Shown: one piece after another, positions 1 to 64,000 of the stretch
Layout: every line of letters begins with the position of its first letter
Position numbering within the stretch: the stretch's first letter is position 1
Assembly: GCA_022648545.1 (NCBI GenBank)
Contig: JALCMP010000003.1
Location: 62,001-126,000, forward strand
Reading direction: 5' to 3'
Source: Bacteroidales bacterium
Lineage (GTDB): Bacteria; Bacteroidota; Bacteroidia; Bacteroidales; UBA932
Length of the DNA: 64,000 nt
Made by a program: the position numbers and the translations under genes
The notes under the pieces: model-generated
Told to the model about the DNA's origin: nothing
Seen by the model: the letters and a program-made list of their open reading frames with translations, nothing else
Database searches by the model: none

Positions 1-119
1 GTATACCCGTTAGCGCAGTCGCTCCAGGCCTGCGGACCTCTAAGCGTAGCGCCCTGGTCTCCTTTGCTGCCCTTACGTATAAATTTTACTACTTGTGTTT
101 TGGATATACTTTTAGCCAT
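1..119 (-). CDS. Tail fibre or tail-tip protein, N-terminal fragment
   Basis: Only the first 39 codons are present; the gene starts with ATG at 119 and runs off the left edge. The visible part begins MAKSISKTQVV and continues with a short collagen-like stretch (GSKGDQGATLRGPQAW). Gly-rich openings followed by an RGP-W segment are common at the start of tail-tip and fibre proteins of Bacteroides phages, which probably bind the host surface. It follows the tail gene ending at 126 by six bases and so belongs to the same leftward tail operon. The function is inferred from position and this motif. Confidence 0.6.
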   Translation of the reverse strand, partial: MAKSISKTQVVKFIRKGSKGDQGATLRGPQAWSDCANGY

Positions 120-125
120 AGTCTT

Positions 126-1166
126 TTATTCTTCGCTTGTTATTGTTACCGATACGTCGCCGCCCGCCTGCTGGCAGTGCGCACGCGTTACCGTCTGGCT
201 TGCTTTTGCCGTAGTTCTGTCGGCGTTTAGGTAAACGCCCGCCGCGTCTTTCAGGACGAAATAAAACAGCGTGTCTAACGCTTTTGTGGACGTTCCGCGC
301 TTGACTACTACCGGCGTATAGGTTACTTCGCCGTTACCCGTCAAATCCTCGGTTATCGCCTCATCTTCGGGCTGCGGATGCGGGTCTATATCGTACGGGT
401 CGGAAGCGTCCATTACGCCTTGTATATCGGTTCCTATCTCTGCGCCGTTCCTTGAAACGTGTACGCGATACTCGCCGTAGGTATTAATATCCGCTGCGCT
501 TACCGTAAGCGTCTGGCTGGTGGTTCCCAGTGCCTCCCATCCGGTAGCGCCCATTTTCTCCCACGCGTAGGTAAGATCTAACGATAGGGCCTGGCCGCTC
601 TGGTATGCCATCGCCTTTAAAATGCAGCTTCCGTTTTTCTCGGTAATAACGAAATTTTTATTATCCCCGGCAGCTATTGTTACGCGGTAGCTGCTGCCGG
701 TTGCCGGCTGTATCGGTATGGTATAGCTGGCCTGGATAGTATCGGTTTGCGTACCGTACGAAATGGTGGCTACCATCTTGATAACTGCGGGCGCGAAGCC
801 GGCTATATCTACTATGTTTTTAAGGATCTGCAGGCCATAGTAAAGCTGGTCGCCGCTCGGTGCTATAGTTTTGAAATATCCGGCGAAAGTTCCGGTAGAT
901 ACTCCGCCGCTGAAATTGATTTTAGTACCGTTAAAATAGTACTCCATAGCGTCGGGATCTGCGACGCCCTCGGCTGACCGGCTGCTGGTGCAAACGAAAT
1001 ACAGCACCGGTTTAGTTTCTGCGAAATTAGGATAAATCGCTGTGCAGTCCTGCGGTGTTCCCTCGTAGTCCTGGTATAAATCCCCGGCAGGGCACATAAT
1101 CAGCGCCGTATAGGTTCCGGCCTTGCTGATAAATTTAATAGATCTACTTGTGCTTGCTATACTCAT
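126..1166 (-). CDS. Phage tail-tip protein with Ig-like module, function unknown
   Basis: I do not recognise a named family. The 346-residue product looks like a virion surface protein. Residues of about 120-150 contain a beta-strand segment (FAPAVIKMVATISYG) that resembles a segment in the protein encoded at 2868-4544 (YVPKVLKFIATVTLR). Residues of about 155-260 look like an Ig-like domain with a central Trp (YAWEKMGATGWEAL) and a YGEYRVHVSRNG strand. It lies downstream of the baseplate gene in the tail operon. A role in the tail tip or in host adhesion is inferred from position and the beta-rich composition. Confidence 0.55.
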   Translation of the reverse strand: MSIASTSRSIKFISKAGTYTALIMCPAGDLYQDYEGTPQDCTAIYPNFAETKPVLYFVCTSSRSAEGVADPDAMEYYFNGTKINFSGGVSTGTFAGYFKTIAPSGDQLYYGLQILKNIVDIAGFAPAVIKMVATISYGTQTDTIQASYTIPIQPATGSSYRVTIAAGDNKNFVITEKNGSCILKAMAYQSGQALSLDLTYAWEKMGATGWEALGTTSQTLTVSAADINTYGEYRVHVSRNGAEIGTDIQGVMDASDPYDIDPHPQPEDEAITEDLTGNGEVTYTPVVVKRGTSTKALDTLFYFVLKDAAGVYLNADRTTAKASQTVTRAHCQQAGGDVSVTITSEE

Positions 1167-1172
1167 AGGACA

Positions 1173-1676
1173 TTATTTTTTAGTGGTTTTCTTTTTTGGT
1201 GCGGCTGCTGGCTTTTCAGGTGCCGGCGACATTTTCAGCTGCTGGTCTGCTTCCGGTTCTGGTTCTGGTTGTGGATCTGCCGGCTGCTGGTCGGTTGCTG
1301 TCTCTTTATCTGCCTGCCCGTCCTCCGGTTGTTTCGGTTCTGCATCCGGTTGCTGATCCGCCGGCTGCTTCCCGGTCTCCGCTTCTTCTTCCGGCTGTGT
1401 TTCCTCTGCTTCCGGTGCCGGCTCTATAATAAACCGCGGATCCGTAGCTACGGGAAGCTCGCGTAGTACTGTTCCGTCTTGTTCCTCCCGCGCTTCGTGT
1501 GCCATAAGCGCTATACCGCCGATCTGCTCCAGTATCTGCGGTAGGTCTATCAGTTTACCGAAAGCCAACATATCGGCCTGCCATAGCAGATAGTTACCGT
1601 CTTGCAGCTGGTTTCGGTCTTTTTCTAAGCGCAGGTACTGCGCTACCTTGTAGTTTGCTTTAATGTATCGTGCCAT
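1173..1676 (-). CDS. Small phage protein with Pro/Glu/Gln-rich tail
   Basis: The 167-residue product has an ordered N-terminal half (about residues 1-85) beginning MARYIKANYKVAQYLRLEKD. The C-terminal half is low-complexity and built of Glu, Pro and Gln (stretches such as QPEPEPEADQQ), ending in a lysine-rich tail (PKKKTTKK). No catalytic motif is visible. It sits between two tail-tip genes with short gaps (6 and 18 bases), so it is probably a virion component or an assembly factor. The disordered tail suggests a flexible linker or binding region. I do not recognise a family. Confidence 0.5.
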   Translation of the reverse strand: MARYIKANYKVAQYLRLEKDRNQLQDGNYLLWQADMLAFGKLIDLPQILEQIGGIALMAHEAREEQDGTVLRELPVATDPRFIIEPAPEAEETQPEEEAETGKQPADQQPDAEPKQPEDGQADKETATDQQPADPQPEPEPEADQQLKMSPAPEKPAAAPKKKTTKK

Positions 1677-1694
1677 ATCTAAACTGTATATTTG

Positions 1695-2849
1695 TTAATG
1701 GAAAATAAATAGCTTTCCGTCGGCGTCTATAATCGCCTTGCCGTCGTGGTTATCCCGGGCTATGCCCGCCGGGCCTCTGTCTACCACGTCCAGGCCGATA
1801 ACGCCGCCGTATGTTTTATCCATAGCGGCAGTGGGCAGTATAGGGCTTTTCCCGTGTCCTACCTGCTCGTAAGATAGGCTGCCGGTAGCTTTGTTTTTGG
1901 CTATGTACCATAACGGCAGCAGCTCTTTTTCCGCGTTTGTTATTTCGCCGTTGGTGTTCCTGATAACCGCGGTAGGCGCTATCCTTAAAATACCGGTAGG
2001 GATATTATAGGGCGCTCCCGATATTTCGCACTCGTATTTCGATATTCGGCGGACAAAAACGGCCTCAGCAGACGGCGAAGCCTCCGTAAGTTCTACGCCT
2101 GCCGGCGTTCCCTCCGCACTGTATTTTACGCGGCAGCGCAGCTTCTTTTCCGCGCCCATAAGCCAGCGGTCTATAGTTACGCTTCCGTCTGTATTCAGTG
2201 TTATATCGCTATCCAGTACGGCGTCGTTTCCTGCGGCTCTCCAGGTGCTGCCGTCCAGTACTTCCCATACCAGGGCGTATCTTTCAGCGGGGCATACGCT
2301 ATCGCCCAGCCAGACGGTGGCCGTAACGGTCTGTTCCCTCGGATCCGAAAGCGGGTTATATACTGTCTGCTCTGCCGCGTCCAGCTCTACGCGCACCAGG
2401 TCGGAAGCGCTGCTGCAGCTTACCATATACGTACTGCGTATAGTACTTACCTGGCTGTTTCTTGCGTCTATGTATTCCGCGTAAAATTCCAGGGTAATAG
2501 GTACTTTAGGCTCCACGTTTTTCTTTACCTTGATACGCCCGGCCAAACCTCCGGTAGTGGTTATCTCGTAGTTAGTGTCCTCCGTGGATATAAGCCGGCG
2601 CACCCCGTTTATGGTTTCGTACCAGCGTACGTTTGTCAGCGCGTGGTTTACCCGTCCGGCCGGCAGTACTTCGTCTTTATCCAGTATAGATACGCAGGGC
2701 TGCAAAATTAGAGGCGTCAGCGTATAATCTGGCGTGTATTCCAGCGTATCGGCGTTATAGTTCTGTTTATCCGGTACGCTTCCGTCCACTGTAAACGATA
2801 TTTGCAGCTGTAGCGGTTTCCAGTTAAAATCAAATCTTTTTGTTTTCAT
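1695..2849 (-). CDS. Phage tail-tip protein, beta-rich, function unknown
   Basis: The 384-residue product is rich in alternating hydrophobic and polar strands and has recurring Trp residues typical of Ig-like folds (RWYETINGVRR near residue 75; LVWEVLDGSTWRAAG near residue 207). The N-terminus has no signal peptide. The C-terminal 70 residues (LGLDVVDRGPAGIARD region) look like a separate small domain. It lies in the tail operon just after the large baseplate-like protein at 2868-4544. Its place next to the tail fibre suggests a tail-tip or receptor-contact protein. No family is recognised, so the role is inferred. Confidence 0.55.
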   Translation of the reverse strand: MKTKRFDFNWKPLQLQISFTVDGSVPDKQNYNADTLEYTPDYTLTPLILQPCVSILDKDEVLPAGRVNHALTNVRWYETINGVRRLISTEDTNYEITTTGGLAGRIKVKKNVEPKVPITLEFYAEYIDARNSQVSTIRSTYMVSCSSASDLVRVELDAAEQTVYNPLSDPREQTVTATVWLGDSVCPAERYALVWEVLDGSTWRAAGNDAVLDSDITLNTDGSVTIDRWLMGAEKKLRCRVKYSAEGTPAGVELTEASPSAEAVFVRRISKYECEISGAPYNIPTGILRIAPTAVIRNTNGEITNAEKELLPLWYIAKNKATGSLSYEQVGHGKSPILPTAAMDKTYGGVIGLDVVDRGPAGIARDNHDGKAIIDADGKLFIFH

Positions 2850-2867
2850 TTTACTAAGCCCTTTATA

Positions 2868-4544
2868 TTAATACTGAAAAATAGTGGTTTCGGTACCCAG
2901 CGCCTCGCCGGCTCCGTCTCTCAAAGTAACTGTAGCTATGAATTTAAGCACCTTTGGCACGTAGCCGTTAAAATCGCAGTCGGCGGTAGTCAGGTCTATA
3001 GATTTACCGGCGCCGGCCCGGCTGATCGCCCAGGCGTTATCGGACGCTACGCGCTCGTTTCCGTCTGCATCCTCGCTGTATCTCGTCCAGGCTACATCGT
3101 TGGCCAGTATATCGTCCGTTATATCCTGGTTATGCAGTTTTGCTACGATCGTCAGCGTCAGGTTAAATCTGTCCGGATCAAAAATATAGTCGGTGTCCTC
3201 AAAATCCACCGTAAATTCCGGGTTTCCCTCAACCATACCCCAGTCCGTATTATTCCAGGCCGGGGCCGTATGCGTACCAGTAAGCGCGCAGCGATAGCGG
3301 CAGCCCTTATACCATACGTCCGATACTTCGTATACGTTCGTCGTAGGGTTCAGCGTAGCGGCGTAATAGTCGGCGGTAGCGCTCCACTGTCCGCGGTCTA
3401 CTATCTCGCTGACCGGCCGGCCCTGGTAGTCTATCCGGATAATATCCTGGACGATCAAACCGCGGGCGTATACGTAGTCCTGACCCTCGATAATAGGCAG
3501 ATCCATAGTTTGCAGAAATTCCGGCAGGGTTCCAAAGGTGGCGCCGTAGTTCTCTACGTCTATTATCGGCTTCGTTACCCCGGTAAGCCTTACTATCCGG
3601 CCCTCGGTGCTGCTTAGGTATATGCAGCTTTGCCGCCTCGTGTCTGTCTGGTTTCCCCAGCGCGCTATATTCATCATCTCGCACGGCGGGTAATTGCTGC
3701 CGCTCGGTGTGTCCGCGTCGTCGTATAGCGTTACTTCGATATAATTGTTAGCCGTATTTACGCTGTTTACCCGCATCCAGCTTGTATAGTACTGTCCGCT
3801 TCCGGCCGCCAGCGTATTGATAATACCTTTCAGTACATTGTTTTGCGCCTGGGCGGTAAAATAGCCATCCCATTTACGGCGAAGATGCAAACCGTAGCAG
3901 CGGTTACCTAAGTCGTCTACGCTCTCGATCGTGTCCGCTTCTGTCAGCAGCTGGTCTCCCTCTATGGCCGTAAGCCGGTTAATTATAAGCTCCAGGCACT
4001 CGAAATAAGTACGCACGCGTACGCTTTCAAATTCGGCGTTGCCCAGCTTGTCTATACCGGCACCGGTTCCGCTGTATAGGTCTTTGACGAAAGTACCATA
4101 CTGCGCGCCGTCCTTGAAAACCGCCAGCCCTAATACGGTAAGCATTTTTTCAAAGGTTAGGTTACCTTTGGCCACATCGTCGGCCAGACGCGATAAAAAC
4201 TGCTCGCGTACCGGGCTGTCCGGCGTCAGGTCTTTAGCCAGGTCGGCTAACCCGGCCTTTACCTTTTCCGTTACATACTGCAGCACTATGTTACCCCGGT
4301 CGTCCAGTACCTCCCGCGGCTGCGTAAGATACAGATACCCGTTTTCGTCTACGCTGATCTGGTCTAACGCCGTTTTGTTCGCGTGGCGGTGGCTGTCTGC
4401 GTCGTTTCCGATTTCGCCTGATACATTTACTACGGTACTGCCGGTGGATCCTCCGGGCGCACCGCCGCCCAGCTCGCGTAAACGTTTGCTACGCGGGCGG
4501 GCACCTCTGCGGTAGGTTGTAAGTATAAATTTCTTTTCTGACAT
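2868..4544 (-). CDS. Phage baseplate or tail-fibre protein
   Basis: This 558-residue protein starts with a basic segment (TTYRRGARPRSKRLREL) and a Gly-rich linker, followed by a short segment (GNDADSHRHANKTALDQI) that recurs in tail proteins of Bacteroidales phages. Residues of about 90-190 look helical and could form a trimeric stalk. The C-terminal 110 residues form a beta-rich module that resembles part of the protein at 126-1166. It lies directly downstream of the tail hub gene at 4551-6836, the usual place for the side or tip fibre attachment protein. The assignment as a baseplate or fibre component rests on position and composition. Confidence 0.6.
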   Translation of the reverse strand: MSEKKFILTTYRRGARPRSKRLRELGGGAPGGSTGSTVVNVSGEIGNDADSHRHANKTALDQISVDENGYLYLTQPREVLDDRGNIVLQYVTEKVKAGLADLAKDLTPDSPVREQFLSRLADDVAKGNLTFEKMLTVLGLAVFKDGAQYGTFVKDLYSGTGAGIDKLGNAEFESVRVRTYFECLELIINRLTAIEGDQLLTEADTIESVDDLGNRCYGLHLRRKWDGYFTAQAQNNVLKGIINTLAAGSGQYYTSWMRVNSVNTANNYIEVTLYDDADTPSGSNYPPCEMMNIARWGNQTDTRRQSCIYLSSTEGRIVRLTGVTKPIIDVENYGATFGTLPEFLQTMDLPIIEGQDYVYARGLIVQDIIRIDYQGRPVSEIVDRGQWSATADYYAATLNPTTNVYEVSDVWYKGCRYRCALTGTHTAPAWNNTDWGMVEGNPEFTVDFEDTDYIFDPDRFNLTLTIVAKLHNQDITDDILANDVAWTRYSEDADGNERVASDNAWAISRAGAGKSIDLTTADCDFNGYVPKVLKFIATVTLRDGAGEALGTETTIFQY

Positions 4545-4550
4545 ATTCGG

Positions 4551-6836
4551 TTAATTTTGTTTATCGTATTCGTCCGGGCGCAGCTCCACGTATGTAGCGT
4601 CGCTGCAATCCATACGCACGTCCTGCACTTCTTCCGTTACCATAAATTTTTTATCCTGCTGGTTCTGCTCGCTGTAGGTGGCGATAGGGTCGTGCATCAG
4701 CTCGGCTTCTCCGCTTAGCGTGGTACGCCGCTTTGCAAACTGGCTGTATAGCGTTCCTATAAGCAGTTCTTCCGCCTGGGCAGTACGTCCGGCCCTGGTA
4801 AGGTTTCTAATCTGTTTACCGTTCTGCGCATTGAAATACGCGCCGCGGGCTGTAGGTACGCCCTCCGCGCTGGTTCCGCAGATCGTATCTATATCTATAC
4901 TTTCCTTAGCCGCCGTATTCAGTTCGCCGTTATATTCTACATCGTCCGCGTTTATGGCCTGCTCAAACTGGGTATTATTCATTATCTCCACTTTCGGCAG
5001 TTTAAACATTATCCAGTTATATTTTTTCCATAGGCCCTTTGGGTTGTTGTAGTTTACATTTTCCAGACTGTGCCCGTCATCGCATAGCTGCCACGTTCCG
5101 CCGCATATCTCTATCCAGAAAGTACCGGCCCCGGCCTCCGGATAAGGTATATACTGCCCGGCCTCCGCGTTTGTCAGTACCGATACGGTATTACTTTTAT
5201 GCGGATTTATGGCCGGTCTGTTTGTTTTCCATCCCAGTACGCCGCTGGTCTCGTTTCTGTCTTTGGCGTCATACCAGGCCAGCCAGCCCCAGCGGTTAGG
5301 TTTTCCGTTGCTGTCCTCCTGGTAAACGTACCATTGGCCGTAGGTAGCCGTTAGCGTAGTTATCGGATAGTCTACAGACTGTTTAACCAGCTCCCGGTTA
5401 TCCCATACGTATACCGTATCGCTTCCGTCCGGCTTAAACTTGATAAGCACGGGCACGTACATAAAGTTACCGCGGCTGTTCCACATATTGTACCAGTCTT
5501 TTTCTTCCTCGTACTTCATAATGTTAGCCGCGCTTTCAAACGGATTAAACCGCGGATCCAGCAGCATTTCCAAACTTATACGCAGCATAAGATCCCGGCT
5601 GTTATCCACCGGCGGCAGCCATACTTCGCTACTCTTAAAAAGCGTAATACCTATATCTGTAAGAAAGCCTACCAGGGAAGCCGTAGGAAGCCCGTAGCCG
5701 CTTTTTCTAAGCTGCGCCGTCCAGTTATGGCTGTCGCCAACTTTAAAGCCCTCAAACGCCGTAGTTCGTATGGCTATTCCCTCGCAGTCGTTACCGTCGT
5801 ACTGCGGTACTATCCTAAAAAAGTTTACGGCGCTGTTTATTGTGGCGTTCTTTCCCTGCTTTGACAGCCATATAGTAAACCCGCTATCCGTCGCGTCTAT
5901 CCAGTCGTATAGGTTGGTGCTGTAGTGGTATGAAAAATACCGCGCGTTTTCCGTGCTTATTCCGGTAGCGTTGTTTATGGCTATACTGTCTTTCGGTGTC
6001 TCTATGCTATCCAGCCAGCATTTTTCGGGCAGCAGGTTACCGGCCTGCGCGTAGGTGTTCCAGGTTATCTTTGCGTTATTGTATACCACGTCTACGCCCA
6101 TAGTCTGGCTGCTTCCGCTCCAGGTTATCTGTTTCGTGGTGGCTTTGGTATACAGCCCGTTTAGATCGTATACGTATACTTTGCCGCAGCGCTGCACCAT
6201 ACGCAGGCCCAGCGGCTGTAATACTCCCTCGACAACTTCCGCCAGCGTTGAGGCTTCGCCGTCCTCGTCGTAAAAATTATCGCTCCGCACTTTTAGGCTG
6301 GCCAGGCTCATAGCGGTAGCAAACTGCGCCGACAGCTGCGTACTTATCAGGCTGCAGTCTATGCCGCCGTATTCTATTCCGCAGCGCCCTATACAGTAGC
6401 TAACCACATCTTCCAGCGACAACATACCGGCGCGGTCATATTTCAAACGATCCATTACGCCGAAATCGCTAAACGTAAGCGTAACGGTGTACCCTTTGGC
6501 CTGCTCGTACGGTTCTTCGTAAAACTCTGTGTCTATCGTTCCGCTCCAGTATAGGGTAGTATTTCGGTATACGTTAAGCACTATACGGCCTACTTCCACG
6601 CTATACAGATCTTCGTAGGTTCTGTCTCCGGGGCTTATTATTTTAAGCGTGGCCACCGCTCCGCAGATAACCTCTTCTTTGCTTTTGTTTCCCCATTCGA
6701 TAACCAGCGGCTGGTCTGCATCAAAAACCAGCTGCCCTATGGTCGTAAACTCGCTGTCGGCCTCCTGCAGTATATCGGCGCGCCAGATAACGCCCGATAT
6801 GCTTATAAATTTTCCGGTATATCTTAAATACTTCAT
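4551..6836 (-). CDS. Distal tail / tail hub protein
   Basis: The protein has 761 residues from the ATG at 6836; an alternative GTG at 6845 would overlap the tape measure stop. The gene follows the tape measure gene directly, where siphoviruses encode the distal tail and hub proteins. The first 150 residues (MKYLRYTGKFISISGVIWRA at the start, later YWSGTIDTEFYEEPYEQ) look like the jelly-roll N-terminus of such proteins. The central part (VLQPLGLRMVQRCGKVYVYD near residue 210) resembles hub domains that form the tail tip ring. No peptidase motif is obvious. It probably forms the baseplate centre that docks fibres. Confidence 0.65.
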   Translation of the reverse strand: MKYLRYTGKFISISGVIWRADILQEADSEFTTIGQLVFDADQPLVIEWGNKSKEEVICGAVATLKIISPGDRTYEDLYSVEVGRIVLNVYRNTTLYWSGTIDTEFYEEPYEQAKGYTVTLTFSDFGVMDRLKYDRAGMLSLEDVVSYCIGRCGIEYGGIDCSLISTQLSAQFATAMSLASLKVRSDNFYDEDGEASTLAEVVEGVLQPLGLRMVQRCGKVYVYDLNGLYTKATTKQITWSGSSQTMGVDVVYNNAKITWNTYAQAGNLLPEKCWLDSIETPKDSIAINNATGISTENARYFSYHYSTNLYDWIDATDSGFTIWLSKQGKNATINSAVNFFRIVPQYDGNDCEGIAIRTTAFEGFKVGDSHNWTAQLRKSGYGLPTASLVGFLTDIGITLFKSSEVWLPPVDNSRDLMLRISLEMLLDPRFNPFESAANIMKYEEEKDWYNMWNSRGNFMYVPVLIKFKPDGSDTVYVWDNRELVKQSVDYPITTLTATYGQWYVYQEDSNGKPNRWGWLAWYDAKDRNETSGVLGWKTNRPAINPHKSNTVSVLTNAEAGQYIPYPEAGAGTFWIEICGGTWQLCDDGHSLENVNYNNPKGLWKKYNWIMFKLPKVEIMNNTQFEQAINADDVEYNGELNTAAKESIDIDTICGTSAEGVPTARGAYFNAQNGKQIRNLTRAGRTAQAEELLIGTLYSQFAKRRTTLSGEAELMHDPIATYSEQNQQDKKFMVTEEVQDVRMDCSDATYVELRPDEYDKQN

Positions 6837-6837
6837 A

Positions 6838-9267
6838 CTATCCACGGTTTATAATTGCGTTTTCCTTGCTGAGTATTCCCACCAGGGTACGGCCTCTAAT
6901 CTCAAATTCCACCTTTCCAAAGTCGGCGGCTACCGGTGTAGCCAGCATACCGCGCAGCTTATCCAAAGGCGCTACCACTTCCGGGTTATTCTTTGCTCCC
7001 GCATATTCTCCGAACAAACCCAAAGTAGGGCCGTAGGCTATACCTCCGGAAGCAAATTTCGGTACAGACGATTTAGCCTTAGCGATCATAGCTATCATAG
7101 TGGCCACCATAGCGGCAGCGATAGCCACGCCGGCAAACGGGATCCAGCTGTGCGCCTTGAAAACTTTTGCGGTGGCTGCCGTCGTATCGGCTGCCGCCTC
7201 TATTCCGGACGCCGTGGTTTTGGCCGTACTGTTTGCTACTTCTATGCCGGTAGCAGTAGTATCTGCCGTCGCAGTGGCTAATACTGCGGCTGCTTTGTTC
7301 TGTTCTGCCGCCGTCTGCATATTCGTAGCTCCGGTCATCATCTGGATAATTCCTATAAATTCCTTTATACCGTTATACAGATTAATAAAGCCGTCTACTA
7401 TCCTGGTAACCATCTGCCAGGCGTTGCCGTTACCTTTCAGGGCTTCCGTTATTCCCTCGATACTTCCGCCTACAGTCTTTACGGCGCCCCATTCTCTGCC
7501 CAGTGCCTGGCCGGTAGTCATACTTACGCGCTCGGCTTCTCTGCCGGCCTCCCGTATGGCGTCCGCCTTAGCGTTCCAGGCTGCTATCTGCTGGTTAATC
7601 TCGGCCGCCTCGCTTATAGTAGCGTTCTGCAGCTGGTCGTTAAGCAGCTGTATATTTCCGCTTATATCCGCCAGGGTCTCTGCGTCCGCTTTCCATAGCG
7701 GGCCGTTATCCTCTACGCCGTCCTCGACAGCTTCGGCCACCTTTTTACCCAGCGCCTGGTATTTGTCTAACTCTCCCTCGTATGCCTCTATTTCCTTGTT
7801 TATGGCCTCTATGGCGGCTTCGCTCGTCGCTTCGCGTAATCTATCCCGCGCGTCCTCTATCTTTTCCTCCAGCTGCCCTATAAGGCCCTCGCTGGCTTTT
7901 GCCTTCGGCACTGCAGCCGTGGCGGTAGATTTAGCCGGCTTATAATTTGCGTACTTGTTTTTAGTGGCTTCCAGGTCTAAGGTAGGCGCTTCCTCGGTCT
8001 TTTTTACGTCCACCTCTACTTCTACCTTTTTACCACCCAGGCCCAAAATACCTTTTAACCAGTTCCAGGCTTCCTTACATTTTTTAGACAGCCACTCGAA
8101 AGCCTTAGCCAAACCGTTTACTATGGCATTTGCCAGCGGCTTTATTACGCTCCATACTTTATCGCAGATCTCCCGGAAGCCGTCGCAGTGCTTATATGCT
8201 GCTATCAGCGCGGTAACCAGTGCACCTATGGCGGTAATCAGTATACCGATAGGGTTAGCGGAAAGCACCAGGTTTAAAATCTTCTGTACTCCCGTCCAGG
8301 CTGCCGTAGCCGCGGACGCTATTTTCTGGGCTGCCGCAGTGGCCAGGGCTGCCACCTTGTTTTTGATCATAGCGGCCGCCGATACTGTAAACGCTTTGGC
8401 ACTGTGGTAAAGCGTTACACATAGCGTTTTAATTCCGGCCGTTAGTGTCGCTACTCCGGATAGGGCGGTAATAGCCTGGGCGGCTATCGTAACAAACGGA
8501 AGCGCGCCGTTTACAAGCCCGCCTATCTGTTCTTTGTAGTCTCCTAATACATTTACTAACTGCTGCTGCTTTCCGCTGTCTGTGGCCGCTAATTGGCTGT
8601 TCATCTGGCCGACATTGTTTGTTATAACCTGGGCCAGCATTGCCGCGCGTTCTTCCTCGGTTCCGTATTTTAATACTTTCTGCTCGGCCTCGTCGAAAGT
8701 AATACCCACACGGGTAAGCGCCGCCGTCTGGCCCTGCATAACTTTACCCATAAGGTTACCCACGTTTACGGCGTCCTGGGTAGTAGCGTTTAGTCCTTTT
8801 TGCTGGGCTATCAAATTATTCATAGCCGGCAGCAGGGTTTTCAAACTTTCTTTCTGCGTCAAAAATGTAGCCACCTGCTGGGCACCTGATAACTGCACCT
8901 CGTTGCCGATAACTCCTATCTGCTGCTGGGCGCTTGCCAAATCTTTTATGGCCTGCACTTCCTCGGCAGTAGATCCCATACGCTGCTGCATTACCGTTTC
9001 CAGCTTCTTTTCCGCCGTTTCCTGCACCGCGTACGCGTCGCCTAAATCTTTCATCGTAGCGTGAAGCTGGTTAAAGCTGCGCTGCGCCGCATCTATTCCG
9101 GTAGCCAGGGCAGCAAAATTTATCGTATTTGTGCTTAGCCTCTTAGCCTCGGACATAGTAGACGATATTACGGTTTTCAGGCCCTCGGCGTCTTTGGCCA
9201 GATCCTTAAAACCCTTACTGTCTCCATCCAGTTTAAAGGTTATACTTATTGTACTTTTTCCTGCCAT
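6838..9267 (-). CDS. Tail tape measure protein
   Basis: At 809 residues this is the longest phage product and it sits right after the tail chaperone pair, the standard position. The N-terminal 250 residues are long helices with many Ala, Gln and Lys and look coiled-coil. A hydrophobic stretch at about residues 250-370 could span the membrane during DNA injection. A second helical and hydrophobic block follows. The C-terminus carries the Gly-rich motif ASGGIAYGPTLGLFGE common in tape measure proteins. Family knowledge says that it sets tail length; 809 residues would fit a tail near 120 nm if about 1.5 angstrom per residue holds. Confidence 0.88.
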   Translation of the reverse strand: MAGKSTISITFKLDGDSKGFKDLAKDAEGLKTVISSTMSEAKRLSTNTINFAALATGIDAAQRSFNQLHATMKDLGDAYAVQETAEKKLETVMQQRMGSTAEEVQAIKDLASAQQQIGVIGNEVQLSGAQQVATFLTQKESLKTLLPAMNNLIAQQKGLNATTQDAVNVGNLMGKVMQGQTAALTRVGITFDEAEQKVLKYGTEEERAAMLAQVITNNVGQMNSQLAATDSGKQQQLVNVLGDYKEQIGGLVNGALPFVTIAAQAITALSGVATLTAGIKTLCVTLYHSAKAFTVSAAAMIKNKVAALATAAAQKIASAATAAWTGVQKILNLVLSANPIGILITAIGALVTALIAAYKHCDGFREICDKVWSVIKPLANAIVNGLAKAFEWLSKKCKEAWNWLKGILGLGGKKVEVEVDVKKTEEAPTLDLEATKNKYANYKPAKSTATAAVPKAKASEGLIGQLEEKIEDARDRLREATSEAAIEAINKEIEAYEGELDKYQALGKKVAEAVEDGVEDNGPLWKADAETLADISGNIQLLNDQLQNATISEAAEINQQIAAWNAKADAIREAGREAERVSMTTGQALGREWGAVKTVGGSIEGITEALKGNGNAWQMVTRIVDGFINLYNGIKEFIGIIQMMTGATNMQTAAEQNKAAAVLATATADTTATGIEVANSTAKTTASGIEAAADTTAATAKVFKAHSWIPFAGVAIAAAMVATMIAMIAKAKSSVPKFASGGIAYGPTLGLFGEYAGAKNNPEVVAPLDKLRGMLATPVAADFGKVEFEIRGRTLVGILSKENAIINRG

Positions 9268-9279
9268 TTTCTTTTATGG

Positions 9280-9929
9280 TTATATAAGTTCGTCGCCTAA
9301 TTTCTTTACTAATTCCTCCATACGCTTACGCTGCTGTTCTTTGGTCAGCTTCGGCGGATCCTCGGTAATTTTATCTTTATCCCAGGGAAAGGGCAGCAGC
9401 TTTTCCGGTGTTAGCTTTCCTTTCTTCTGGTTTATATGCGGCTGGATAGTAATACAAGCCAGCAGGCGCATACGTTCCCAGTTATCCTTAAAATCAGTAT
9501 CGCGCTGTAATACATACGCGTTATATATTTCTGCAAATTCTTCAAAATCCAGCTTGCAAAAATCCTCATAACTTAGACGTATGCACCCCAGCGCGATACC
9601 TAAAAGTTCAAAAATACCCTTTGGCTTTAGCTTTTTTTTTCTGCTTCGTCCTGGTCGGGTTGGTTTTGCTGCATCTGTTCTGCCCAGGCGTTCATATCCT
9701 CCGGATCCAAAGCGTCTGCAAATTCCATTAACGACATATCGAAAGGTATTTTATCGGCAGCTGACGCGGAAGCCACGCAGCAGTACAGATACGTACACAG
9801 TTCCGAAAAACTCGTATTTGAAATCTCGGTTACTTCTTTCCCGGTCTCCTTTTTAAAGCGAAGCATAGCCCCCATCGTAGGACGGCAGGGGTATGCTTTG
9901 CCATTAATAGTTACTTCAATTTTTGCCAT
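9280..9929 (-). CDS. Tail assembly chaperone, long form by -1 frameshift
   Basis: The short chaperone frame (start 9929) ends at 9627, but a -1 shift on the run of nine A (9632-9640, minus strand) opens a frame that continues without a stop to 9280. The fused product would be about 216 residues: about 99 from the first frame, then about 117 reading KLKPKGIFELLGIALG and ending KKLGDELI. The extension has a well-formed protein sequence (LSYEDFCKLDFEEFAEIYNA) although it lacks its own start near the overlap; the first ATG in that frame is at 9471. Gene pairs of this design (gpG/gpGT of lambda) load the tape measure for tail tube assembly. The shift itself is inferred. Confidence 0.85.
9627..9929 (-). 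CDS. Tail assembly chaperone, short form
   Basis: The unshifted product has 100 residues, begins MAKIEVTINGKAYPCRPTMG, and ends DEAEKKS. The N-terminal part matches the small chaperones found between major tail protein and tape measure in Bacteroidota siphoviruses. Its position after the tail tube gene (9941-10414) supports the role. In such systems the short form is made in excess and the frameshifted form (ending at 9280) is minor, and both are absent from the mature virion. The final codons contain the A9 slippery run. Confidence 0.82.
   Translation of the reverse strand: MAKIEVTINGKAYPCRPTMGAMLRFKKETGKEVTEISNTSFSELCTYLYCCVASASAADKIPFDMSLMEFADALDPEDMNAWAEQMQQNQPDQDEAEKKS
9631..9641 (-). 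promoter_or_regulatory. Slippery A9 run for -1 ribosomal frameshift
   Basis: On the minus strand the codons are GCA GAA AAA AAA AGC TAA. The nine A (9640-9632) contain the heptamer A AAA AAA, on which paired tRNAs can slip back one base and avoid the TAA stop at 9629-9627. The next codons in the new frame are AAG CTA AAG CCA. I did not identify a strong stem-loop downstream. Confidence 0.8.
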
Positions 9930-9940
9930 AATCTATACTT

Positions 9941-10414
9941 TTATTCCCCCGTCGTATTCTCGGTAATGGCGGTTTCGTCCAGGGTTGTAGGTTCGCCGTC
10001 GTTTTCCAAACTCAAAGAGTAGGTGGCGTCGTCCTGAGCTGGCGCGCTTTCCTCCAAAGAGGTAATAACAAAATTACCCTCCAGATACGGGTTTTCAGTT
10101 TCCGCGCGTTCCATACATTTTACAGCCACCGGCGCGCCGGCTTTCCAAAGGGCAAACAGATCTTTAAATCCGCACTCTGTTTCGTCATAGAAACGCAAAC
10201 CCTCGGCAGAAATAGAAATAGACAAACCAACTATGGATTTACCTTTCCAAAGGCCGGATCCGATAGTGGTAACAGACGCTACCGGTTTAACTGCGCGTTC
10301 TTTCGTCTCGCTGTTAAAGGTAGACGTATGGCTGGTGCAGCTTCCTACGGCTTTACCGCCTACGTATACTAAAAGATCGCTACCGTTACAGTAGCCGCTT
10401 TTTGTTGTTGGCAT
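9941..10414 (-). CDS. Major tail (tube) protein
   Basis: The 157-residue product begins MPTTKSGYCNGSDLLVYVGG. The sequence VGSCTSHTSTFNSETKERAVKP near residues 20-45 is typical of tail tube proteins of Bacteroidota siphoviruses, which often start with a short strand, a Thr/Ser-rich turn and a conserved charged loop. The middle part (LSISAEGLRFYDETECGF) also fits the family's beta-sandwich. It lies between the tail completion genes and the chaperones, exactly where the tube gene is expected. The protein polymerises into the tube around the tape measure. Start is ATG at 10414. Confidence 0.8.
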   Translation of the reverse strand: MPTTKSGYCNGSDLLVYVGGKAVGSCTSHTSTFNSETKERAVKPVASVTTIGSGLWKGKSIVGLSISISAEGLRFYDETECGFKDLFALWKAGAPVAVKCMERAETENPYLEGNFVITSLEESAPAQDDATYSLSLENDGEPTTLDETAITENTTGE

Positions 10415-10419
10415 AATCT

Positions 10420-10812
10420 CTATATTTTAACGTTAAACACTAATTGCTGCAGATAGGCGTCGTCTTGCCAGGCTTCCTCGCTGTCGGCTAAATAGCAGCT
10501 GCGCATTACCAGCCCGTCGTCCGTAGTCGCCTGCACGCCATCCAGCGCGCCGCGCACGGCTTCGGCCAGCTCCACGCCCTCGGTATAGCCTGCGGTATAG
10601 CAGATAACCTCTATACCTACAGTATCGGCGCTGCTCCCTTTCTTCACTACCGCGGGGTCTAACTGCGTACGCCTATAAAGGATATACGGCAGTTCGGCTT
10701 TGTCGATAACCACCGGGAAAACCTTTTTAGTCCTGGCGGCCACCTCCGGATCATTTGCCAGCAGGTCGCGGATAATCTCGCCCGCGCTTAAACTTGTTTT
10801 ATTTACAGCCAT
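10420..10812 (-). CDS. Tail completion/terminator protein, DUF3168-like
   Basis: The product has 130 residues. The N-terminus (SAGEIIRDLLANDPEVAART) and the strand ELPYILYRRTQLDPAV are typical of DUF3168-type proteins. These proteins cap or complete the tail and join it to the head. The C-terminal part (YLADSEEAWQDDAYLQQLVF) fits the usual last strand pair. It lies between the HK97 gp10-like gene, which it overlaps by 14 bases, and the tail tube gene. The overlap suggests translational coupling. The assignment is from motif pattern and position. Confidence 0.72.
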   Translation of the reverse strand: MAVNKTSLSAGEIIRDLLANDPEVAARTKKVFPVVIDKAELPYILYRRTQLDPAVVKKGSSADTVGIEVICYTAGYTEGVELAEAVRGALDGVQATTDDGLVMRSCYLADSEEAWQDDAYLQQLVFNVKI

Positions 10813-11332
10813 ACTTTTTAGCTATTTTTTCGACATTCTCAGTTACTAATTTATGCAGATCGTCCGTTACCGTATCTCGTACTCCGCTAAGCGTTTTTTC
10901 CATATATCCGTAGCGCCTCATACTTCCGGTACGGTGGGCACTTCTTTTTCGGTCTGCGCGTAGACGCGTTCCCTGCTTAGATTTTGTACGGCGTTCATCC
11001 GTACCCATTTCTGCCCATATAAGTATCGGCTTTTTAAGGCCCTGGCGGTTTGTATGGTAGCCCGCTTCTCCCTTTCCGTTTTTTCCGGCCTGCTTTGTAC
11101 CTACAGTTACCCGAAAACCGGCTTTACGTCTAAACACTATAGCGCGTATGCCTTTTTCCAGGTCTTTGTCCGATCGGATCCCGCTGCTGCGCAGGTTGTT
11201 TATAGCTGTTTTGCGTATCTGGTTAGCTTCCTTACGAAAGCCACCTTTTAACGCTTGTAACCTCCGCTTCGGCTCCATTTCAGCAAACAGCTGCTGCAAA
11301 TTTCGGTCATTGTACTGTACTTCTTCGGCCAT
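10799..11332 (-). CDS. HK97 gp10-like tail-joining protein
   Basis: This 177-residue basic protein begins MAEEVQYNDRNLQQLFAEME and has a region (LKGGFRKEANQIRKTAINNL) typical of HK97 gp10 family proteins, which act at the head-tail interface. A long Lys/Arg-rich middle segment (residues of about 75-135) is more basic than usual and may contact DNA or a neighbouring ring. The gene follows the head closure gene and precedes the DUF3168-like gene, the normal order. Start is ATG at 11332. Confidence 0.75.
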   Translation of the reverse strand: MAEEVQYNDRNLQQLFAEMEPKRRLQALKGGFRKEANQIRKTAINNLRSSGIRSDKDLEKGIRAIVFRRKAGFRVTVGTKQAGKNGKGEAGYHTNRQGLKKPILIWAEMGTDERRTKSKQGTRLRADRKRSAHRTGSMRRYGYMEKTLSGVRDTVTDDLHKLVTENVEKIAKKYGCK

Positions 11333-11338
11333 ACTCTA

Positions 11339-11659
11339 CTACTCGTTTACTCGATCGCATATTAAGGTTTTATAGCCTCTATCCAAATTAGGTACTATCG
11401 CTACTACCGTATATAGATAACCGCCCAGCTGGCGTACCCGCCAGTTCTCAGCTACTCGGTGCGCGTCTCGTATATTAAACCGTGCGCCGTAAGCCGCGAA
11501 ATGTTCGCCTACTTCCTCGCTCCGGTTTCCGGCGGTGTTCACTCGCTCGGCCCATACCGTTGAGGTTTCTATATACTGGACGGCCTCAGCGCCCATACGG
11601 TCAGTAGTTCGCTGAGGTTCCAGTAAAGTAAGTTTATATTTCAGTGCTCCGGCTCTCAT
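11339..11659 (-). CDS. Head closure / head-tail joining protein
   Basis: The 106-residue product begins MRAGALKYKLTLLEPQRTTD. The opening with a short strand and the pattern VWAERVNTAGNRSEEVGE are characteristic of the phage head-tail joining family (SPP1 gp16-like head closure). Such proteins form a ring below the connector and stop DNA leakage after packaging. The start codon overlaps the end of the connector gene by four bases (ATGA type), a sign of coupled translation. Confidence 0.8.
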   Translation of the reverse strand: MRAGALKYKLTLLEPQRTTDRMGAEAVQYIETSTVWAERVNTAGNRSEEVGEHFAAYGARFNIRDAHRVAENWRVRQLGGYLYTVVAIVPNLDRGYKTLICDRVNE

Positions 11660-11976
11660 TCTGTAGCGTCATTAGCTAATTTTCGATAAGGTTTAATTAA
11701 GGCCTGCAGCGTATAGGGTACTTCCGACATCTGCACGCCCGCCACTGCTTCGCGCTGGTTGTACCAGTGCCCGGCGATCAGTAAAACCGCCTGCTGCAGC
11801 GTGGCCGGTAATTTTTCTCCGCCGCCCATTTCCACCAGCTCGGCGCTGGTTCGGTTGGTGGCTTTTACTACGTACTCCTCTGCCGCTTCCAGCAGCTGGC
11901 CTAAATAGGCGTCGTCCGTAGTAAAATCGTCCGCGCGTACGTGCTGTTTCAAAAGTTCTATACTAACTGTAGCCAT
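11656..11976 (-). CDS. Head-tail connector protein (gp6-like)
   Basis: The 106-residue product has the helical signature of gp6-type connectors: IELLKQHVRADDFTTDDAYL at the start, then LLEAAEEYVVKATNRTSAEL. The sequence LLIAGHWYNQREAV is highly typical of this family. These proteins form the ring bound to the portal vertex. The gene is directly downstream of the capsid gene (47-base gap) and four bases overlap the closure gene. Start is ATG at 11976. Confidence 0.85.
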   Translation of the reverse strand: MATVSIELLKQHVRADDFTTDDAYLGQLLEAAEEYVVKATNRTSAELVEMGGGEKLPATLQQAVLLIAGHWYNQREAVAGVQMSEVPYTLQALIKPYRKLANDATE

Positions 11977-12023
11977 AATTAAATCCTGCTATAAAATGTT
12001 ACCTATCTGTTTTTCTCAAATGG

Positions 12024-13334
12024 TTAGGCGGTAGGTGCCACCTTGCCCAAAATAAAGCCCTCAGGGCGTAAAGTCTTAGTAGCGTAATCGGCGTTAAGCA
12101 CGAAATCTACTGCGTCCTGGCGTGCCTTGCTGTATGGATCCACCACGAAACGAAGCGCACCAAACAAGCCCATAGGCTGGTATCTCCAGTCGCCCAGTCC
12201 GATATACTCGGTAATTACTGTTACCTCTGCTATCTTTCCGTCTCCTGGGGTAGTAATGGTGGCCAGTGCGTTGTCGATAGAGTCGCCGCTAACCTGGTAG
12301 TCCGGTGTCTCGCCCTCTCCTAAAGTATGGACGGCCCAGCTTGTAGTACTTTTTGTGTACTTCTGGTAGCTCTTTTCTACCTTACGCACTGCGTTTGTAG
12401 TGTATACCGGTAAGCCGCACATCATACCGTTTTGGATAATAGGCATATAAATACCTCTCGCGTTGATAGGTTCGCCCTCCAAAATAGCTTTCTGGCTCTT
12501 TGTCATAACCCAGCAAAGGTGCTCGCCGTCGATACCGCTTTCCAGTACCTTAGCTTTCATATCCTTGTTGAGCTGCTTGAATGTAGGCGTACTTGCCAAA
12601 GCCACCGGATTTTCGGCTGCTTTCACAAACGGGCCTACCAAACCGGCTGTCTGTGCTGCGGTGTTTACTGCCTTTGTGCTAAACAAGATCTTGTTAAGCA
12701 GCTGGCGGATAGCCATAGGCATAATCTCGCGTACGATTGTCTCCAGCAAACCGTCTGTCTGGTTGATAGACTGGTTAGATACCGGGATAGCGATACCGAT
12801 ACGTGCTGGGTTTGCAGTAAGTTTGCTAAACGGTATTTTGCTGTCGGCCAGCTGTGCGCCCTCGCCCAGTACTGTAGCTTCCGCCATTTCGTACATAGGC
12901 CAGATATAATCGCCTGCCAGGCCGGTAGGCATAGGCAAACCAACTTTATCGAGTATAAAGCCCTCGGTAAGCGGTTTTAAAATATCCTCGATATTAAGCG
13001 GGATAATACCGCCAGCTGTTACGTCGGTTACTAACATAATCTCACGTACAAACGTAATTTCTGTTTTCTGTCCTCTGCTGGCATTTTCGCGGATAATCTT
13101 TTCTGCGTCCTTGCGGGCGTTAGGATTTTCGCGCAAATGGTCTGCAGCCACTACCTGCATACGCATATGCAGCAGCTGGTTTTCTTGTACCAGTTTGTTA
13201 AATTCGGCAGTTTCTGCGTCGGTACGCTCGCGCTGCTCTTTCTCGCACAAATCAGCTATCTGGCTGATACAATCGCAGTTTTCCTGGTACTTGTTGTAAA
13301 GATCGCGTGCGTTTGCTTTGTTCATCTTTGGCAT
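12024..13334 (-). CDS. Major capsid protein, HK97 fold
   Basis: The 436-residue length and order after a prohead protease fit an HK97-type capsid protein. The N-terminal 110 residues are charged and helical (MPKMNKANARDLYNKYQENC onward) and look like the delta scaffold domain that the protease removes. The rest contains typical segments, such as GGIIPLNIEDILKPL near residue 113 and a P-domain/A-domain pattern ending near YQPMGLFGALRFVVDPY. The protein builds the icosahedral shell. Start is ATG at 13334; 33 bases separate it from the protease gene. Confidence 0.9.
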   Translation of the reverse strand: MPKMNKANARDLYNKYQENCDCISQIADLCEKEQRERTDAETAEFNKLVQENQLLHMRMQVVAADHLRENPNARKDAEKIIRENASRGQKTEITFVREIMLVTDVTAGGIIPLNIEDILKPLTEGFILDKVGLPMPTGLAGDYIWPMYEMAEATVLGEGAQLADSKIPFSKLTANPARIGIAIPVSNQSINQTDGLLETIVREIMPMAIRQLLNKILFSTKAVNTAAQTAGLVGPFVKAAENPVALASTPTFKQLNKDMKAKVLESGIDGEHLCWVMTKSQKAILEGEPINARGIYMPIIQNGMMCGLPVYTTNAVRKVEKSYQKYTKSTTSWAVHTLGEGETPDYQVSGDSIDNALATITTPGDGKIAEVTVITEYIGLGDWRYQPMGLFGALRFVVDPYSKARQDAVDFVLNADYATKTLRPEGFILGKVAPTA

Positions 13335-13367
13335 AGCTCAAAAACTTTTTAACTGTTAAACAATATA

Positions 13368-14039
13368 TTACAATTTATACGAAGCAGCGCGGCGCATTTC
13401 GCGCACTTGCTCCCGCATTGAATTGTCTTTTTTTACTTCCGGTTTCCTTAGCTCCTTGATCAGCTCGCGGGCTTCCGCCTCGCAGTTAGTGTCCGGGTAT
13501 GCCGGATCGGCAGCCAGGGTAAAGTCATAGATCCCGGTAATGGTTCTAACGGTGTAGGTAATCTGAGTTTTTCCGTCCACGCGTTCTACTGATCGCTCCA
13601 CGTAGGCGCTGTCGTAGTAGTGCGTAGAAAACATAAAGCTGCAACCGCTAATATCCCCGCGGCGTACCAGCTCCAGTGCCTTGTCTCCGTCTGCTGTGTT
13701 GGGCGCGTCAAATTCAAACGCCACGCCCTTATCATCCACTGAATAGGTAAGCGTACCGGCGCCGTTCTTGCTGCGCGCTAATATCAGCTGCCTATCGTGA
13801 AACATTGTCATTTTAATATCGCACCCGTCCAGTAGCTCTTTGGTTACGGCTTCCGGGGCGATAACTTCGCGTGCTTCCTCATCGTCGTAGGCGTATAGCG
13901 GTGCCGACGGTGTATTAAAAAGAATAGCATAGCCGGTAATGGTTCGGCTGGGTGCCTCGCCCTCGGCTGCTTCTCGCACGTGCAGATCTGCTACGGTATG
14001 TAGCATCCTGGTAATTACTGCGTCTTTATTCTTCGCCAT
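13368..14039 (-). CDS. Prohead protease, HK97 family (S78)
   Basis: The 223-residue product has the expected features of peptidase family S78: RTITGYAILFNTPSAPLY near residue 28, a catalytic His candidate in MTMFHDRQLILA (about residue 80), and a Ser candidate in RGDISGCSFMFS (about residue 130). It cleaves the capsid scaffold domain during maturation. The gene overlaps the portal gene by 14 bases and precedes the capsid gene, the usual HK97 order. The C-terminal 40 residues are charged and probably a self-removed tail. Confidence 0.87.
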   Translation of the reverse strand: MAKNKDAVITRMLHTVADLHVREAAEGEAPSRTITGYAILFNTPSAPLYAYDDEEAREVIAPEAVTKELLDGCDIKMTMFHDRQLILARSKNGAGTLTYSVDDKGVAFEFDAPNTADGDKALELVRRGDISGCSFMFSTHYYDSAYVERSVERVDGKTQITYTVRTITGIYDFTLAADPAYPDTNCEAEARELIKELRKPEVKKDNSMREQVREMRRAASYKL

Positions 14040-15303
14040 CTTCTGTAGTTTTAGCCGGTGTCGGCTCGGTTTCTGCCGGCGCTGCGGTTGCGCCGCTTTC
14101 GTTTATCCCTTTAAGGTTCGCAGATACCAGGACGGTATCGCCACCCTCTACCGCGGGTTTGTTCTCAATCTTTCGCCAGTCATTGACTGTATATATGCCG
14201 GCCGCTATCGTCTGCGTCTGGTATTTTACGCGGCTTTCCAGGTCGCAGGCATAAAGTCCGGTACGGTCAAACTCAAATTTACGTTTACCGCTCAGCGACG
14301 GGGCCACCAGCTTACGCAGCAGCTCGTTTTCTATCTTACGTAAAATAGGGTTCAGCGTAGTAGACAAAAACGCGACGTTAGCCTTTTCCGCGCTCTTGTA
14401 GTTATTGCTGGTATCGTCGAAAGCAAACGACGGGTGCACCCTGAAAAATCGGCAGATCTCGCGCACCGTAAATTTGCGGCTTTCCAAAAACTGCATATCT
14501 GTAGACGATAACGAAATAGGGCTAAACTGCACCTGGCCGGGTAGCGATACTATACGCTCTCCGCTGCTAAACTTGCTATCCAGGTCTGTAGCCGTTTTCT
14601 CCAGCTGGTTGTCCTGGTATTCCCCGAAGCCCCGCACGCTGGTATCGTTGCTTACTATACCGCGCACGTTACCACCGTTTGCAAATCTGTTAAGCGTTTC
14701 GCGGTTTCCGGTAAGCGCTATATCCAAAGTAATACGGGCATAGGTAAGCGTGGATATACCGGTTTTGCCGTCCAGACTGAAATTTTTTATATGTATAATT
14801 TCATCTTCGCCGTATACTCCAGATACTCCGGCCTGCGCATCGTATACCGTATACAGATCGTTTATAGTATCGTGGCTTACGGCCTCCGGCGACAGCAGCG
14901 CCAGGCGATCCACTTCTAAGGTGGCCACGTCATAGATAGGCAAAATATAGGCGTTACCCCGAAGCAGCATATAAACTATTACCTGCTTCCAAAAATCTAC
15001 TGCCGACATATACGAGCAGGGCTGCACGGTTAAAAGATAATGCAGGCGGCTATTTACGTCAGGCACGAAAATATCGCCTTTCTGCCGCATAAACTGCATA
15101 GGCAGGTTAGCCACGCTATCCGATAGAAAACCGACGCAGCAGTAAACAGTAGCGACGCTTTGGGCGGTGCCATTTACCGGTAGCGTATAGGATCCACCGC
15201 GACGCGGTGTACTGGCGGGCTGCTGACTGGCAGCGTTTCCGTCCGTAGCTTTCGGTTCCTGGCCACGCCTAAAAATGTTATGTAAGTAAGTTTTAAAACC
15301 CAT
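14026..15303 (-). CDS. Portal protein, HK97 family
   Basis: The 425-residue product matches phage portal proteins. Visible markers include VATVYCCVGFLSDSVANLPM near residue 50, a DVATLEVDRLALL strand, IIHIKNFSLDGKTGIS near residue 170, and FRVHPSFAFDDTSNNYKSAE near residue 288, which is typical of the stem region. Portals form the dodecameric ring through which DNA enters and leaves the head. It lies between terminase and protease. The last 30 residues are Ala/Glu/Thr/Pro-rich and probably disordered. Start is ATG at 15303. Confidence 0.9.
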   Translation of the reverse strand: MGFKTYLHNIFRRGQEPKATDGNAASQQPASTPRRGGSYTLPVNGTAQSVATVYCCVGFLSDSVANLPMQFMRQKGDIFVPDVNSRLHYLLTVQPCSYMSAVDFWKQVIVYMLLRGNAYILPIYDVATLEVDRLALLSPEAVSHDTINDLYTVYDAQAGVSGVYGEDEIIHIKNFSLDGKTGISTLTYARITLDIALTGNRETLNRFANGGNVRGIVSNDTSVRGFGEYQDNQLEKTATDLDSKFSSGERIVSLPGQVQFSPISLSSTDMQFLESRKFTVREICRFFRVHPSFAFDDTSNNYKSAEKANVAFLSTTLNPILRKIENELLRKLVAPSLSGKRKFEFDRTGLYACDLESRVKYQTQTIAAGIYTVNDWRKIENKPAVEGGDTVLVSANLKGINESGATAAPAETEPTPAKTTEDGEE

Positions 15304-15340
15304 CGCTAAAAAATTAATGCTATCTACTATACGTAGAATT

Positions 15341-15372
15341 ACCGGTAAATGGTACCCAAATACCGGTAACTT
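15341..15372. repeat. Two CCGGTA palindromic motifs between terminase and portal
   Basis: The 78-base gap between the large terminase and portal genes contains ACCGGTAA at 15341 and TACCGGTAAC at 15361, with GGTACC between them. The ten bases CCGGTAACTT at 15363-15372 recur at 30239-30248 inside the leftward promoter of the control region. This could be a protein-binding site or chance. Confidence 0.35.
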
Positions 15373-15381
15373 GAAAAATAT

Positions 15382-17088
15382 CTAGCGCTCGTAGTCAATA
15401 AATAGACGTAGGCACATCAGCTTAGTAATTGCCCCGTCTATCTTCTGCGTTATCTTTCGCTTTATAGGTTTGCAGTTTTCCAACTTGTCGCTATCCAGGA
15501 CGGCGTTACCGAAGCAGTAGGCGTTTATCGGGTTGTCGTTTATAAAGATATGGCCGGTTTTCGCCCCGTGCTCAAAACTTTCTACCGGTGCCGTAAAGTT
15601 TCCGTAGGTCTGCTTTACGCCCTGCAGCACGTTTTCGGCTCCGGAAGCGGCCAGCATATTAATAACCTCCTGACTTTTCCAGGGGTCGTAGCCTATACCC
15701 AGGATCCGCACCACCTTATTAAGCCGCAGCACATAGTTTACGATAGTACGGTAGTCGATAACGTCGCCGGGCGTAAGTATTAGATAGCCTTTTTCCACCC
15801 ATACGCGGTACAGCTTTTCGTTAGGGTGCCCGGATAATGCGCCCTCCGGAAAAAAGTACGACGTATAGAAATAAAAGTTTTTCAGCGACGGATCATACAT
15901 ACCCATAGTAACGGCGCTAAAGTCGTCGCTTTCCGATAGGTCTATAGCCACCATAGCGTCCGGTCGTCCTTTAATGCTGTCTAACATCATAGGCCGGCTA
16001 ATATGGCGGGCCAGCGTGCTACTTATCCAGCTGCGCTGCTCGTTCTCTGCGTATACGTTCAGCAGCTTAGTACGGAAAGCCAGCATAGCTTCCGCGCCGT
16101 CTCGCACCGCCTTTTTGTACTCCTGGCGGTAAAACTCCATATTTACGGTAATGCCTAAATGCGGGTGCACCTTTCGCCAAGTGTCCTCGCTGTCCTCCGG
16201 ATCGTCTAAATCAGGCTCGAAAATATGCGCAAATAGGCTGTCGTCCTCATAGTCTCCCAGCAGCACGGCTTTATATCCCTGCAGCATTTCGTAAAACGGC
16301 CCGTCGAAAACGTCCGAAGCCGTGGTTATTATAACTGTCAGCGGGTTTTCCCTGACACCCATAGACGTAGTAAGCACGTACAGCAGGTCGCTATCCCTGG
16401 CCTGGCTAAACTCGTCCATAATTACCGTACTGGCGTTCAGCCCGTCTTTGGTCTTTGCGTTGGCTGTCAAACACTGGGCAAACGCGCTGCGGTCTTTGCG
16501 CTTGCTTTTAATCGTCTGCTCGTTGATAATGTACCGGCGTTCCTTTGGATCCAGCCGCTGCATACAGCCACGGATAACGTCGAAGCACTTTTTAGCCTGG
16601 TCGCTGCTGTTCGCCGCGGTGTAGCTCTCCGCGTTTGCATCGCCATACAGCAGATCGTCTATAGCCAGGGCGGCGCTGCTGGTCGTCTTGCTGAATTTTC
16701 GCGGTACGTAAAAAACGGCTTCCCGGATAACCCGGTGGCCATCTTTCCAGAAAGCATATATATTTCCAAACTGGAAGCACTGTACCGGCGTCAGCTTGTA
16801 GCGCTGCTGGCCCAGCTTCCCAGGAAAATATAGGCTTTCGTATAGATCAAAAAACCGCTGCACCTCCGTAATATTTATACCGTACTTATCGCACATACGA
16901 AAAAACCGCGAAACGGCCAGCTGCTCGTAGAGGTTATGCGCGTCCGGGTTACCCGCTACTTCACGCACGTAGTAGTCCAGCCGGCTATCCACTTCCGATA
17001 ACCGGTAACGATCTACGTTTATGCTGGCCAACTCTGCGGTTACGTCTATCTTCGCTTTTCGCAGCCGGTCTTTATCTTCTTCTGTCAT
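15382..17088 (-). CDS. Terminase large subunit, HK97 type
   Basis: The 568-residue protein has the two-domain plan of large terminases. An ATPase domain comes first, with a variant Walker A (PRKFSKT, residues 129-135) and Walker B (VIMDEF, about 222-227). A nuclease domain follows, with an acidic strand AIDLSESDDFSAVTMG near residue 380 and further Asp residues near the C-terminus. The RKxSKT form of Walker A is normal for the HK97 group. It cuts concatemers and drives DNA into the head through the portal. The start overlaps the gene at 17085-17762 by four bases. Confidence 0.92.
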   Translation of the reverse strand: MTEEDKDRLRKAKIDVTAELASINVDRYRLSEVDSRLDYYVREVAGNPDAHNLYEQLAVSRFFRMCDKYGINITEVQRFFDLYESLYFPGKLGQQRYKLTPVQCFQFGNIYAFWKDGHRVIREAVFYVPRKFSKTTSSAALAIDDLLYGDANAESYTAANSSDQAKKCFDVIRGCMQRLDPKERRYIINEQTIKSKRKDRSAFAQCLTANAKTKDGLNASTVIMDEFSQARDSDLLYVLTTSMGVRENPLTVIITTASDVFDGPFYEMLQGYKAVLLGDYEDDSLFAHIFEPDLDDPEDSEDTWRKVHPHLGITVNMEFYRQEYKKAVRDGAEAMLAFRTKLLNVYAENEQRSWISSTLARHISRPMMLDSIKGRPDAMVAIDLSESDDFSAVTMGMYDPSLKNFYFYTSYFFPEGALSGHPNEKLYRVWVEKGYLILTPGDVIDYRTIVNYVLRLNKVVRILGIGYDPWKSQEVINMLAASGAENVLQGVKQTYGNFTAPVESFEHGAKTGHIFINDNPINAYCFGNAVLDSDKLENCKPIKRKITQKIDGAITKLMCLRLFIDYER

Positions 17089-17762
17089 TCCTCGTACTTG
17101 ATTGTATTCATAGCAAACCGTAAAATAGTCTCGCAGCGCTTGACTAATACGGTGCGGTCTATCTCATAGCCTCCTATATAACCGTCCATTATGGCGTCCA
17201 GGTTCCCGATTTTGGGGTTAAGCGCGTCGGCCCTGACGTGCGTACGCCTTTCTATATCCCGGTCTACATCGCGGCAAAAACTCTTTAATACCCGTACCAG
17301 CAGTACCGCGCAGTGCGCATCGCTACGCATTTCCCGGTACAGCATATCCGGGTAAAGTTTCAGCAGCTCGCCGTTTACCGTAAACCAGGTAAGCTGCATT
17401 TGCCAGCTAAACTTATCCTGGAAAGCTGCGGCCGCCTCCTTTGCCCTGGCCAGGTGCTCCCGGTCTATGGATCCGCGCAGAAAATCGTAGTAACTGTCTT
17501 TTACCATCTTTACCGCCCGGCTCAGCTTCTTAACTTCCGATATGCGGTTTACCCGGCAGTAGTCCAGCACCCTATCCACATAATACCAGATACTCTCTGC
17601 CACCACTACCGGCGCGTAGGCCATACGCAGCCGTTCTTCCATTGTAAACACATCGTCCAGCGTCAGGGGTTTACCCATCCTGGGCAGTATCTCTTTTTCC
17701 GCGATCATCGACAGCATACGTTTTTCTGCTGCCTGCATTTCGGGCGTATTCATATCCAGCAT
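17085..17762 (-). CDS. Phage protein of unknown function between terminase subunits
   Basis: I do not recognise this 225-residue protein. It is predicted to be mostly helical, with an amphipathic N-terminus (AEKRMLSMIAEKEILPRMG) and many Arg, Tyr and Asp residues. No zinc, nucleotide or nuclease motif is evident. It is inserted between the small and large terminase genes, overlapping the large subunit by four bases and lying three bases from the small subunit. Strict coupling with both suggests a packaging-related partner, such as a regulator or adaptor of the terminase. That role is inferred only from position. Confidence 0.6.
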   Translation of the reverse strand: MLDMNTPEMQAAEKRMLSMIAEKEILPRMGKPLTLDDVFTMEERLRMAYAPVVVAESIWYYVDRVLDYCRVNRISEVKKLSRAVKMVKDSYYDFLRGSIDREHLARAKEAAAAFQDKFSWQMQLTWFTVNGELLKLYPDMLYREMRSDAHCAVLLVRVLKSFCRDVDRDIERRTHVRADALNPKIGNLDAIMDGYIGGYEIDRTVLVKRCETILRFAMNTIKYEE

Positions 17763-17765
17763 ATC

Positions 17766-18146
17766 TTATTCCTCCTTTGGTTTAATGATTTTAGGCTGCT
17801 GGCGTTTCTTCGTCAGCTTCTTAGTCAGATCGCCCAGCGGGTCGTCCTCGCCGGCGCCGTTCAGTTCCTCAACCGTCAGCCCTAATACTTTCATCTGGCG
17901 CGTTATCAGTTCCTGGGCTTCTTTGGCGATCTTAAATACCGGGTGCGGCGCCAGCTTGCTACCGTACCGCGTTTCTTCCCATACCGTCGTCTCGGTCAGC
18001 CCGTCGATCTGGGCGTTAGCCATATCCAGATTACGCATAGCCGAAGCCAGCGATTTGATCTGCATATCCAGCGCCTTACTGTAGGTGTGGTTAGCCCGTA
18101 ATTCCTTTTTTATCTGCTTCTGATATTCTTCTATAGTCTTTGCCAT
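17766..18146 (-). CDS. Terminase small subunit, P27 family
   Basis: The 126-residue product carries the hallmark of P27-type small terminases, HPVFKIAKEAQELITRQMK, near residues 67-85, followed by a short hydrophobic turn (VLGLTVEELNG). The N-terminal half is helical (YSKALDMQIKSLASAMRNLD). These proteins recognise the packaging site and regulate the large subunit. The C-terminus is basic (KKLTKKRQQPKIIKPK). The gene is downstream of the HNH nuclease gene after an 83-base gap. Start is ATG at 18146. Confidence 0.85.
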   Translation of the reverse strand: MAKTIEEYQKQIKKELRANHTYSKALDMQIKSLASAMRNLDMANAQIDGLTETTVWEETRYGSKLAPHPVFKIAKEAQELITRQMKVLGLTVEELNGAGEDDPLGDLTKKLTKKRQQPKIIKPKEE

Positions 18147-18229
18147 AATTTTCTATTTTTAGACGTTATTTTCAAAAGTTCCGCGTTTCCAAAAAATTAT
18201 TTAGGTTTTTTCTTGAGTGGGGGCGAGGT

Positions 18230-18607
18230 TTACTCGGTAGTACCCCCATTTAAAAAATCGGCCCCCGTCTCGTCGTCTCCGAAAAATTTTGCGATTATCT
18301 CGGCTGCGTGCTTTTCCTGGCGCTTCCGGTTCGCTTCCTTGCCGCACCTGCCTAACTCCGTGTGTGTCTTAACGTGGCAGTCGTGGCACAGTGCTACCAG
18401 GTTGTGCGGGTCATACATACGACGCGTACGCTCCGCCCTGGTGTGCGCTTCCTCTACCGGCTTGACGTGGTGCACCTCGGTAGCCGGCGTTACCAGGTTC
18501 TCTCTTTCGCACCGCTGGCAAAGCGGGTGCGCCGTCAGTACTGCTTTGCGAAGCCGTAGCCATCTGGCCGTATGTATCAGCTTCTGGTATTCCTTATCCT
18601 TTGCCAT
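18230..18607 (-). CDS. HNH endonuclease next to terminase
   Basis: The 125-residue protein shows the full HNH layout: a zinc-binding CQRC (about residues 34-37), the catalytic pair in EVHHVKPVEE (about 47-56), Asn in DPHNLVALC, and a second zinc pair CHDCH. HNH proteins encoded beside the terminase of HK97-type phages are needed for cutting at the cos site with the large terminase. The gene is four bases from the preceding small gene and is followed by an 83-base gap that could hold a packaging site. Start is ATG at 18607. Confidence 0.88.
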   Translation of the reverse strand: MAKDKEYQKLIHTARWLRLRKAVLTAHPLCQRCERENLVTPATEVHHVKPVEEAHTRAERTRRMYDPHNLVALCHDCHVKTHTELGRCGKEANRKRQEKHAAEIIAKFFGDDETGADFLNGGTTE

Positions 18608-18610
18608 AGC

Positions 18611-18892
18611 TCAATCCTTTTTAGTTCTGTTCCTGCGCTGCTTCGGCGGGTTCGTGTTGGCCGGGGTCTTTTCGTAGTTTCCCAGATCCTCAAACATACC
18701 GTCTATATACTGGCCGTCCTCGTCCGGCAGATCGTAGCGACGACGGCCGGCTGCCTCTGTCCGGTCTAACAGTATATGCACGAAAGCTACCACCAGCTCG
18801 CACGCGTTCTTAAATCCGTACTTCCTTTTAAGCTCCTGCAGGCGCTCGTAGGTTTCCGGATCTATAGATATATTTACCCTTTTCCTATCCAC
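18611..18892 (-). CDS. Small ribbon-helix-helix-like protein
   Basis: The 93-residue product starts at a GTG at 18892, which overlaps the helicase gene by eight bases. The opening RVNISIDPETYERLQELKRK fits a ribbon-helix-helix DNA-binding fold: a short strand followed by a helix. The C-terminal 30 residues are polar and basic (PPKQRRNRTKKD) and probably disordered. It may regulate transcription or take part in replication or packaging. No specific family is recognised; the DNA-binding call rests on the N-terminal pattern. Confidence 0.55.
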   Translation of the reverse strand: MDRKRVNISIDPETYERLQELKRKYGFKNACELVVAFVHILLDRTEAAGRRRYDLPDEDGQYIDGMFEDLGNYEKTPANTNPPKQRRNRTKKD

Positions 18893-20261
18893 AGTGTTTA
18901 CGTATTAAGTAGTTCAAACTATCCAGCAAATTTTGCTGTACTCCTTTCTTTCCCTCCAGGGCTGCGCTGGCTCTCTCGTCCACCGTTCCTTTGCATACCA
19001 GCTTATAGACGGTAACCGGGTACTGCTGGCCCTGGCGGTGCAGACGGGCGTTTGCCTGCTGGTAGTGCTCCAGGTTCCAGCCGGTGCCGAACCAGACTAT
19101 ATAGTGGCCGCCCTGCTGCATATTCAGGCCGTAAGCCGTACTGGCCGGGTGGGTCAGCAGTACGTCTATCTTCCCGGCGTTCCAGTCGTCCAGCTCGGCC
19201 GGGCCTTTGTAGGTTCTTACCTTGTAGCCTTTCAGCCGTGCCATTATCCTGGGTATATCGTGTTTGTACTGGTAGAAAACTAATACGCTGCTGCCGTTGG
19301 CCGCTTCCACTATCTCGGCCAGACGGTCTAACTTCTCGCCGTGTACCTCGTGCACCTGCATATCCTCGTCGTAGATAGCGCCGTTAGCAAACTGGCTTAG
19401 CTTATTCATAAGCCCGGCCGCGCTGTTGGCCAGGATATTTGCGGGTTCGTCGCCGTGCTCGGCCTTAAACTCCAGTACCTTGTCTTTCTCAAATTTCGTG
19501 TAGGCGGCCATCGTCCGGCTGCTTAGCTCTACTTCCACCTGGTGGGTAATCATAGCCGGAAGCTGCAGATAGTCTCTGGCCTGCATACTCAGGCATATAT
19601 CGGCTATCTTGTTACGTATTATTTCGTCGCAGCCCTTTTTAACGTCGCACCGTACTATTACGTTGTTCCACTTGTGGGTCTCGAAATAGGCCTCGCGGTA
19701 ACGGCTTATGCTTTTGCCCAGACGCTCGCCCTGATCTAAGCAGTACATCTGCGCCCATAGGTCTATCAGCCCGTTAGGCGCCGGCGTTCCGGTCAGTCCG
19801 ATAACCCGCTTAACCGACGGAAGCGCTATACGCATAGCCTTAAATCTTTGGCTTTTGCTTGATTTAAAGCTGGTCAGCTCGTCGATAACCAGCGCATCAA
19901 ACGGAAGCTGCCCGCCGTATTTTCCCACCAGCCATACAAAGTTATCGCGGCCGGTTACGTATACGTCCGCCTTTTCGTTAAGGGTTAAGCAGCGCTGCTT
20001 CTCGGATCCTAAAACCTTTACCACTTTCAGCCCGCGCAGGTGATCCCATTTCTGGGCCTCGGTGCTCCAGGTGGTCTCGGCTACTTTTTTGGGGGCTACC
20101 ACCAATACGCGGCTTATCTCGCAGTCGTCTATAAGCTGCTGTACCGCCGTCAGTGTGCTGACCGTCTTGCCCAGGCCCATATCGAGAAATAACCCGCAGT
20201 GCGGCTTCTCGATTATCCACCGCATAGCGATACGCTGATATTCGTACGGTTTATAGATCAT
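18885..20261 (-). CDS. SNF2-type DEAD/DEAH helicase
   Basis: The 458-residue protein is a superfamily 2 ATPase. Motif Q/I is visible at the start (YEYQRIAMRWIIEK, then Walker A LDMGLGKT at about residues 27-34). The Walker B equivalent is VIDELTSFKS (about 125-134), motif III is GLTGTPAP, and motif VI is QQANARLHRQGQ near residue 413. This short helicase accompanies polymerase, VapE and VRR-NUC genes in many temperate phages. It probably remodels DNA during phage replication. It overlaps the nuclease gene at 20251 by 11 bases. Confidence 0.9.
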   Translation of the reverse strand: MIYKPYEYQRIAMRWIIEKPHCGLFLDMGLGKTVSTLTAVQQLIDDCEISRVLVVAPKKVAETTWSTEAQKWDHLRGLKVVKVLGSEKQRCLTLNEKADVYVTGRDNFVWLVGKYGGQLPFDALVIDELTSFKSSKSQRFKAMRIALPSVKRVIGLTGTPAPNGLIDLWAQMYCLDQGERLGKSISRYREAYFETHKWNNVIVRCDVKKGCDEIIRNKIADICLSMQARDYLQLPAMITHQVEVELSSRTMAAYTKFEKDKVLEFKAEHGDEPANILANSAAGLMNKLSQFANGAIYDEDMQVHEVHGEKLDRLAEIVEAANGSSVLVFYQYKHDIPRIMARLKGYKVRTYKGPAELDDWNAGKIDVLLTHPASTAYGLNMQQGGHYIVWFGTGWNLEHYQQANARLHRQGQQYPVTVYKLVCKGTVDERASAALEGKKGVQQNLLDSLNYLIRKHCG

Positions 20262-20574
20262 AGCCCAAAGATTTAAAAACGTTGTCCACTTCCTCTTTGC
20301 AGCCCAGCACGTATACCGGGTGTCCTATATCCGCCATCTGCCCGAAGCGCACGCGCTGCACCTTTGACGGTCTGCGGCCGCGGCTCTTTAATTCTATCCA
20401 TATCGTACGGCCCTGCGGCATAAGCGCCACCCGATCCGGGTAGCCTACTTCGTTGCTGTTGCTGTACTTCAGGCAGACGCCGCCCAGCTGTTTTACCACA
20501 TTCACTAAATAGCGCTCTATGGCTTTTTCGCTTACTTCCGCGTGCTTTACTATATTTTCTATCTTCTTCTCCAT
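20251..20574 (-). CDS. VRR-NUC domain nuclease
   Basis: The 107-residue product is a compact PD-(D/E)xK nuclease of the VRR-NUC type. The catalytic residues are in VGYPDRVALMPQGRTIWIEL, with the acidic Asp at about residue 47 and the ExK (ELK) near 62-64, followed by KVQRVRFGQMADIGHPVYVL. Members cut branched or flap DNA. The gene overlaps the SNF2 helicase gene by 11 bases, and the two proteins probably act together. Upstream lies the iteron cluster at 20596-20880. Confidence 0.9.
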   Translation of the reverse strand: MEKKIENIVKHAEVSEKAIERYLVNVVKQLGGVCLKYSNSNEVGYPDRVALMPQGRTIWIELKSRGRRPSKVQRVRFGQMADIGHPVYVLGCKEEVDNVFKSLGYDL

Positions 20575-20595
20575 TTTTCTCTAAAGTTATACCCG

Positions 20596-20880
20596 GTAAA
20601 CGGTAAACGCAAACTTTGTTTTTTCTAACATTTTCCCGCGTAATAGATATATACCCTATAATAATACCCGTATATACATATATTACACTATTTATAATCT
20701 TTTACTATATTTATCGTTTACTCCGTTTACCATAGGTTAAAGTAGTTATATATCAGTTAGTTAGCGGTAAACGATAACGGTAAACGATACGGTAAACGAT
20801 TTTTTGCGTTTACCTTTGTGCTGCTTACCCGTTTTTCGGTTGCGTTTACTCCGTTTACCTTTTTGGGCAGTATCGTTTAC
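20596..20880. repeat. GTAAAC/GTTTAC iteron cluster, likely replication origin
   Basis: Eleven copies of the hexamer GTAAAC or its complement GTTTAC lie within 285 bases, at 20596, 20603, 20716, 20725, 20767, 20780, 20792, 20808, 20844, 20853 and 20875. Three consecutive copies extend to GGTAAACGAT and are spaced 12-13 bases apart (20766-20800), about one helical turn. The stretch from 20610 to 20760 is very AT-rich. Repeats spaced by a turn next to an AT-rich zone inside a replication block are typical of an initiator-binding origin. The role is inferred. Confidence 0.72.
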
Positions 20881-21088
20881 CGGTTTCCGGTGTTTTTCCG
20901 CTTTGTTCCGAAAATGCGTTTTTTGGCATTTTTTCGGCTTGTTTTGTTCGATTTTGCCCGTTTTTCGTGCTGATAGCGTCAAATTCCGTTAAATCGCCCT
21001 CGCCGTCTATATGGTAGCGGGGTACGTTGTGCCCGTAGTCGTATTCGTCGTTATCCTCATACGGGGGCAGTGTATTTTCCTTTTCCAT
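20855..21088 (-). CDS. Small phage protein, function unknown
   Basis: The 77-residue product begins MEKENTLPPYEDNDEYDYG and is acidic at the start and basic at the end. No motif is recognised. It starts 11 bases after the primase-helicase gene, so it is read from the same transcript. Its last codons run into the iteron cluster: one repeat encodes Gly-Lys-Arg and another supplies the TAA stop. The N-terminal half looks like a real protein. The tail is shaped by the repeats, so the end of the protein may not matter. Confidence 0.5.
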   Translation of the reverse strand: MEKENTLPPYEDNDEYDYGHNVPRYHIDGEGDLTEFDAISTKNGQNRTKQAEKMPKNAFSEQSGKTPETGKRYCPKR

Positions 21089-21099
21089 ATCCTTGTAAT

Positions 21100-23523
21100 T
21101 TATAGGTCGTCGTCCTCGTCCTGGCTTGCCTCTATCCTGCGGAAGCCTCGCTGCACCCCGTAGAGGTTCTGGCAGTGTTTCGTACTGCTTACCTTTTCCC
21201 AGTTCGGCAGCTGGCCGATCATCCGGCTGATACGGCGCGCCAGGTACTTAAATTCTTTGTCGGCCATATCCCGGCCCAGTCTCTCGCAGATAAATTCTAC
21301 TGCGCTGACGCGCTGGCGCTGCTCCGTTCCCTCCGCATCCAGGGGGTCGGGATCACGCCACCAGGCGCGGCGCCTCAGCAGGTCGTACGTCTCCCAGTCC
21401 GGCGGCAGCTTCGCATCTAAAAAGTTATGCAGCATTTCGGCCATAGGGTCGTCGCTGTCGTCGTTATAGTCGTGCTGGCGCTTCTTCGCCTCGCGCTCCA
21501 TATCGTTATCCAGGTATAGTTTTTCGCCGTTTTTGTAGTAGTGCACCGCCTCGGCCCAAAGCTGGTCGCGGTCGTTGTCTAACTGCTTCTGCCAGTCTGT
21601 GTACTTCCTCAGCGACGGATCCACGGCGATAACCCAGAAACGGCGGTTTCCGGTGTCTCCTTTCAGGAAAAACGCCTCGTTTGTCGTTCCGCAGAAAATG
21701 CACTGCCGCGGGTGCTCGGTCGTCCTCCGGTCGTAGGCCGCGCGGTATATATCCGTCTGTTTGGATAGGTAGGCTTTTACCTGCTCTACGTCGCTGCGCT
21801 TGATACTGGAAAGCTCGCCCATTTCGATAACCCAGGCACCGCGAAGCTGCGCCATACCCTCTTTGCCCTCCGTGGTTACGATACTGTCGTTAAACCACTG
21901 GCCGCCCATCTTGTTTAGCAGCGTGGATTTTCCCGCGCCCTCCGGGCCGGTCATAATCAGGCAGTAATCGTATTTGCATCCTGGGCGGAAAACGCGGGCT
22001 ACAGCCGCCGTAAAGTGTTTGCGGGTCATAGTCCGGTTTAGCTCGTTGTCCTCGGCTCCTATGTAGTCTATAATAAGCCTATCCAGCCGCGGCGTACCGT
22101 CCCAGGTCAGCCCGCTGAGGTAGTCGCGGATAGGGTGGTAGTTATGGCGTGTAAGCACGGCTGCCACTGCGTCGTTAATCTTGTCTTTGCCGGTTATATC
22201 GTAGTTACGTTCCAGCCATACGCGCAGGTTCGCGTCGTCTCGATCCGTCCACTGTCTCGCGCGTTTGTTCCAGGGAAGCCCGCCTACCACCATATCGAAG
22301 CCGCTAAACTCGTCGTGCTTGATATGCCCGGCCAGCGCCGGGTCGTTTTCCAGTATCATAATGATATTACCCATAGTGCACTGCAGCTTCCCGCTTTTGC
22401 TGTACTCCAAATCGGCTTTCCATTCGTCGCTATAATCGTCCGGCAGCTCCACGTACGCGAAATCGTCGGCCGCTTCCTGCTCCTTTTCTCTGGCCATCAG
22501 CAGCCGTACTTTTTTGTCCTCGCTTACGAAAGCCTGCATATCCTCGTAGCTCGGCATACGGGTAATATCCTGGGCGTGGCTGCCCTCGTCTTTGGCTCCG
22601 AACAAATGTATACGCACCAGGTCGAAAGCGTTGCAAAGCTGGCGGCTTGCTGGGTCTGTCTCGTGGTGGCTGTATGCAAACTTGTTTTCGTAGCATACCA
22701 GGCCGCCGGCCACGCTTCCCAGCTTGTAGGTATAGCGCCCGGGTGTAGCGGTGGCCTCGTAGTAGTCGGTAAGGAAAGTATCTATAGCGTCCTCGATAGA
22801 GTAGGTACGGCAGAAAGCGCCTATAAGGCCGGGTTTCCCGGTAGGGTCTCCGGCCTTTTTTATCTCGTGCGCTATTACGTCGCTTTCTCTGCTGGATAGC
22901 GGCCAGGCCGATACGTCGAAAGGATCCACGTACTGCGCCAGCACCTTATCCACGTCGCACGCCGGGCCGTCCTGGTACTCGAAAACGTAGTCTGCGTCCT
23001 TGCTGGTGCTCGGCCAGTAGAATAGGCGCGGCAGCTCGTAGGTCGTGTCGTCGAACAGATCTATACCCAGTTCCGCCGCTATCTTCCGGCAGATCGGCTC
23101 GTATTCGGCCGGGGTTACCTGGCGGGATAACGGAAAAACCAGTCTGTAGCGCGGGTGCGCTGCGCTGTGCTTGTGGGTGCTGTAAAGCATAGCGGCAAAG
23201 TCAAACGCCATAGTAAAGTCATCCCAGACGTTCAGGGTGCCGTAGTCTATATCCAGCGTGGCCACGCTCCGGTACATTACATTAGTATTTTTTCGTACGC
23301 CGCCGCTGAGGTAGCCGCCGACAAATCCGCCGACGTCCTTTATATTGCTTTGTTCCTCGCGGCTCATTTTGGCGTATTCTGCGCCCGTTTCGCCGGTGCG
23401 CTTTGTCTCGCTGCACCGCTCCAGCAGTTCGGCCCAGCGCCACTGCCTATTACGCCATTTTTTGGACGTACGGGTATGCGCTGTGGCCAGGTCTACCGTA
23501 AAATCGTGCTTTACCTTGATCAT
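21100..23523 (-). CDS. VapE-type primase-helicase
   Basis: This 807-residue protein joins two parts. The N-terminal 300 residues resemble an archaeo-eukaryotic primase: a DID motif in VATLDIDYGTL (about residue 90) and a histidine motif in YSTHKHSAAHPRYR. The C-terminal part is a virulence-associated E helicase, with Walker A TGPEGAGKST at about residue 523 and Walker B-like WVIEMGELSS near 562. Such proteins start and unwind phage replication forks. It overlaps a small Cys-rich gene by four bases. The primase assignment is from motifs; the helicase part is firm. Confidence 0.85.
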   Translation of the reverse strand: MIKVKHDFTVDLATAHTRTSKKWRNRQWRWAELLERCSETKRTGETGAEYAKMSREEQSNIKDVGGFVGGYLSGGVRKNTNVMYRSVATLDIDYGTLNVWDDFTMAFDFAAMLYSTHKHSAAHPRYRLVFPLSRQVTPAEYEPICRKIAAELGIDLFDDTTYELPRLFYWPSTSKDADYVFEYQDGPACDVDKVLAQYVDPFDVSAWPLSSRESDVIAHEIKKAGDPTGKPGLIGAFCRTYSIEDAIDTFLTDYYEATATPGRYTYKLGSVAGGLVCYENKFAYSHHETDPASRQLCNAFDLVRIHLFGAKDEGSHAQDITRMPSYEDMQAFVSEDKKVRLLMAREKEQEAADDFAYVELPDDYSDEWKADLEYSKSGKLQCTMGNIIMILENDPALAGHIKHDEFSGFDMVVGGLPWNKRARQWTDRDDANLRVWLERNYDITGKDKINDAVAAVLTRHNYHPIRDYLSGLTWDGTPRLDRLIIDYIGAEDNELNRTMTRKHFTAAVARVFRPGCKYDYCLIMTGPEGAGKSTLLNKMGGQWFNDSIVTTEGKEGMAQLRGAWVIEMGELSSIKRSDVEQVKAYLSKQTDIYRAAYDRRTTEHPRQCIFCGTTNEAFFLKGDTGNRRFWVIAVDPSLRKYTDWQKQLDNDRDQLWAEAVHYYKNGEKLYLDNDMEREAKKRQHDYNDDSDDPMAEMLHNFLDAKLPPDWETYDLLRRRAWWRDPDPLDAEGTEQRQRVSAVEFICERLGRDMADKEFKYLARRISRMIGQLPNWEKVSSTKHCQNLYGVQRGFRRIEASQDEDDDL

Positions 23524-23705
23524 TTTTTTACGGCCTCCTGCTCCGTCGGTTTTTTAGGCTTCCACCCGGCGCAGCCGGTAGTAGTCAGCGGGTAGTCTAT
23601 CAGGTAGCTAAAGTAGCTGCCCATAATGCACGCTTTATACTTGCCGTCTACGGTGTGCAGGTTAGCGCAGGTGGTGCAGTCTTTGTTTGAATTATTATTC
23701 GCCAT
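23520..23705 (-). CDS. Small Cys-rich phage protein A
   Basis: The 61-residue product begins MANNNSNKDCTTCANLHTVD and has four Cys: a CxxC pair at 10 and 13, Cys27, and Cys45 in TTTGCAGWKPKKP. This is a plausible zinc site. It overlaps the primase-helicase gene by four bases downstream and a second Cys-rich gene by 11 bases upstream. The two neighbours share the CxxC-x(n)-C-x(n)-GC layout and may be relatives. I do not recognise a family. A role in replication control is possible from its place only. Confidence 0.6.
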   Translation of the reverse strand: MANNNSNKDCTTCANLHTVDGKYKACIMGSYFSYLIDYPLTTTGCAGWKPKKPTEQEAVKK

Positions 23706-23847
23706 AGTTCGGATCGTCTACTGGTATATGGTCTATGCAGCCGGGCTGGTAGTAGTCCACCGCATTATCGGTCAAATTACAAAAGCTGCCCTGGTACGTC
23801 TGGTAGCAGGATATGCAGTTACCGCAGATAGGCTGCGGCTGTTCCAT
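23695..23847 (-). CDS. Small Cys-rich phage protein B
   Basis: A 50-residue frame starts with ATG at 23847 and stops with TAA at 23695-23697. It reads MEQPQPICGNCISCYQTYQG and ends VDDPNYGE. Five Cys (positions 8, 11, 14, 22 and 37) make a zinc-binding fold likely. The stop overlaps the start of the next Cys-rich gene by 11 bases, so the two are probably translated together. It resembles its neighbour in Cys layout (CxxC, a later C, and PGC/TGC near the end). Function unknown. Confidence 0.6.
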   Translation of the reverse strand: MEQPQPICGNCISCYQTYQGSFCNLTDNAVDYYQPGCIDHIPVDDPNYGE

Positions 23848-23925
23848 TGTCTTTTTGTCCTCTTTTTCTATATCAGATTATTATTTTAAAAAGTTCTGCG
23901 CGTATAGCCGGACGCGCGGCCGGCT

Positions 23926-24168
23926 CTATTTCTGCGTTTCCAGGCGGCTAATTTCGTCCTGGATATAAAAAATAGCTTTCCGCAAATCCTCTATAGTCTT
24001 TGCCTTGTGGCCCAGTACCGGGTCGTCTTTCAGTCCGGCGCGCCATAAATACTTAATGGCGTTTCCCACGTTGAAATTACGCCACCTGGTTATCTGTATG
24101 CACTCGACGCCGGACGGGTCGCTGGTATAGTGCTTCGGGTGGTTTACATTATCGTTTTGCTGTGCCAT
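23926..24168 (-). CDS. DUF3310 protein
   Basis: The 80-residue protein carries the DUF3310 signature: NHPKHYTSDPSGVECIQITR (residues 9-28), then NVGNAIKYLWRAGLKD and the helix IEDLRKAIFYIQDEI. This small phage family is sometimes annotated as nucleotide kinase related, but its biochemical role is not established. It is encoded within the replication block and overlaps the next gene upstream by 20 bases. Start is ATG at 24168. Confidence 0.9.
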   Translation of the reverse strand: MAQQNDNVNHPKHYTSDPSGVECIQITRWRNFNVGNAIKYLWRAGLKDDPVLGHKAKTIEDLRKAIFYIQDEISRLETQK

Positions 24169-24508
24169 TTTCGGATCTGTTTAAAATTCGTATGTTTTCC
24201 GCTACTTCCGTGTAGCTGTATTCTCCGGTTTTCCGGTTTGCTTCCTCTCCTTTGCAGCTCAGCAGCTCGTCGTCCGGATCCTGGCCGTAATCGTGCATAA
24301 AGCATAAAAACTTAGTGCCGTTAGACAGTTCTACTATGTAGGGGCAGTCTCCCGTATCGCCTACTATCTCTTTTTCGCAGGTACTTATACTTACTGTGTA
24401 GTTCGGGTTAAATTCTATATACCCGTCTATGGCAGTCCAGCGTTTATCGCCGTATCTGCGTATGGCAGCGTGGCGAAATCTTAAAAACTTTTTAGGTTGT
24501 GTAAACAT
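24149..24508 (-). CDS. Small phage protein, function unknown
   Basis: The 119-residue protein is taken from the ATG at 24508, 11 bases after the polymerase stop; a longer frame would run into the polymerase gene. It begins MFTQPKKFLRFRHAAIRRYG and contains ISTCEKEIVGDTGDCPYIVE, a strand-rich segment. No family is recognised. It lies between the DNA polymerase and DUF3310 genes, so it is likely to serve phage DNA metabolism. Its small size and mixed composition suggest a single alpha/beta domain. Confidence 0.6.
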   Translation of the reverse strand: MFTQPKKFLRFRHAAIRRYGDKRWTAIDGYIEFNPNYTVSISTCEKEIVGDTGDCPYIVELSNGTKFLCFMHDYGQDPDDELLSCKGEEANRKTGEYSYTEVAENIRILNRSENGTAKR

Positions 24509-24519
24509 TGTATTATATT

Positions 24520-26466
24520 TTAGTCTTTTAAATAATACGGGGTGGTGTAGCCTGCACCTTTCAGCGGCAGATCCTCGCACCATCCTATAGGATCACTAAA
24601 TAGGGCTTCCACTTCTTCCAGGGTCTGGCCCGGTTCGGCTTCCACTATAATTTCGTCGTGTATATGGAAAACGATTTTAAGGCCCTTACTTTCGGCCCGT
24701 AAAATGATAAAGCCCAGTATATCGCGCGCTATGGCCTGCACTACGTTTTCAGTCAGCTTTCCGCCGTAGGTACGTATCTTTTCCCACTTCTTGGTTATCT
24801 GGTTCATACCCTCGTACTCGATAATATCGTGGTCTCCGCGCCAGCCGTCGTTACGCTCTATGCCTACAGTAGCCCGCGGGTAACAGATCGTGCGCCCTGA
24901 CGGCAGGGTAATAAACAGAAAACCCCATTTATAGCTGACTACTATACCGCGGTTTATAGTTACCGCCTCGTGCGTTTTTATCGCATGTATGGCGGCTGCC
25001 TCAACCGTAGCCCAGAATTTTACTATATGCGGGTTAGCTTCCCGCCATCTGTGTACTATATCCCGTTCCTCGTCCTCGGTCAAACCCAGGCGGCTACCGC
25101 CCATAGCTTCCAGCGCAGAAACGCCGCCGCCGTAACCCAGGGCCAGGGTAGAAATCTTACCTTTTTGGCGAAGCTCCCCGTTTATACCGTGCTTCTCTAC
25201 CGGTACGCCAAACATTTTAGACGCCGTACTGCAGTATATATCGCCGCCGGATCTAAATACGTCCAGTACCCAGCTTTCGCCGGATAGCCAGGCTACTACG
25301 CGGGCCTCTATCGCGCTAAAGTCGCATACGTGAAAAACACATCCGGGTTTAGCCACGAAAGCGGTACGTATTAGTTCGCTCAGTACCTGGGTAGGGTTTT
25401 CGTAGTTCAGCTGGAAATTATCGAGGTCTCCCAGTTTAACCAGCTGGCGTGCGTAGTCCAGATCCTCTAAATGGTTCTGCGGCAGGTTCTGCACCTGCAC
25501 CAGCCGGCCGGCCCAGCGTCCGGTACGCGCGGCTCCGCAAAACTGTAAAAGTCCGTGTATACGTCCGTCGCTGCATACGCACTGCTGCATAGCGGTATAT
25601 TTTTTATTACTGGTCTTGCCCATTTCGCGGCGCAGCTCGATAACCCGGCAGGCTTTCGCGTTTCCCTCAACTTGGGCGGCTACGTCGTCCAGTACTTTTT
25701 TGTTCAGGGTCTCCACCTCGACGCCGGCCACTTTTTTTAAATAGGCCTTTATCTGGGCGGGGCTGCTCGGGTTCTCCATACCGGTAAGCGCTTTCGCCTC
25801 ATCCACCAGCTGGGCTTTATACTCGGCGTCGAAGCGGGCGGCGTTGTCTACCAGCCGGCGATCCATCAGCACGCCGCGGTCGTTTATATTCTGATCCGCT
25901 ACGTACAGCTGTTCGTCAAAGTCGGCAGGCTCCAGGCGTCTAACCTTTGCTAATATCGCCTGCTCCACCTCTACGTCTCGTATATTGTATCTTTTAAAAA
26001 CTTCCCAGCGGTCGGGTGCGTCTGCCGGCAGGTGTCGTTTGCCGCGTGTGGGTGTGGAAAAATAGCGTATAAGCGTCGCGCCCTCTTTCATCTTGCCGTC
26101 GGCCAGGTGCAGCACTTCTCCGCACTGCCCCAGGGAAAGCGGCAGGCCCATACGCGCAGCGCGTACCATAGTGCAGCGCCACTGCTTCGGATCCATAAGC
26201 GGCCAGCCATAATACCGGCTAATGCAAACGCGCTCAAATACGGCGTTAAATGCAGTCTTGATAACGGCCGGATCGCGAAGCGCAGCTACTATGCTGTCGG
26301 GCAGCGTTTCTCCCTGCGCCATATCGCAGCAGATAACCGGGCCGCCGTCCACGGCATAGGAAAACAGCAGTATAGTAAAGTCCGGGGCCTCCGCATACTT
26401 GTAGACGCCGCAGCTTTTAAGGTCTGCACTGCTGTAGGTTTCTATATCTATCCCTAATTCTCGCAT
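24520..26466 (-). CDS. DNA polymerase, family A, with 3'-5' exonuclease
   Basis: The 648-residue protein is a phage family A polymerase. The exonuclease motifs are Exo I DIETYSS (Asp7, Glu9), Exo II in TAFNAVFERV (about 71-80), and Exo III in YNIRDVEVE (Tyr159, Asp164). Polymerase motif A is DFSAIEARV (382-390), and motif C is HIHDEIIVE with Asp-Glu near 604. It lacks the 5'-nuclease domain of PolI, as in phage enzymes. It probably copies the phage genome with the VapE primase-helicase. A terminator at 26490-26529 lies immediately upstream. Confidence 0.95.
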   Translation of the reverse strand: MRELGIDIETYSSADLKSCGVYKYAEAPDFTILLFSYAVDGGPVICCDMAQGETLPDSIVAALRDPAVIKTAFNAVFERVCISRYYGWPLMDPKQWRCTMVRAARMGLPLSLGQCGEVLHLADGKMKEGATLIRYFSTPTRGKRHLPADAPDRWEVFKRYNIRDVEVEQAILAKVRRLEPADFDEQLYVADQNINDRGVLMDRRLVDNAARFDAEYKAQLVDEAKALTGMENPSSPAQIKAYLKKVAGVEVETLNKKVLDDVAAQVEGNAKACRVIELRREMGKTSNKKYTAMQQCVCSDGRIHGLLQFCGAARTGRWAGRLVQVQNLPQNHLEDLDYARQLVKLGDLDNFQLNYENPTQVLSELIRTAFVAKPGCVFHVCDFSAIEARVVAWLSGESWVLDVFRSGGDIYCSTASKMFGVPVEKHGINGELRQKGKISTLALGYGGGVSALEAMGGSRLGLTEDEERDIVHRWREANPHIVKFWATVEAAAIHAIKTHEAVTINRGIVVSYKWGFLFITLPSGRTICYPRATVGIERNDGWRGDHDIIEYEGMNQITKKWEKIRTYGGKLTENVVQAIARDILGFIILRAESKGLKIVFHIHDEIIVEAEPGQTLEEVEALFSDPIGWCEDLPLKGAGYTTPYYLKD

Positions 26467-26489
26467 TTTATCGGGTTGTTATCGTTATT

Positions 26490-26529
26490 AAAAAACCCGC
26501 GCAGCTGGCAGTAACCATATCTGCGCGGG
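26490..26529 (-). terminator. Intrinsic terminator between DUF2815 gene and polymerase
   Basis: A perfect nine-base inverted repeat, CCCGCGCAG at 26496-26504 and CTGCGCGGG at 26521-26529, forms a strong stem with a 16-base loop. On the minus strand it is followed by six T (26495-26490). It lies between the DUF2815 gene end (26543) and the polymerase start (26466), inside the early operon, so it should limit read-through to the polymerase unless antitermination occurs. Confidence 0.8.
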
Positions 26530-26542
26530 CAGGTTCAGGCGT

Positions 26543-27112
26543 TTATAGGTCGTCGTCGTCCTCTAAGTCGTCGCTAAAATCCACGTCGGCAAAATCGGTT
26601 TCCGCAGATACTCTGCCACCCAGCGGCGCGTCGTCCTTAAACTTCATTACGTTGTTTAGTCCGCACGCTACGCCGCGGTTACCGCTGACGTCGTAGCCGT
26701 AGAAAGTAACAGATACCACGGCCCAAACTCCGCTATACATTTCTTCTTCGTCTACGATCGGCTGTTTGTTCTTGCCTATGATACCTGGGCGGCTGTTGCA
26801 TTTTGCATTTACGTAGAAATGGTCTGCGTAAACTTCGTCGTCGTCCTTTTCGTCTCCGTCTCTCAGCGGCAGATCCAGTTTTTTAGGTTCCTTGCCGCTC
26901 CATTTTGATACTATGGCCAGTTTCTTACCGGCTTCTATGGCCTCTTTAATGGCTTTTACGGTTTCCTTTTCCTCTTTGGGAATAAGTACGTTTGTCATAA
27001 ACTTTCCGTTTGCTTCGTCTCCGTCGGGTGCATATTTCGCAAATAAATGCGTATAAGACAGACGGCACGGGCCAAATACTACTTTGTTTTCTTTTACGAT
27101 AGGTGTAATCAT
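26543..27112 (-). CDS. DUF2815 protein, probable single-strand annealing or binding protein
   Basis: The 189-residue product fits the DUF2815 family: ITPIVKENKVVFGPCRLSYT at the start, FAKYAPDGDEANGKFMTNVL, and a very acidic C-terminus (FSDDLEDDDDL). An acidic tail is the usual feature of single-stranded DNA-binding proteins. DUF2815 genes pair with DUF2800 nucleases and family A polymerases in many phages, which points to a recombination or replication role. The family function is inferred from this association. The start is ATG at 27112. Confidence 0.83.
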   Translation of the reverse strand: MITPIVKENKVVFGPCRLSYTHLFAKYAPDGDEANGKFMTNVLIPKEEKETVKAIKEAIEAGKKLAIVSKWSGKEPKKLDLPLRDGDEKDDDEVYADHFYVNAKCNSRPGIIGKNKQPIVDEEEMYSGVWAVVSVTFYGYDVSGNRGVACGLNNVMKFKDDAPLGGRVSAETDFADVDFSDDLEDDDDL

Positions 27113-27138
27113 AACTTTACGTTTTTAAATGTTTATAA

Positions 27139-27429
27139 TTATTTGTTTGTTAAATGTTCGGTCAGGCTTCTAAGGTTGGCCAGCGCTACGCCGGCTTTTA
27201 CGGCTTGCCCTACCTGCTCGTTATCGTGTATAAGGGAAGCCAGGCCCTCGCTGATCTGTACCGGGTTTTCCTGGGCTGCGGCCAGTACCATACGGCCGTC
27301 CTTTTTGTCGTTCTGGGCAGTAACCATAATAAGCGCGTGGCATTTGTTATCACCCACCAGCTGCAGCAGCTCGTTTACTTTGTCGCTGATCTGCTTCTGC
27401 ATAATTTTTTCTTTTTCTTCGGTTTCCAT
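27139..27429 (-). CDS. Small early phage protein, function unknown
   Basis: The 96-residue product lies between the DUF2815 and DUF2800 genes, with gaps of 26 and 40 bases. Residues of about 30-50 (NKCHALIMVTAQNDKKDGRM) contain a strand-turn segment, and the rest is helical. A second possible start is Met10. No family is recognised. Its constant place between nuclease and DNA-binding protein suggests a small accessory factor of the recombination module, which is an inference. Confidence 0.55.
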   Translation of the reverse strand: METEEKEKIMQKQISDKVNELLQLVGDNKCHALIMVTAQNDKKDGRMVLAAAQENPVQISEGLASLIHDNEQVGQAVKAGVALANLRSLTEHLTNK

Positions 27430-27469
27430 TTTATAGCTGTTTATCGTCTCCCGGAATACGCCGGGCCGT

Positions 27470-28624
27470 TTATAGGTCTATACCTTTGAAATCGTCTACT
27501 GCCGGGTTAATAGCCTGGCGTTTGTCGCTTTCCGGCACCAGGGTAGGTTTACCGTCCGGCTTCTCGATAAAGTCGCCGCAGATTGCCGCAAACTGTTTCT
27601 TTCCTACCAGCTTTTCCAGGTCGGTAATCGTACGCAGTTCCTGGGGCTTGTATATCTGGGTAGTCTTAAATCCCGCCTGGTTCAGCGCTACCGCCGCGCC
27701 GTCCTGGTCTACTATTTTGCGTATGCTTCTGCCGGCTACCACTTTATAGCCCGGAAGCTCTACGCCGGATAACGCCTGCTGCAGCGCGTAGTCCTCGATA
27801 CCGGCTAACCAGGTCTTTACCGTGTCTACCATAGGCAGTACGTCTTTGGCCAGTTCCGACGGGCTTAGCTTCTGCGGATCCTTATATTTTCCCGCGGTGT
27901 CTATGCAGCGTTTGGCCAGTGTACGGCAGCAGTTCTTAACTTTGCAGAAACGGCACCAGTCGCCGGGGTTCTGCTTTCCGTTTCCGGTGTATGCTAATGC
28001 GGCTTTCGGCTTTAGATCGTATTCTGCCCACTTCATCAGCTCGTCTACGTTTAGCTCGTATTCGCTAAGATTGTCTATACGCGGCTGTACGATAGTCATA
28101 CGTACGCGCTTTATATTGAAATCGTCGCCAAATTTGAGGTAGGCGCCCAGCGCGTAGATCATCATTTGCGGGTTGTTTACGGCAGATACCCGTACGCCCT
28201 TTCCATACTTAAAGTCGATAATCTCCATAAGGTCGTCGGCTATAATCACGGCGTCGCCGGTTCCGAAAGCCTCCGGTACGTAGGCGCCGAAGCTAAGGCG
28301 GGTTTCAACCAGCAGCAGCGCGTCGCTGGTGGTTACGCGGGCTGTATTGTACTTCTCCAGTACGATAGTCTTGTAGGTGTCCGTATACTCGTCCATTTCG
28401 CCGCTGTGGTATTCTGAGTCCAGGGTTTTAATTTCGTCCTGCTCGCCGTCTGTGGGCTGGTGCAAAAATTCTTTAAGTTTCAGCGCGCAGTAGGCGTGCG
28501 CTAACGTTCCCTCGGCTGCAAAGCTGCTGCCCTCGTCTACTATATCGGCTTCCAGGTGCGGTGCTGCCGGACAGTTCAGCCATCTGTGGGCTGCCGACGG
28601 GCTTAATAGTGCGTGTGCTCCCAT
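27470..28624 (-). CDS. DUF2800 PD-(D/E)xK nuclease, Cas4/RecB-like
   Basis: The 384-residue product matches DUF2800. The opening (LLSPSAAHRWLNCPAAPHLE) contains a Cys, and the nuclease core has EGTLAHAYC near residue 40, DAVIIADDLMEIIDFKYG near 124, and QMMIYALGAY. A Cys cluster, WCRFCKVKNCC near residue 220, probably holds an iron-sulfur cluster as in Cas4 and AddB relatives. It is likely a 5'-exonuclease working with the DUF2815 protein. It lies three bases from the gene at 28628. Start is ATG at 28624. Confidence 0.87.
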   Translation of the reverse strand: MGAHALLSPSAAHRWLNCPAAPHLEADIVDEGSSFAAEGTLAHAYCALKLKEFLHQPTDGEQDEIKTLDSEYHSGEMDEYTDTYKTIVLEKYNTARVTTSDALLLVETRLSFGAYVPEAFGTGDAVIIADDLMEIIDFKYGKGVRVSAVNNPQMMIYALGAYLKFGDDFNIKRVRMTIVQPRIDNLSEYELNVDELMKWAEYDLKPKAALAYTGNGKQNPGDWCRFCKVKNCCRTLAKRCIDTAGKYKDPQKLSPSELAKDVLPMVDTVKTWLAGIEDYALQQALSGVELPGYKVVAGRSIRKIVDQDGAAVALNQAGFKTTQIYKPQELRTITDLEKLVGKKQFAAICGDFIEKPDGKPTLVPESDKRQAINPAVDDFKGIDL

Positions 28625-28627
28625 AAC

Positions 28628-29137
28628 TTAAAACGGTAAATCTTGTGTTAGTTCCCCATTCTTGACAAATACGGCGTCGCACTCCTTGATAAAGGCCGCG
28701 CGTTTATCGCTTGTAGGTAGTGTGCTTGGTTTTTCAGCACCGTATACGGCTGCAGTGTTTTTAAACCAGGCAGTTAATACGCGGTGCCATTTCTTGTAAC
28801 CGTCGCTGTCTGTTTTCTCCTTGTAGTTCTCGCCCTCGATACGTTTACGGGTGCGATCCATAGCGGCGCGTACGTCCACGGCCGTATACTCCTTTTCCGG
28901 GGCTTCCTCCGGTTGAGGTTCCGGCGCTGCTTCCGGTTTCGGCTGCTCGGCTTTTTCTTCTGCCGCCGGTTTGGTTTCCGGTTTAGCTGCTTTCTTTGCC
29001 GGTTTTTCCGGTTTCGTTTCCTGGGCTACCGCTGTAGGTGCCGGCTGCAGGTGTCTACCGGCTACGGCAGTAATAAGATCTACCAGCGATTTATCCGCTG
29101 CAAAGTTTACCTGCACGTTAATTTTGATAGGTTCCAT
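28628..29137 (-). CDS. Phage protein with Lys/Glu/Pro-rich linker
   Basis: The 169-residue product has three parts. The N-terminus (IKINVQVNFAADKSLVDLI) is a short folded segment. A low-complexity linker of Lys, Pro, Glu and Ala follows (residues of about 38-85). The C-terminal 80 residues are helical with VRAAMDRTRKRIEGENYKEK and look like a DNA- or protein-binding domain. The gene is three bases from the DUF2800 gene, so the two are co-translated. No family is recognised. It may tether the nuclease, but that is a guess from position. Confidence 0.5.
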   Translation of the reverse strand: MEPIKINVQVNFAADKSLVDLITAVAGRHLQPAPTAVAQETKPEKPAKKAAKPETKPAAEEKAEQPKPEAAPEPQPEEAPEKEYTAVDVRAAMDRTRKRIEGENYKEKTDSDGYKKWHRVLTAWFKNTAAVYGAEKPSTLPTSDKRAAFIKECDAVFVKNGELTQDLPF

Positions 29138-29148
29138 AATCTCGTTAT

Positions 29149-29391
29149 TTAAAAATCGTTAGACATATTGGTAAATTCGGGTATAGTTCCCATTCGATCC
29201 CAGCGCTGGATAAGTTTATAAAGGATCCATCCGGAAGCCAGGCCGATAAGTTTTGAGGATATAAGGCAGTACAGCCAGCTGATAAACGGCTGCTCGTCGA
29301 TAGGCACTGAGAAAATGCCTAATACTGCTACAGTCATAAGTAGAAACATTACGTAGTAGCGGTAGTTTGTAAGTATCTTTTTTATTTTCAT
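29149..29391 (-). CDS. Small membrane protein, two TM segments
   Basis: The 80-residue product has two hydrophobic segments: about residues 11-28 (NYRYYVMFLLMTVAVLGIF) and about 38-58 (ISWLYCLISSKLIGLASGWI). The N-terminus is basic (MKIKKI) and so probably cytoplasmic. No family is recognised. It is an early gene next to small regulators. Possible roles are superinfection exclusion or interference with host membrane functions, which is speculative. Confidence 0.5.
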   Translation of the reverse strand: MKIKKILTNYRYYVMFLLMTVAVLGIFSVPIDEQPFISWLYCLISSKLIGLASGWILYKLIQRWDRMGTIPEFTNMSNDF

Positions 29392-29394
29392 ATT

Positions 29395-29652
29395 TTAGTG
29401 AATTAGGTAGTTAAACTTCTTCGATAGCGTGTATAGGATATTTCCCCAGTCTCCCACGGCCATATCCTCCCAGTGGCCGACGCTTCGGCCGTCTACCTTT
29501 GCTTCTCCGGCGCAGGTAATCTTAGATACGGTAAAGACGACGCGCCCGCCCTTGAATGTTTGGCGTATTTCCTTTGTCAGCTCGTTGTGGGTCGTCTCCA
29601 CTTCCGGTATATATCCGGTAGGCGCGGTTAGTAAATTGATAGTGCTAAGCAT
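29395..29652 (-). CDS. Small early phage protein, function unknown
   Basis: The 85-residue product is taken from the ATG at 29652 because an upstream ATG at 29694 lies inside the preceding gene. It begins MLSTINLLTAPTGYIPEVET and has the strand-rich segment GGRVVFTVSKITCAGEAKVD. No family is recognised. It sits among early leftward genes and overlaps nothing. Its beta-rich character suggests a small globular domain. Confidence 0.45.
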   Translation of the reverse strand: MLSTINLLTAPTGYIPEVETTHNELTKEIRQTFKGGRVVFTVSKITCAGEAKVDGRSVGHWEDMAVGDWGNILYTLSKKFNYLIH

Positions 29653-29669
29653 TTGAAAAAATTTTAGAT

Positions 29670-29870
29670 TTATAGATAGGTGGCTTCCCAGCATTTGAGT
29701 ATCTGGCGCCCCGTTGTGAATTTCGCCCGGCCGGCTTTGCGTACGTCGAAACGTATACAGCCGTCCAGCTCCCAGCGTCGGATCGTGTGGCGTTCCACGC
29801 CCAGGATCTGCGCAGCTTCTTTCTGGCTATAGCGTCTGTCAGGATCGCAAACTGGTTTAGTCGGCGTCAT
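29670..29870 (-). CDS. Excisionase-like MerR-type HTH protein
   Basis: The 66-residue product carries the helix-turn-helix YSQKEAAQILGVERHTIRRW (about residues 14-33), a pattern of winged-helix HTH_17 proteins, followed by a short wing with Lys/Arg. Small proteins with this fold in temperate phages are excisionases or early regulators. It overlaps the next gene upstream by 14 bases and lies near the control region. Excisionase or transcriptional control are both possible. Confidence 0.7.
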   Translation of the reverse strand: MTPTKPVCDPDRRYSQKEAAQILGVERHTIRRWELDGCIRFDVRKAGRAKFTTGRQILKCWEATYL

Positions 29871-30072
29871 ACCTTGTTACGCTTAGTGTTAAACCCTCTG
29901 TCTGGCACACAAAGCGGCAGTTTTCCATTTTCTGCATAGCGTAAGCGGTATTTTTCTGGCTATCCAGGTCGTAGCCGTTTGCGCAAACCACCGTAACAGT
30001 TTCCCCGTTTACCATCTGGCGTAGACGTTCACGGGTAATTTTTTCCGTCGTTCTTGTAGTCGTTTCTTCCAT
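29857..30072 (-). CDS. First leftward early gene, function unknown
   Basis: The 71-residue product starts MEETTTRTTEKITRERLRQM and has three Cys. No helix-turn-helix is visible, so it is not an obvious Cro. It is the first gene read from the leftward promoter at 30223-30253 and lies just after the first 20-bp repeat. It probably has a regulatory or early anti-host role, but the sequence alone does not tell. Confidence 0.5.
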   Translation of the reverse strand: MEETTTRTTEKITRERLRQMVNGETVTVVCANGYDLDSQKNTAYAMQKMENCRFVCQTEGLTLSVTRYDAD

Positions 30073-30092
30073 TTCTCGGTAAAAATTTTAAA

Positions 30093-30222
30093 TTTGTTCG
30101 TTTGTTCGTTGGTACATAAAGAAAAACTGCCTACCTTAGCGGTATATTTTTGGACGTTACAACCGGCTATTTTGGTCGGCAGCCTTTCTTATGCCCTTTT
30201 CGTTTGTTCGTTTGTTCGTTGG
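30093..30222. repeat. Two 20-bp direct repeats in the control region
   Basis: The sequence TTTGTTCGTTTGTTCGTTGG occurs at 30093-30112 and again at 30203-30222, spaced 110 bases. Each copy is itself a tandem of TTTGTTCG. The right copy overlaps the expected transcription start of the leftward promoter, and the left copy lies 20 bases before the first early gene. They are the best candidates for repressor operators. Confidence 0.65.
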
Positions 30223-30253
30223 CAAAGATAGAGGTTTTCCGGTAACTTCCAAA
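30223..30253 (-). promoter_or_regulatory. Leftward early promoter (Bacteroidota type)
   Basis: On the minus strand TTTG lies at 30253-30250, followed by a 19-base spacer and TATCTTTG at 30230-30223. This matches the -33 TTTG / -7 TAnnTTTG form of Bacteroidota housekeeping promoters. Transcription would start near 30217, within the right 20-bp repeat, and read the early leftward operon. Confidence 0.75.
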
Positions 30254-30343
30254 AGATTTAGTAAAAAATTACTCATTTTTCGGTAAAATTATTTCCTGAC
30301 CGGGCATAACGCTACCGAAATACAGGTTAAAATCTAATTTTGT

Positions 30344-30739
30344 ATGGAAGATTATAAAGAATTGGCGGACGACGTACGCGATAGAATTAATGCGACGCTA
30401 AAAGACAAAGGTATTACCCAAAACCAGGTAGCCGCCGGCGATACTCCGGCCCAAAAACGTATAAACAGTCAGCTGAGCCACGGCAGTAACATAACGTTAG
30501 ATACCGTGCTGCGCATCCTGGACGCCTGCCCGGACATATCCGCAGACTGGCTGCTGCGAGGATCCGGCGATATGTACGTAACGGCGGGCACCAGCGTAAC
30601 CGGCGCTAATAATGTAACCGGGCGCAGCGCTACCGTAATAGGCCAGAAGGTCGGCACGCTTACCGAAGATTTTGTGCGCGAGCTGATCGCGGAAAAAGAT
30701 AAACAGATACGTATGTTAATAGAGAAAATAGGAAAATGA
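30344..30739 (+). CDS. Phage repressor, HTH XRE family
   Basis: The 131-residue protein begins MEDYKELADDVRDRINATLK and has a helix-turn-helix in about residues 24-58 (ITQNQVAAGDTPAQKRINSQ, then ITLDTVLRILDACPDISADW). The WLLRGSGDMY sequence is typical of Bacteroidota prophage repressors. A Gly/Val/Asn-rich segment and a C-terminal helix (VRELIAEKDKQIRMLIEKIG) could mediate dimer formation. It is divergent from the early operon. A TAATTTTG box at 30335 sits one base before the ATG, so transcription may be nearly leaderless. Confidence 0.85.
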   Translation: MEDYKELADDVRDRINATLKDKGITQNQVAAGDTPAQKRINSQLSHGSNITLDTVLRILDACPDISADWLLRGSGDMYVTAGTSVTGANNVTGRSATVIGQKVGTLTEDFVRELIAEKDKQIRMLIEKIGK

Positions 30740-31152
30740 AAAAAGCGGTAATAGCAGCAGTGCTGGCGCTGATATTTTCGGCGTGCTCCAAAGATACAGA
30801 TACGGCAGTGCCTACCAGCGGGCAGTACGTATGCCGGTCTATGGATTTAGTTATGGCCCTGACGCTGGAAAACGAAAGCTGCACCGGGGCTACGGTGTTC
30901 GTGGGTGGAAAGTATACCGGCAGCTGGCCGGCCTCAACTTCCGGACACTACCCGAAATACGTATATAAGATAGACGGCCTGACGGTTCGCGCCAGGTTCT
31001 CGGACGTGGAAAGATTTAGCGCCGATATGGACGGCGTACTGGTGGGCGCAGACGGCGGCCGTACAGTCATAGCAGACGGCCCGGCTGTTACGTTTATCCT
31101 GGATAACGCACCGCTGGACGCCGACGGCGACGGCGTTTTAGACGTGCAGTAA
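30736..31152 (+). CDS. Prophage-encoded lipoprotein
   Basis: The 138-residue product begins with a type II signal sequence (MKKAVIAAVLALIFSAC, Cys17). The acylated Cys is followed by SKDTD, similar to the short charged motif that sends Bacteroidota lipoproteins to the cell surface. The rest is a small beta-rich domain (GATVFVGGKYTGSW). The C-terminus DADGDGVLDVQ resembles a calcium-binding repeat. The start overlaps the repressor stop by four bases (ATGA), so it is made in the lysogen. Superinfection exclusion or altered surface properties are plausible. Confidence 0.75.
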   Translation: MKKAVIAAVLALIFSACSKDTDTAVPTSGQYVCRSMDLVMALTLENESCTGATVFVGGKYTGSWPASTSGHYPKYVYKIDGLTVRARFSDVERFSADMDGVLVGADGGRTVIADGPAVTFILDNAPLDADGDGVLDVQ

Positions 31153-31190
31153 AAATGCAAATTTTCAGCAAACGATTTTAGTAGTATTAT
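31150..31190. other. Right phage-host junction
   Basis: The phage lipoprotein gene ends at 31152 and the host glycerophosphodiesterase gene ends at 31165 on the other strand. That gene lacks the last part of its domain, so the crossover probably lies within this AT-rich stretch. No repeat core can be named because the left end is not in the window. Confidence 0.55.
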
Positions 31191-32202
31191 AAACCGCTGA
31201 TTTATAGCGCGTTAAAGATACCTTATTTATATAATTAGGATAATCGATGCCGTCAATACCATCCAGAGCCAGGACGTTCAAAGGCTTATCATCTGCCAGA
31301 TAGGCTGTTTTTGCCTGGGGATCTAATTTTTTAACATATTCAAGAGCTCCATAATTAAAACTTATATAATCCACCCAGGCCTGCGCTTTTATTTTATGTA
31401 CCAGCGAAACAATCTTTCGGGTAAGTTCCAAAGTCCTCTTCTGGCTTATAAGCGAAGACTTGATTTCCAATATTAACTGCGTATGATTTTGCTTTTTAAC
31501 AACATTCAGGTACTCTTCCAGAGTAGGAATATAATCCCCGCAATCAAGGGGGACTTTAGTCAGTTCGGTAACAGTTTCCTTCTCCATAAAATGGTCCTTG
31601 ATTGAAGGGTCATGACTTATTACCGGAACACCGTCTGCAGAAAGCCATACATCGAATTCAGATCCTTCGGCTCCTATCTTCATGGCATTTTTCAATGAAG
31701 AGATGGAATTCTGACTGCCGGAAAAATGTTTCCAGGCTCCTCTGTGGGCTATAACCTTATTATGGATAAACTCATCTTTTACAAGTTCGAAGCAAAGAGT
31801 TGTATCTGATGTCCTTATTTCTATACCATAACGAAATCCGGGAGTTTGCGGGGTAACAGACTTGTTTTTTTTAAGAAAGAGATATCCTCTTTTATCCATT
31901 GTAAATAAGTTGGAAGTATCTTTCTTTATTCGGAATTTGGATTTATGATTCCCAGACGCAGGACAAATCAATCTTCCTACAAAGACTCCCTTTTTATTTG
32001 TGGATATTCTGTAATTAGAAAGACAGTAAGACGAGTCCGAATAAAGCACCTTACCTAATGACACAGTTTCCGGAGTTGAAATATAAGGTTTAACGGCAAA
32101 AAAATTGTCGCAGGCCATATCACTTCCCTTAATAGGGGAAACAGGACAAGCACAACATGTCCAAATAACAATGAATAAATTCGTTTTTAAAAACCTAAAC
32201 AT
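31165..32202 (-). pseudogene. Glycerophosphodiester phosphodiesterase, C-terminus lost at prophage junction
   Basis: The frame starts with ATG at 32202 (345 residues). It has a signal-like N-terminus, a beta-rich N-terminal domain (about 30-150), then a GDPD domain with NKVIAHRGAW (catalytic His and Arg), GAEGSEFDVWLS (Glu, Asp), and VISHDPS. The domain normally ends with a strand near a WTVN motif and a final VD-x-ITTD segment, about 40-50 residues on. Here it stops at TTKIVC beside phage DNA. Loss of that part should impair the barrel. It is the last gene of a five-gene operon, with a five-base gap to the esterase. A functional shortened enzyme is not excluded. Confidence 0.65.
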
Positions 32203-32207
32203 ATCTT

Positions 32208-33614
32208 TTACCAATTATCAGTTCTAAAAGGGATCAACGGCAAACCGTTTACATCAAACAGATCGGGGAGTGCGTCATTAGTAAAACAATATCTTACGGA
32301 AACAGGATTACTGACTTCTGCAGAGGAGACTTTTATTACCCCGTCGGAAAGAATAACGGCATCGGCGGAATAAAAAATCTTATCGGCTCCGGCTATCTGA
32401 AAATTCTTGATTTTTCTCCCGGAACATTTGAGTTTGCCGCAGGTCTTTACTGAAACATAAGCACTATTTCCTTTTATTATAAAACCACATATACTTGGAG
32501 AAAATGATGATATGGTTTTTAAACCATATTTTTTACTCAATGCCATATCTGCAAGACGTTCGCCCAATTCCCTTTTTCTGCCGGGATGGAGATTCGATAC
32601 ATCCTCCGTGAGATCCGAAACCGGCACCATGCTGGTACGCGGCAGAGACAATGCATCAGCCTGCTGCTCCCTAAGATAAGCACCGTCTATGCCTTTATAT
32701 CCGTTCCATGGTGCTATTTGAACAAAATAAAAAGGGAAATCTTCCGAAAAGGCATATCTCCATCCTCGTATCATGGCTTTAAAAAGTTTTGCATAATCAT
32801 GCGGGTTCCTGGAAACATTTGCCTCTCCCTGATACCATATGGAGCCGGCTATCCTGTACGAGGTAAGGGGATTTATCATAGCATTATACAAAACCCCGCC
32901 ACCTTCGGGGGCGCATTTGTAAGATTCTTTGTTTACGGCTGCCGTCCTGAGGTCAGAATCTCCGTAAAGAATATTCGCAGGGATCCAGGACTGTATGCAT
33001 GATCCTTCCCAATATGACCCTATCAGACCTATGGGACTTTTCAATATTTTATTCAATTTACGTCCGAAGAAATATCCTGTCGAACTAAAATGGAATGCAC
33101 TTTTCTTATCGCAAACGACCCATTCGCCGCTGCAATCGGAAAGCGGAAACCTGTCATAAGATTTCTTTACTTCAAAAAACCTTATTTCATTGTTGCTGCA
33201 ATCTTCAAAGGCCGAACCGGCATCAGAAAGGCCCCATCCGGCATTAAATTCCATATTTGACTGACCTGAACAGATCCAGACCTCACCGAATATTATATCT
33301 CTTATTTTCAGCTTTTGACTGCCGCACATAAAAATTATGGAATCGCCGCCTGAAGATGACGGTGTATGTACATTAATTTCCCAATCACACTCAGGCGTAA
33401 TCCTGGTTTTTAAAGTATCTCCGGGCATCCAGCTGCAAACCACTTTGAGTGCAAGGCCACCCGGACCTTTCCCCCATAACTTAACTTCTGTATTTTCCTG
33501 CAGAACGGCATGATCGCTCAGAACAGCCGGCAAAACCAGAGGCAATTCCTGTGCAGATACATAAACGGCAGAACCGATAAAAAGGACAACAAAAAGAGAA
33601 ATAATTTTTTTCAT
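32208..33614 (-). CDS. Sialate O-acetylesterase-like SGNH hydrolase
   Basis: The product (468 residues from the ATG at 33614; an ATG at 33632 is also possible) has a signal peptide (KKIISLFVVLFIGSAVYVSA). The SGNH block I with catalytic Ser is WICSGQSNMEF near residue 100, and the His/Asp pair is near LHPGRK (about residue 340). The sequence WYQGEANVSR carries the block III Gly-Glu-Ala. Sialate O-acetylesterases remove acetyl groups from sialic acid; other members act on acetylated polysaccharides. It is next to an alpha-galactosidase, which fits processing of host glycans. Periplasmic. Confidence 0.8.
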   Translation of the reverse strand: MKKIISLFVVLFIGSAVYVSAQELPLVLPAVLSDHAVLQENTEVKLWGKGPGGLALKVVCSWMPGDTLKTRITPECDWEINVHTPSSSGGDSIIFMCGSQKLKIRDIIFGEVWICSGQSNMEFNAGWGLSDAGSAFEDCSNNEIRFFEVKKSYDRFPLSDCSGEWVVCDKKSAFHFSSTGYFFGRKLNKILKSPIGLIGSYWEGSCIQSWIPANILYGDSDLRTAAVNKESYKCAPEGGGVLYNAMINPLTSYRIAGSIWYQGEANVSRNPHDYAKLFKAMIRGWRYAFSEDFPFYFVQIAPWNGYKGIDGAYLREQQADALSLPRTSMVPVSDLTEDVSNLHPGRKRELGERLADMALSKKYGLKTISSFSPSICGFIIKGNSAYVSVKTCGKLKCSGRKIKNFQIAGADKIFYSADAVILSDGVIKVSSAEVSNPVSVRYCFTNDALPDLFDVNGLPLIPFRTDNW

Positions 33615-33621
33615 AAATCTT

Positions 33622-35598
33622 TTATTTATCACATCCTGTGAATTTTACCATTAAGACTCCGTGATACGGAACAGATGCGGAGAACTTATCCTTAAAAACA
33701 CCCAGATCCTTTTGTCTCCATAAATCCCTGACGCGGACTTTGCCCGAGATATTAAGATCTTTTAAATCTATGGAAATACTGTATGATTTCTTTTGAATTG
33801 CGATTCCTTCCCCCTTGTCCCAAAGGATAAAGTAAGGATCCACATTAAAAAAGCCGGCGGCAATAGAACCGTCTTCAAGATACTTATACCAAACCTGACC
33901 GTTCTCAACCTGCATTTTGCGGGCGGGCATAACGGCAGGATCCTGATCTACTGCAAGGACTTCGGTATTGGTCAGCAGGTTAAGCGTAAATCCATCCATA
34001 TGATTCATATCGCAGCCTATCATAAGCGGAGCCGACAGGAGGCACCAGAGGCTGACATGGGAATACTGTTCGTCGGGAGTAAGATTTGAATCGTGGACAT
34101 TATTCCCCCACCCCAGACCGAGTTTCCCCACAACAAGCATATCAGGATCATTATATTTTCCGGGACGGGTAACTCCGGCACAGACATCCTGAAAGAAGCC
34201 TATGCTCCTTACAATATTCCATTGATCAACTATATCGCGCGTAGTACGCCATAGATTGCCTCCGGCCTCCGATCCCCAATGCCAGACATTCGGAGCTCCG
34301 AACCCAACGCAATAAACTATATCACGAGAAACATCGTTCAGGGCCTTTCTCATAAGGACATAAGGCTCTTTTATCAATTCTTCCGTAGGATTCCGAACGA
34401 TATCACAATAATAGCAATAATCATATTTCAAATAATCCACTCCCCAGCCGGCCCATGTACGCGCATCGCGGAATTCATATCCGTAACTTCCTATATAACC
34501 GCCACATGTCTTAGGGCCGGGAGAAGAATAAATTCCGAATTTCAACCCCATTTCATGAATAGAATCACACAGGCCCTTGATATTCCGGAATTTTTCGTTT
34601 CCGGGCAGTTCTCCGTCAGATATACGCTTGCCGGCCTCCCATCCATCATCAATATTTATGTATGTCCATCCGTAATTCTCAAGATTTTCATGCATATATT
34701 TTGCAGCATCAAGAACCTTCCGTTCATTAACACTTAGCCCCCAACAATTCCAGCTGTTCCATCCCATAGGAGGTGTAAGGCAAATATCATCACCTATATC
34801 TATTCGTATTACTTTAGAATCAGCTCCCGATTCGTTTTTTGCATGGACAACTATATTGTACTTGCCTCGGGTCATGGCAACGCCTTTTATTATCCCCCTT
34901 GCGGAATCTAATTCAATCCCGTCAGGCAGGTTCTCTGCAGAAAAGGCCATGGGTCTTTTGCCTGTAGCAGCAATAGTTAATTGAAAAGGATTTCCGGGCC
35001 TTGCCCCGAATATTCCGGCATTATTTATTTTCGGCGAATCCGGAACTTCGGGCGTTAATATATATCTGGCTTTTTTTATTGCCGGCGGCATTATTTCTTC
35101 CGCCCTTACTTCTCCGGATGTTATGATTTTGGCATCAAGCCAGTCCGCATGATCGTACATTATTCCATCTCCTCCTTCCGTTACAAGCAGAGCTATTTTT
35201 TCAACGCCTTTAAGATCAACATTAAATGGTCTGACTGGCATTCCCTTGTGCATTATTCCGCTGCTCCATATAAGTTTACCGTCCGCCAGTATCCGGAATT
35301 CCATATTCCCCCCAAAATCATTATGATCATCGGCACCCGCCAGACCTGAAAAAGAAGAAGCCTTTCCTCCCAGATTAATAAGGAATCTACTTATGGAATG
35401 AGTTCCTATGCCCCTTGCATATTCTTTTCCGCAAACCTTCAGATTCGTCCCCAGAACGGATTTATTTCGCATGGGATTACCCCAATCCTGCAAAATTTCA
35501 GACAAATCCAGTTCATCAATATAAACTGTCTTCCGGGCGAAACATGGAAAAGCCAAAAACAATAAAAATAAAACCGTATAAAACCTTTTAGACATCAT
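33622..35598 (-). CDS. NPCBM-containing GH27 alpha-galactosidase
   Basis: The 658-residue product has a signal peptide (residues 1-21), an NPCBM carbohydrate-binding domain (about 25-165, with LGTNLKVCGKEYARGIGTHS), a short Ig-like linker, and a GH27 domain. The catalytic region shows PPMGWNSWNCWG near residue 278, YINIDDGWEAG, and YLKYDYCYYC with the nucleophile Asp at about 390. A beta-sandwich C-terminus follows. It should release terminal alpha-galactose from glycans in the periplasm. It overlaps the DUF4434 gene by four bases and the esterase gene by at most ten bases. Confidence 0.88.
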   Translation of the reverse strand: MMSKRFYTVLFLLFLAFPCFARKTVYIDELDLSEILQDWGNPMRNKSVLGTNLKVCGKEYARGIGTHSISRFLINLGGKASSFSGLAGADDHNDFGGNMEFRILADGKLIWSSGIMHKGMPVRPFNVDLKGVEKIALLVTEGGDGIMYDHADWLDAKIITSGEVRAEEIMPPAIKKARYILTPEVPDSPKINNAGIFGARPGNPFQLTIAATGKRPMAFSAENLPDGIELDSARGIIKGVAMTRGKYNIVVHAKNESGADSKVIRIDIGDDICLTPPMGWNSWNCWGLSVNERKVLDAAKYMHENLENYGWTYINIDDGWEAGKRISDGELPGNEKFRNIKGLCDSIHEMGLKFGIYSSPGPKTCGGYIGSYGYEFRDARTWAGWGVDYLKYDYCYYCDIVRNPTEELIKEPYVLMRKALNDVSRDIVYCVGFGAPNVWHWGSEAGGNLWRTTRDIVDQWNIVRSIGFFQDVCAGVTRPGKYNDPDMLVVGKLGLGWGNNVHDSNLTPDEQYSHVSLWCLLSAPLMIGCDMNHMDGFTLNLLTNTEVLAVDQDPAVMPARKMQVENGQVWYKYLEDGSIAAGFFNVDPYFILWDKGEGIAIQKKSYSISIDLKDLNISGKVRVRDLWRQKDLGVFKDKFSASVPYHGVLMVKFTGCDK

Positions 35599-36668
35599 TT
35601 CCTTTTTTTCAGCCAGTTAGTATATTGCCTGTAAAGTCTTTCCGACTCCCTGTTGCGGTTCCCTGCATATGCCCCGGTCCCCGGTTTGTTCATACAGCCT
35701 ATATATTGATAACACAATATTTTATCTACAAAAGGAGAAATATCCTGCATTTGTTTTAATATGCGGGCATCAAAGTCGGCGGGCAAAAGATTGCCCTTAG
35801 TCCCGTCTTCGAAATAGAACAACTCCATATCAGCCCAGATACGTGATCTGGAAGCCTTCTGATGAGCATTATAGAGAGCTTCAAAATAACGTCCGGCTTC
35901 CCCGAGCCTTGTAGCATTAACACCCACACCGTCCTGATAAGCAATTATTTCTATATTCATCCGTTCAAGCTGCTTCACAAAATGGTCATCGCATTTTTCA
36001 GCCTTAATATTATACGGAGCAATTATATTAACACATTCGGGAGTCAATTGCTTGGCTACATATGCACAATCGTTCATATATTTTACAAACTCTTCGCTGA
36101 AATAAGGAAGGAGATATGCTTCATTAGGAAAATACCACCCGTAGAAACATTTATGATGGCCGTATTTCTTAACGAATTCTTCCATCCCCCTTATACGAAG
36201 CTTACGTATGTCCGGATCGGTAATAAGGAACTTCCCTCTCTGGCAATCATCCCAGAATCCGTTTGGTATGAAAAACTTAATGCCGACTTTGTCAGCTTCG
36301 GAAAGGATTGCCTCAAGCGGGTCGTCGCATCCCATTTCATACTTGGGCTGAAGCTCTGAAGGATAATATGTTTTCCCCTTATCGGCAACCTCCTGCAAAA
36401 CAAGATATTCAAACCCTATCTCGCTTATCTCTCTAATCTTTTCTTTCCATTGCCTTTCGGTAAACTTTGCAAGATCTCCATCCCAATATTCACCTTCTGA
36501 TGCCAGTAAATGCTGGAACTCGAACCATGATCCGGAAATAGGTTTTATCAAACCTTTTTTATCCGCTACACCCAGGAGATTATCGGCGTTCTTAAAAGAT
36601 TCCGACAGGAGCATTCCGGCAGAAGTAATACCCGCAACTTTAAAAAATTTCCGTCTGTCCATAATCAT
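35595..36668 (-). CDS. DUF4434 protein with Tat-type signal
   Basis: The 357-residue product starts with MDRRKFFKVAGITSAGM, a twin-arginine signal (RRKFFK). The rest looks like a TIM barrel: FEYLVLQEV, VGIKFFIPNGFWDD, CFYGWYFPNEAYLLP and MNIEIIAYQDGVGV. The Glu after WYFPN could be catalytic, as in glycoside hydrolases with a similar fold. DUF4434 function is unknown. A second family member is encoded at 39464-40567. It overlaps the galactosidase gene by four bases. Activity on a sugar is inferred from the fold and operon. Confidence 0.75.
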   Translation of the reverse strand: MIMDRRKFFKVAGITSAGMLLSESFKNADNLLGVADKKGLIKPISGSWFEFQHLLASEGEYWDGDLAKFTERQWKEKIREISEIGFEYLVLQEVADKGKTYYPSELQPKYEMGCDDPLEAILSEADKVGIKFFIPNGFWDDCQRGKFLITDPDIRKLRIRGMEEFVKKYGHHKCFYGWYFPNEAYLLPYFSEEFVKYMNDCAYVAKQLTPECVNIIAPYNIKAEKCDDHFVKQLERMNIEIIAYQDGVGVNATRLGEAGRYFEALYNAHQKASRSRIWADMELFYFEDGTKGNLLPADFDARILKQMQDISPFVDKILCYQYIGCMNKPGTGAYAGNRNRESERLYRQYTNWLKKRK

Positions 36669-36679
36669 ATATAGTTTAC

Positions 36680-37849
36680 CTATTTAAATGTTTCCAGCAT
36701 TTTCCAAACCTGATAGAGACCTCTGGGAACGTGGAAGCAACCCTTCCACTTTCCGCCCTTCAACGGAAGAAGAACCTCGCCCCTGCGATTCAAATAACCG
36801 TACCACTCCGGATACTTCTCATCCTTAAAATGGCTCCACACATATTCATCTACCTTCTCAAACCATTCCAGACAACGCTTGTCGCCTGTCAGCTTATATC
36901 CCTTTAATGTTGATATCAACGTCTCTATATGTACCCACCATAGCTTCTGATCCCATTCCAACTGCTGCTGAGGATGACCATCCCTGTCGAGAAAATAATA
37001 TATGCCGCCATACTCCTTGTCCCAGCCGTAGTCTATCATCCTCAACGTCGTTTCCTTCGCACGCTCTATCAGATCGGGACGGTGAAGCCTTACGCCCAGA
37101 TCCATTATGAACCACATCGCTTCTATATCATGACCGGGATTCACCAGACGTCCTTCGAAACTGTCGGACAGTCCGCCGTCCTTCGTTACGTTCTCTACTA
37201 TGATTCCGCCTAGCTCCGGACGCAAAAATACATCCATAACTTCATGTATGCATTCCCCTATCGTTCTATCCATGAAATCCTTATCCAACAAAGGCTCTAT
37301 CTCCAATGACAAATTGCAAAGTATCATAGGAAGTGCAAAATCCTTCAGATCACGCGTCCCGGCATGAGCTTTCGTCCATTTACCCTTGGGACAATCCCGC
37401 TTGCTCAATATCTTGTCGAATGTCTTCTTTGCTATTTCCGCATATTCGCTGTTCCCCGTCGCCAGGCTCAGCTGCCCGAAGGCCATTGACGCAAACGTAT
37501 ATGAAAATATATTATAAGGATCTATTATCGGACGACCTTCACGTGTTACTGAAAAATACCAGTTGTAATCCCCGTCATGTCCATACTTCTTTAGAAATTC
37601 TCCTCCCTGTATCGCACAGTCCAGCCATTCTCTGCGCTTCTCCACCTTATTGTACAACATCGAAAACAGCCACACTTCACGACCCTGAAGCCATATGAAT
37701 TTATCGGTATCATAAACTTTGCCGTCCCTTTCCAGACATGTATAATATCCGCCGTATTCCTTATCCTGGGATTTACCGAGCCAAAAGGGTAAAACGTTCT
37801 CCAGTAATTCTGTCTTGTAGCGGCTATTCATTTCCTTGAAATCTATCAT
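36680..37849 (-). CDS. AGE-family N-acylglucosamine 2-epimerase or relative
   Basis: The 389-residue cytoplasmic protein is an (alpha/alpha)6-barrel epimerase. It shows YGGYYTCLERDGKVYDTDKF, WLQGREVWLFSMLYN, NYNWYF-like NYWYF positions (YNWYFSVTREG), HDIEAMWFIMDLG, and WWVHIETL. The catalytic His pair in AGE enzymes corresponds to the HDIEA and WVH positions. It converts 2-position sugar epimers, such as GlcNAc and ManNAc, or mannose-type sugars; the exact substrate is not clear. It is the first gene of its operon. Codon use looks more like that of core genes than of its downstream neighbours. Confidence 0.82.
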   Translation of the reverse strand: MIDFKEMNSRYKTELLENVLPFWLGKSQDKEYGGYYTCLERDGKVYDTDKFIWLQGREVWLFSMLYNKVEKRREWLDCAIQGGEFLKKYGHDGDYNWYFSVTREGRPIIDPYNIFSYTFASMAFGQLSLATGNSEYAEIAKKTFDKILSKRDCPKGKWTKAHAGTRDLKDFALPMILCNLSLEIEPLLDKDFMDRTIGECIHEVMDVFLRPELGGIIVENVTKDGGLSDSFEGRLVNPGHDIEAMWFIMDLGVRLHRPDLIERAKETTLRMIDYGWDKEYGGIYYFLDRDGHPQQQLEWDQKLWWVHIETLISTLKGYKLTGDKRCLEWFEKVDEYVWSHFKDEKYPEWYGYLNRRGEVLLPLKGGKWKGCFHVPRGLYQVWKMLETFK

Positions 37850-37956
37850 TGTAAATAATATTTTTAATAAAAAATTTATGTTGCGTAAATATATATAATA
37901 TTTTTATTATACAAATAATATTTACTAAATAAATTTATTATGTTATAGGGGCTAAG

Positions 37957-37997
37957 AAAAAAAAGAGGGCGGCTGAAGAAAAAACAGCCACCCTCTT
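37957..37997 (-). terminator. Intrinsic terminator after the transporter gene
   Basis: GAGGGCGGCTG at 37965-37975 pairs with CAGCCACCCTC at 37985-37995, with one mismatch and a nine-base loop. On the minus strand the stem is followed by eight T (37964-37957). It ends the transcript of the sugar-porter gene and separates it from the epimerase operon. Confidence 0.82.
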
Positions 37998-38038
37998 AAT
38001 CTATATGTCTATCGATCAAGCAGGACGAAACGCCCCGA

Positions 38039-39457
38039 TTATTTTCCCTGACCTTTTTTTGTCCAGTATTCCTCTATTTCCTCAAGGCTTTTTCCGGTCG
38101 TTTCCGGAACCGCCTTCCACATTATAAGAATATAAGGCACGCACATTGCGGCAAACAAAAAGAACGTTCCCTGCGGCTTAATATTTTCAAGCATCCACGG
38201 AGTAAGCTGACCTATAAGGTAAGTTCCTATCCACAGGGCAAGACCTGCAATAGACATGGCGAGGCCACGTACCTTTATAGGATACATTTCAGACAACAGA
38301 ACCCAAACGACTTCGCAAATGGAAATGGCACAACAAAATATATAAAGCAGAAAAAACACGAGCAGGAATATGCTTGATATACCCAGCGAAGCGCCGTACA
38401 TGAAATAAAAACCTATCAGCAACAATGATATTATCATACCCGAAACTCCGTAATAAACAAGTTTCTTCCTTCCTACCTTATCTATTATTATAAGAGCCAG
38501 CACGGTGGTAAGCATATTCACTACCCCAACGAGAACCTGTGAAAATAAAGAATCGCCGCTGGAAAGACCTGCCTTTTCAAAAATAACGGGACCATAATAA
38601 AGAACTGCATTAACCCCCATGAACTGCCCCAGCATAGCAATAGCTATACCTATAAACAGCGCTACTCTTATACCTCCGGAAAAAAGGTATTTGAATTCTG
38701 ATCCGGATGAAGAAGATTTTTCAACAACGGATCTTGTAAGACTAAGCTGGGAATCCGCTTCCTCCCTTGTTTTGAAGATTTTAAGCAAAACGGAAGACGC
38801 CGACTCATACCTCCCGCGGAGTATCATCCATCTCGGACTTTCCGGTATGAAGAATATGATCACCAGAAAAAGCATCGCAGGAAGTGTTTCCATTCCAAGC
38901 ATTCCCCTCCACAATTCTGTTCTGAACAATCTTTCCATCAAAACACACGAATACGTACCACCGCTCTGCGCCGAAGAAAGCAAAAAATAATTAACCATAT
39001 ACGCCATAAGAAATCCTACGGTAATGGCAAGCTGATACAGGGAAACCAAAGACCCTCTGTACTTGGGAATAGAAACTTCCGATATATAAAGAGGTGAAAT
39101 AATAGAAACTATACCTATACCCACGCCTCCTATGATCCTGTAAACCACAAGCTGGTTGAAATCCGCACTTAACGCGCAACCGACTGCTGAAAGCGTAAAA
39201 AGGAAAGCCGAGAGCAACATGGTTTTTTTCCGGCCGAAACGGTCCCCCAGAACCCCAGCCACCAGTACTCCGAAAATCGATCCCACCAGTGCGCAGCCTA
39301 CATACCACCCCTGATGCATTGACGATAATGCAAATTGACTTTTTACCAACCCCACCGTTCCGGAAATAACGGCGGTATCATATCCGAAAAGTATTCCGCC
39401 TATTGCCGCAACAATAGACAGAAACCAAACATACCCAACATTGTATTTCTTTTCCAT
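38039..39457 (-). CDS. Sugar porter family MFS transporter
   Basis: The 472-residue inner-membrane protein has 12 predicted hydrophobic segments and the hallmarks of the sugar porter family: GGILFGYDTAVISG at residues 21-34, GDRFGRKK between TM2 and TM3, PESPRWMILRGR after TM6, and a DKVGRKK in the second half. The C-terminal PETTGKSLEEIEEY is typical. It probably imports a monosaccharide released by the neighbouring enzymes, by proton symport. It is followed by a terminator and preceded by a DUF4434 gene (gap of six bases). Confidence 0.9.
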   Translation of the reverse strand: MEKKYNVGYVWFLSIVAAIGGILFGYDTAVISGTVGLVKSQFALSSMHQGWYVGCALVGSIFGVLVAGVLGDRFGRKKTMLLSAFLFTLSAVGCALSADFNQLVVYRIIGGVGIGIVSIISPLYISEVSIPKYRGSLVSLYQLAITVGFLMAYMVNYFLLSSAQSGGTYSCVLMERLFRTELWRGMLGMETLPAMLFLVIIFFIPESPRWMILRGRYESASSVLLKIFKTREEADSQLSLTRSVVEKSSSSGSEFKYLFSGGIRVALFIGIAIAMLGQFMGVNAVLYYGPVIFEKAGLSSGDSLFSQVLVGVVNMLTTVLALIIIDKVGRKKLVYYGVSGMIISLLLIGFYFMYGASLGISSIFLLVFFLLYIFCCAISICEVVWVLLSEMYPIKVRGLAMSIAGLALWIGTYLIGQLTPWMLENIKPQGTFFLFAAMCVPYILIMWKAVPETTGKSLEEIEEYWTKKGQGK

Positions 39458-39463
39458 AGCAGC

Positions 39464-40567
39464 CTAATCTATATTAAAATATTCACGATAACGATCATAA
39501 AGATGACCGGCCTGCAAATAAGCGGACTGCGGACTCATAAAATGTGAAAATTCAAAAGTAATAGCCTTATCATAAGAAGCACGCCGTGCAGCTTCGAGTT
39601 TCATTCTAAGCTTATCAAATTTTATAGGCAGAAAACGTATGGGCATATCGCGGTCAAAACTCTCCGCATTCGTCCAGCACTGCATTCCGTATTTATCCGC
39701 AAGTTTTTTATTAACCTCAAAAAAAGCATCCAATTGATCGTAATCTATCTGGCCGTCCTGAAAAGCACATGCATCTACAAACTCATGAATACCGTCAAAG
39801 ATTTCATTCCACTCTCTCTCATGTTCTTCTACCGAAACAGACTGGCTCTTGGTAAGTGCCTGACCGGAAGCCATTACAGCTTTCTTTCCATCTATCCACG
39901 GAGAAATAAAAGTCGGCAACCCTCCGGAAACATCCTTGCACTGCTTACCCATTTTACGAAATGCGGAAATATCTCCTTTAGTCCTGCGGCTTATTTCCGT
40001 ACTCAAATACCATCCGCCAAAACTCTTGTGCTTTGAACCATACTCTTTCCATACCTCGTCTATAACATATTTATTACTTTCCACTTCCCATGACATATCC
40101 CCGGTATCCCAGTATTTGCCGGAATCATATAATCCGAAAAAGAACTTCATACCATACTTGTCGGCAAGACGGAGGAACATATCCAGTAAATCCAGAGAAG
40201 GCATATAACATCCTTTACCAAGAAGATATTTTGAGGGATAAGTAATAAACTTCCTGTATCCGGAACGTATCATTATAACCGTATCTATACCAATATGCTT
40301 CATATACCTGAAATCCATATCCCATTCCCTTTCGCCCCAGTTCTGATGGGGAATATCATGCGAAATCTCATCGAGAAAAGTCCCGGTTATGCGAAGTCCC
40401 CTGCCTTTGGGAACAATAAGTTTATCTTCTCCCGGCGAACGCAATCCCAGTCCGCCGGCCGAAACGGCTTCACCCCCATTATCGCATCCCAATAAAGAGG
40501 GAGCAGCCAGAACGGAAGCTCCTATGAATGCTGATTTTTTCAAAAAATCCCTGCGATCTTTTTCCAT
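39464..40567 (-). CDS. DUF4434 protein, second copy, lipoprotein/Tat signal
   Basis: The 367-residue product starts with RRDFLKKSAFIGASVLAAPS and has a Cys at LLGCDNGG, so it may be a Tat-exported lipoprotein. The mature part is similar in plan to the protein at 35595-36668: RYMKHIGIDTVIMIRSGYR, YGMKFFFGLYDSGKY, SFGGWYLSTEISRR (Glu), and ACAFQDGQIDYD. The shared WYxxxE and Q-D-G elements indicate a related active site. It is the first gene of the operon with the transporter. Function unknown; a glycoside-hydrolase-like role is possible. Confidence 0.75.
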   Translation of the reverse strand: MEKDRRDFLKKSAFIGASVLAAPSLLGCDNGGEAVSAGGLGLRSPGEDKLIVPKGRGLRITGTFLDEISHDIPHQNWGEREWDMDFRYMKHIGIDTVIMIRSGYRKFITYPSKYLLGKGCYMPSLDLLDMFLRLADKYGMKFFFGLYDSGKYWDTGDMSWEVESNKYVIDEVWKEYGSKHKSFGGWYLSTEISRRTKGDISAFRKMGKQCKDVSGGLPTFISPWIDGKKAVMASGQALTKSQSVSVEEHEREWNEIFDGIHEFVDACAFQDGQIDYDQLDAFFEVNKKLADKYGMQCWTNAESFDRDMPIRFLPIKFDKLRMKLEAARRASYDKAITFEFSHFMSPQSAYLQAGHLYDRYREYFNID

Positions 40568-40623
40568 ATTAATATTAACTTTGTCTTATATTACTTATTA
40601 TAGTACAATATTGTGCGATGTCA

Positions 40624-40631
40624 CAAATATA
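40624..40631 (-). promoter_or_regulatory. Candidate -7 box for the second DUF4434 operon
   Basis: CAAATATA on the plus strand reads TATATTTG on the minus strand, a match to TAnnTTTG, 57 bases before the ATG at 40567. No TTTG was found at the expected -33 position, so support is weak. The 143-base divergent gap is AT-rich. Confidence 0.35.
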
Positions 40632-40710
40632 TGTAAATATTTATTAATTTTACACCCCAGATTAAATATATTTAATTTATACAAGACACATATCAAATAA
40701 CTTTATTATT

Positions 40711-43011
40711 ATGAAAAAAAGTACCGCTTTATTGCTTTGTGTAGTAATAACAACTCTTTTTTCCTGCGGCAGAACCCCGACAGCAGATTATAACATAGTC
40801 CCTCTCCCTCAGAAAACTACTATGGAAAAAGGGAGTTTTGAGGTAACGGAAAATACAAAAATAATATACCCTGATACCAACGCAGCCCTTCTTAGAAATG
40901 CAGGATTCCTGGCCGGATACATAAAACAGATGACAGGCATGGATCTCAAATGCGAATCCGCATCAGAAGCCTCTCCTGAAGGAAATATAATATTAAGGAC
41001 AGGCGGACAGGGAAACATGGAAGGTTATACAATAAACATATCCGCAGACTCCATGGTTATAAAGGGAAATTCCCCGGCAGGAAACTTTTACGGAATACAA
41101 ACGATAAGGAAATCCGTTCCTGTAATAAAAACGTCATCCATTAACTTTCCGTGCGCTGAAATAATCGACGCTCCGAGATTTTCATACAGGGGCATGTCTC
41201 TCGACGTTTCTAGACATTTCTTTTCGGCTTCCGAAGTAAAGACATACATAGACATATTGGCACTGCACGATATAAACACTTTCCACTGGCATCTCACGGA
41301 CGATCAGGGCTGGAGAATCGAAATAAAGAAGTATCCCAAGCTTACCGAAATAGGATCGCGCAGGGACGAAACCGTAATAGGCAACAACACCGGCAGATAT
41401 GACGGCAAGCCGTACGGAGGATATTACACCCAGGGAGAGATTTCCGATATAGTAAATTATGCCGCCGACAGATATATAACCATTATACCGGAAATAGATA
41501 TGCCCGGACATATGCTCGCCGCACTCGCTTCCTACCCGGAACTCGGATGTACCGGCGGTCCGTACAAAGTATGGACGATATGGGGAGTATCCAAGGATGT
41601 CTTATGCGTAGGCAATCCAAAGGCTCTGAAATTCGTAGAAGACGTACTTACCGAAGTAATGAAATTATTTCCGTCGGAATATATCCATATAGGAGGAGAT
41701 GAATGTCCTTCCGACAGATGGGAAAAATGCCCGAAATGCAGGGCTCTCAAAAGAAAAATAGGAGGAGGAGATCTTCAGTCTTACTTTACAGGAAAAGTCG
41801 AACTCTTCCTTAAAGAACATGGCAGAAAAACAATAGTATGGAACGAAGCACTAAACAACAAAATGGATACCACTTCCATGGTTATGTGCTGGAATAATAC
41901 CGAAGCCGGAGCCAAAGCAGCCGCTCTTCACGTAAAATCCATAATGACCCCTACATCATACTGTTATTTCGATTATTATCAAACTTCAGAAACCAACGGC
42001 GAACCTATTGCCATAGGAGGTTATCTGCCGGTTAAGAAAGTCTACAGTCTTGAACCTGTATTACCTTCCATTCCCGAAAACGAAAAAAAATACGTATACG
42101 GAGTGCAGGCCAATTTGTGGAGCGAATACATTCCGACCTTCAGCCAGGTCGAATATATGGTCCTTCCGAGAATGGCGGCATTGAGCGAAGTACAATGGTG
42201 CAGGTCCTCGTCCAGAAATTACGATTCCTTCCTTAGGAGAATCCCTCGGCTCGTTAAAATATACGACCTGTACGGATACAAATATGCCAAACACATTTTC
42301 GGCGTAAAATCCGATATTAAAACCGACTTCAGCGAAGGCAACGTAGTAGTAGCCCTTAATACTATAGATAATGCAACCATATATTACAATATAAACGGAG
42401 GCAAGGCCGAAAAATACGATACTCCTCTAACAATAAAGAAAAGCTGTGAAATTTCCGCCTACGCAGAAAGGGAAGGGAAAGCCACCGATACCATTTCACA
42501 TAAATTTCTTTTCAGCAAATCTACAACCAGACCGTTGACCTTAAAGAACAAGCCTTATGAAGAATATACCTTCGGAGGAGGACGCACGCTGGTTGACGGA
42601 GTCGTTGCTACATGCTACAATTATAGTTCGGGGAAATGGATAGGATTTTATAACACGGATCTGGATGCAACCATAGAGCTGGCCCCTGCGGGCAAAAAAG
42701 CTCCCGAAATATCGGAAGTATCCGTAAACAACAGTATATCGAAGGCTTCGGGCGTTTTCGACGCAAGAGCGCTGGAAATATATGTATCAGCCGATGGAAA
42801 GGATTTTAATAAAATATACGAAAAAGAGTATCCGCAAATGAAGCAGGACGGAAACGACAGATATATAGTAACCCACAAGGCGGATTTTGAAAAGACAAAT
42901 GCCAATTATGTAAGAATAATTGAAAAAGGCGAAAGGCACATGCCTGATTTCATTACCTGGGGCAAGGGAGAACCTGCATTTTTATTTGCAGATGAAATAA
43001 CAGTAAACTAA
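40711..43011 (+). CDS. GH20 beta-hexosaminidase lipoprotein
   Basis: The 766-residue product has a lipoprotein signal (STALLLCVVITTLFSCG). A GH20b-type N-terminal domain (about 30-150) precedes the GH20 barrel (about 155-500), with HWHLTDDQGWRIEIKKYPKL and the catalytic Asp-Glu pair in YIHIGGDECPSDRW. A chitobiase-type C-terminal domain and an F5/8-like beta-sandwich end the protein. It removes terminal beta-GlcNAc or GalNAc from glycans. It is divergent from the transporter operon, which could take up its product. ATG at 40711 is the first of the signal sequence. Confidence 0.92.
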   Translation: MKKSTALLLCVVITTLFSCGRTPTADYNIVPLPQKTTMEKGSFEVTENTKIIYPDTNAALLRNAGFLAGYIKQMTGMDLKCESASEASPEGNIILRTGGQGNMEGYTINISADSMVIKGNSPAGNFYGIQTIRKSVPVIKTSSINFPCAEIIDAPRFSYRGMSLDVSRHFFSASEVKTYIDILALHDINTFHWHLTDDQGWRIEIKKYPKLTEIGSRRDETVIGNNTGRYDGKPYGGYYTQGEISDIVNYAADRYITIIPEIDMPGHMLAALASYPELGCTGGPYKVWTIWGVSKDVLCVGNPKALKFVEDVLTEVMKLFPSEYIHIGGDECPSDRWEKCPKCRALKRKIGGGDLQSYFTGKVELFLKEHGRKTIVWNEALNNKMDTTSMVMCWNNTEAGAKAAALHVKSIMTPTSYCYFDYYQTSETNGEPIAIGGYLPVKKVYSLEPVLPSIPENEKKYVYGVQANLWSEYIPTFSQVEYMVLPRMAALSEVQWCRSSSRNYDSFLRRIPRLVKIYDLYGYKYAKHIFGVKSDIKTDFSEGNVVVALNTIDNATIYYNINGGKAEKYDTPLTIKKSCEISAYAEREGKATDTISHKFLFSKSTTRPLTLKNKPYEEYTFGGGRTLVDGVVATCYNYSSGKWIGFYNTDLDATIELAPAGKKAPEISEVSVNNSISKASGVFDARALEIYVSADGKDFNKIYEKEYPQMKQDGNDRYIVTHKADFEKTNANYVRIIEKGERHMPDFITWGKGEPAFLFADEITVN

Positions 43012-43030
43012 CGGCACTACGTCAAACCCG

Positions 43031-44023
43031 CTAAACGGCCAGACCCATCAGATTCCTGATTTCGGCCTTGGCCGTTTTCCATCTTGGTATATCCACCTTA
43101 GGTCCTACGACCTCAACGACTTTTCCTGATATTATGGAACCCACTCTCCCGCAAATATCAAGCGGCATGCCGAGCGAATGGGCATAAATAAATCCGGAAG
43201 CATATATATCGCCTGCCCCGGTAGCATCAATGGCATGAGCAGGACAGGCTTTTATTTTATATACCTTATTTCCTCTCCTTATTATAGAACCGCGCTCGCC
43301 CATCTTTACTACCGCAATATCGCAAATGGAAGCCATATCTTCCAGAGCTTCTTCAGTACTTTTGCCGGTAAAATATTCAGCTTCCTTCTCATTTGCAAAA
43401 AGGATATCCACATAATTTTCTATAATATCGTGCAAGAAGGCATTATTACTCTCTACGACATTATAGCTTGCAAGGTCGAGCACTACCGTACATCCGGCCA
43501 TTTTGGCAAGCTCGGTGGCTTTTCTTAGCAGATCTTGGTTCTGGACGAGATAACCCTCTATATAACAATAGTCGTAACCGATAAAGAATTCTCCTTTCAA
43601 CTCATCGGGTTCGAGCTGTATTGCCGATCCAAGATAGGTAGCGAAGGTTCTTTCGCCGGTATCCGATCTCACAAAAACCATAGCTCTTCCGGTGGCAAGG
43701 GTTCCCTTGAACAAAATGGATTCTATGCCCAGATTCTCCTGAGACGTTCTGAACAACGAACCGAGTTCGTCATCTCCCACCTTGCCTATGAATGCGCTTT
43801 TCATACCAAAGACGGAAGTCCCGCCTATAGTATTGGCCGCAGACCCGCCGGAGACGAACTGAACACCCTTTTCGCGCAAAACATTCCATATTTCCTCACC
43901 GGTTTCCTCATCTACATGCTGCATACTTCCCACCGGGAGATGGAAACGTCTGATAAGTTCGTCGTCGGGCAATACGGCAAGAATATCCGTAAGAGCATTG
44001 CCCACTCCTATAATAGATTTCAT
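43031..44023 (-). CDS. PfkB-family carbohydrate/adenosine kinase
   Basis: The 330-residue enzyme has the PfkB signatures: GVGNALTDILAVLPDD at the start, GGSAANTIGGTSVFG near residue 60, and the catalytic AIDATGAGDIYASGF near residue 260. The general layout (start, GGSAAN, and length) is close to bacterial adenosine kinase-like proteins, but ribokinase or another sugar kinase cannot be excluded. It is cytoplasmic and convergent with the GH20 gene with 19 bases between the stops. A -7 box at 44052 supports its start. Confidence 0.8.
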   Translation of the reverse strand: MKSIIGVGNALTDILAVLPDDELIRRFHLPVGSMQHVDEETGEEIWNVLREKGVQFVSGGSAANTIGGTSVFGMKSAFIGKVGDDELGSLFRTSQENLGIESILFKGTLATGRAMVFVRSDTGERTFATYLGSAIQLEPDELKGEFFIGYDYCYIEGYLVQNQDLLRKATELAKMAGCTVVLDLASYNVVESNNAFLHDIIENYVDILFANEKEAEYFTGKSTEEALEDMASICDIAVVKMGERGSIIRRGNKVYKIKACPAHAIDATGAGDIYASGFIYAHSLGMPLDICGRVGSIISGKVVEVVGPKVDIPRWKTAKAEIRNLMGLAV

Positions 44024-44051
44024 ATATATTCGTTAAAGATAAATATGCAGA

Positions 44052-44059
44052 CAAAAATA
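44052..44059 (-). promoter_or_regulatory. Candidate -7 box for the PfkB gene
   Basis: The minus strand reads TATTTTTG, a TAnnTTTG match, 28 bases before the ATG at 44023. The opposite-strand box at 44074 is 14 bases away, so the two promoters overlap in their upstream parts. No -33 TTTG was seen. Confidence 0.45.
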
Positions 44060-44073
44060 GATAATAATTTTAC

Positions 44074-44081
44074 TAATTTTG
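44074..44081 (+). promoter_or_regulatory. Candidate -7 box for the flippase-like/malQ operon
   Basis: TAATTTTG matches TAnnTTTG and ends 17 bases before the ATG at 44099, which would give a leader of about 14 bases. The -33 TTTG element is absent. Confidence 0.45.
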
Positions 44082-44098
44082 TAAAGCATTAATATCTT

Positions 44099-45130
44099 AT
44101 GAATATATTGAGTGAAAAAGAAGGCGGATTCTTCGGCAAAAAAGCTATAAATTGCCTCTTTATGCTGTGTATAGCCGCAGTTCTGCTTTATTTTTCCTTT
44201 AGAGGAGTAAAGTGGAAGGATTTTGCAGACGGCCTAAAAAGCTGCGATTACAGATGGATAGGGATTTCGATGATTATCGGATTCTGCGGCATCTTCATAA
44301 GAGGATTGCGCTGGAGGCTTCTCCTGCTTCCCATGAATAAGGATATAAAGAAAAAAGAAACATATAACGGCGTATCCATAGCAATGCTGATGAACTTCAT
44401 TTTGCCCAGAATAGGAGAAATAATAAGATGCGGCATAGTTGCGAAAAGCAAGAAAGTTTCCTTTGAAAAAGCATTGGGAAGCGTAATTACGGAAAGGGCT
44501 TTTGACATGCTGACTCTGGCTGCAATAATTTTGATTTTTCTTGCTGCTGCGTGGAAACGCTTCGGCTCTTTCTTCAGTTCCCAGATACTTACTCCTTTTT
44601 CAAACAGGCTGGGAACCGGAATGATAATGCTTATCTTCATTCTCGTCCTGGCGGGAGTATTTATAACCACTTTAATATGGATATTCAGAAAAAAACTGTC
44701 GCGTTTCAAGATTTTCAGGAAACTCGACGGAATATTCAGGGAGCTTTCCTACGGCATTACTTCCGCATTCAAGATGAATCACAAATGGCTTTTTCTTATA
44801 CAGACCATATTACTTTGGACAAGCTTTCTCCTTACCAGTTATTGCAGCATCATGGCATTCCCTTCGCTGGACGGGCTCGACCTTTCCGATGCCTTATTCC
44901 TTATGATAGTAGGAAGCCTCGGATGGGTTATACCGGTTCAAGGAGGCATAGGAGCCTATCATTTCATTGTAATGCTCGCACTATATGCTTTGTATTCGAT
45001 TCCTAAAAGCTCGGGGATAGTTTTTGCAACGGTATCGCACGAATCCCAATCGCTTGTAATGATAATATGCGGTCTGCTTTCATTGTTGTCCGTCTCGCCT
45101 AAAAGACAAATAAAAAACACAAATAAATGA
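44099..45130 (+). CDS. Flippase-like / lysylphosphatidylglycerol synthase TM-domain protein
   Basis: The 343-residue protein has about eight hydrophobic segments and the features of the YbhN/UPF0104 family: GLRWRLLLLPMN, the loop ILPRIGEIIRCGIVAKSKKV near residue 105, SVITERAFDMLTLAA, and QGGIGAYHFIVMLALYALYS near the end. The family contains putative lipid or sugar-lipid transporters and the membrane part of MprF. The start overlaps nothing upstream, and its stop overlaps the malQ start by four bases. Membrane location is clear; the substrate is unknown. Confidence 0.85.
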   Translation: MNILSEKEGGFFGKKAINCLFMLCIAAVLLYFSFRGVKWKDFADGLKSCDYRWIGISMIIGFCGIFIRGLRWRLLLLPMNKDIKKKETYNGVSIAMLMNFILPRIGEIIRCGIVAKSKKVSFEKALGSVITERAFDMLTLAAIILIFLAAAWKRFGSFFSSQILTPFSNRLGTGMIMLIFILVLAGVFITTLIWIFRKKLSRFKIFRKLDGIFRELSYGITSAFKMNHKWLFLIQTILLWTSFLLTSYCSIMAFPSLDGLDLSDALFLMIVGSLGWVIPVQGGIGAYHFIVMLALYALYSIPKSSGIVFATVSHESQSLVMIICGLLSLLSVSPKRQIKNTNK

Positions 45131-47646
45131 TAATCAACTTTTCTATAAAATTTTCCACAAAGTGGGGAGAAAACCTCTTCATAACCGGCTCAACGGCCGA
45201 ACTGGGAGATAACAGGCTTGAAGACGCATTCGGACTCGAATATTCTGAAGGTGGAATCTGGAAAGGAAGCATAAATTGCGAAGCGGCAAAAAACAGGGTG
45301 GTTTCCTACAGATATTTCGTAAAAAACGAAAAGGGTGATATCTATTTCGAAGTAGGCGCCACAAGAAGTCTTGCGCTTAGCGCCAATACAAAAAGCATAT
45401 ATACCATGGACCAGTGGCAGGGTTATACGGAAGAAGCCCCGTTCTTTACCGCTCCTTTCTCCGAAGTGTTTTTTGCGAACAACAACATACAGCATACGCA
45501 ATTCCACAAGTACACGAAAGAAATAATAATAAGGGCGACCATAGCCAACGTTCCCGCAGACGATAAGATAATATTATGCGGAACTTCCAAACAGACGGGG
45601 AAATGGGATCCTTCCGCCGGAATAGAAATGCACAGGATGAAAGGCCTAAGATGGGAAGCATATATAGATGCTGAAAAACACGAAGGTACCGTTCTGGAAT
45701 ACAAATTCGTAAAAAAAAGTACGAAAGCAAAAACCTATATATGGGAAGAAGGAGCCAACAGAAAACTGATCTTGCCCAAAGTACATAAGAACAGCAGCAT
45801 AATCTACGAACACTCTTTTGTAAATATCCCCAGTAGCATGCCTAAATTTGCCGGTACTCAGGTACCTGTTTTCGCCCTCAAGACAAAAAAAAGCTGGGGG
45901 ATAGGAGATTTCGGAGACCTCAAGTTCCTGATAGATTGGGCAAAGGAAACGCGACAGTCAATACTTCAGCTTCTTCCCATAAATGACACCTCCGTAACCA
46001 AGACATGGCACGATTCCTATCCGTACAACTGTTTGTCAACAATAGCTCTTAATCCCATATACATGAATATGGAGTCATTGGGAAAACTAAACGACAAATC
46101 GCTGCAAAAAAAATTCGAGAACGAAGGCAAGGCCATGAACCGGATGGTCTTTACGGATTACGAAGACGTATACAACCTAAAAACCAGATACTGTAGGGAA
46201 ATCTATGCGCAGGATAAGGAGAAGACTTTCGCCGAACCCGATTTCTACATATTCATAAAGGAAAACAAGGACTGGATCTATTCCTACGCCCTTTTTTGTT
46301 CCATACGCGACGATCTGGGGACTTCCGACTGCAGGAAATGGGGCAGATTGTCCACATTTTCTGAAAAGATCGTACTTTCTCTAATAAGCGAAAAGAGCAA
46401 ATACCACAATTCCGTCTTCTTTTACATTTACCTTCAATACAACCTCCACAAACAAATGTGCAGTGCAAAAAAATATGCACATGAAAACGGAGTAGCCCTA
46501 AAGGGGGATATTCCGATAGGCATATCCAGAAACAGCGTGGAAGCATGGCAATATCCGGAACTATTCAACTTCTCGCAGCAGGCCGGGGCTCCGCCTGATG
46601 CATTTTCGCAAACAGGACAAATATGGGGATTCCCCACATACAACTGGGACGAGATGGCGAAGGACAATTATAAATGGTGGAAAAAGAGGCTGGCTCACCT
46701 GTCGCAATACTTCGACGCATACAGAATAGACCATATTCTGGGATTCTTCAGGATATGGGAAGTCCCGGTAGAATTCAAAAGCGGATTGATGGGACATTTT
46801 TGTCCTGCATTTCCTTTAAGCGAACAGGAAATAAAAGAATGGGGTCTGCCTCTGGATACGGCACTGTTCAAGAGGACAAAAGAGGGTATAGCCGACGGCC
46901 TGTTCATAAAAGATCCGTACCAACCCGAAAAATACCATCCCATGATAGGGGCAAAATCATACAGGGAATACAATAATCTGCCCGACTGGCAGAAAAAGCG
47001 TTTCGACGATCTTTCGAATTACTACTTCTACAAAAGGCATAACGACATGTGGTATAACAATGCCATGAAAAAACTCCAGCAGCTTATAGCCTCAACCAAC
47101 ATGCTTACCTGCGGTGAAGATCTGGGCATGCTCAACCCGTCGGTACATGCATGCATGGCCAATCTCAAGATATTATCCCTGGAACTCCAGATAATGCCGA
47201 AAGAAACCGGCAGGAAACTCGGAGATCCGGCATCATACCCTTATCTTAGCGTGTGCACTACAAGCACACACGATTCTGAAACGCTCAGAATGTGGCTGGG
47301 AAAACTGCTGGGAACCGACATGGGCGAACTCGAAAGCTTTGAAAACGGAAAAAGCGTCGTCCTTAAGGATGCTTCACCGGAAGAATGCAAAAAAGTTCTT
47401 ATACAAAACCTCAATTCGCCGAGCATGCTGGCAATATTCCCTATACAGGACTGGCTGTCGATAAACGACAGGCTGCGCAACAAACATGTAAACAGCGAAA
47501 GAATAAATTACCCCGACGACCCTGACAATTACTGGAGGTACAGACTGCACATCAATCTGGAGGATATGATTGCAGCGAAAAGTTTCAACAACGAAATAGC
47601 AGATATGGTTAACGGAAGCGGACGAAACAAAGAAACGGAGAACTAA
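45127..47646 (+). CDS. malQ: 4-alpha-glucanotransferase with two CBM20 domains
   Basis: The 839-residue product has two starch-binding domains: about residues 1-100 (GENLFITGSTAELGDNRLED) and about 125-235 (LCGTSKQTGKWDPSAGIEMH). A GH77 domain follows, with LPINDTSVTKTWHDSYPYNC, the catalytic Asp in YRIDHILGFFRIWEVP, the acid/base Glu in TCGEDLGMLNPS, and STHDSETLRMW. The enzyme moves glucan chains between maltodextrins. This two-CBM form, similar to plant DPE2, is usual in Bacteroidales. It overlaps the membrane protein gene by four bases at the start. The insertion of about 140 residues in the middle is normal for this type. Confidence 0.93.
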   Translation: MIINFSIKFSTKWGENLFITGSTAELGDNRLEDAFGLEYSEGGIWKGSINCEAAKNRVVSYRYFVKNEKGDIYFEVGATRSLALSANTKSIYTMDQWQGYTEEAPFFTAPFSEVFFANNNIQHTQFHKYTKEIIIRATIANVPADDKIILCGTSKQTGKWDPSAGIEMHRMKGLRWEAYIDAEKHEGTVLEYKFVKKSTKAKTYIWEEGANRKLILPKVHKNSSIIYEHSFVNIPSSMPKFAGTQVPVFALKTKKSWGIGDFGDLKFLIDWAKETRQSILQLLPINDTSVTKTWHDSYPYNCLSTIALNPIYMNMESLGKLNDKSLQKKFENEGKAMNRMVFTDYEDVYNLKTRYCREIYAQDKEKTFAEPDFYIFIKENKDWIYSYALFCSIRDDLGTSDCRKWGRLSTFSEKIVLSLISEKSKYHNSVFFYIYLQYNLHKQMCSAKKYAHENGVALKGDIPIGISRNSVEAWQYPELFNFSQQAGAPPDAFSQTGQIWGFPTYNWDEMAKDNYKWWKKRLAHLSQYFDAYRIDHILGFFRIWEVPVEFKSGLMGHFCPAFPLSEQEIKEWGLPLDTALFKRTKEGIADGLFIKDPYQPEKYHPMIGAKSYREYNNLPDWQKKRFDDLSNYYFYKRHNDMWYNNAMKKLQQLIASTNMLTCGEDLGMLNPSVHACMANLKILSLELQIMPKETGRKLGDPASYPYLSVCTTSTHDSETLRMWLGKLLGTDMGELESFENGKSVVLKDASPEECKKVLIQNLNSPSMLAIFPIQDWLSINDRLRNKHVNSERINYPDDPDNYWRYRLHINLEDMIAAKSFNNEIADMVNGSGRNKETEN

Positions 47647-48500
47647 AGTCTTCCCGAGCCATAGCGCCCCGCCGCTCTTATGAAATATTCGAAGAGATTC
47701 ATAAAAGGCATTCCCTTACCTTTTTCAACGAATTTTTCCGGATGGAACTGTACCCCAATAATAAAGCCGCCGTCTTTCTTCTCTATAGCCTCAACGACTC
47801 CGTCGGGAGCGTCGGCAGTTACGGCAAACCCCGGAGCAACGGCCTTTACGGCCTGATGATGAAAAGAATTCACCGTCAGGGTATCTGATTTAAGAATTTT
47901 ATACAGCAGCGAATTCCTTTTTATATAGACGGAATGAGTTCCGTACCATCCGGGAGCTTTCTGGCTATGTTCAACATGCGCCGTCCCTTTCATTTGAGCA
48001 TAGATGTCCTGATACAAGGAGCCCCCGAAGGCAACGTTGATAGCCTGCTCCCCGCGGCAAATTCCGAGAACGGGCATCCCCCGCTCCGCGGCTTTTCTTA
48101 TAAGCTTAAGATCGAATTCATCCCTTTGAGGAACTATTTTTCCTATTTGCGGTATAGGCTGTTCACCATATATCAAAGGGTCTATATCTTCGCCTCCGAC
48201 CATTATTATGCCGTCGACGGAATTGAGAAACGCCTCCAAAATATCTTCGTCGGCAATAGGAGGCAATATAACGGGAATTCCTCCGGCCCTTTTAACGGAT
48301 ATTATATAAGATTTCGGAACTTCTATTATATTTCCCGAGTCCGACAAGTAGGAAGAAATACCAATTAAAGGCTTCCTTGCTAAAATGGTATCATGCCTTC
48401 CCGTCATTACGGATAAAGGCTGCGAAAAGGCAGCGCGACAGACCGGACTGCTTGTGAAAACGATCACAAATAAAAGGAATGCACGAAGAAGACGCTTCAT
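47643..48500 (-). CDS. C26 peptidase / gamma-glutamyl-GABA hydrolase-like, exported
   Basis: The 285-residue product begins with a signal peptide (RLLRAFLLFVIVFTSSPVCRA). The mature part is a class I glutamine amidotransferase-like domain: PLIGISSYLSD, GVEDIDPLIYGEQ-like GGEDIDPLIYGEQ, the nucleophile Cys in VLGICRGEQAIN, and the His/Glu pair in GVQFHPEKF. These enzymes hydrolyse gamma-glutamyl bonds, such as in gamma-Glu-GABA. Location outside the cytoplasm is unusual for PuuD but common in Bacteroidales members. Its stop interlocks with the malQ stop. Confidence 0.87.
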   Translation of the reverse strand: MKRLLRAFLLFVIVFTSSPVCRAAFSQPLSVMTGRHDTILARKPLIGISSYLSDSGNIIEVPKSYIISVKRAGGIPVILPPIADEDILEAFLNSVDGIIMVGGEDIDPLIYGEQPIPQIGKIVPQRDEFDLKLIRKAAERGMPVLGICRGEQAINVAFGGSLYQDIYAQMKGTAHVEHSQKAPGWYGTHSVYIKRNSLLYKILKSDTLTVNSFHHQAVKAVAPGFAVTADAPDGVVEAIEKKDGGFIIGVQFHPEKFVEKGKGMPFMNLFEYFIRAAGRYGSGRL

Positions 48501-48517
48501 AGCTGTTGTATTTATGA

Positions 48518-48525
48518 CAAATTTA
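48518..48525 (-). promoter_or_regulatory. Candidate -7 box for the C26 hydrolase gene
   Basis: The minus strand reads TAAATTTG, a TAnnTTTG match, 17 bases before the ATG at 48500. The radA box at 48539 lies 13 bases away on the other strand. Confidence 0.45.
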
Positions 48526-48538
48526 AAATAATTTATTT

Positions 48539-48546
48539 TATTTTTG
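48539..48546 (+). promoter_or_regulatory. Candidate -7 box for radA
   Basis: TATTTTTG matches TAnnTTTG, 28 bases before the ATG at 48575. No -33 TTTG is at the right distance. Confidence 0.45.
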
Positions 48547-48574
48547 TTTTGATAATAATTCTGGGGAAAAGTTT

Positions 48575-49954
48575 ATGGCAAAGAAAAAAACCGTGTGGTA
48601 CTGCACGGAATGCGGATATGAAAGTCCTAAATGGATGGGGCAATGCCCTTCCTGCGGAGCATGGAATACCATGCAGGAAGAGACAGTAGTTAAAGAAACG
48701 GGAGCTTCCGCCACATCGCGTAACCGCAGCCTGTTCAACCCCGAAAATACCAGACCGGTCCCTCTTTCTGAAATTTCCACCGATATAGAGAACAGGACGA
48801 GCCTGGGCGGCAAAGAACTCGACAGGGTTCTGGGTGGAGGGATGGTCTCCGGATCCATAGTACTGCTGGGAGGAGAGCCCGGTATAGGAAAATCCACTCT
48901 TTCACTTCAAATTCCTCTTAAATGCAACAAACTCACAACACTGTACGTTTCGGGAGAAGAAAGTGCAAAACAAATAAAATTAAGGGGGGAGAGGCTCGGA
49001 GGTGAACAGAAGAACTGCATGGTACTTGCGGAAACGCTTCTTGAAAATATAATAGACCAGGCCCGCAACATAAAACCTGATCTTCTCATAATAGACTCCA
49101 TACAAACCATATATTCGCAAAATATAGATTCTTCGGCCGGCAGCGTTTCCCAGGTAAAGGAATGTGCGGCAACCTTATTACGATATGCAAAAGAGACGGG
49201 AACGCCGGTAATAATAATTGGCCATATAACCAAGGACGGTTCTATAGCCGGACCTAAAATACTCGAGCATATAGTAGATGTAGTCCTGCAGTTCGAAGGA
49301 GACACGAGACAATCCTTCAGAATACTTAGAAGCATAAAAAACAGGTTCGGCTCCACAGACGAACTTGCAGTATACCAGATGACCGGAACCGGACTCGAAG
49401 AAATAGTAAATCCCTCTGAATTATTCATGCCCATGCACGGCACCGATCTGAGCGGAATAGCAATAGCCGCAATGATAGACGGGTCGCGGCCTTTTCTTAT
49501 CGAAGTCCAGGCTCTTGTAAGCACGGCCGCCTACGGTACTCCGCAGCGCTCGGCCACAGGGTTCGATGTAAGAAGGATGAACATGCTGCTGGCTGTTCTG
49601 GAAAAAAGGGTAGGCTTCAAACTCTCTCAAAAAGACGTATTTCTTAACATTTCCGGAGGAATAAAAATAGATGACCCCGCATGCGACCTTGCAATAATAG
49701 CGGCAATATTGTCTTCAAACTTCGACATACCGCTTTCGCAAAGAACTGCATTCATAGGAGAAGCAGGACTTAGCGGAGAAATACGGCCCGCAAGCCAAAC
49801 CGAAAAAAGAATTGCCGAGGCAGCCAAACTGGGATTCGAAAAGGTTTTTATCTCCAAATACGAAAAAATCCCCGGATTAACCGCAGGACAACCTCATCCC
49901 GAAATAATAAGGATATCTACTATCGCCGATCTGGTAAAAGCCACATTTCGTTAA
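48575..49954 (+). CDS. radA: DNA repair protein RadA
   Basis: The 459-residue protein has the RadA/Sms layout: a four-Cys zinc finger (CTECGYESPKWMGQCPSC near residues 10-27), a RecA-like ATPase with Walker A GGEPGIGKSTLSLQ at about 95-108, the signature KNRFGSTDELAV near 260, and a Lon-like C-terminal domain with SGEIRPASQTEKR. It processes branched DNA in recombination and aids fork repair. It is divergent from the C26 hydrolase gene. Its stop interlocks with that of prmC. Confidence 0.96.
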   Translation: MAKKKTVWYCTECGYESPKWMGQCPSCGAWNTMQEETVVKETGASATSRNRSLFNPENTRPVPLSEISTDIENRTSLGGKELDRVLGGGMVSGSIVLLGGEPGIGKSTLSLQIPLKCNKLTTLYVSGEESAKQIKLRGERLGGEQKNCMVLAETLLENIIDQARNIKPDLLIIDSIQTIYSQNIDSSAGSVSQVKECAATLLRYAKETGTPVIIIGHITKDGSIAGPKILEHIVDVVLQFEGDTRQSFRILRSIKNRFGSTDELAVYQMTGTGLEEIVNPSELFMPMHGTDLSGIAIAAMIDGSRPFLIEVQALVSTAAYGTPQRSATGFDVRRMNMLLAVLEKRVGFKLSQKDVFLNISGGIKIDDPACDLAIIAAILSSNFDIPLSQRTAFIGEAGLSGEIRPASQTEKRIAEAAKLGFEKVFISKYEKIPGLTAGQPHPEIIRISTIADLVKATFR

Positions 49955-50907
49955 TCCCGTCCGAGCCTGCATCTGGCAATACGGTCCTTCCCGTAAAGAT
50001 CCTTTATTATAGAACAATCTTCAAAGCCGTCTTCTTCCAGAAGAGTCTTTATCTGATGCCCGGCAAGTTCGTTTATTTCCAAATATAACATTCCTCCGCA
50101 CGCAAGCAGACCGGCAGCTAAACCGGCAATCTTTTTATAAAAAACCAGCGGATCTGCATCAGATACGAAAAGAGCTTCTTCCGGTTCATAATCAAGAACG
50201 TTCCTGTGCATAGACTTCTTCTGGCTCTCGAATATATAGGGAGGGTTGCTTACTATGACATCGAATCCTCGGCCGCCGGAAATTCCCTCTCCAGCTTCTT
50301 TTATAACCTGCATGGCCTTATCGGATAATATATCACATTCAAAAAACAGGGGTTTAATCATGCCCTGAACGGATTCCACATTTTGCATACGGGCTGTTTC
50401 GAGAGCTTTTTCGGAAATATCACATCCCCAAACACGGGCTTCGGGCAAACCGTAAGCCAGAGACCAGGCAATACATCCGCTGCCGGTACATAAATCCAAA
50501 ACGGAAATATTTTTATTTCCGCCGGAGGACGAACGGTCGGCAAAGACAAGCTCAACAAGTTCTTCAGTTTCCGGACGTGGGATGAGGACTCCCGGAGCTA
50601 CTGCAAACTTATGTCCGCAGAAATACTCATAGCCGAGTACATATTGCAGAGGTTCGCCTTTTTCCAGACGTCTTGCGGCAACACTAAGTCTACACGCCGC
50701 ATCATCATTTATTTCCATATCAGGATAAAGGACATAGTCATATTTTCCATATCCTCCTATTTCATGAAGAATGTCCGCAGCCAGTGCCTCTGCTTCCTTC
50801 CGGGAATAAAGATACGATCTTCCCGGATGCCCCGGGGAAATTCCATCCGAATCTGCTACTTCACATAAGGCGACAGTAGTTTTTTTAAAAAAATCCTCGA
50901 GTTTCAT
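49951..50907 (-). CDS. prmC: Release factor glutamine methyltransferase
   Basis: The 318-residue protein is a PrmC/HemK-type methyltransferase. The SAM-binding domain shows VLDLCTGSGCIAWSLA and WGCDISEKALETAR. The catalytic NPPY sits in IVSNPPYIFESQ. The N-terminal helical domain (about 1-80) recognises release factors; YVLGYEYFCGHKFAVAPG and VLIPRPETEELVEL are typical. It methylates the GGQ glutamine of RF1 and RF2. It is upstream of nothing else in its strand except the wall genes that precede it (28-base gap to ddl). Confidence 0.95.
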   Translation of the reverse strand: MKLEDFFKKTTVALCEVADSDGISPGHPGRSYLYSRKEAEALAADILHEIGGYGKYDYVLYPDMEINDDAACRLSVAARRLEKGEPLQYVLGYEYFCGHKFAVAPGVLIPRPETEELVELVFADRSSSGGNKNISVLDLCTGSGCIAWSLAYGLPEARVWGCDISEKALETARMQNVESVQGMIKPLFFECDILSDKAMQVIKEAGEGISGGRGFDVIVSNPPYIFESQKKSMHRNVLDYEPEEALFVSDADPLVFYKKIAGLAAGLLACGGMLYLEINELAGHQIKTLLEEDGFEDCSIIKDLYGKDRIARCRLGRD

Positions 50908-50935
50908 AATCCTGATTCAATAAAGGAACAACCTA

Positions 50936-51937
50936 TCAGGAGATTTCGTCCACCAATGTATTTATGAAGGAATACATATCAATTCCGGCTGCCTCCACTT
51001 CCTTGGGGACAAGGCTCATAAGGGTCATACCCGGCGTATTGTTCATCTCCATGAAATATATTTCGTTATTATCGTCGAGCATATAATCTACCCGCACAAG
51101 GCCTTTGCATCCCAGATATTTGTAAATTTTTTCCGTAAGATCCTGTATTTGTTCAGCAAGATTTTCAGATATGTCGGCAGGACATATTTCCTCGCTTTTC
51201 CCCGAATATTTGGCATCATAATCAAAATATTCGCCTTCGGGTATAATTTCAGTCACGGGAAGTTTCATTATTACACCGTCCTTCATATATATACCATTGG
51301 TCATCTCGCGGCCGGTAAGACACTCTTCCACAAGGATACCGTCATGTTCGGCAAATGCCGCTTCTATTGCGGCGTCGAGCATATCAGCACTTTTTACCTT
51401 TGATACACCAAAGCTGCTGCCTCCGTTGGTGGGTTTTACGAACAACGGAAGTCCGAGTTTCTCTATTATGTCATCGCACGAATACGATGATCCTTTTCTC
51501 AGAAAAATATCCCGGGCCATATTAACACCAGCAAAATCCAAATATCTCTTGCAGGAAAGCTTGTCGAAAGAAATGGCAGCTACAAAAGCAGAAGAAGTAT
51601 TGAACGGAATTCCCATCATCTCAAGATACCCCTGAAGGACCCCGTCTTCTCCGGGTTTCCCGTGTATCATTATGAATGCCATATCAAATACGACTTTCAT
51701 TCCATTGTAGGTAAAGGAAAAATCCGTTTTATCAATCTCAACCTCCTGGTCTTCTCTGTATCCTCCGTCTCTTCCTGTAACAGGTAATTGAACCGACCAG
51801 CTGCGGCCCTTTAAAAGTACTTCATATACGTCGTACCTGCTACGATCAATATAAGAGGCTACGTTCCTGCCGCTCATTATAGAGATTTCGGATTCGGACG
51901 AATTGCCTCCGTAAAACAATGCTAAATTTTTTTTCAT
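50936..51937 (-). CDS. ddl: D-alanine-D-alanine ligase
   Basis: The 333-residue ATP-grasp enzyme starts with LALFYGGNSSESEISIMSGR and contains the family markers HGKPGEDGVLQGYLEMMGIP, GLPLFVKPTNGGSSFGVSKV, and the metal-binding end YFMEMNNTPGMTLMSLVPKE. The Tyr/Phe loop that separates alanine from lactate ligases is not resolved here, but the context of ordinary wall genes favours D-Ala-D-Ala. It joins two D-alanines for peptidoglycan precursors. The next gene upstream (PBP1A) ends eight bases away, so they share an operon. Confidence 0.93.
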   Translation of the reverse strand: MKKNLALFYGGNSSESEISIMSGRNVASYIDRSRYDVYEVLLKGRSWSVQLPVTGRDGGYREDQEVEIDKTDFSFTYNGMKVVFDMAFIMIHGKPGEDGVLQGYLEMMGIPFNTSSAFVAAISFDKLSCKRYLDFAGVNMARDIFLRKGSSYSCDDIIEKLGLPLFVKPTNGGSSFGVSKVKSADMLDAAIEAAFAEHDGILVEECLTGREMTNGIYMKDGVIMKLPVTEIIPEGEYFDYDAKYSGKSEEICPADISENLAEQIQDLTEKIYKYLGCKGLVRVDYMLDDNNEIYFMEMNNTPGMTLMSLVPKEVEAAGIDMYSFINTLVDEIS

Positions 51938-51945
51938 ATATAAGA

Positions 51946-54300
51946 TTAAAAATCTTCGAAATAATTTTCCCCGCCGTTTTTTTCACCGGATTCGGAATCA
52001 TCTCCGGAACAATCCAGTTCGACATTGAAATTTTTGGGAACCTCAAATTTGTCATCCACACTTATGCCGAGAGTTCCGTCGGCAAGAACTTTCTTCATAT
52101 ATATGCCCCATACGGGAAGCGCCATATTTGAACCGCTGCCCAGTGCAAGACTCCTGAAATGAACCTGACGGTCTTCGGCACCCACCCATATTCCTGTAGT
52201 AAGCTTAGGCATATAACCGATAAACCACCCGTCGGACTGATTATTGGTAGTTCCGGTTTTTCCTGCGATCTGGCCATCCCTTATATAAAGAGACCTTATT
52301 CTCGCTCCCGTTCCGTGATCGACCACGCCTCGCATGAGATTTACCATAAGATAGGCGGTCTGAGCACTTATTGCTTCTTTTTTTCTTTGGGTGAACGTTG
52401 AAAGGATATTGCCCGTCTTATCCTCTATCCTAAGAACAAATACCGGATCTATGAACACGCCCCTGCTCGGAAAAGTATTGAAAGCGCTGACCATCTGATA
52501 AACCGGAATATCCGCGGATCCTACACATAAAGAATATACCGGATCGAGATGAACCTTGATTCCCATGTTGTGAGCCATATTCACAAGAGCATCCGGACCG
52601 AATTGCTTCATAAGATATGCCGAAATATTATTGGAACTGTGGGTTAATCCCCATTTTATAGTAACAGTCCTTCCTATCCATTCTTTTTTATCGGTGCTTC
52701 GCGGAGTCCAGATAGTATCATTTACAGGAAAAGACTGCGGCACATTAACAACCTTATCGCAGGGGGTATATCCCTCCTGCATGGCGAGTGTATAAAGAAA
52801 AGGCTTGAAGGTGGATCCAACCTGACGGCTCCCCTGCGAAACCTGATCATATTTGAAATACCGGTAATTATCTCCTCCGACATAGGCCTTCACATAACCG
52901 GTACCGGGTTCCATAGAAAGGAGCCCTGCCCTGAGAAAAGATTTATAATATTTTATCGAATCATCGGGAGTCATAAGAGTATCCACATATCCTCTGTCGT
53001 TCCATGAAAAGACACGCATCTCCGTTTTCCTACGGAAAGATGCCATTATTTCGGAAACGGGAACGCCGTTACGCTTCATCCTCATATAACGATCGCTCCA
53101 CCGCCTTGCCTGTTTCATTATAAGTTCTCTTACCTTAAGCGGAGTATCATTACTGAAAGGGTAATGGCTGCGCCATTTCAGCTCCCTGTTGAAAAGCGGC
53201 TGCAGATGATTGCCAAGGTATTCGCTCACGGCCTGCTCGGCATATTTCTGCATCCTGGCATTTATGGGGGTGTATATTCGCAGTCCGTCCTTGTCGAGAT
53301 TATATTTTGAACCGTCGGGTTTCTTATTCTTGTTAAGCCAGCCGTAGAGCGGATCGTCATGCCACAATGTGGAATCGGCGATAAAATTGTCATAATTAGA
53401 ATATCTCGAACGCACAGGCTCCCTCGCCGACATGGTCTTTTTTAGCATATCGCGGAAATAAGGTGCGAGCCCGGAATTGTTATCCTGCACCGAGAATGAA
53501 AGCTTGATAGGAAGCTTTACTATTGAATCATATGTCTTTTTGTCAAGATATCCGTATTTTTCCATCTGGGAAAGAACATGGTTCCTTCTTTTTAGGGCAA
53601 GTTCCGGATGTCTTACAGGGTTGTATCTGGTTGGCATATTTACTATACCTACAAGCAGGGCACTTTCCTGAAGATCGAGATCCACGGGATCCTTACCGAA
53701 AAACGTATTGGATGCAGCACGTATGCCGTAGGCATTACTGCCGTAAAAAACGGCATTCAGGTACATGCTTAGTATTTCCTCCTTGGTATAATCGCGCTCC
53801 AGCTTTACTGCGGTTATCCATTCCTTAAATTTATTTACGGCAAGCACCGCATACCTGGCTCCCGGAAAATGCACGGTAACCGTATCCCTTGGATAAAGCG
53901 ACTTTGCCAGCTGTTGTGTGATAGTACTTCCTCCGCCTCCGGAACGTCTGTTGCCGAACAGCAGAGATTTTACGCTCACCCTAACCAGACTCTTAAAATC
54001 TATGCCGCTGTGCTTGTAGAACCTCACATCCTCCGTGGCTACAAGGGCCTCGGTAAGATTTTCAGGCAATTCGTCAAAAGAGACATAGGATCTGTTTTCT
54101 ATATGAAATGTAGTAAGTACAGAACCGTCTTCAGCCAGGATCTGTGTTGCAAGATTACTCTGGGGATCTTCAAGTTCCTTAAACGAAGGTATATCGGCAA
54201 AAACGCCTACAAGCAAAATGCAGATAAGCATAATCATTATAGGTGAAAAAGCTATAATACACAGCCACTTAAAGAATTTACGTCTGTTCTTTATCTTCAT
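51946..54300 (-). CDS. Class A penicillin-binding protein (PBP1A type)
   Basis: The product (784 residues from the ATG at 54300; another ATG at 54312 adds four) has a short cytoplasmic end, one TM segment (about 10-35), a GT51 domain with TEDVRFYKHSGIDFKS (catalytic Glu) and GGGSTITQQLAKSLYP, and a transpeptidase with GSTFKPFLY (Ser-x-x-Lys), SSNN, and KTGTTNNQSDGWF. It makes glycan strands and crosslinks. The C-terminus is acidic and disordered. The -7 box at 54321 supports a start near 54300. Confidence 0.93.
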   Translation of the reverse strand: MKIKNRRKFFKWLCIIAFSPIMIMLICILLVGVFADIPSFKELEDPQSNLATQILAEDGSVLTTFHIENRSYVSFDELPENLTEALVATEDVRFYKHSGIDFKSLVRVSVKSLLFGNRRSGGGGSTITQQLAKSLYPRDTVTVHFPGARYAVLAVNKFKEWITAVKLERDYTKEEILSMYLNAVFYGSNAYGIRAASNTFFGKDPVDLDLQESALLVGIVNMPTRYNPVRHPELALKRRNHVLSQMEKYGYLDKKTYDSIVKLPIKLSFSVQDNNSGLAPYFRDMLKKTMSAREPVRSRYSNYDNFIADSTLWHDDPLYGWLNKNKKPDGSKYNLDKDGLRIYTPINARMQKYAEQAVSEYLGNHLQPLFNRELKWRSHYPFSNDTPLKVRELIMKQARRWSDRYMRMKRNGVPVSEIMASFRRKTEMRVFSWNDRGYVDTLMTPDDSIKYYKSFLRAGLLSMEPGTGYVKAYVGGDNYRYFKYDQVSQGSRQVGSTFKPFLYTLAMQEGYTPCDKVVNVPQSFPVNDTIWTPRSTDKKEWIGRTVTIKWGLTHSSNNISAYLMKQFGPDALVNMAHNMGIKVHLDPVYSLCVGSADIPVYQMVSAFNTFPSRGVFIDPVFVLRIEDKTGNILSTFTQRKKEAISAQTAYLMVNLMRGVVDHGTGARIRSLYIRDGQIAGKTGTTNNQSDGWFIGYMPKLTTGIWVGAEDRQVHFRSLALGSGSNMALPVWGIYMKKVLADGTLGISVDDKFEVPKNFNVELDCSGDDSESGEKNGGENYFEDF

Positions 54301-54320
54301 ATCATCTTTCATTATTTCCG

Positions 54321-54328
54321 CAAAAATA
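54321..54328 (-). promoter_or_regulatory. Candidate -7 box for the PBP1A-ddl-prmC operon
   Basis: The minus strand reads TATTTTTG, a TAnnTTTG match. Transcription would start near 54317. The ATG at 54300 then has a 17-base leader, while the ATG at 54312 would have only about five. Confidence 0.45.
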
Positions 54329-54338
54329 ACAAATTAAA

Positions 54339-54371
54339 TTTGCATTTGACCTCTGTTTATCACTTACTTTG
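54339..54371 (+). promoter_or_regulatory. Candidate promoter of topA
   Basis: TTTG at 54339-54342 is followed after 21 bases by TTACTTTG at 54364-54371, one mismatch from TAnnTTTG. It lies 31 bases before the ATG at 54402. Confidence 0.4.
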
Positions 54372-54401
54372 CACCCTGAAATATTAAATAACGGGAGAAA
54401 T

Positions 54402-56708
54402 ATGGGAGAGAATCTGGTTATTGTAGAGTCACCTGCAAAAGCAAAAACAATAGAAAAATTTTTAGGAAAAGGTTTTACGGTCAAACCAAGTCTGGGACAC
54501 ATAAGGGACCTCGCAAAGAAAAATCTGGGGATAGATATTGACAACGATTTCAAACCGCATTATGTTGTTCCCTCAGATAAAAAAAAGATTGTATCGGAAC
54601 TTAAGGAATGTTCGCAAAAAGCCGATACCGTATGGCTTGCATCCGATGAGGATAGAGAAGGAGAAGCCATAGCCTGGCATCTTAAGGAAACCCTTAAATT
54701 AAAAGAAGAAAACACCAGACGGATAGTCTTCCATGAAATAACAAAAGACGCTATACTAAATGCAATAAAGAATCCCAGAAAAATAGACATGGACATGGTT
54801 ATGGCCCAACAGGCCAGAAGGATACTCGACAGGCTGGTAGGGTTTGAGTTATCTCCGGTCCTGTGGAAAAAAGTGGCTCCGAAATTATCCGCCGGCAGAG
54901 TCCAGTCCGTAGCCCTCAAGCTTATCGTAGAAAGGGAACGCGAGATAATGGCATTCGAATCCACCCCTTATTATAAGGTGTCCGGAACCTTCCATCCCGG
55001 CGGAAAACCCAAATCCATTTCCATATCCGCAACTCTCGACAAGAAATTCTCATCAGAAAAAGAGGCCGGAGAATTCCTTGAAAAGTGCAGAAATGCCGAT
55101 TTTTCCATAGAAAAGGTGGAAAAGAAAAAGATTTCCAGAAATCCGGCCCCTCCCTTCACTACTTCCGTTCTTCAACAGGAAGCATCCAGAAAGCTCGGCT
55201 TCTCCGTATCGCTTACCATGAGCGTTGCACAGCAGCTTTATGAAAAAGGATTTATAACATACATGCGTACCGACTCCACCAACCTCGCATCAATAGCTCT
55301 CAATACAATAAAACAGGTAATAACGGAGAAATACGGCGAACGCTATTCCAAAGTACGCAAATACAAGACTTCCACGAAAGGCGCACAGGAAGCCCACGAA
55401 GCCATAAGACCCACATACATGGCAAACACATCCATAGAAGGATCGAATCTTGAGAAAAAGCTTTACAAGCTTATATGGAACAGGACGGCAGCTTCCCAGA
55501 TGGCTTCTGCCGAAATAGAAAAGACCAGCATAACCATAGGGGGGAACAAATTCGGGGAAAAATTCATATCTCAGGGAGAACATATCAATTTCGACGGATT
55601 TCTTAAGGTTTACCTGGAAGGCAAGGACGATTCCACCGAAGAAGAAACCCAGAATCTTCCGGAACTGGAGACCGGAAACATCATGGAACGCATGGAAATC
55701 GAAGCCACCGAAAGATTCACCCAGAAGCCGCCCAGATACAGCGAGGCAAGCCTGGTTAAGAAGCTCGAAGAGCTGGAAATCGGCAGACCATCCACATATG
55801 CGCCTACCATTTCCACAATAATGCAGCGGGGATATATAGAAAAGAGCGACAAGGAAGGCAAGGAAAGGAACTACATCAGAATCTCGCTTAAAGGAGACAC
55901 CCTTACCAGAGAGACGCAAACCGAAACCGCAGGTTCCGAAAAAGCAAAACTTTTTCCAATGGACATAGGCATGTTAGTCACAGACTTCCTGGAAAAAAAC
56001 TTCGAAGATATTCTCGATTACGGTTTTACGGCGAGAATAGAAGAAAACTTCGATAAAATAGCCGCCGGAAGACTTTCATGGGATAAGCTCCTGAACGACT
56101 TCTATTCGCCCTTCCATAAAGAAGTAGACAAGGCCTTAGCAAACACCGGGTACACCAATGCCGAACGTTTCCTCGGAACGGATCCAGCAAGCGGGAAAAA
56201 GATTTCCGTAAGACTGGGCAAATACGGACCTTTTGCACAGAAAGGAGATAACGAAGACAAGGAAAAACAATATGTAAGCCTTAGGAAAGGACAACTTATC
56301 GAATCCATAACCCTGGAAGAAGCCCTCGAACTTTTCAGGCTCCCCAGGAACATAGGCGAATACGACGGCAAAACCGTTACTGTAGCCATAGGCAGATTCG
56401 GCCCTTATATAAAACACGACGGCAAATTCGTATCCCTGAGCAAAAACTACGATCCGCTTACCATAACGCTTCAGGACGCTGAAACACTTATAAAAGAGCA
56501 TGCGAAAAAAGAAGCCGAGAAACATATAATGACTTTCGAAAAGGAAGACATAGAAGTTTTAAACGGCAGATTCGGCCCTTATATAAAACACGACAGCAGA
56601 AATTATAAAATACCCAAAGGAACGGATGCAAAAGCTCTTGACCTTGACAAGTGCCTGGAGATCATAAAGAACACCAAGCCTTCCGGAGGACGCGGCAAAA
56701 GGAAATAA
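54402..56708 (+). CDS. topA: DNA topoisomerase I
   Basis: The product (768 residues from the ATG at 54402) is a type IA topoisomerase. The toprim domain starts at NLVIVESPAKAKTIEKFLG and has the acidic pair in LASDEDREGEAIAWH. The active-site Tyr is in GFITYMRTDSTNLASIA. The C-terminus lacks the zinc ribbons of the E. coli enzyme but has two repeated modules with VTVAIGRFGPYIKHDGKFV and VLNGRFGPYIKHDSRN, typical of Bacteroidota. It removes negative supercoils. An upstream in-frame TTG at 54369 lies within the promoter, which favours 54402. Confidence 0.96.
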   Translation: MGENLVIVESPAKAKTIEKFLGKGFTVKPSLGHIRDLAKKNLGIDIDNDFKPHYVVPSDKKKIVSELKECSQKADTVWLASDEDREGEAIAWHLKETLKLKEENTRRIVFHEITKDAILNAIKNPRKIDMDMVMAQQARRILDRLVGFELSPVLWKKVAPKLSAGRVQSVALKLIVEREREIMAFESTPYYKVSGTFHPGGKPKSISISATLDKKFSSEKEAGEFLEKCRNADFSIEKVEKKKISRNPAPPFTTSVLQQEASRKLGFSVSLTMSVAQQLYEKGFITYMRTDSTNLASIALNTIKQVITEKYGERYSKVRKYKTSTKGAQEAHEAIRPTYMANTSIEGSNLEKKLYKLIWNRTAASQMASAEIEKTSITIGGNKFGEKFISQGEHINFDGFLKVYLEGKDDSTEEETQNLPELETGNIMERMEIEATERFTQKPPRYSEASLVKKLEELEIGRPSTYAPTISTIMQRGYIEKSDKEGKERNYIRISLKGDTLTRETQTETAGSEKAKLFPMDIGMLVTDFLEKNFEDILDYGFTARIEENFDKIAAGRLSWDKLLNDFYSPFHKEVDKALANTGYTNAERFLGTDPASGKKISVRLGKYGPFAQKGDNEDKEKQYVSLRKGQLIESITLEEALELFRLPRNIGEYDGKTVTVAIGRFGPYIKHDGKFVSLSKNYDPLTITLQDAETLIKEHAKKEAEKHIMTFEKEDIEVLNGRFGPYIKHDSRNYKIPKGTDAKALDLDKCLEIIKNTKPSGGRGKRK

Positions 56709-56870
56709 ATTTCCGCGCAAACAATTCCGCAATAAAGCGGATCGACATATTACCGCATCCCCGTTAATTATATAACAAATCATAAGCAACCGAAGGACAT
56801 GCCGGCATACGGGGTTTTCATATGATTAAATTCTCATCGTAAAAAGAAAGGTTTTATAAAAATTTATTTA

Positions 56871-56878
56871 TATTTTTG
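56871..56878 (+). promoter_or_regulatory. Candidate -7 box for the Lrp/AsnC gene
   Basis: TATTTTTG matches TAnnTTTG, 28 bases before the ATG at 56906. An in-frame TTG at 56876 lies inside the box, so it is unlikely to be the start. Confidence 0.5.
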
Positions 56879-56905
56879 TATAAAACCATTAAAAATCATA
56901 ACACA

Positions 56906-57421
56906 ATGCCGAAGTATCAAATTGACGCAACAGATCAGAAGATCCTTTCTTTCCTTGTAAAAAATGCAAGAATGCCCTTTCTGGAAATCGCACGTGAGTG
57001 CGGGGTATCCGGAGCTGCAATACATCAGAGAGTAAAGAAAATGGAGAACCTTGGCATTATTACCGGTTCGCGACTGCTGGTAAAACCCCAGGCTCTCGGG
57101 CTGAACGTTTGCGCTTTCGTCCAAGTAGCATTATCGGAAGCCAACAAATACACCATGGTGATAGAAGCTCTAAAAAAAATCTCGGAAGTAGTAGAATGTC
57201 ATTTCGTAACCGGAAAATACAACCTGCTTTTGAAATTATACTGCCTCAACAACGACCATCTTATGGATGTACTTATAAATACGATTCAAAACATCCCGTC
57301 CGTACAACAAACCGAAACTTTGATTTCGCTTGATGAATCAATAGAACGGCAGGTTTGGGTAAAAGATTTCCCCAAAAAGAAAAGCAATCCGTTCGGTCAG
57401 GGAAATAACAACAAGAAATAA
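56906..57421 (+). CDS. Lrp/AsnC-family transcription regulator
   Basis: The product (171 residues from the ATG at 56906) begins with the winged HTH: YQIDATDQKILSFLVKNARM and FLEIARECGVSGAAIHQRV (about residues 4-50). An effector-binding RAM domain follows: GLNVCAFVQVALSEANKYTM, VVECHFVTGKYNLLLKL, and IQNIPSVQQTETLISLDE. The protein is likely octameric and answers to an amino acid. The C-terminal tail (KKKSNPFGQGNNNKK) is polar. It stands alone, with a convergent neighbour nine bases beyond its stop. Confidence 0.9.
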   Translation: MPKYQIDATDQKILSFLVKNARMPFLEIARECGVSGAAIHQRVKKMENLGIITGSRLLVKPQALGLNVCAFVQVALSEANKYTMVIEALKKISEVVECHFVTGKYNLLLKLYCLNNDHLMDVLINTIQNIPSVQQTETLISLDESIERQVWVKDFPKKKSNPFGQGNNNKK

Positions 57422-57430
57422 ACCCGACGG

Positions 57431-58150
57431 TTAATAGAGGGCATTGGGGGGAAAATTATCGGACAAGGCTTCTGCAATGATGAGATCTTCCGGAAGGGTT
57501 ATTTTAAAGTTAAGTCTGCATCCCGGATATGTAAGAAGCTTATAGCCCGAATATTCCACAACCGAAGCATCATCCGTAAAAAGCGGAGAATAACTTTTTT
57601 CATAGCATCGCTTTAAAATCGAAGAATCAAAGACCTGGGGAGTCTGCACAGAAACATAATCCTTCCTGTCTGCCGCAAAGGATTCCGATATTCGCCCCAG
57701 AGAATCCCTGGAGACCTTCCTGAGCGAATCTACGGTCTGTATTACCGGTATCGCCCCTGCATAGCCGGAGGCGGATTCCGTTTTCATCAGCGTAAACATT
57801 TTTTCTATCATTTTCGAAGGGACAAAAGGTCTTACGCCGTCATGTATAGCAACAAGACAGTCATCCGGCACATATTCCAGAGCATTCTTAACAGAATGAT
57901 ACCTCGAAATCCCTCCTGCAACAATAGTATGACGTATCATTACATCATGTCCGTTGCAATACTCCTTCCAGTACGGAATATCTGAAGAAGGAAGAATAAT
58001 AATCATTTCGGTTTCGAAAGAAAGATCGGCAAAGGCCTCCATGGTTCTCAGCAAAACAGGCTCCCCCTTAAGCATGAGGAATTGCTTTGCAATATTTCCT
58101 CCTACCCTGCGTCCCGAACCTCCTGCGGCTATAACTATATAATTTTTCAT
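57431..58150 (-). CDS. ispD: 2-C-methyl-D-erythritol 4-phosphate cytidylyltransferase
   Basis: The 239-residue protein has the IspD signatures: IAAGGSGRRVGGNIAKQFLM at the start (CTP binding), the metal-binding VAIHDGVRPFVPSKMIEKMF near residue 102, and VQTPQVFDSSILKRCY near 175. The C-terminal FTDDASVVEYSGYKLLTY is also typical. It makes CDP-methylerythritol in the MEP isoprenoid pathway. Cytoplasmic. It is convergent with the Lrp gene and divergent from purH. Confidence 0.94.
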   Translation of the reverse strand: MKNYIVIAAGGSGRRVGGNIAKQFLMLKGEPVLLRTMEAFADLSFETEMIIILPSSDIPYWKEYCNGHDVMIRHTIVAGGISRYHSVKNALEYVPDDCLVAIHDGVRPFVPSKMIEKMFTLMKTESASGYAGAIPVIQTVDSLRKVSRDSLGRISESFAADRKDYVSVQTPQVFDSSILKRCYEKSYSPLFTDDASVVEYSGYKLLTYPGCRLNFKITLPEDLIIAEALSDNFPPNALY

Positions 58151-58173
58151 TTACAGACTGTAACGGTATATGG

Positions 58174-58181
58174 CAAAAATA
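58174..58181 (-). promoter_or_regulatory. Candidate -7 box for ispD
   Basis: The minus strand reads TATTTTTG, a TAnnTTTG match, 23 bases before the ATG at 58150. No -33 TTTG was found. Confidence 0.45.
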
Positions 58182-58240
58182 CCTAAAAGTTTTGTATCTT
58201 TACATATTGAAAAAATTTCTTAAAAATACTTATTTTCACA

Positions 58241-59758
58241 GTGAAAGATATAAAGAGCGCCCTTATTTCCGTATATCATAAAGACGGCATAGAAGAAATA
58301 GCAGGTAAACTGTCCGGATCGGGAGTTGAAATTTACTCCACGGGAGGAACTTACAAATTCATTAAGGAACTGGGCATTCCTGTAAAATCAGTAGAATCCC
58401 TAACAGGTTATCCTTCCATACTGGGAGGAAGGGTAAAGACACTGCATCCTAAAATTTTCGGAGGCATTCTCGGAAGAAGGGACAACGAATCCGATATAAA
58501 GGAAATGGAAGAATATGAAATTCCTGCCATAGATCTCGTAATAGTAGATCTTTATCCTTTTGAAGAATATGTTGCCGCAAATGCACCCGAACAAGAAATA
58601 ATAGAAAAAATAGATATCGGAGGAATATCCCTTATAAGAGCGGCGGCCAAAAATTACAAGGACGTAGTAATAGTACCCTCTAAGGCCTCTTACGGAAAAC
58701 TTATTGAAATTCTTAATACAAACGGATGCAAAACTTCGATTGAAGAAAGAAAGGATTTTGCAGCAAATGCATTTCTTGTAAGTTCCCATTACGATACGGC
58801 CATTTTCGACTATTTCAACAGGAGCGCCAATATACCGGTTTTCGACAAGAACATAACAGAACACACAGAACTCAGATACGGAGAAAATCCTCATCAGAAA
58901 GGCATATTCTTCGGCAAAAAAGAATTGCTTCCCGTTCAGCTGCACGGCAAGGAAATATCTCACAACAATCTGCTGGATATCGAAGCCGCAATAGAACTCA
59001 TTTCCGATTTTGAAGAAACCACCGTTGCAATAATAAAACACAACAACGCTTGCGGATGCGCTTCTTCCGAAGTCCTTCTGGATGCATGGAAAAAGGCTCT
59101 TGCCGGCGATCCCGTATCAGCTTTCGGTGGCATATTCATAACCAACAGGGAAATAGACAAGGCTACCGCAGAAGAGATGAACAAGCTGTTTTTCGAAGTC
59201 GTAATAGCGCCTTCTTATGAAAAAGAAGCTCTCGAAGTCCTCGAAAGCAAGAAAAACAGGATCATACTTCTAAGGGCGGATGCCAAACCGGCCGACATAA
59301 GATTCAGATCCATGCTGGGCGGAGTTCTTCTTCAGGACCGCGACACTTTCCTTGAGAAACCGTCCGATCTTAAGCCCGTAACTAAGATAACACCTGCCGA
59401 TTCCGAAATCGAAGATTTGCTGTTCGCAAACAAGCTGGTAAAACATTCTAAATCCAACGCCATTGTATTAGCCAAGGGGAAACAATTATATGCCAGCGGA
59501 ATAGGCCAGACATCGAGGGTAGATGCCCTTAAGCAGGCGATTGCAAAAGCAAAAGCCTTCGGATTTGACCTGCACGGAGCCGTAATGGCTTCCGATGCAT
59601 ATTTCCCATTCGGCGATTCCGTAGAAATTGCAAACGGAGAAGGAATAAACACGGTAATACAGCCCGGAGGATCCATAAGGGATCAACAAAGCATAGATTA
59701 TTGCAACAATAACGGAATGTCCATGGTATTTACAGGCAAAAGACATTTCAAACACTGA
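58241..59758 (+). CDS. purH: Bifunctional AICAR transformylase / IMP cyclohydrolase
   Basis: The 505-residue enzyme catalyses the last two steps of IMP synthesis. The N-terminal MGS-like cyclohydrolase domain has ALISVYHKDGIEEIAGKLSG, STGGTYKFIKELGIPV, and GGRVKTLHPKIFGGIL. The transformylase domain has LRYGENPHQKGIFF, the catalytic KHNNACGCAS, and GDPVSAFGGIF. The C-terminus ends with QPGGSIRDQQSIDY and TGKRHFKH. The start is a GTG at 58241; no in-frame ATG fits better. It precedes mreB by 38 bases. Confidence 0.96.
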   Translation: MKDIKSALISVYHKDGIEEIAGKLSGSGVEIYSTGGTYKFIKELGIPVKSVESLTGYPSILGGRVKTLHPKIFGGILGRRDNESDIKEMEEYEIPAIDLVIVDLYPFEEYVAANAPEQEIIEKIDIGGISLIRAAAKNYKDVVIVPSKASYGKLIEILNTNGCKTSIEERKDFAANAFLVSSHYDTAIFDYFNRSANIPVFDKNITEHTELRYGENPHQKGIFFGKKELLPVQLHGKEISHNNLLDIEAAIELISDFEETTVAIIKHNNACGCASSEVLLDAWKKALAGDPVSAFGGIFITNREIDKATAEEMNKLFFEVVIAPSYEKEALEVLESKKNRIILLRADAKPADIRFRSMLGGVLLQDRDTFLEKPSDLKPVTKITPADSEIEDLLFANKLVKHSKSNAIVLAKGKQLYASGIGQTSRVDALKQAIAKAKAFGFDLHGAVMASDAYFPFGDSVEIANGEGINTVIQPGGSIRDQQSIDYCNNNGMSMVFTGKRHFKH

Positions 59759-59796
59759 TAGGCTCCTTAATTTTAACAACCAAAAAACGTTGGACA

Positions 59797-60816
59797 ATGG
59801 CTTTTTCATTTTTAACACAGGAACTGGCAATAGATTTGGGTACCGCAAATACGGTTATATTTCTCAACGACAAAATCGTAATCGACGAGCCTTCCATAGT
59901 AGCCATAAACAAGAATACGGGCGAAACCATAGCCTGCGGATACCAGGCCAGGATGATGCATGAACGTACCAATCCGAACATCATAACCGTAAGGCCGCTG
60001 AAAGATGGCGTAATTGCCGATTTCAACGCTGCGGAACAAATGATCCGCGGCTTTGTAAAAATGATAAACACCAAACGGTCGTTCTTCGCTCCAAACCTTC
60101 GCATGGTAGTCTCAATACCATCGGGAAGTACTGACGTAGAAATAAGGGCTGTAAGAGATTCATCAGAACATGCGGGAGGTCGCGACGTATACATAATATA
60201 TGAACCGATGGCTTCCGCCATGGGCATAGGTCTCGACGTTCTCGCTCCGAGCGGACATATGATAGTGGACATTGGAGGAGGAACCACGGAAATTGCCGTA
60301 ATTTCACTCGGAGGCATAGTCTGCAAGGAAAGCATAAGAGTTGCCGGAGACGTATTCAACACCGAAATACAGCAATATATGCGGCAGCAGCATAATATAA
60401 AAATCGGCGAAATAACTGCCGAAGCCACAAAAATAAATGTAGGAGCGGCTATTACCGAACTTGAAAATCCGCCCGAACCATACGTTGTCAAAGGTCCCAA
60501 CCTTATGACGGCACATCCAGTGGAAGTTGCCGTAACAAGTCAGGAGATCGCTCTGTGCCTCGACAAGTCGCTTGCGAAAATAGAAACCGCAATACTTACC
60601 GTCCTTGAACAGACACCTCCGGAATTATACGCCGATATAGTAGAAGAAGGCATTTATCTTACGGGAGGAGGAGCCCTGCTGAGAGGGTTGGACAAGAGAC
60701 TGACCGACAAGATAAATATAAAATTCCAGGTAGCTGAAGATCCCTTAAGAGCCGTAGCCAGGGGAACATGCCTTGCCCTTAAGGATATAAGGAAATATCC
60801 TTTCCTTATGAGATAG
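59797..60816 (+). CDS. mreB: Rod shape-determining protein MreB
   Basis: The 339-residue actin homologue has LAIDLGTANTVIFLNDKIVI (phosphate 1), VVSIPSGSTDVEIRAVRDS, the hydrophobic helix region IIYEPMASAMGIGLDV, VDIGGGTTEIAVISLGGIV (phosphate 2), and YLTGGGALLRGLDKRL (adenosine). It polymerises under the membrane and positions wall synthesis. mreC follows after 43 bases, then mreD and mrdA. The cell is thus likely rod-shaped or short rod. Start is ATG at 59797. Confidence 0.97.
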   Translation: MAFSFLTQELAIDLGTANTVIFLNDKIVIDEPSIVAINKNTGETIACGYQARMMHERTNPNIITVRPLKDGVIADFNAAEQMIRGFVKMINTKRSFFAPNLRMVVSIPSGSTDVEIRAVRDSSEHAGGRDVYIIYEPMASAMGIGLDVLAPSGHMIVDIGGGTTEIAVISLGGIVCKESIRVAGDVFNTEIQQYMRQQHNIKIGEITAEATKINVGAAITELENPPEPYVVKGPNLMTAHPVEVAVTSQEIALCLDKSLAKIETAILTVLEQTPPELYADIVEEGIYLTGGGALLRGLDKRLTDKINIKFQVAEDPLRAVARGTCLALKDIRKYPFLMR

Positions 60817-60859
60817 GAAAGCTTCCGTTCCCTCAAATTCATAATTCCTGCAATAGATA

Positions 60860-61714
60860 ATGAAAACGCCAGGCCCTGTTTTTAACCATATATTAAGATT
60901 TCTGCTATTTATTGCGTTGGAAGTGTTATGTGTTGTTATGATATCACATAACGGCATAATACAGCACTATACCGTATCAAAGGAAATAAGGAACGTACAA
61001 TCCTTTTTCTGGGAAAAAGGGTCGGATATAAGGAATTTCTTCAACCTACCGGAAATAAACCGGCGGCTGGCCTCCGAAAATCTTTCCCTTTTGCGAAAAA
61101 ACGTAAGATACGGCGAGATAATAGATTCGATCAATCATGCAGGCAGACTCGTTCCGGGCATAAAAGAAGATTCCGGCGGGAATTTCGTTTTTACCATGGC
61201 ACGGGTAATAAAAAACAGCCTCGGGTCTTCACATAATTTTCTCATAATAAACAAAGGCAGTGCAGACGGTATAGAAGAAAATATGGGAGTTCTCACCCCC
61301 TGCGGTGTTATAGGAATAACAAGAGCCGTAGGAAGACATAATACTTTCGTATATTCTTTTCTGAATGCCAAACAAACCTTGAGTGTACAAATAGGGCATT
61401 CCAATCTGTTCGGACCGCTGACGTGGAACCAGACCGACCTGCACGGCGTTACCCTGAGCGACATACAAATCCATATTCCCGTAAACAAGGGGGATACTCT
61501 CTTTACAAGCGGATATTCGTCGCTTTACCCGGCGGGCATCCCTATCGCCATAATAGAAAACTCATCCATAAAAAACGGAATAAAGCAGGAAGTAGGAGCA
61601 TCGCTCATAGAAAAGATGAATGCCGTAAATTATGTTTTCGTGGCCAGGAATATAAGGAGAAAAGAAATAGACAGCCTGGGCAAGGCCTTTGATAAAAAGA
61701 GCAATGAAAAATAG
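60860..61714 (+). CDS. mreC: Rod shape-determining protein MreC
   Basis: The 284-residue protein has one N-terminal TM segment (ILRFLLFIALEVLCVVMISH), a coiled-coil, and beta-barrel domains with ARVIKNSLGSSHNFLIINKG, GVLTPCGVIGITRAVGRHNT, and VNKGDTLFTSGYSSLYPAGI. It is a periplasmic part of the elongasome that contacts PBP2. The N-terminal basic and aromatic residues are typical. It overlaps the mreD start by 11 bases. Confidence 0.95.
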   Translation: MKTPGPVFNHILRFLLFIALEVLCVVMISHNGIIQHYTVSKEIRNVQSFFWEKGSDIRNFFNLPEINRRLASENLSLLRKNVRYGEIIDSINHAGRLVPGIKEDSGGNFVFTMARVIKNSLGSSHNFLIINKGSADGIEENMGVLTPCGVIGITRAVGRHNTFVYSFLNAKQTLSVQIGHSNLFGPLTWNQTDLHGVTLSDIQIHIPVNKGDTLFTSGYSSLYPAGIPIAIIENSSIKNGIKQEVGASLIEKMNAVNYVFVARNIRRKEIDSLGKAFDKKSNEK

Positions 61715-62213
61715 TATAAAATATCCTCTGCTGGGAATAATACTTTTGATTATACAACTGTTGATAAATGAATTTATTAACGTTTATCCTCTTTTATATA
61801 TAGCGGTATCTCCTCTTTTTCTGATAGTCATAGACAATAAGATGGATACCATGCTGCTCATGCTGATTGCATTCGCATTCGGATTCCTCACCGACCTGTT
61901 TACCGGGGGAGTACTCGGACTCTCTGCAGGGGCGCTTACCGCCGCAGCTTTCTTCAGGAATTCCATAATGTACCTGTCCGTACCGCAAACCACTTTGGAA
62001 AGCAGCGGATCATTAAGCTGCAAAAACATAGGAACCGAAAAATTCATAATAATATCGCTGGTATGCTACGCTATATTCTTTGCCGTTTATATAGCTCTGG
62101 ATTCTATAGGATCATATTTTTGCTTATATTCAATCATCAGGTTCCTTGTAGACGTAATAATAAATACAGGCATTGCGGTTCTTATAGACACCGCAATACT
62201 TAAAAATTTCTAA
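61704..62213 (+). CDS. mreD: Rod shape-determining protein MreD
   Basis: The product (169 residues from the ATG at 61704; a TTG at 61689 is in frame) is a small multi-spanning membrane protein with about five TM segments: YPLLGIILLIIQLLINEFI, LLYIAVSPLFLIVI, LLMLIAFAFGFLTDLFTGG, FIIISLVCYAIFFAVYIAL. The FGFLTDLFTGGVLGL motif is typical of MreD. It overlaps mreC by 11 bases, and mrdA begins 17 bases after its stop. Low sequence conservation is usual for this gene, so gene order matters for the call. Confidence 0.9.
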   Translation: MKNSIKYPLLGIILLIIQLLINEFINVYPLLYIAVSPLFLIVIDNKMDTMLLMLIAFAFGFLTDLFTGGVLGLSAGALTAAAFFRNSIMYLSVPQTTLESSGSLSCKNIGTEKFIIISLVCYAIFFAVYIALDSIGSYFCLYSIIRFLVDVIINTGIAVLIDTAILKNF

Positions 62214-62215
62214 TA

Positions 62216-62222
62216 AAGGAGG
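62216..62222 (+). promoter_or_regulatory. Strong Shine-Dalgarno site before mrdA (TTG start)
   Basis: AAGGAGG at 62216-62222 lies eight bases before a TTG at 62231, which is the only suitable start in the frame. Bacteroidota rarely use strong Shine-Dalgarno sites, so it decides the start here. Confidence 0.75.
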
Positions 62223-62230
62223 CGTACCTC

Positions 62231-64000
62231 TTGACGAAGAAAAATATAATAACAGCAGGAATACTTATAGCCGGAGCAATCCTTACAGTAAAGCTGTTTC
62301 TTCTGCAGGTCGTAGACAGGCAATATAAGATAACGGCGGAAAACAATGCATACAAATACATAACCATATATCCTGCAAGGGGAATAATCTACGACAGAAA
62401 CGGAAAGATTCTCGTAGACAATAAAAATTATTATGACATAATGATAACCCCAATGGAAGTTTCGGCTTTCGACACCACGGATTTCTGCAGGATTTTTTCC
62501 CTTGATATAAAAGATGTAAGAAGAAGACTTGCATCTTACAGGAAGCATAAAAGAATAATAGGCTTCCGCACCCTCCAATTTCTAAAACATGTTCCTGTAG
62601 AAACATACAACGTTTTTGCGGAACAGTCCTACCGATTCCCCGGATTCGGGGCCGTAATGAGATCCACGCGGGAGTATCCGTTCAATGCGGGAGCGAATCT
62701 TTTCGGATATATATCGGAAGCGGATTCGGCTTTTCTTGCAAACCACCCTTCATATCGCATGGGCGACTACATGGGGGCCACGGGGCTGGAAAACGCCTAT
62801 GAGAAATATCTAAAGGGCGAAAAAGGATACAACATATACGTAAGGGACGTACATAATAGAATAAAATCCCGACTGGAAAACGGAGAATACGATAAGAGTG
62901 CGATCCCGGGACGGAATCTGTCAATTTCCATCGACGGAGACCTGCAGCAATACGGAGAAGAATTAATGAAAAACAAGGTAGGCAGCATCGTTGCCATAGA
63001 ACCGTCTACAGGCGAGATTCTGGCAATAATATCAAGTCCCGGAATAGATATAAACGAACTTGCCGATATAAGCAAATATTATAACAAAATCATAAACGAT
63101 CCCTACAAGCCAATGTTCAATCGCGCCATAATGTCCGAATACCCTCCGGGATCGGTATTTAAGGCTGTAAACGGATTAATAGGCCTGCAGGACAGCGTAA
63201 TAACTCCGGCTTCGGAATTTTCATGCCACGGAGGATTCCACTACGGCAACAGGAAACTGGGATGTCATATTCACAAATCGCCCCTTGATTTCAGAAATGC
63301 CATAAAAATGTCGTGCAATACATATTTCTGCAACGTCATGGTTGCTATAATGAACAATAAGAAATACAAGAACATAGACGAAAGATTCGATCACTGGAGA
63401 AAAATGGTCATGAGTTTCGGCTTCGGCAAAAGACTCGGCAGCGACCTTCCCTCTGAACTTGGAGGGAACGTACCGTCTTCTTCATACTACGACAAGCTTT
63501 ACGGAAAGAACAGATGGAACGTCTATAATATAATTTCTTTATCAATAGGGCAGGGAGAGCTTGGAATAACGCCGCTGCATATGGCAAACCTTGCAGCTAT
63601 AATAGCCAACCGGGGCTATTATTATGTTCCGCACATTATAAGAAATTCACCAGACAGTACAGACAGACGCAAATTCGAAATAAGACACTATACAGCAATC
63701 GGCAGCAGTCATTTCAAACCTCTGATAGACGGTATGTATATGGCGGTCAATTCTCCTCCGGGCACCGGAGGAACTGCCGGACTGGCCCGTGTAGACAGCC
63801 TCAACATCTGCGGGAAAACCGGCACCGCTCAAAATCCGCATGGGAAAGACAACTCGGTATTCATTTGTTTCGCACCTGAGGACAATCCCAAAATAGCCGT
63901 AGCCGTATATATAGAAAATGCCGGATTCGGCGGAACATGGGCTGCCCCCGTAGCTTCCCTTATAATAGAAAAATACCTAAAGGGAAAAACAGGACGCCCG
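62231..64000 (+). CDS. mrdA: Penicillin-binding protein 2 (elongasome), 3' end outside window
   Basis: At least 590 residues are visible from the TTG at 62231; the stop is beyond 64000. One TM segment (IITAGILIAGAILTVKLFLL) is followed by the dimer domain with YPARGIIYDRNGKILVDN. The transpeptidase has PPGSVFK (Ser308, Lys311), the SCN triad (361-363), and KTGTA (529-531). It is the class B enzyme that crosslinks wall during elongation, with RodA. The rodA gene is expected next. Located after mreD in the elongasome operon. Confidence 0.95.
   Translation, partial: MTKKNIITAGILIAGAILTVKLFLLQVVDRQYKITAENNAYKYITIYPARGIIYDRNGKILVDNKNYYDIMITPMEVSAFDTTDFCRIFSLDIKDVRRRLASYRKHKRIIGFRTLQFLKHVPVETYNVFAEQSYRFPGFGAVMRSTREYPFNAGANLFGYISEADSAFLANHPSYRMGDYMGATGLENAYEKYLKGEKGYNIYVRDVHNRIKSRLENGEYDKSAIPGRNLSISIDGDLQQYGEELMKNKVGSIVAIEPSTGEILAIISSPGIDINELADISKYYNKIINDPYKPMFNRAIMSEYPPGSVFKAVNGLIGLQDSVITPASEFSCHGGFHYGNRKLGCHIHKSPLDFRNAIKMSCNTYFCNVMVAIMNNKKYKNIDERFDHWRKMVMSFGFGKRLGSDLPSELGGNVPSSSYYDKLYGKNRWNVYNIISLSIGQGELGITPLHMANLAAIIANRGYYYVPHIIRNSPDSTDRRKFEIRHYTAIGSSHFKPLIDGMYMAVNSPPGTGGTAGLARVDSLNICGKTGTAQNPHGKDNSVFICFAPEDNPKIAVAVYIENAGFGGTWAAPVASLIIEKYLKGKTGRP

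Follow-up and report, generated by a model that had tools for sequence, protein, structure and literature searches.

A lipoprotein gene overlapping the repressor of a Bacteroidales prophage appears to occupy an exchangeable slot for exported proteins

What could be the role of a small lipoprotein gene that stands at the edge of a prophage and overlaps the stop of the repressor gene? The question is raised by a 64,000-nucleotide stretch of a Bacteroidales genome (the window), the relevant features of which are collected in Table 1. A first-pass annotation had proposed that the lipoprotein start overlaps the repressor stop by four bases, and the two open reading frames bear this out, as the ATG of one shares 4 nt with the TGA of the other. 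It had also described a lipobox at Cys17 followed by SKDTD, and both are present in the 138-aa product, where an MKK n-region and a hydrophobic core lead to FSAC, ending at Cys17, with SKDTD next. The C-terminal DADGDG repeat was likewise found, as LDADGDGVLD within a C-terminus that reads LDADGDGVLDVQ; this acidic motif recurs in most of the family and may bind calcium. The likeness of SKDTD to the surface-export signal of Bacteroidota stands only in part: the available text of PMC5080379 gives the minimal signal (LES) in Capnocytophaga as K-(D/E)2 after the lipid cysteine, and the window's CSKDTD, with its lysine at +3 and aspartates at +4 and +6, is near to this signal but does not match C-X-K-(D/E)2 exactly. 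A lipobox was found in one of 46 non-overlapping ORFs of the prophage, namely this gene, by a crude scan that overlooked one spanin-like lipoprotein whose start had been set too early. Pfam gave only a sub-threshold lipid-attachment match for the lipoprotein, and NCBIfam and PADLOC gave none.

Table 1. Features at the right prophage end and in the adjoining host gene (window coordinates).
Feature	Position	Strand	Remarks
Prophage part inside the window	1..31239		flank junction, integrase, GC step; begins left of the window
Control region, leftward early genes to repressor	30096..30343		GTTCGTTTGTTCG at 30096 and 30206
Repressor-like HTH protein	30344..30739	+	131 aa; PHROG transcriptional-regulator match, E 1.5e-4
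Lipoprotein ORF, slot cargo	30736..31152	+	138 aa
Predicted signal peptide, residues 1-16	30736..30783	+	
Cys17 codon	30784-30786	+	
LDADGDGVLD, calcium-loop-like motif near C-terminus	31114..31143	+	in 9/13 family members
GCAAATTTTCAGC, candidate integrase arm site	31157..31169	+	4 nt past lipoprotein stop
Right attachment core ATAATTAGG	31231..31239		left-end counterpart ATAATAAGG
Host glycerophosphodiester phosphodiesterase gene, 3' part cut off by prophage	31240..32214	-	GDPD model 1-169

The repressor call is based on the modest PHROG profile match, on 64% identity to a protein annotated as 'cycle regulator' in phage Bacuni F1 and on the divergent position of the gene; an S24 domain was not found in the protein, and Pfam gave no HTH match at E up to 1. 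The two copies of GTTCGTTTGTTCG before the repressor are possible operators, and the same sequence was seen once in locus L015 and in none of the other 11 loci scanned. GGTAA/TTAC-type motifs are frequent in the control region by eye. The Bacteroidota promoter element TAnnTTTG lies 9 nt upstream of the repressor ATG in the window, though not in the other 12 loci, and was not found within the repressor gene in any of 13 loci, which fits putative co-transcription of repressor and cargo. A promoter scan near the lipoprotein gene gave counts near those of shuffles, and four terminator-like sites were present against 1.8 expected, none of them directly 3' of the gene.

The lipoprotein gene is the last gene of the phage, as the end of the prophage was set by joining its flanks at the attachment core. 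Joined at this core (ATAATwAGG), the flanks give one host ORF of 383 aa, and the piece beyond the left prophage end (G000:C3, left of 55371) matches GDPD model positions 202-242; the prophage sits in the host GDPD gene, near its 3' end. It extends from G000:C3:55371 to window position 31239 (37.86 kb, about 37.9 kb), with GC falling from 0.473 (30001-31000) to 0.412 (31001-32000), and its integrase, with SAM-like and arm-binding domains, lies left of the window at G000:C3:55588-56811. No tRNA was found in the window. A comparison with an unoccupied site in relatives was sought, and the host gene was found in one of 39 genus genomes, the window's own. The 13-bp repeat GCAAATTTTCAGC was considered as attachment core and rejected, as joining there failed to restore the host ORF whereas ATAATwAGG did. 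It has two exact copies in the 124 kb examined, one near each prophage end, and one further copy with a single mismatch inside the prophage, while TTTTCAGC follows the slot stop codon in 13 of 14 loci examined, with a near copy in L015. GCAAATTTTCAGC and TTTTCAGC are read here as a putative integrase arm site, and the attachment core itself begins after 78 nt from the lipoprotein stop.

Several further features of this prophage and its relatives were observed. In L013 (7225-8580) and L010 (8041-9405), a histidyl-tRNA synthetase gene recognised by Pfam starts about 50 nt past the cargo in the same direction; L005 and L014 have such a start likewise after the cargo, as read from the N-terminus, and L008 has a short hisS-like start beside the arm site. 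Insertion at hisS in these relatives would place hisS downstream of the repressor-cargo operon. The parts of a diversity-generating retroelement, a reverse transcriptase and a candidate variable protein, are found at G000:C3:58314-60970, as in Bacuni F1; the candidate target protein has a sub-threshold Lcl_C match, and its role as target is a reading of the sequence. In addition, DUF2800, DNA polymerase A, PF10991 (which we take to be the former DUF2815), SNF2, TerL, portal and capsid genes are present, together with a VRR-NUC match under its cut-off and a protease that is S78 and not Clp. The nine core genes of Candidatus Heliusviridae are given in the available text of PMC9226167 as DUF2800, DUF2815, DNA polymerase I, VRR-NUC, SNF2-like helicase, TerL, portal, Clp protease and major capsid.

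The first-pass annotation knew of no relative of the lipoprotein, and this has been overturned. A tblastn search of 50,697 phage records returned three, in the Bacteroides phages Bacuni F1, F2 and F4 (MT635598, MT806186, MT806185), at 33% identity and E 3e-9. These phages share with the window the order of repressor, lipoprotein and recombinase, the 4-nt overlap, the same early and structural gene order and a diversity-generating retroelement. The lipoprotein is annotated as 'hypothetical protein' in all three records, and the word lipoprotein occurs once in PMC8143477, in the reference list. As sole query the window lipoprotein had no match in viral contigs or genome contigs, and the F1 lipoprotein had none in viral contigs; among 299 genomes of the host's family the one match was the window's own genome. 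A profile of the lipoprotein matched 37 of 393 Bacteroidales genomes (best E besides the own gene 2.8e-7), none of which was counted as a member because nearly all listed matches were partial and started at the signal peptide; the match in G041 is nearly full length (profile 1-136, E 9.1e-4).

A profile of the mature part was more productive, with 13 distinct family members identified in 124 loci (3,482 ORFs); these loci were chosen mainly by context, so that absence of the family elsewhere in them says little. The members in L087, L094, L114 and L009 were absent from profile building and were recovered at E 2.7e-26 to 1.7e-16. All 13 come after a repressor or another slot gene, and a lipobox was called in 11 by script and in the other two by eye. 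The C-X-K-(D/E)2 signal is exact in four members, the window lipoprotein not among them, partial in four, and acidic without K in five. The earlier proposal that the lipoprotein is coupled to the repressor is thus supported by sequence, with the coupling retained in divergent phages; the recurrence of the pair and of the protein family in other phages, along with the lone lipobox in the crude scan, places the pairing above chance.

Searching with the repressor yielded 22 distinct related-repressor loci after duplicates were collapsed. In 19 of the 22, the repressor is followed by a gene for an exported or membrane-anchored product, according to crude calls made by a simple hydrophobicity/lipobox script and by reading, the script's general criterion having missed L009, L014, L023 and L087. 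An exact 4-nt overlap between repressor and next gene is found in 12 of the 22. The slot holds the window's lipoprotein family in 11 loci (window, F1, L008, L010, L013, L015, L016, L017, L019, L087 and L094). L090 has a different lipoprotein there, L005, L018, L022 and L089 have a protein with a signal peptide, and the product is membrane-anchored in L009 and L014 (both with a HIRAN domain) and in L023, the last being the weakest case at 64 nt from the repressor. A second exported gene is present in the slot of L009 and L087. The exceptions are L021 and L024, in which a short unrelated ORF is followed by the integrase, and L011, in which an exported glycosidase-like protein of 810 aa, which we take to be a host gene product, is encoded 40 nt downstream. 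For comparison, 29 distant chromosomal HTH regulators were taken and 27 located, of which seven had an ORF of at least 70 aa beginning within 60 nt; one of these seven (L033), presumably resembling dihydroorotate dehydrogenase, would meet the crude export criterion through a hydrophobic N-terminal stretch. The control loci came from a repressor profile search across the order, used for this purpose only, in which 268 of 393 genomes matched, mostly as weak HTH matches. Within the window's prophage, three of 46 ORFs are exported-like, the lipoprotein gene included. Among the slot proteins scanned, those with a HIRAN domain alone passed a Pfam family cut-off, and so most slot content is without assigned function. 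The HIRAN proteins with an N-terminal hydrophobic anchor are encoded at L009:8392-8964 and L014:8383-8958, and the L009 protein shows weak matches to PADLOC candidate systems (best E 4.4e-6). A published description of the slot was not found in literature search listings or in the available text of PMC8143477 and PMC9226167.

The content of the slot is exchanged between otherwise similar phages. L008, L013 and L005 are 93.0-97.3% identical across 4.5-6.9 kb, up to a point 20-57 nt within the cargo gene; blastn then gives no match before the final few nucleotides of the cargo gene, from which point 76-126 nt align again. The repressor and the signal-peptide start are kept and the mature protein differs, being one of two lipoprotein subtypes or an unrelated secreted protein. 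Similarly, phage A (L012 cargo) and phage B (L008 cargo) are at least 97% identical across about 29.5 of the 35.0 kb of A. They diverge in cargo, in the module for portal, protease and capsid (63, 75 and 44% identity), at the tip of a tail fibre and in smaller segments. With the secreted cargo as query, 12 loci were found, among them five new distinct phages (L114, L116/L117, L118/L119, L120 and L123). An S24-type repressor is followed in L114 by a member of the window's lipoprotein family and then by the secreted cargo, and in L116 it lies 2 nt from the secreted cargo; both main cargo families are therefore also found after S24-type repressors. In L118 the upstream gene encodes an HTH-like protein (weak by Pfam) with a 4-nt overlap, in L120 a related repressor lies 19 nt away, and in L123 the cargo is too close to the contig end for the upstream gene to be read. 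This second exported family, of about 180 aa with '(T)DS(I/V)G(V/I)', thus occurs after several kinds of repressor, and no member scanned matched a Pfam family above cut-off. Slightly better than even is the broader reading that Bacteroidales temperate phages have a standard export socket in which mature surface or secreted domains are exchanged as cartridges, so that recombination would re-dress the lysogen surface. Its fixed front would be the repressor, the ATGA coupling and the signal-peptide start, and its fixed back the stop codon with the integrase arm site beyond it; the same cartridges would function behind unrelated repressors while the remaining phage genome stays 93-97% identical.

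The AlphaFold2 model of the lipoprotein, built with eight sequences, is all-beta with ten strands (mean pLDDT 83.4, pTM 0.74), its sole helix being in the signal peptide; a model computed for the secreted cargo reached a mean pLDDT of only 53.2 and was set aside. At E <= 0.001, Foldseek retained none of 762 PDB matches and none of 962 viral matches. Above this threshold, the best PDB match was Tp0751 (E 6.9e-3, TM 0.44), followed by bile-acid and fatty-acid binding proteins. None of eight mature parts scanned matched a PHROG at E 0.05. Homology to Cor (PHROG 1119), suggested by two of nine members with a best E of 0.0017, was rejected, as it was lost without the signal peptide (0/8 mature parts).

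Tail-fibre tips offered a further comparison. Variable-protein genes were located in seven phages, and six were compared, as the neighbouring ORF in L087 (duplicate stretch L130) is no fibre; no such gene was found in the L015, L019 and L090 stretches, and no fibre region was seen in the L014 record when the tails of L009 and L014 were compared. There are three tip types, shared by the window, B and L016, by A and L009, and represented by F1. The window, B and L016 have the same tip type yet two lipoprotein subtypes, as assigned by reading, and the tips of A and L009 are 89% identical over 381 aa while the cargo differs. This speaks against exclusion matched to receptor through the fibre tip, cargo type showing no correspondence to tip type in the six phages. 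For derivatives of a Bacuni host that had become resistant or switched tropism, the available text of PMC8143477 reports changes in proteins that include one of SusC type and one of OmpA type.

Both the lipoprotein and its slot are real and conserved, and broader than the first-pass annotation had it. We put at about 0.85 the probability that the repressor operon ends in a conserved slot in which genes for exported proteins are exchanged, this gene among them, with lysogeny-linked expression. As read from the sequences, the slot is bounded by the repressor on one side and the attachment site on the other, with the cargo start over the repressor stop and a swapped mature part. The exported or anchored content and the frequency of overlap, set against the HTH control, support this explanation, taken together with the proposed exclusion described below, as do the swap among L005, L008 and L013, the cargo families behind S24-type repressors, the lipobox throughout the family, the ltp-like position and the mEpimmI precedent discussed below. 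Counted against it are the exact LES in only four of 13 members, the crude export calls, and the report, in the available text of PMC8143477, that its authors found no lysogens of the Bacuni phages.

Most simply, repressor and cargo would form a lysogeny operon in which the second gene sets a surface property of the lysogen. A single mRNA would carry repressor and cargo, so that the lipoprotein would be produced in the quiet lysogen; Cys17 would be lipidated, and by way of the charged N-terminus the small all-beta domain would reach the outer membrane and probably its outer face. An outer-membrane or surface location is likely. The lipoprotein is most likely lysogenic-conversion cargo displayed on lysogens, and the slot suggests that it alters or protects the host cell of the phage. 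At the surface it might lower superinfection by masking a receptor or by blocking DNA entry, in the manner of known phage exclusion lipoproteins. Superinfection exclusion is the leading function proposed, at something less than an even chance, and the whole chain through to exclusion is equally tentative. The missing match between cargo and fibre tip, and the lack of a sequence or fold link to exclusion proteins, count against it; exclusion might act at the stage of DNA entry or against unrelated phages.

Other explanations draw on the same observations. The surface protein could instead benefit the host by binding a nutrient, a bile component, a host factor or a neighbour cell, raising the fitness of the lysogen. 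The diverse, mostly exported slot contents and the cargo unlinked to the fibre tip would suit such conversion, and the best (non-significant) fold matches are to a surface lipoprotein of lipocalin-like type and to proteins that bind lipids or bile acids; however, no family match indicates a ligand and every fold match has E above 0.001, and we consider this explanation somewhat less likely than exclusion. That the partner tunes repressor action or induction, in the manner of Hex of phage 434, is improbable. The overlap with the repressor gene and the precedent of a repressor-protecting partner made from the repressor mRNA (PMC3564112, available text) speak for it, but Hex works on a cytoplasmic repressor whereas slot proteins bear export signals, and mature parts are swapped while the repressor is unchanged. 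Very improbable is a mere passenger, gathered by chance through recombination near the attachment site and coupled incidentally: the slot does adjoin the attachment region, but 19/22 exported or anchored contents against 3/46 exported-like ORFs in the window's prophage, and the return of the same families behind unrelated repressors, argue otherwise.

The preferred reading of a repressor-coupled export slot provides a rule for finding lysogen-expressed exported proteins in gut-type Bacteroidota prophages, namely to look at the gene overlapping or following the repressor. Should the slot products act in exclusion, they would help to decide which temperate phages co-occupy a host; if they serve the host, the slot would be a route for prophages to alter commensals.

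Among known systems, the closest parallel in position is Ltp of Streptococcus thermophilus phage TP-J34, for which the available text of PMC3952083 describes a small lipoprotein with a proven role in superinfection exclusion, its gene standing between those for repressor and integrase and being transcribed from the prophage. The window gene similarly encodes a lipoprotein with a predicted lipid anchor at Cys17, and in the window and F1 it has the same place in the lysogeny module, from repressor to integrase or attachment site. However, ltp is separated from its repressor by one more gene, without overlap, and Ltp has a repeat domain with helices, in contrast to the all-beta model here; no sequence link between the two was found. 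In E. coli, mEpimmI lysogens make several kinds of lipoprotein that exclude phages, with a rough but not strict correspondence to receptor group (PMC11893012, available text); the genes are located in the structural gene cluster, whereas that of the window directly follows the repressor. Hex, which phage 434 makes from its repressor mRNA as a second product, resembles the window lipoprotein in that its reading frame overlaps the repressor gene; it differs in protecting the repressor by acting on RecA-stimulated cleavage, and export of Hex is not reported in the available text of PMC3564112. In position, then, the window lipoprotein resembles Ltp, while in sequence and fold it does not; by the features tested it lies outside the known exclusion families, and that it works like one of them is plausible.
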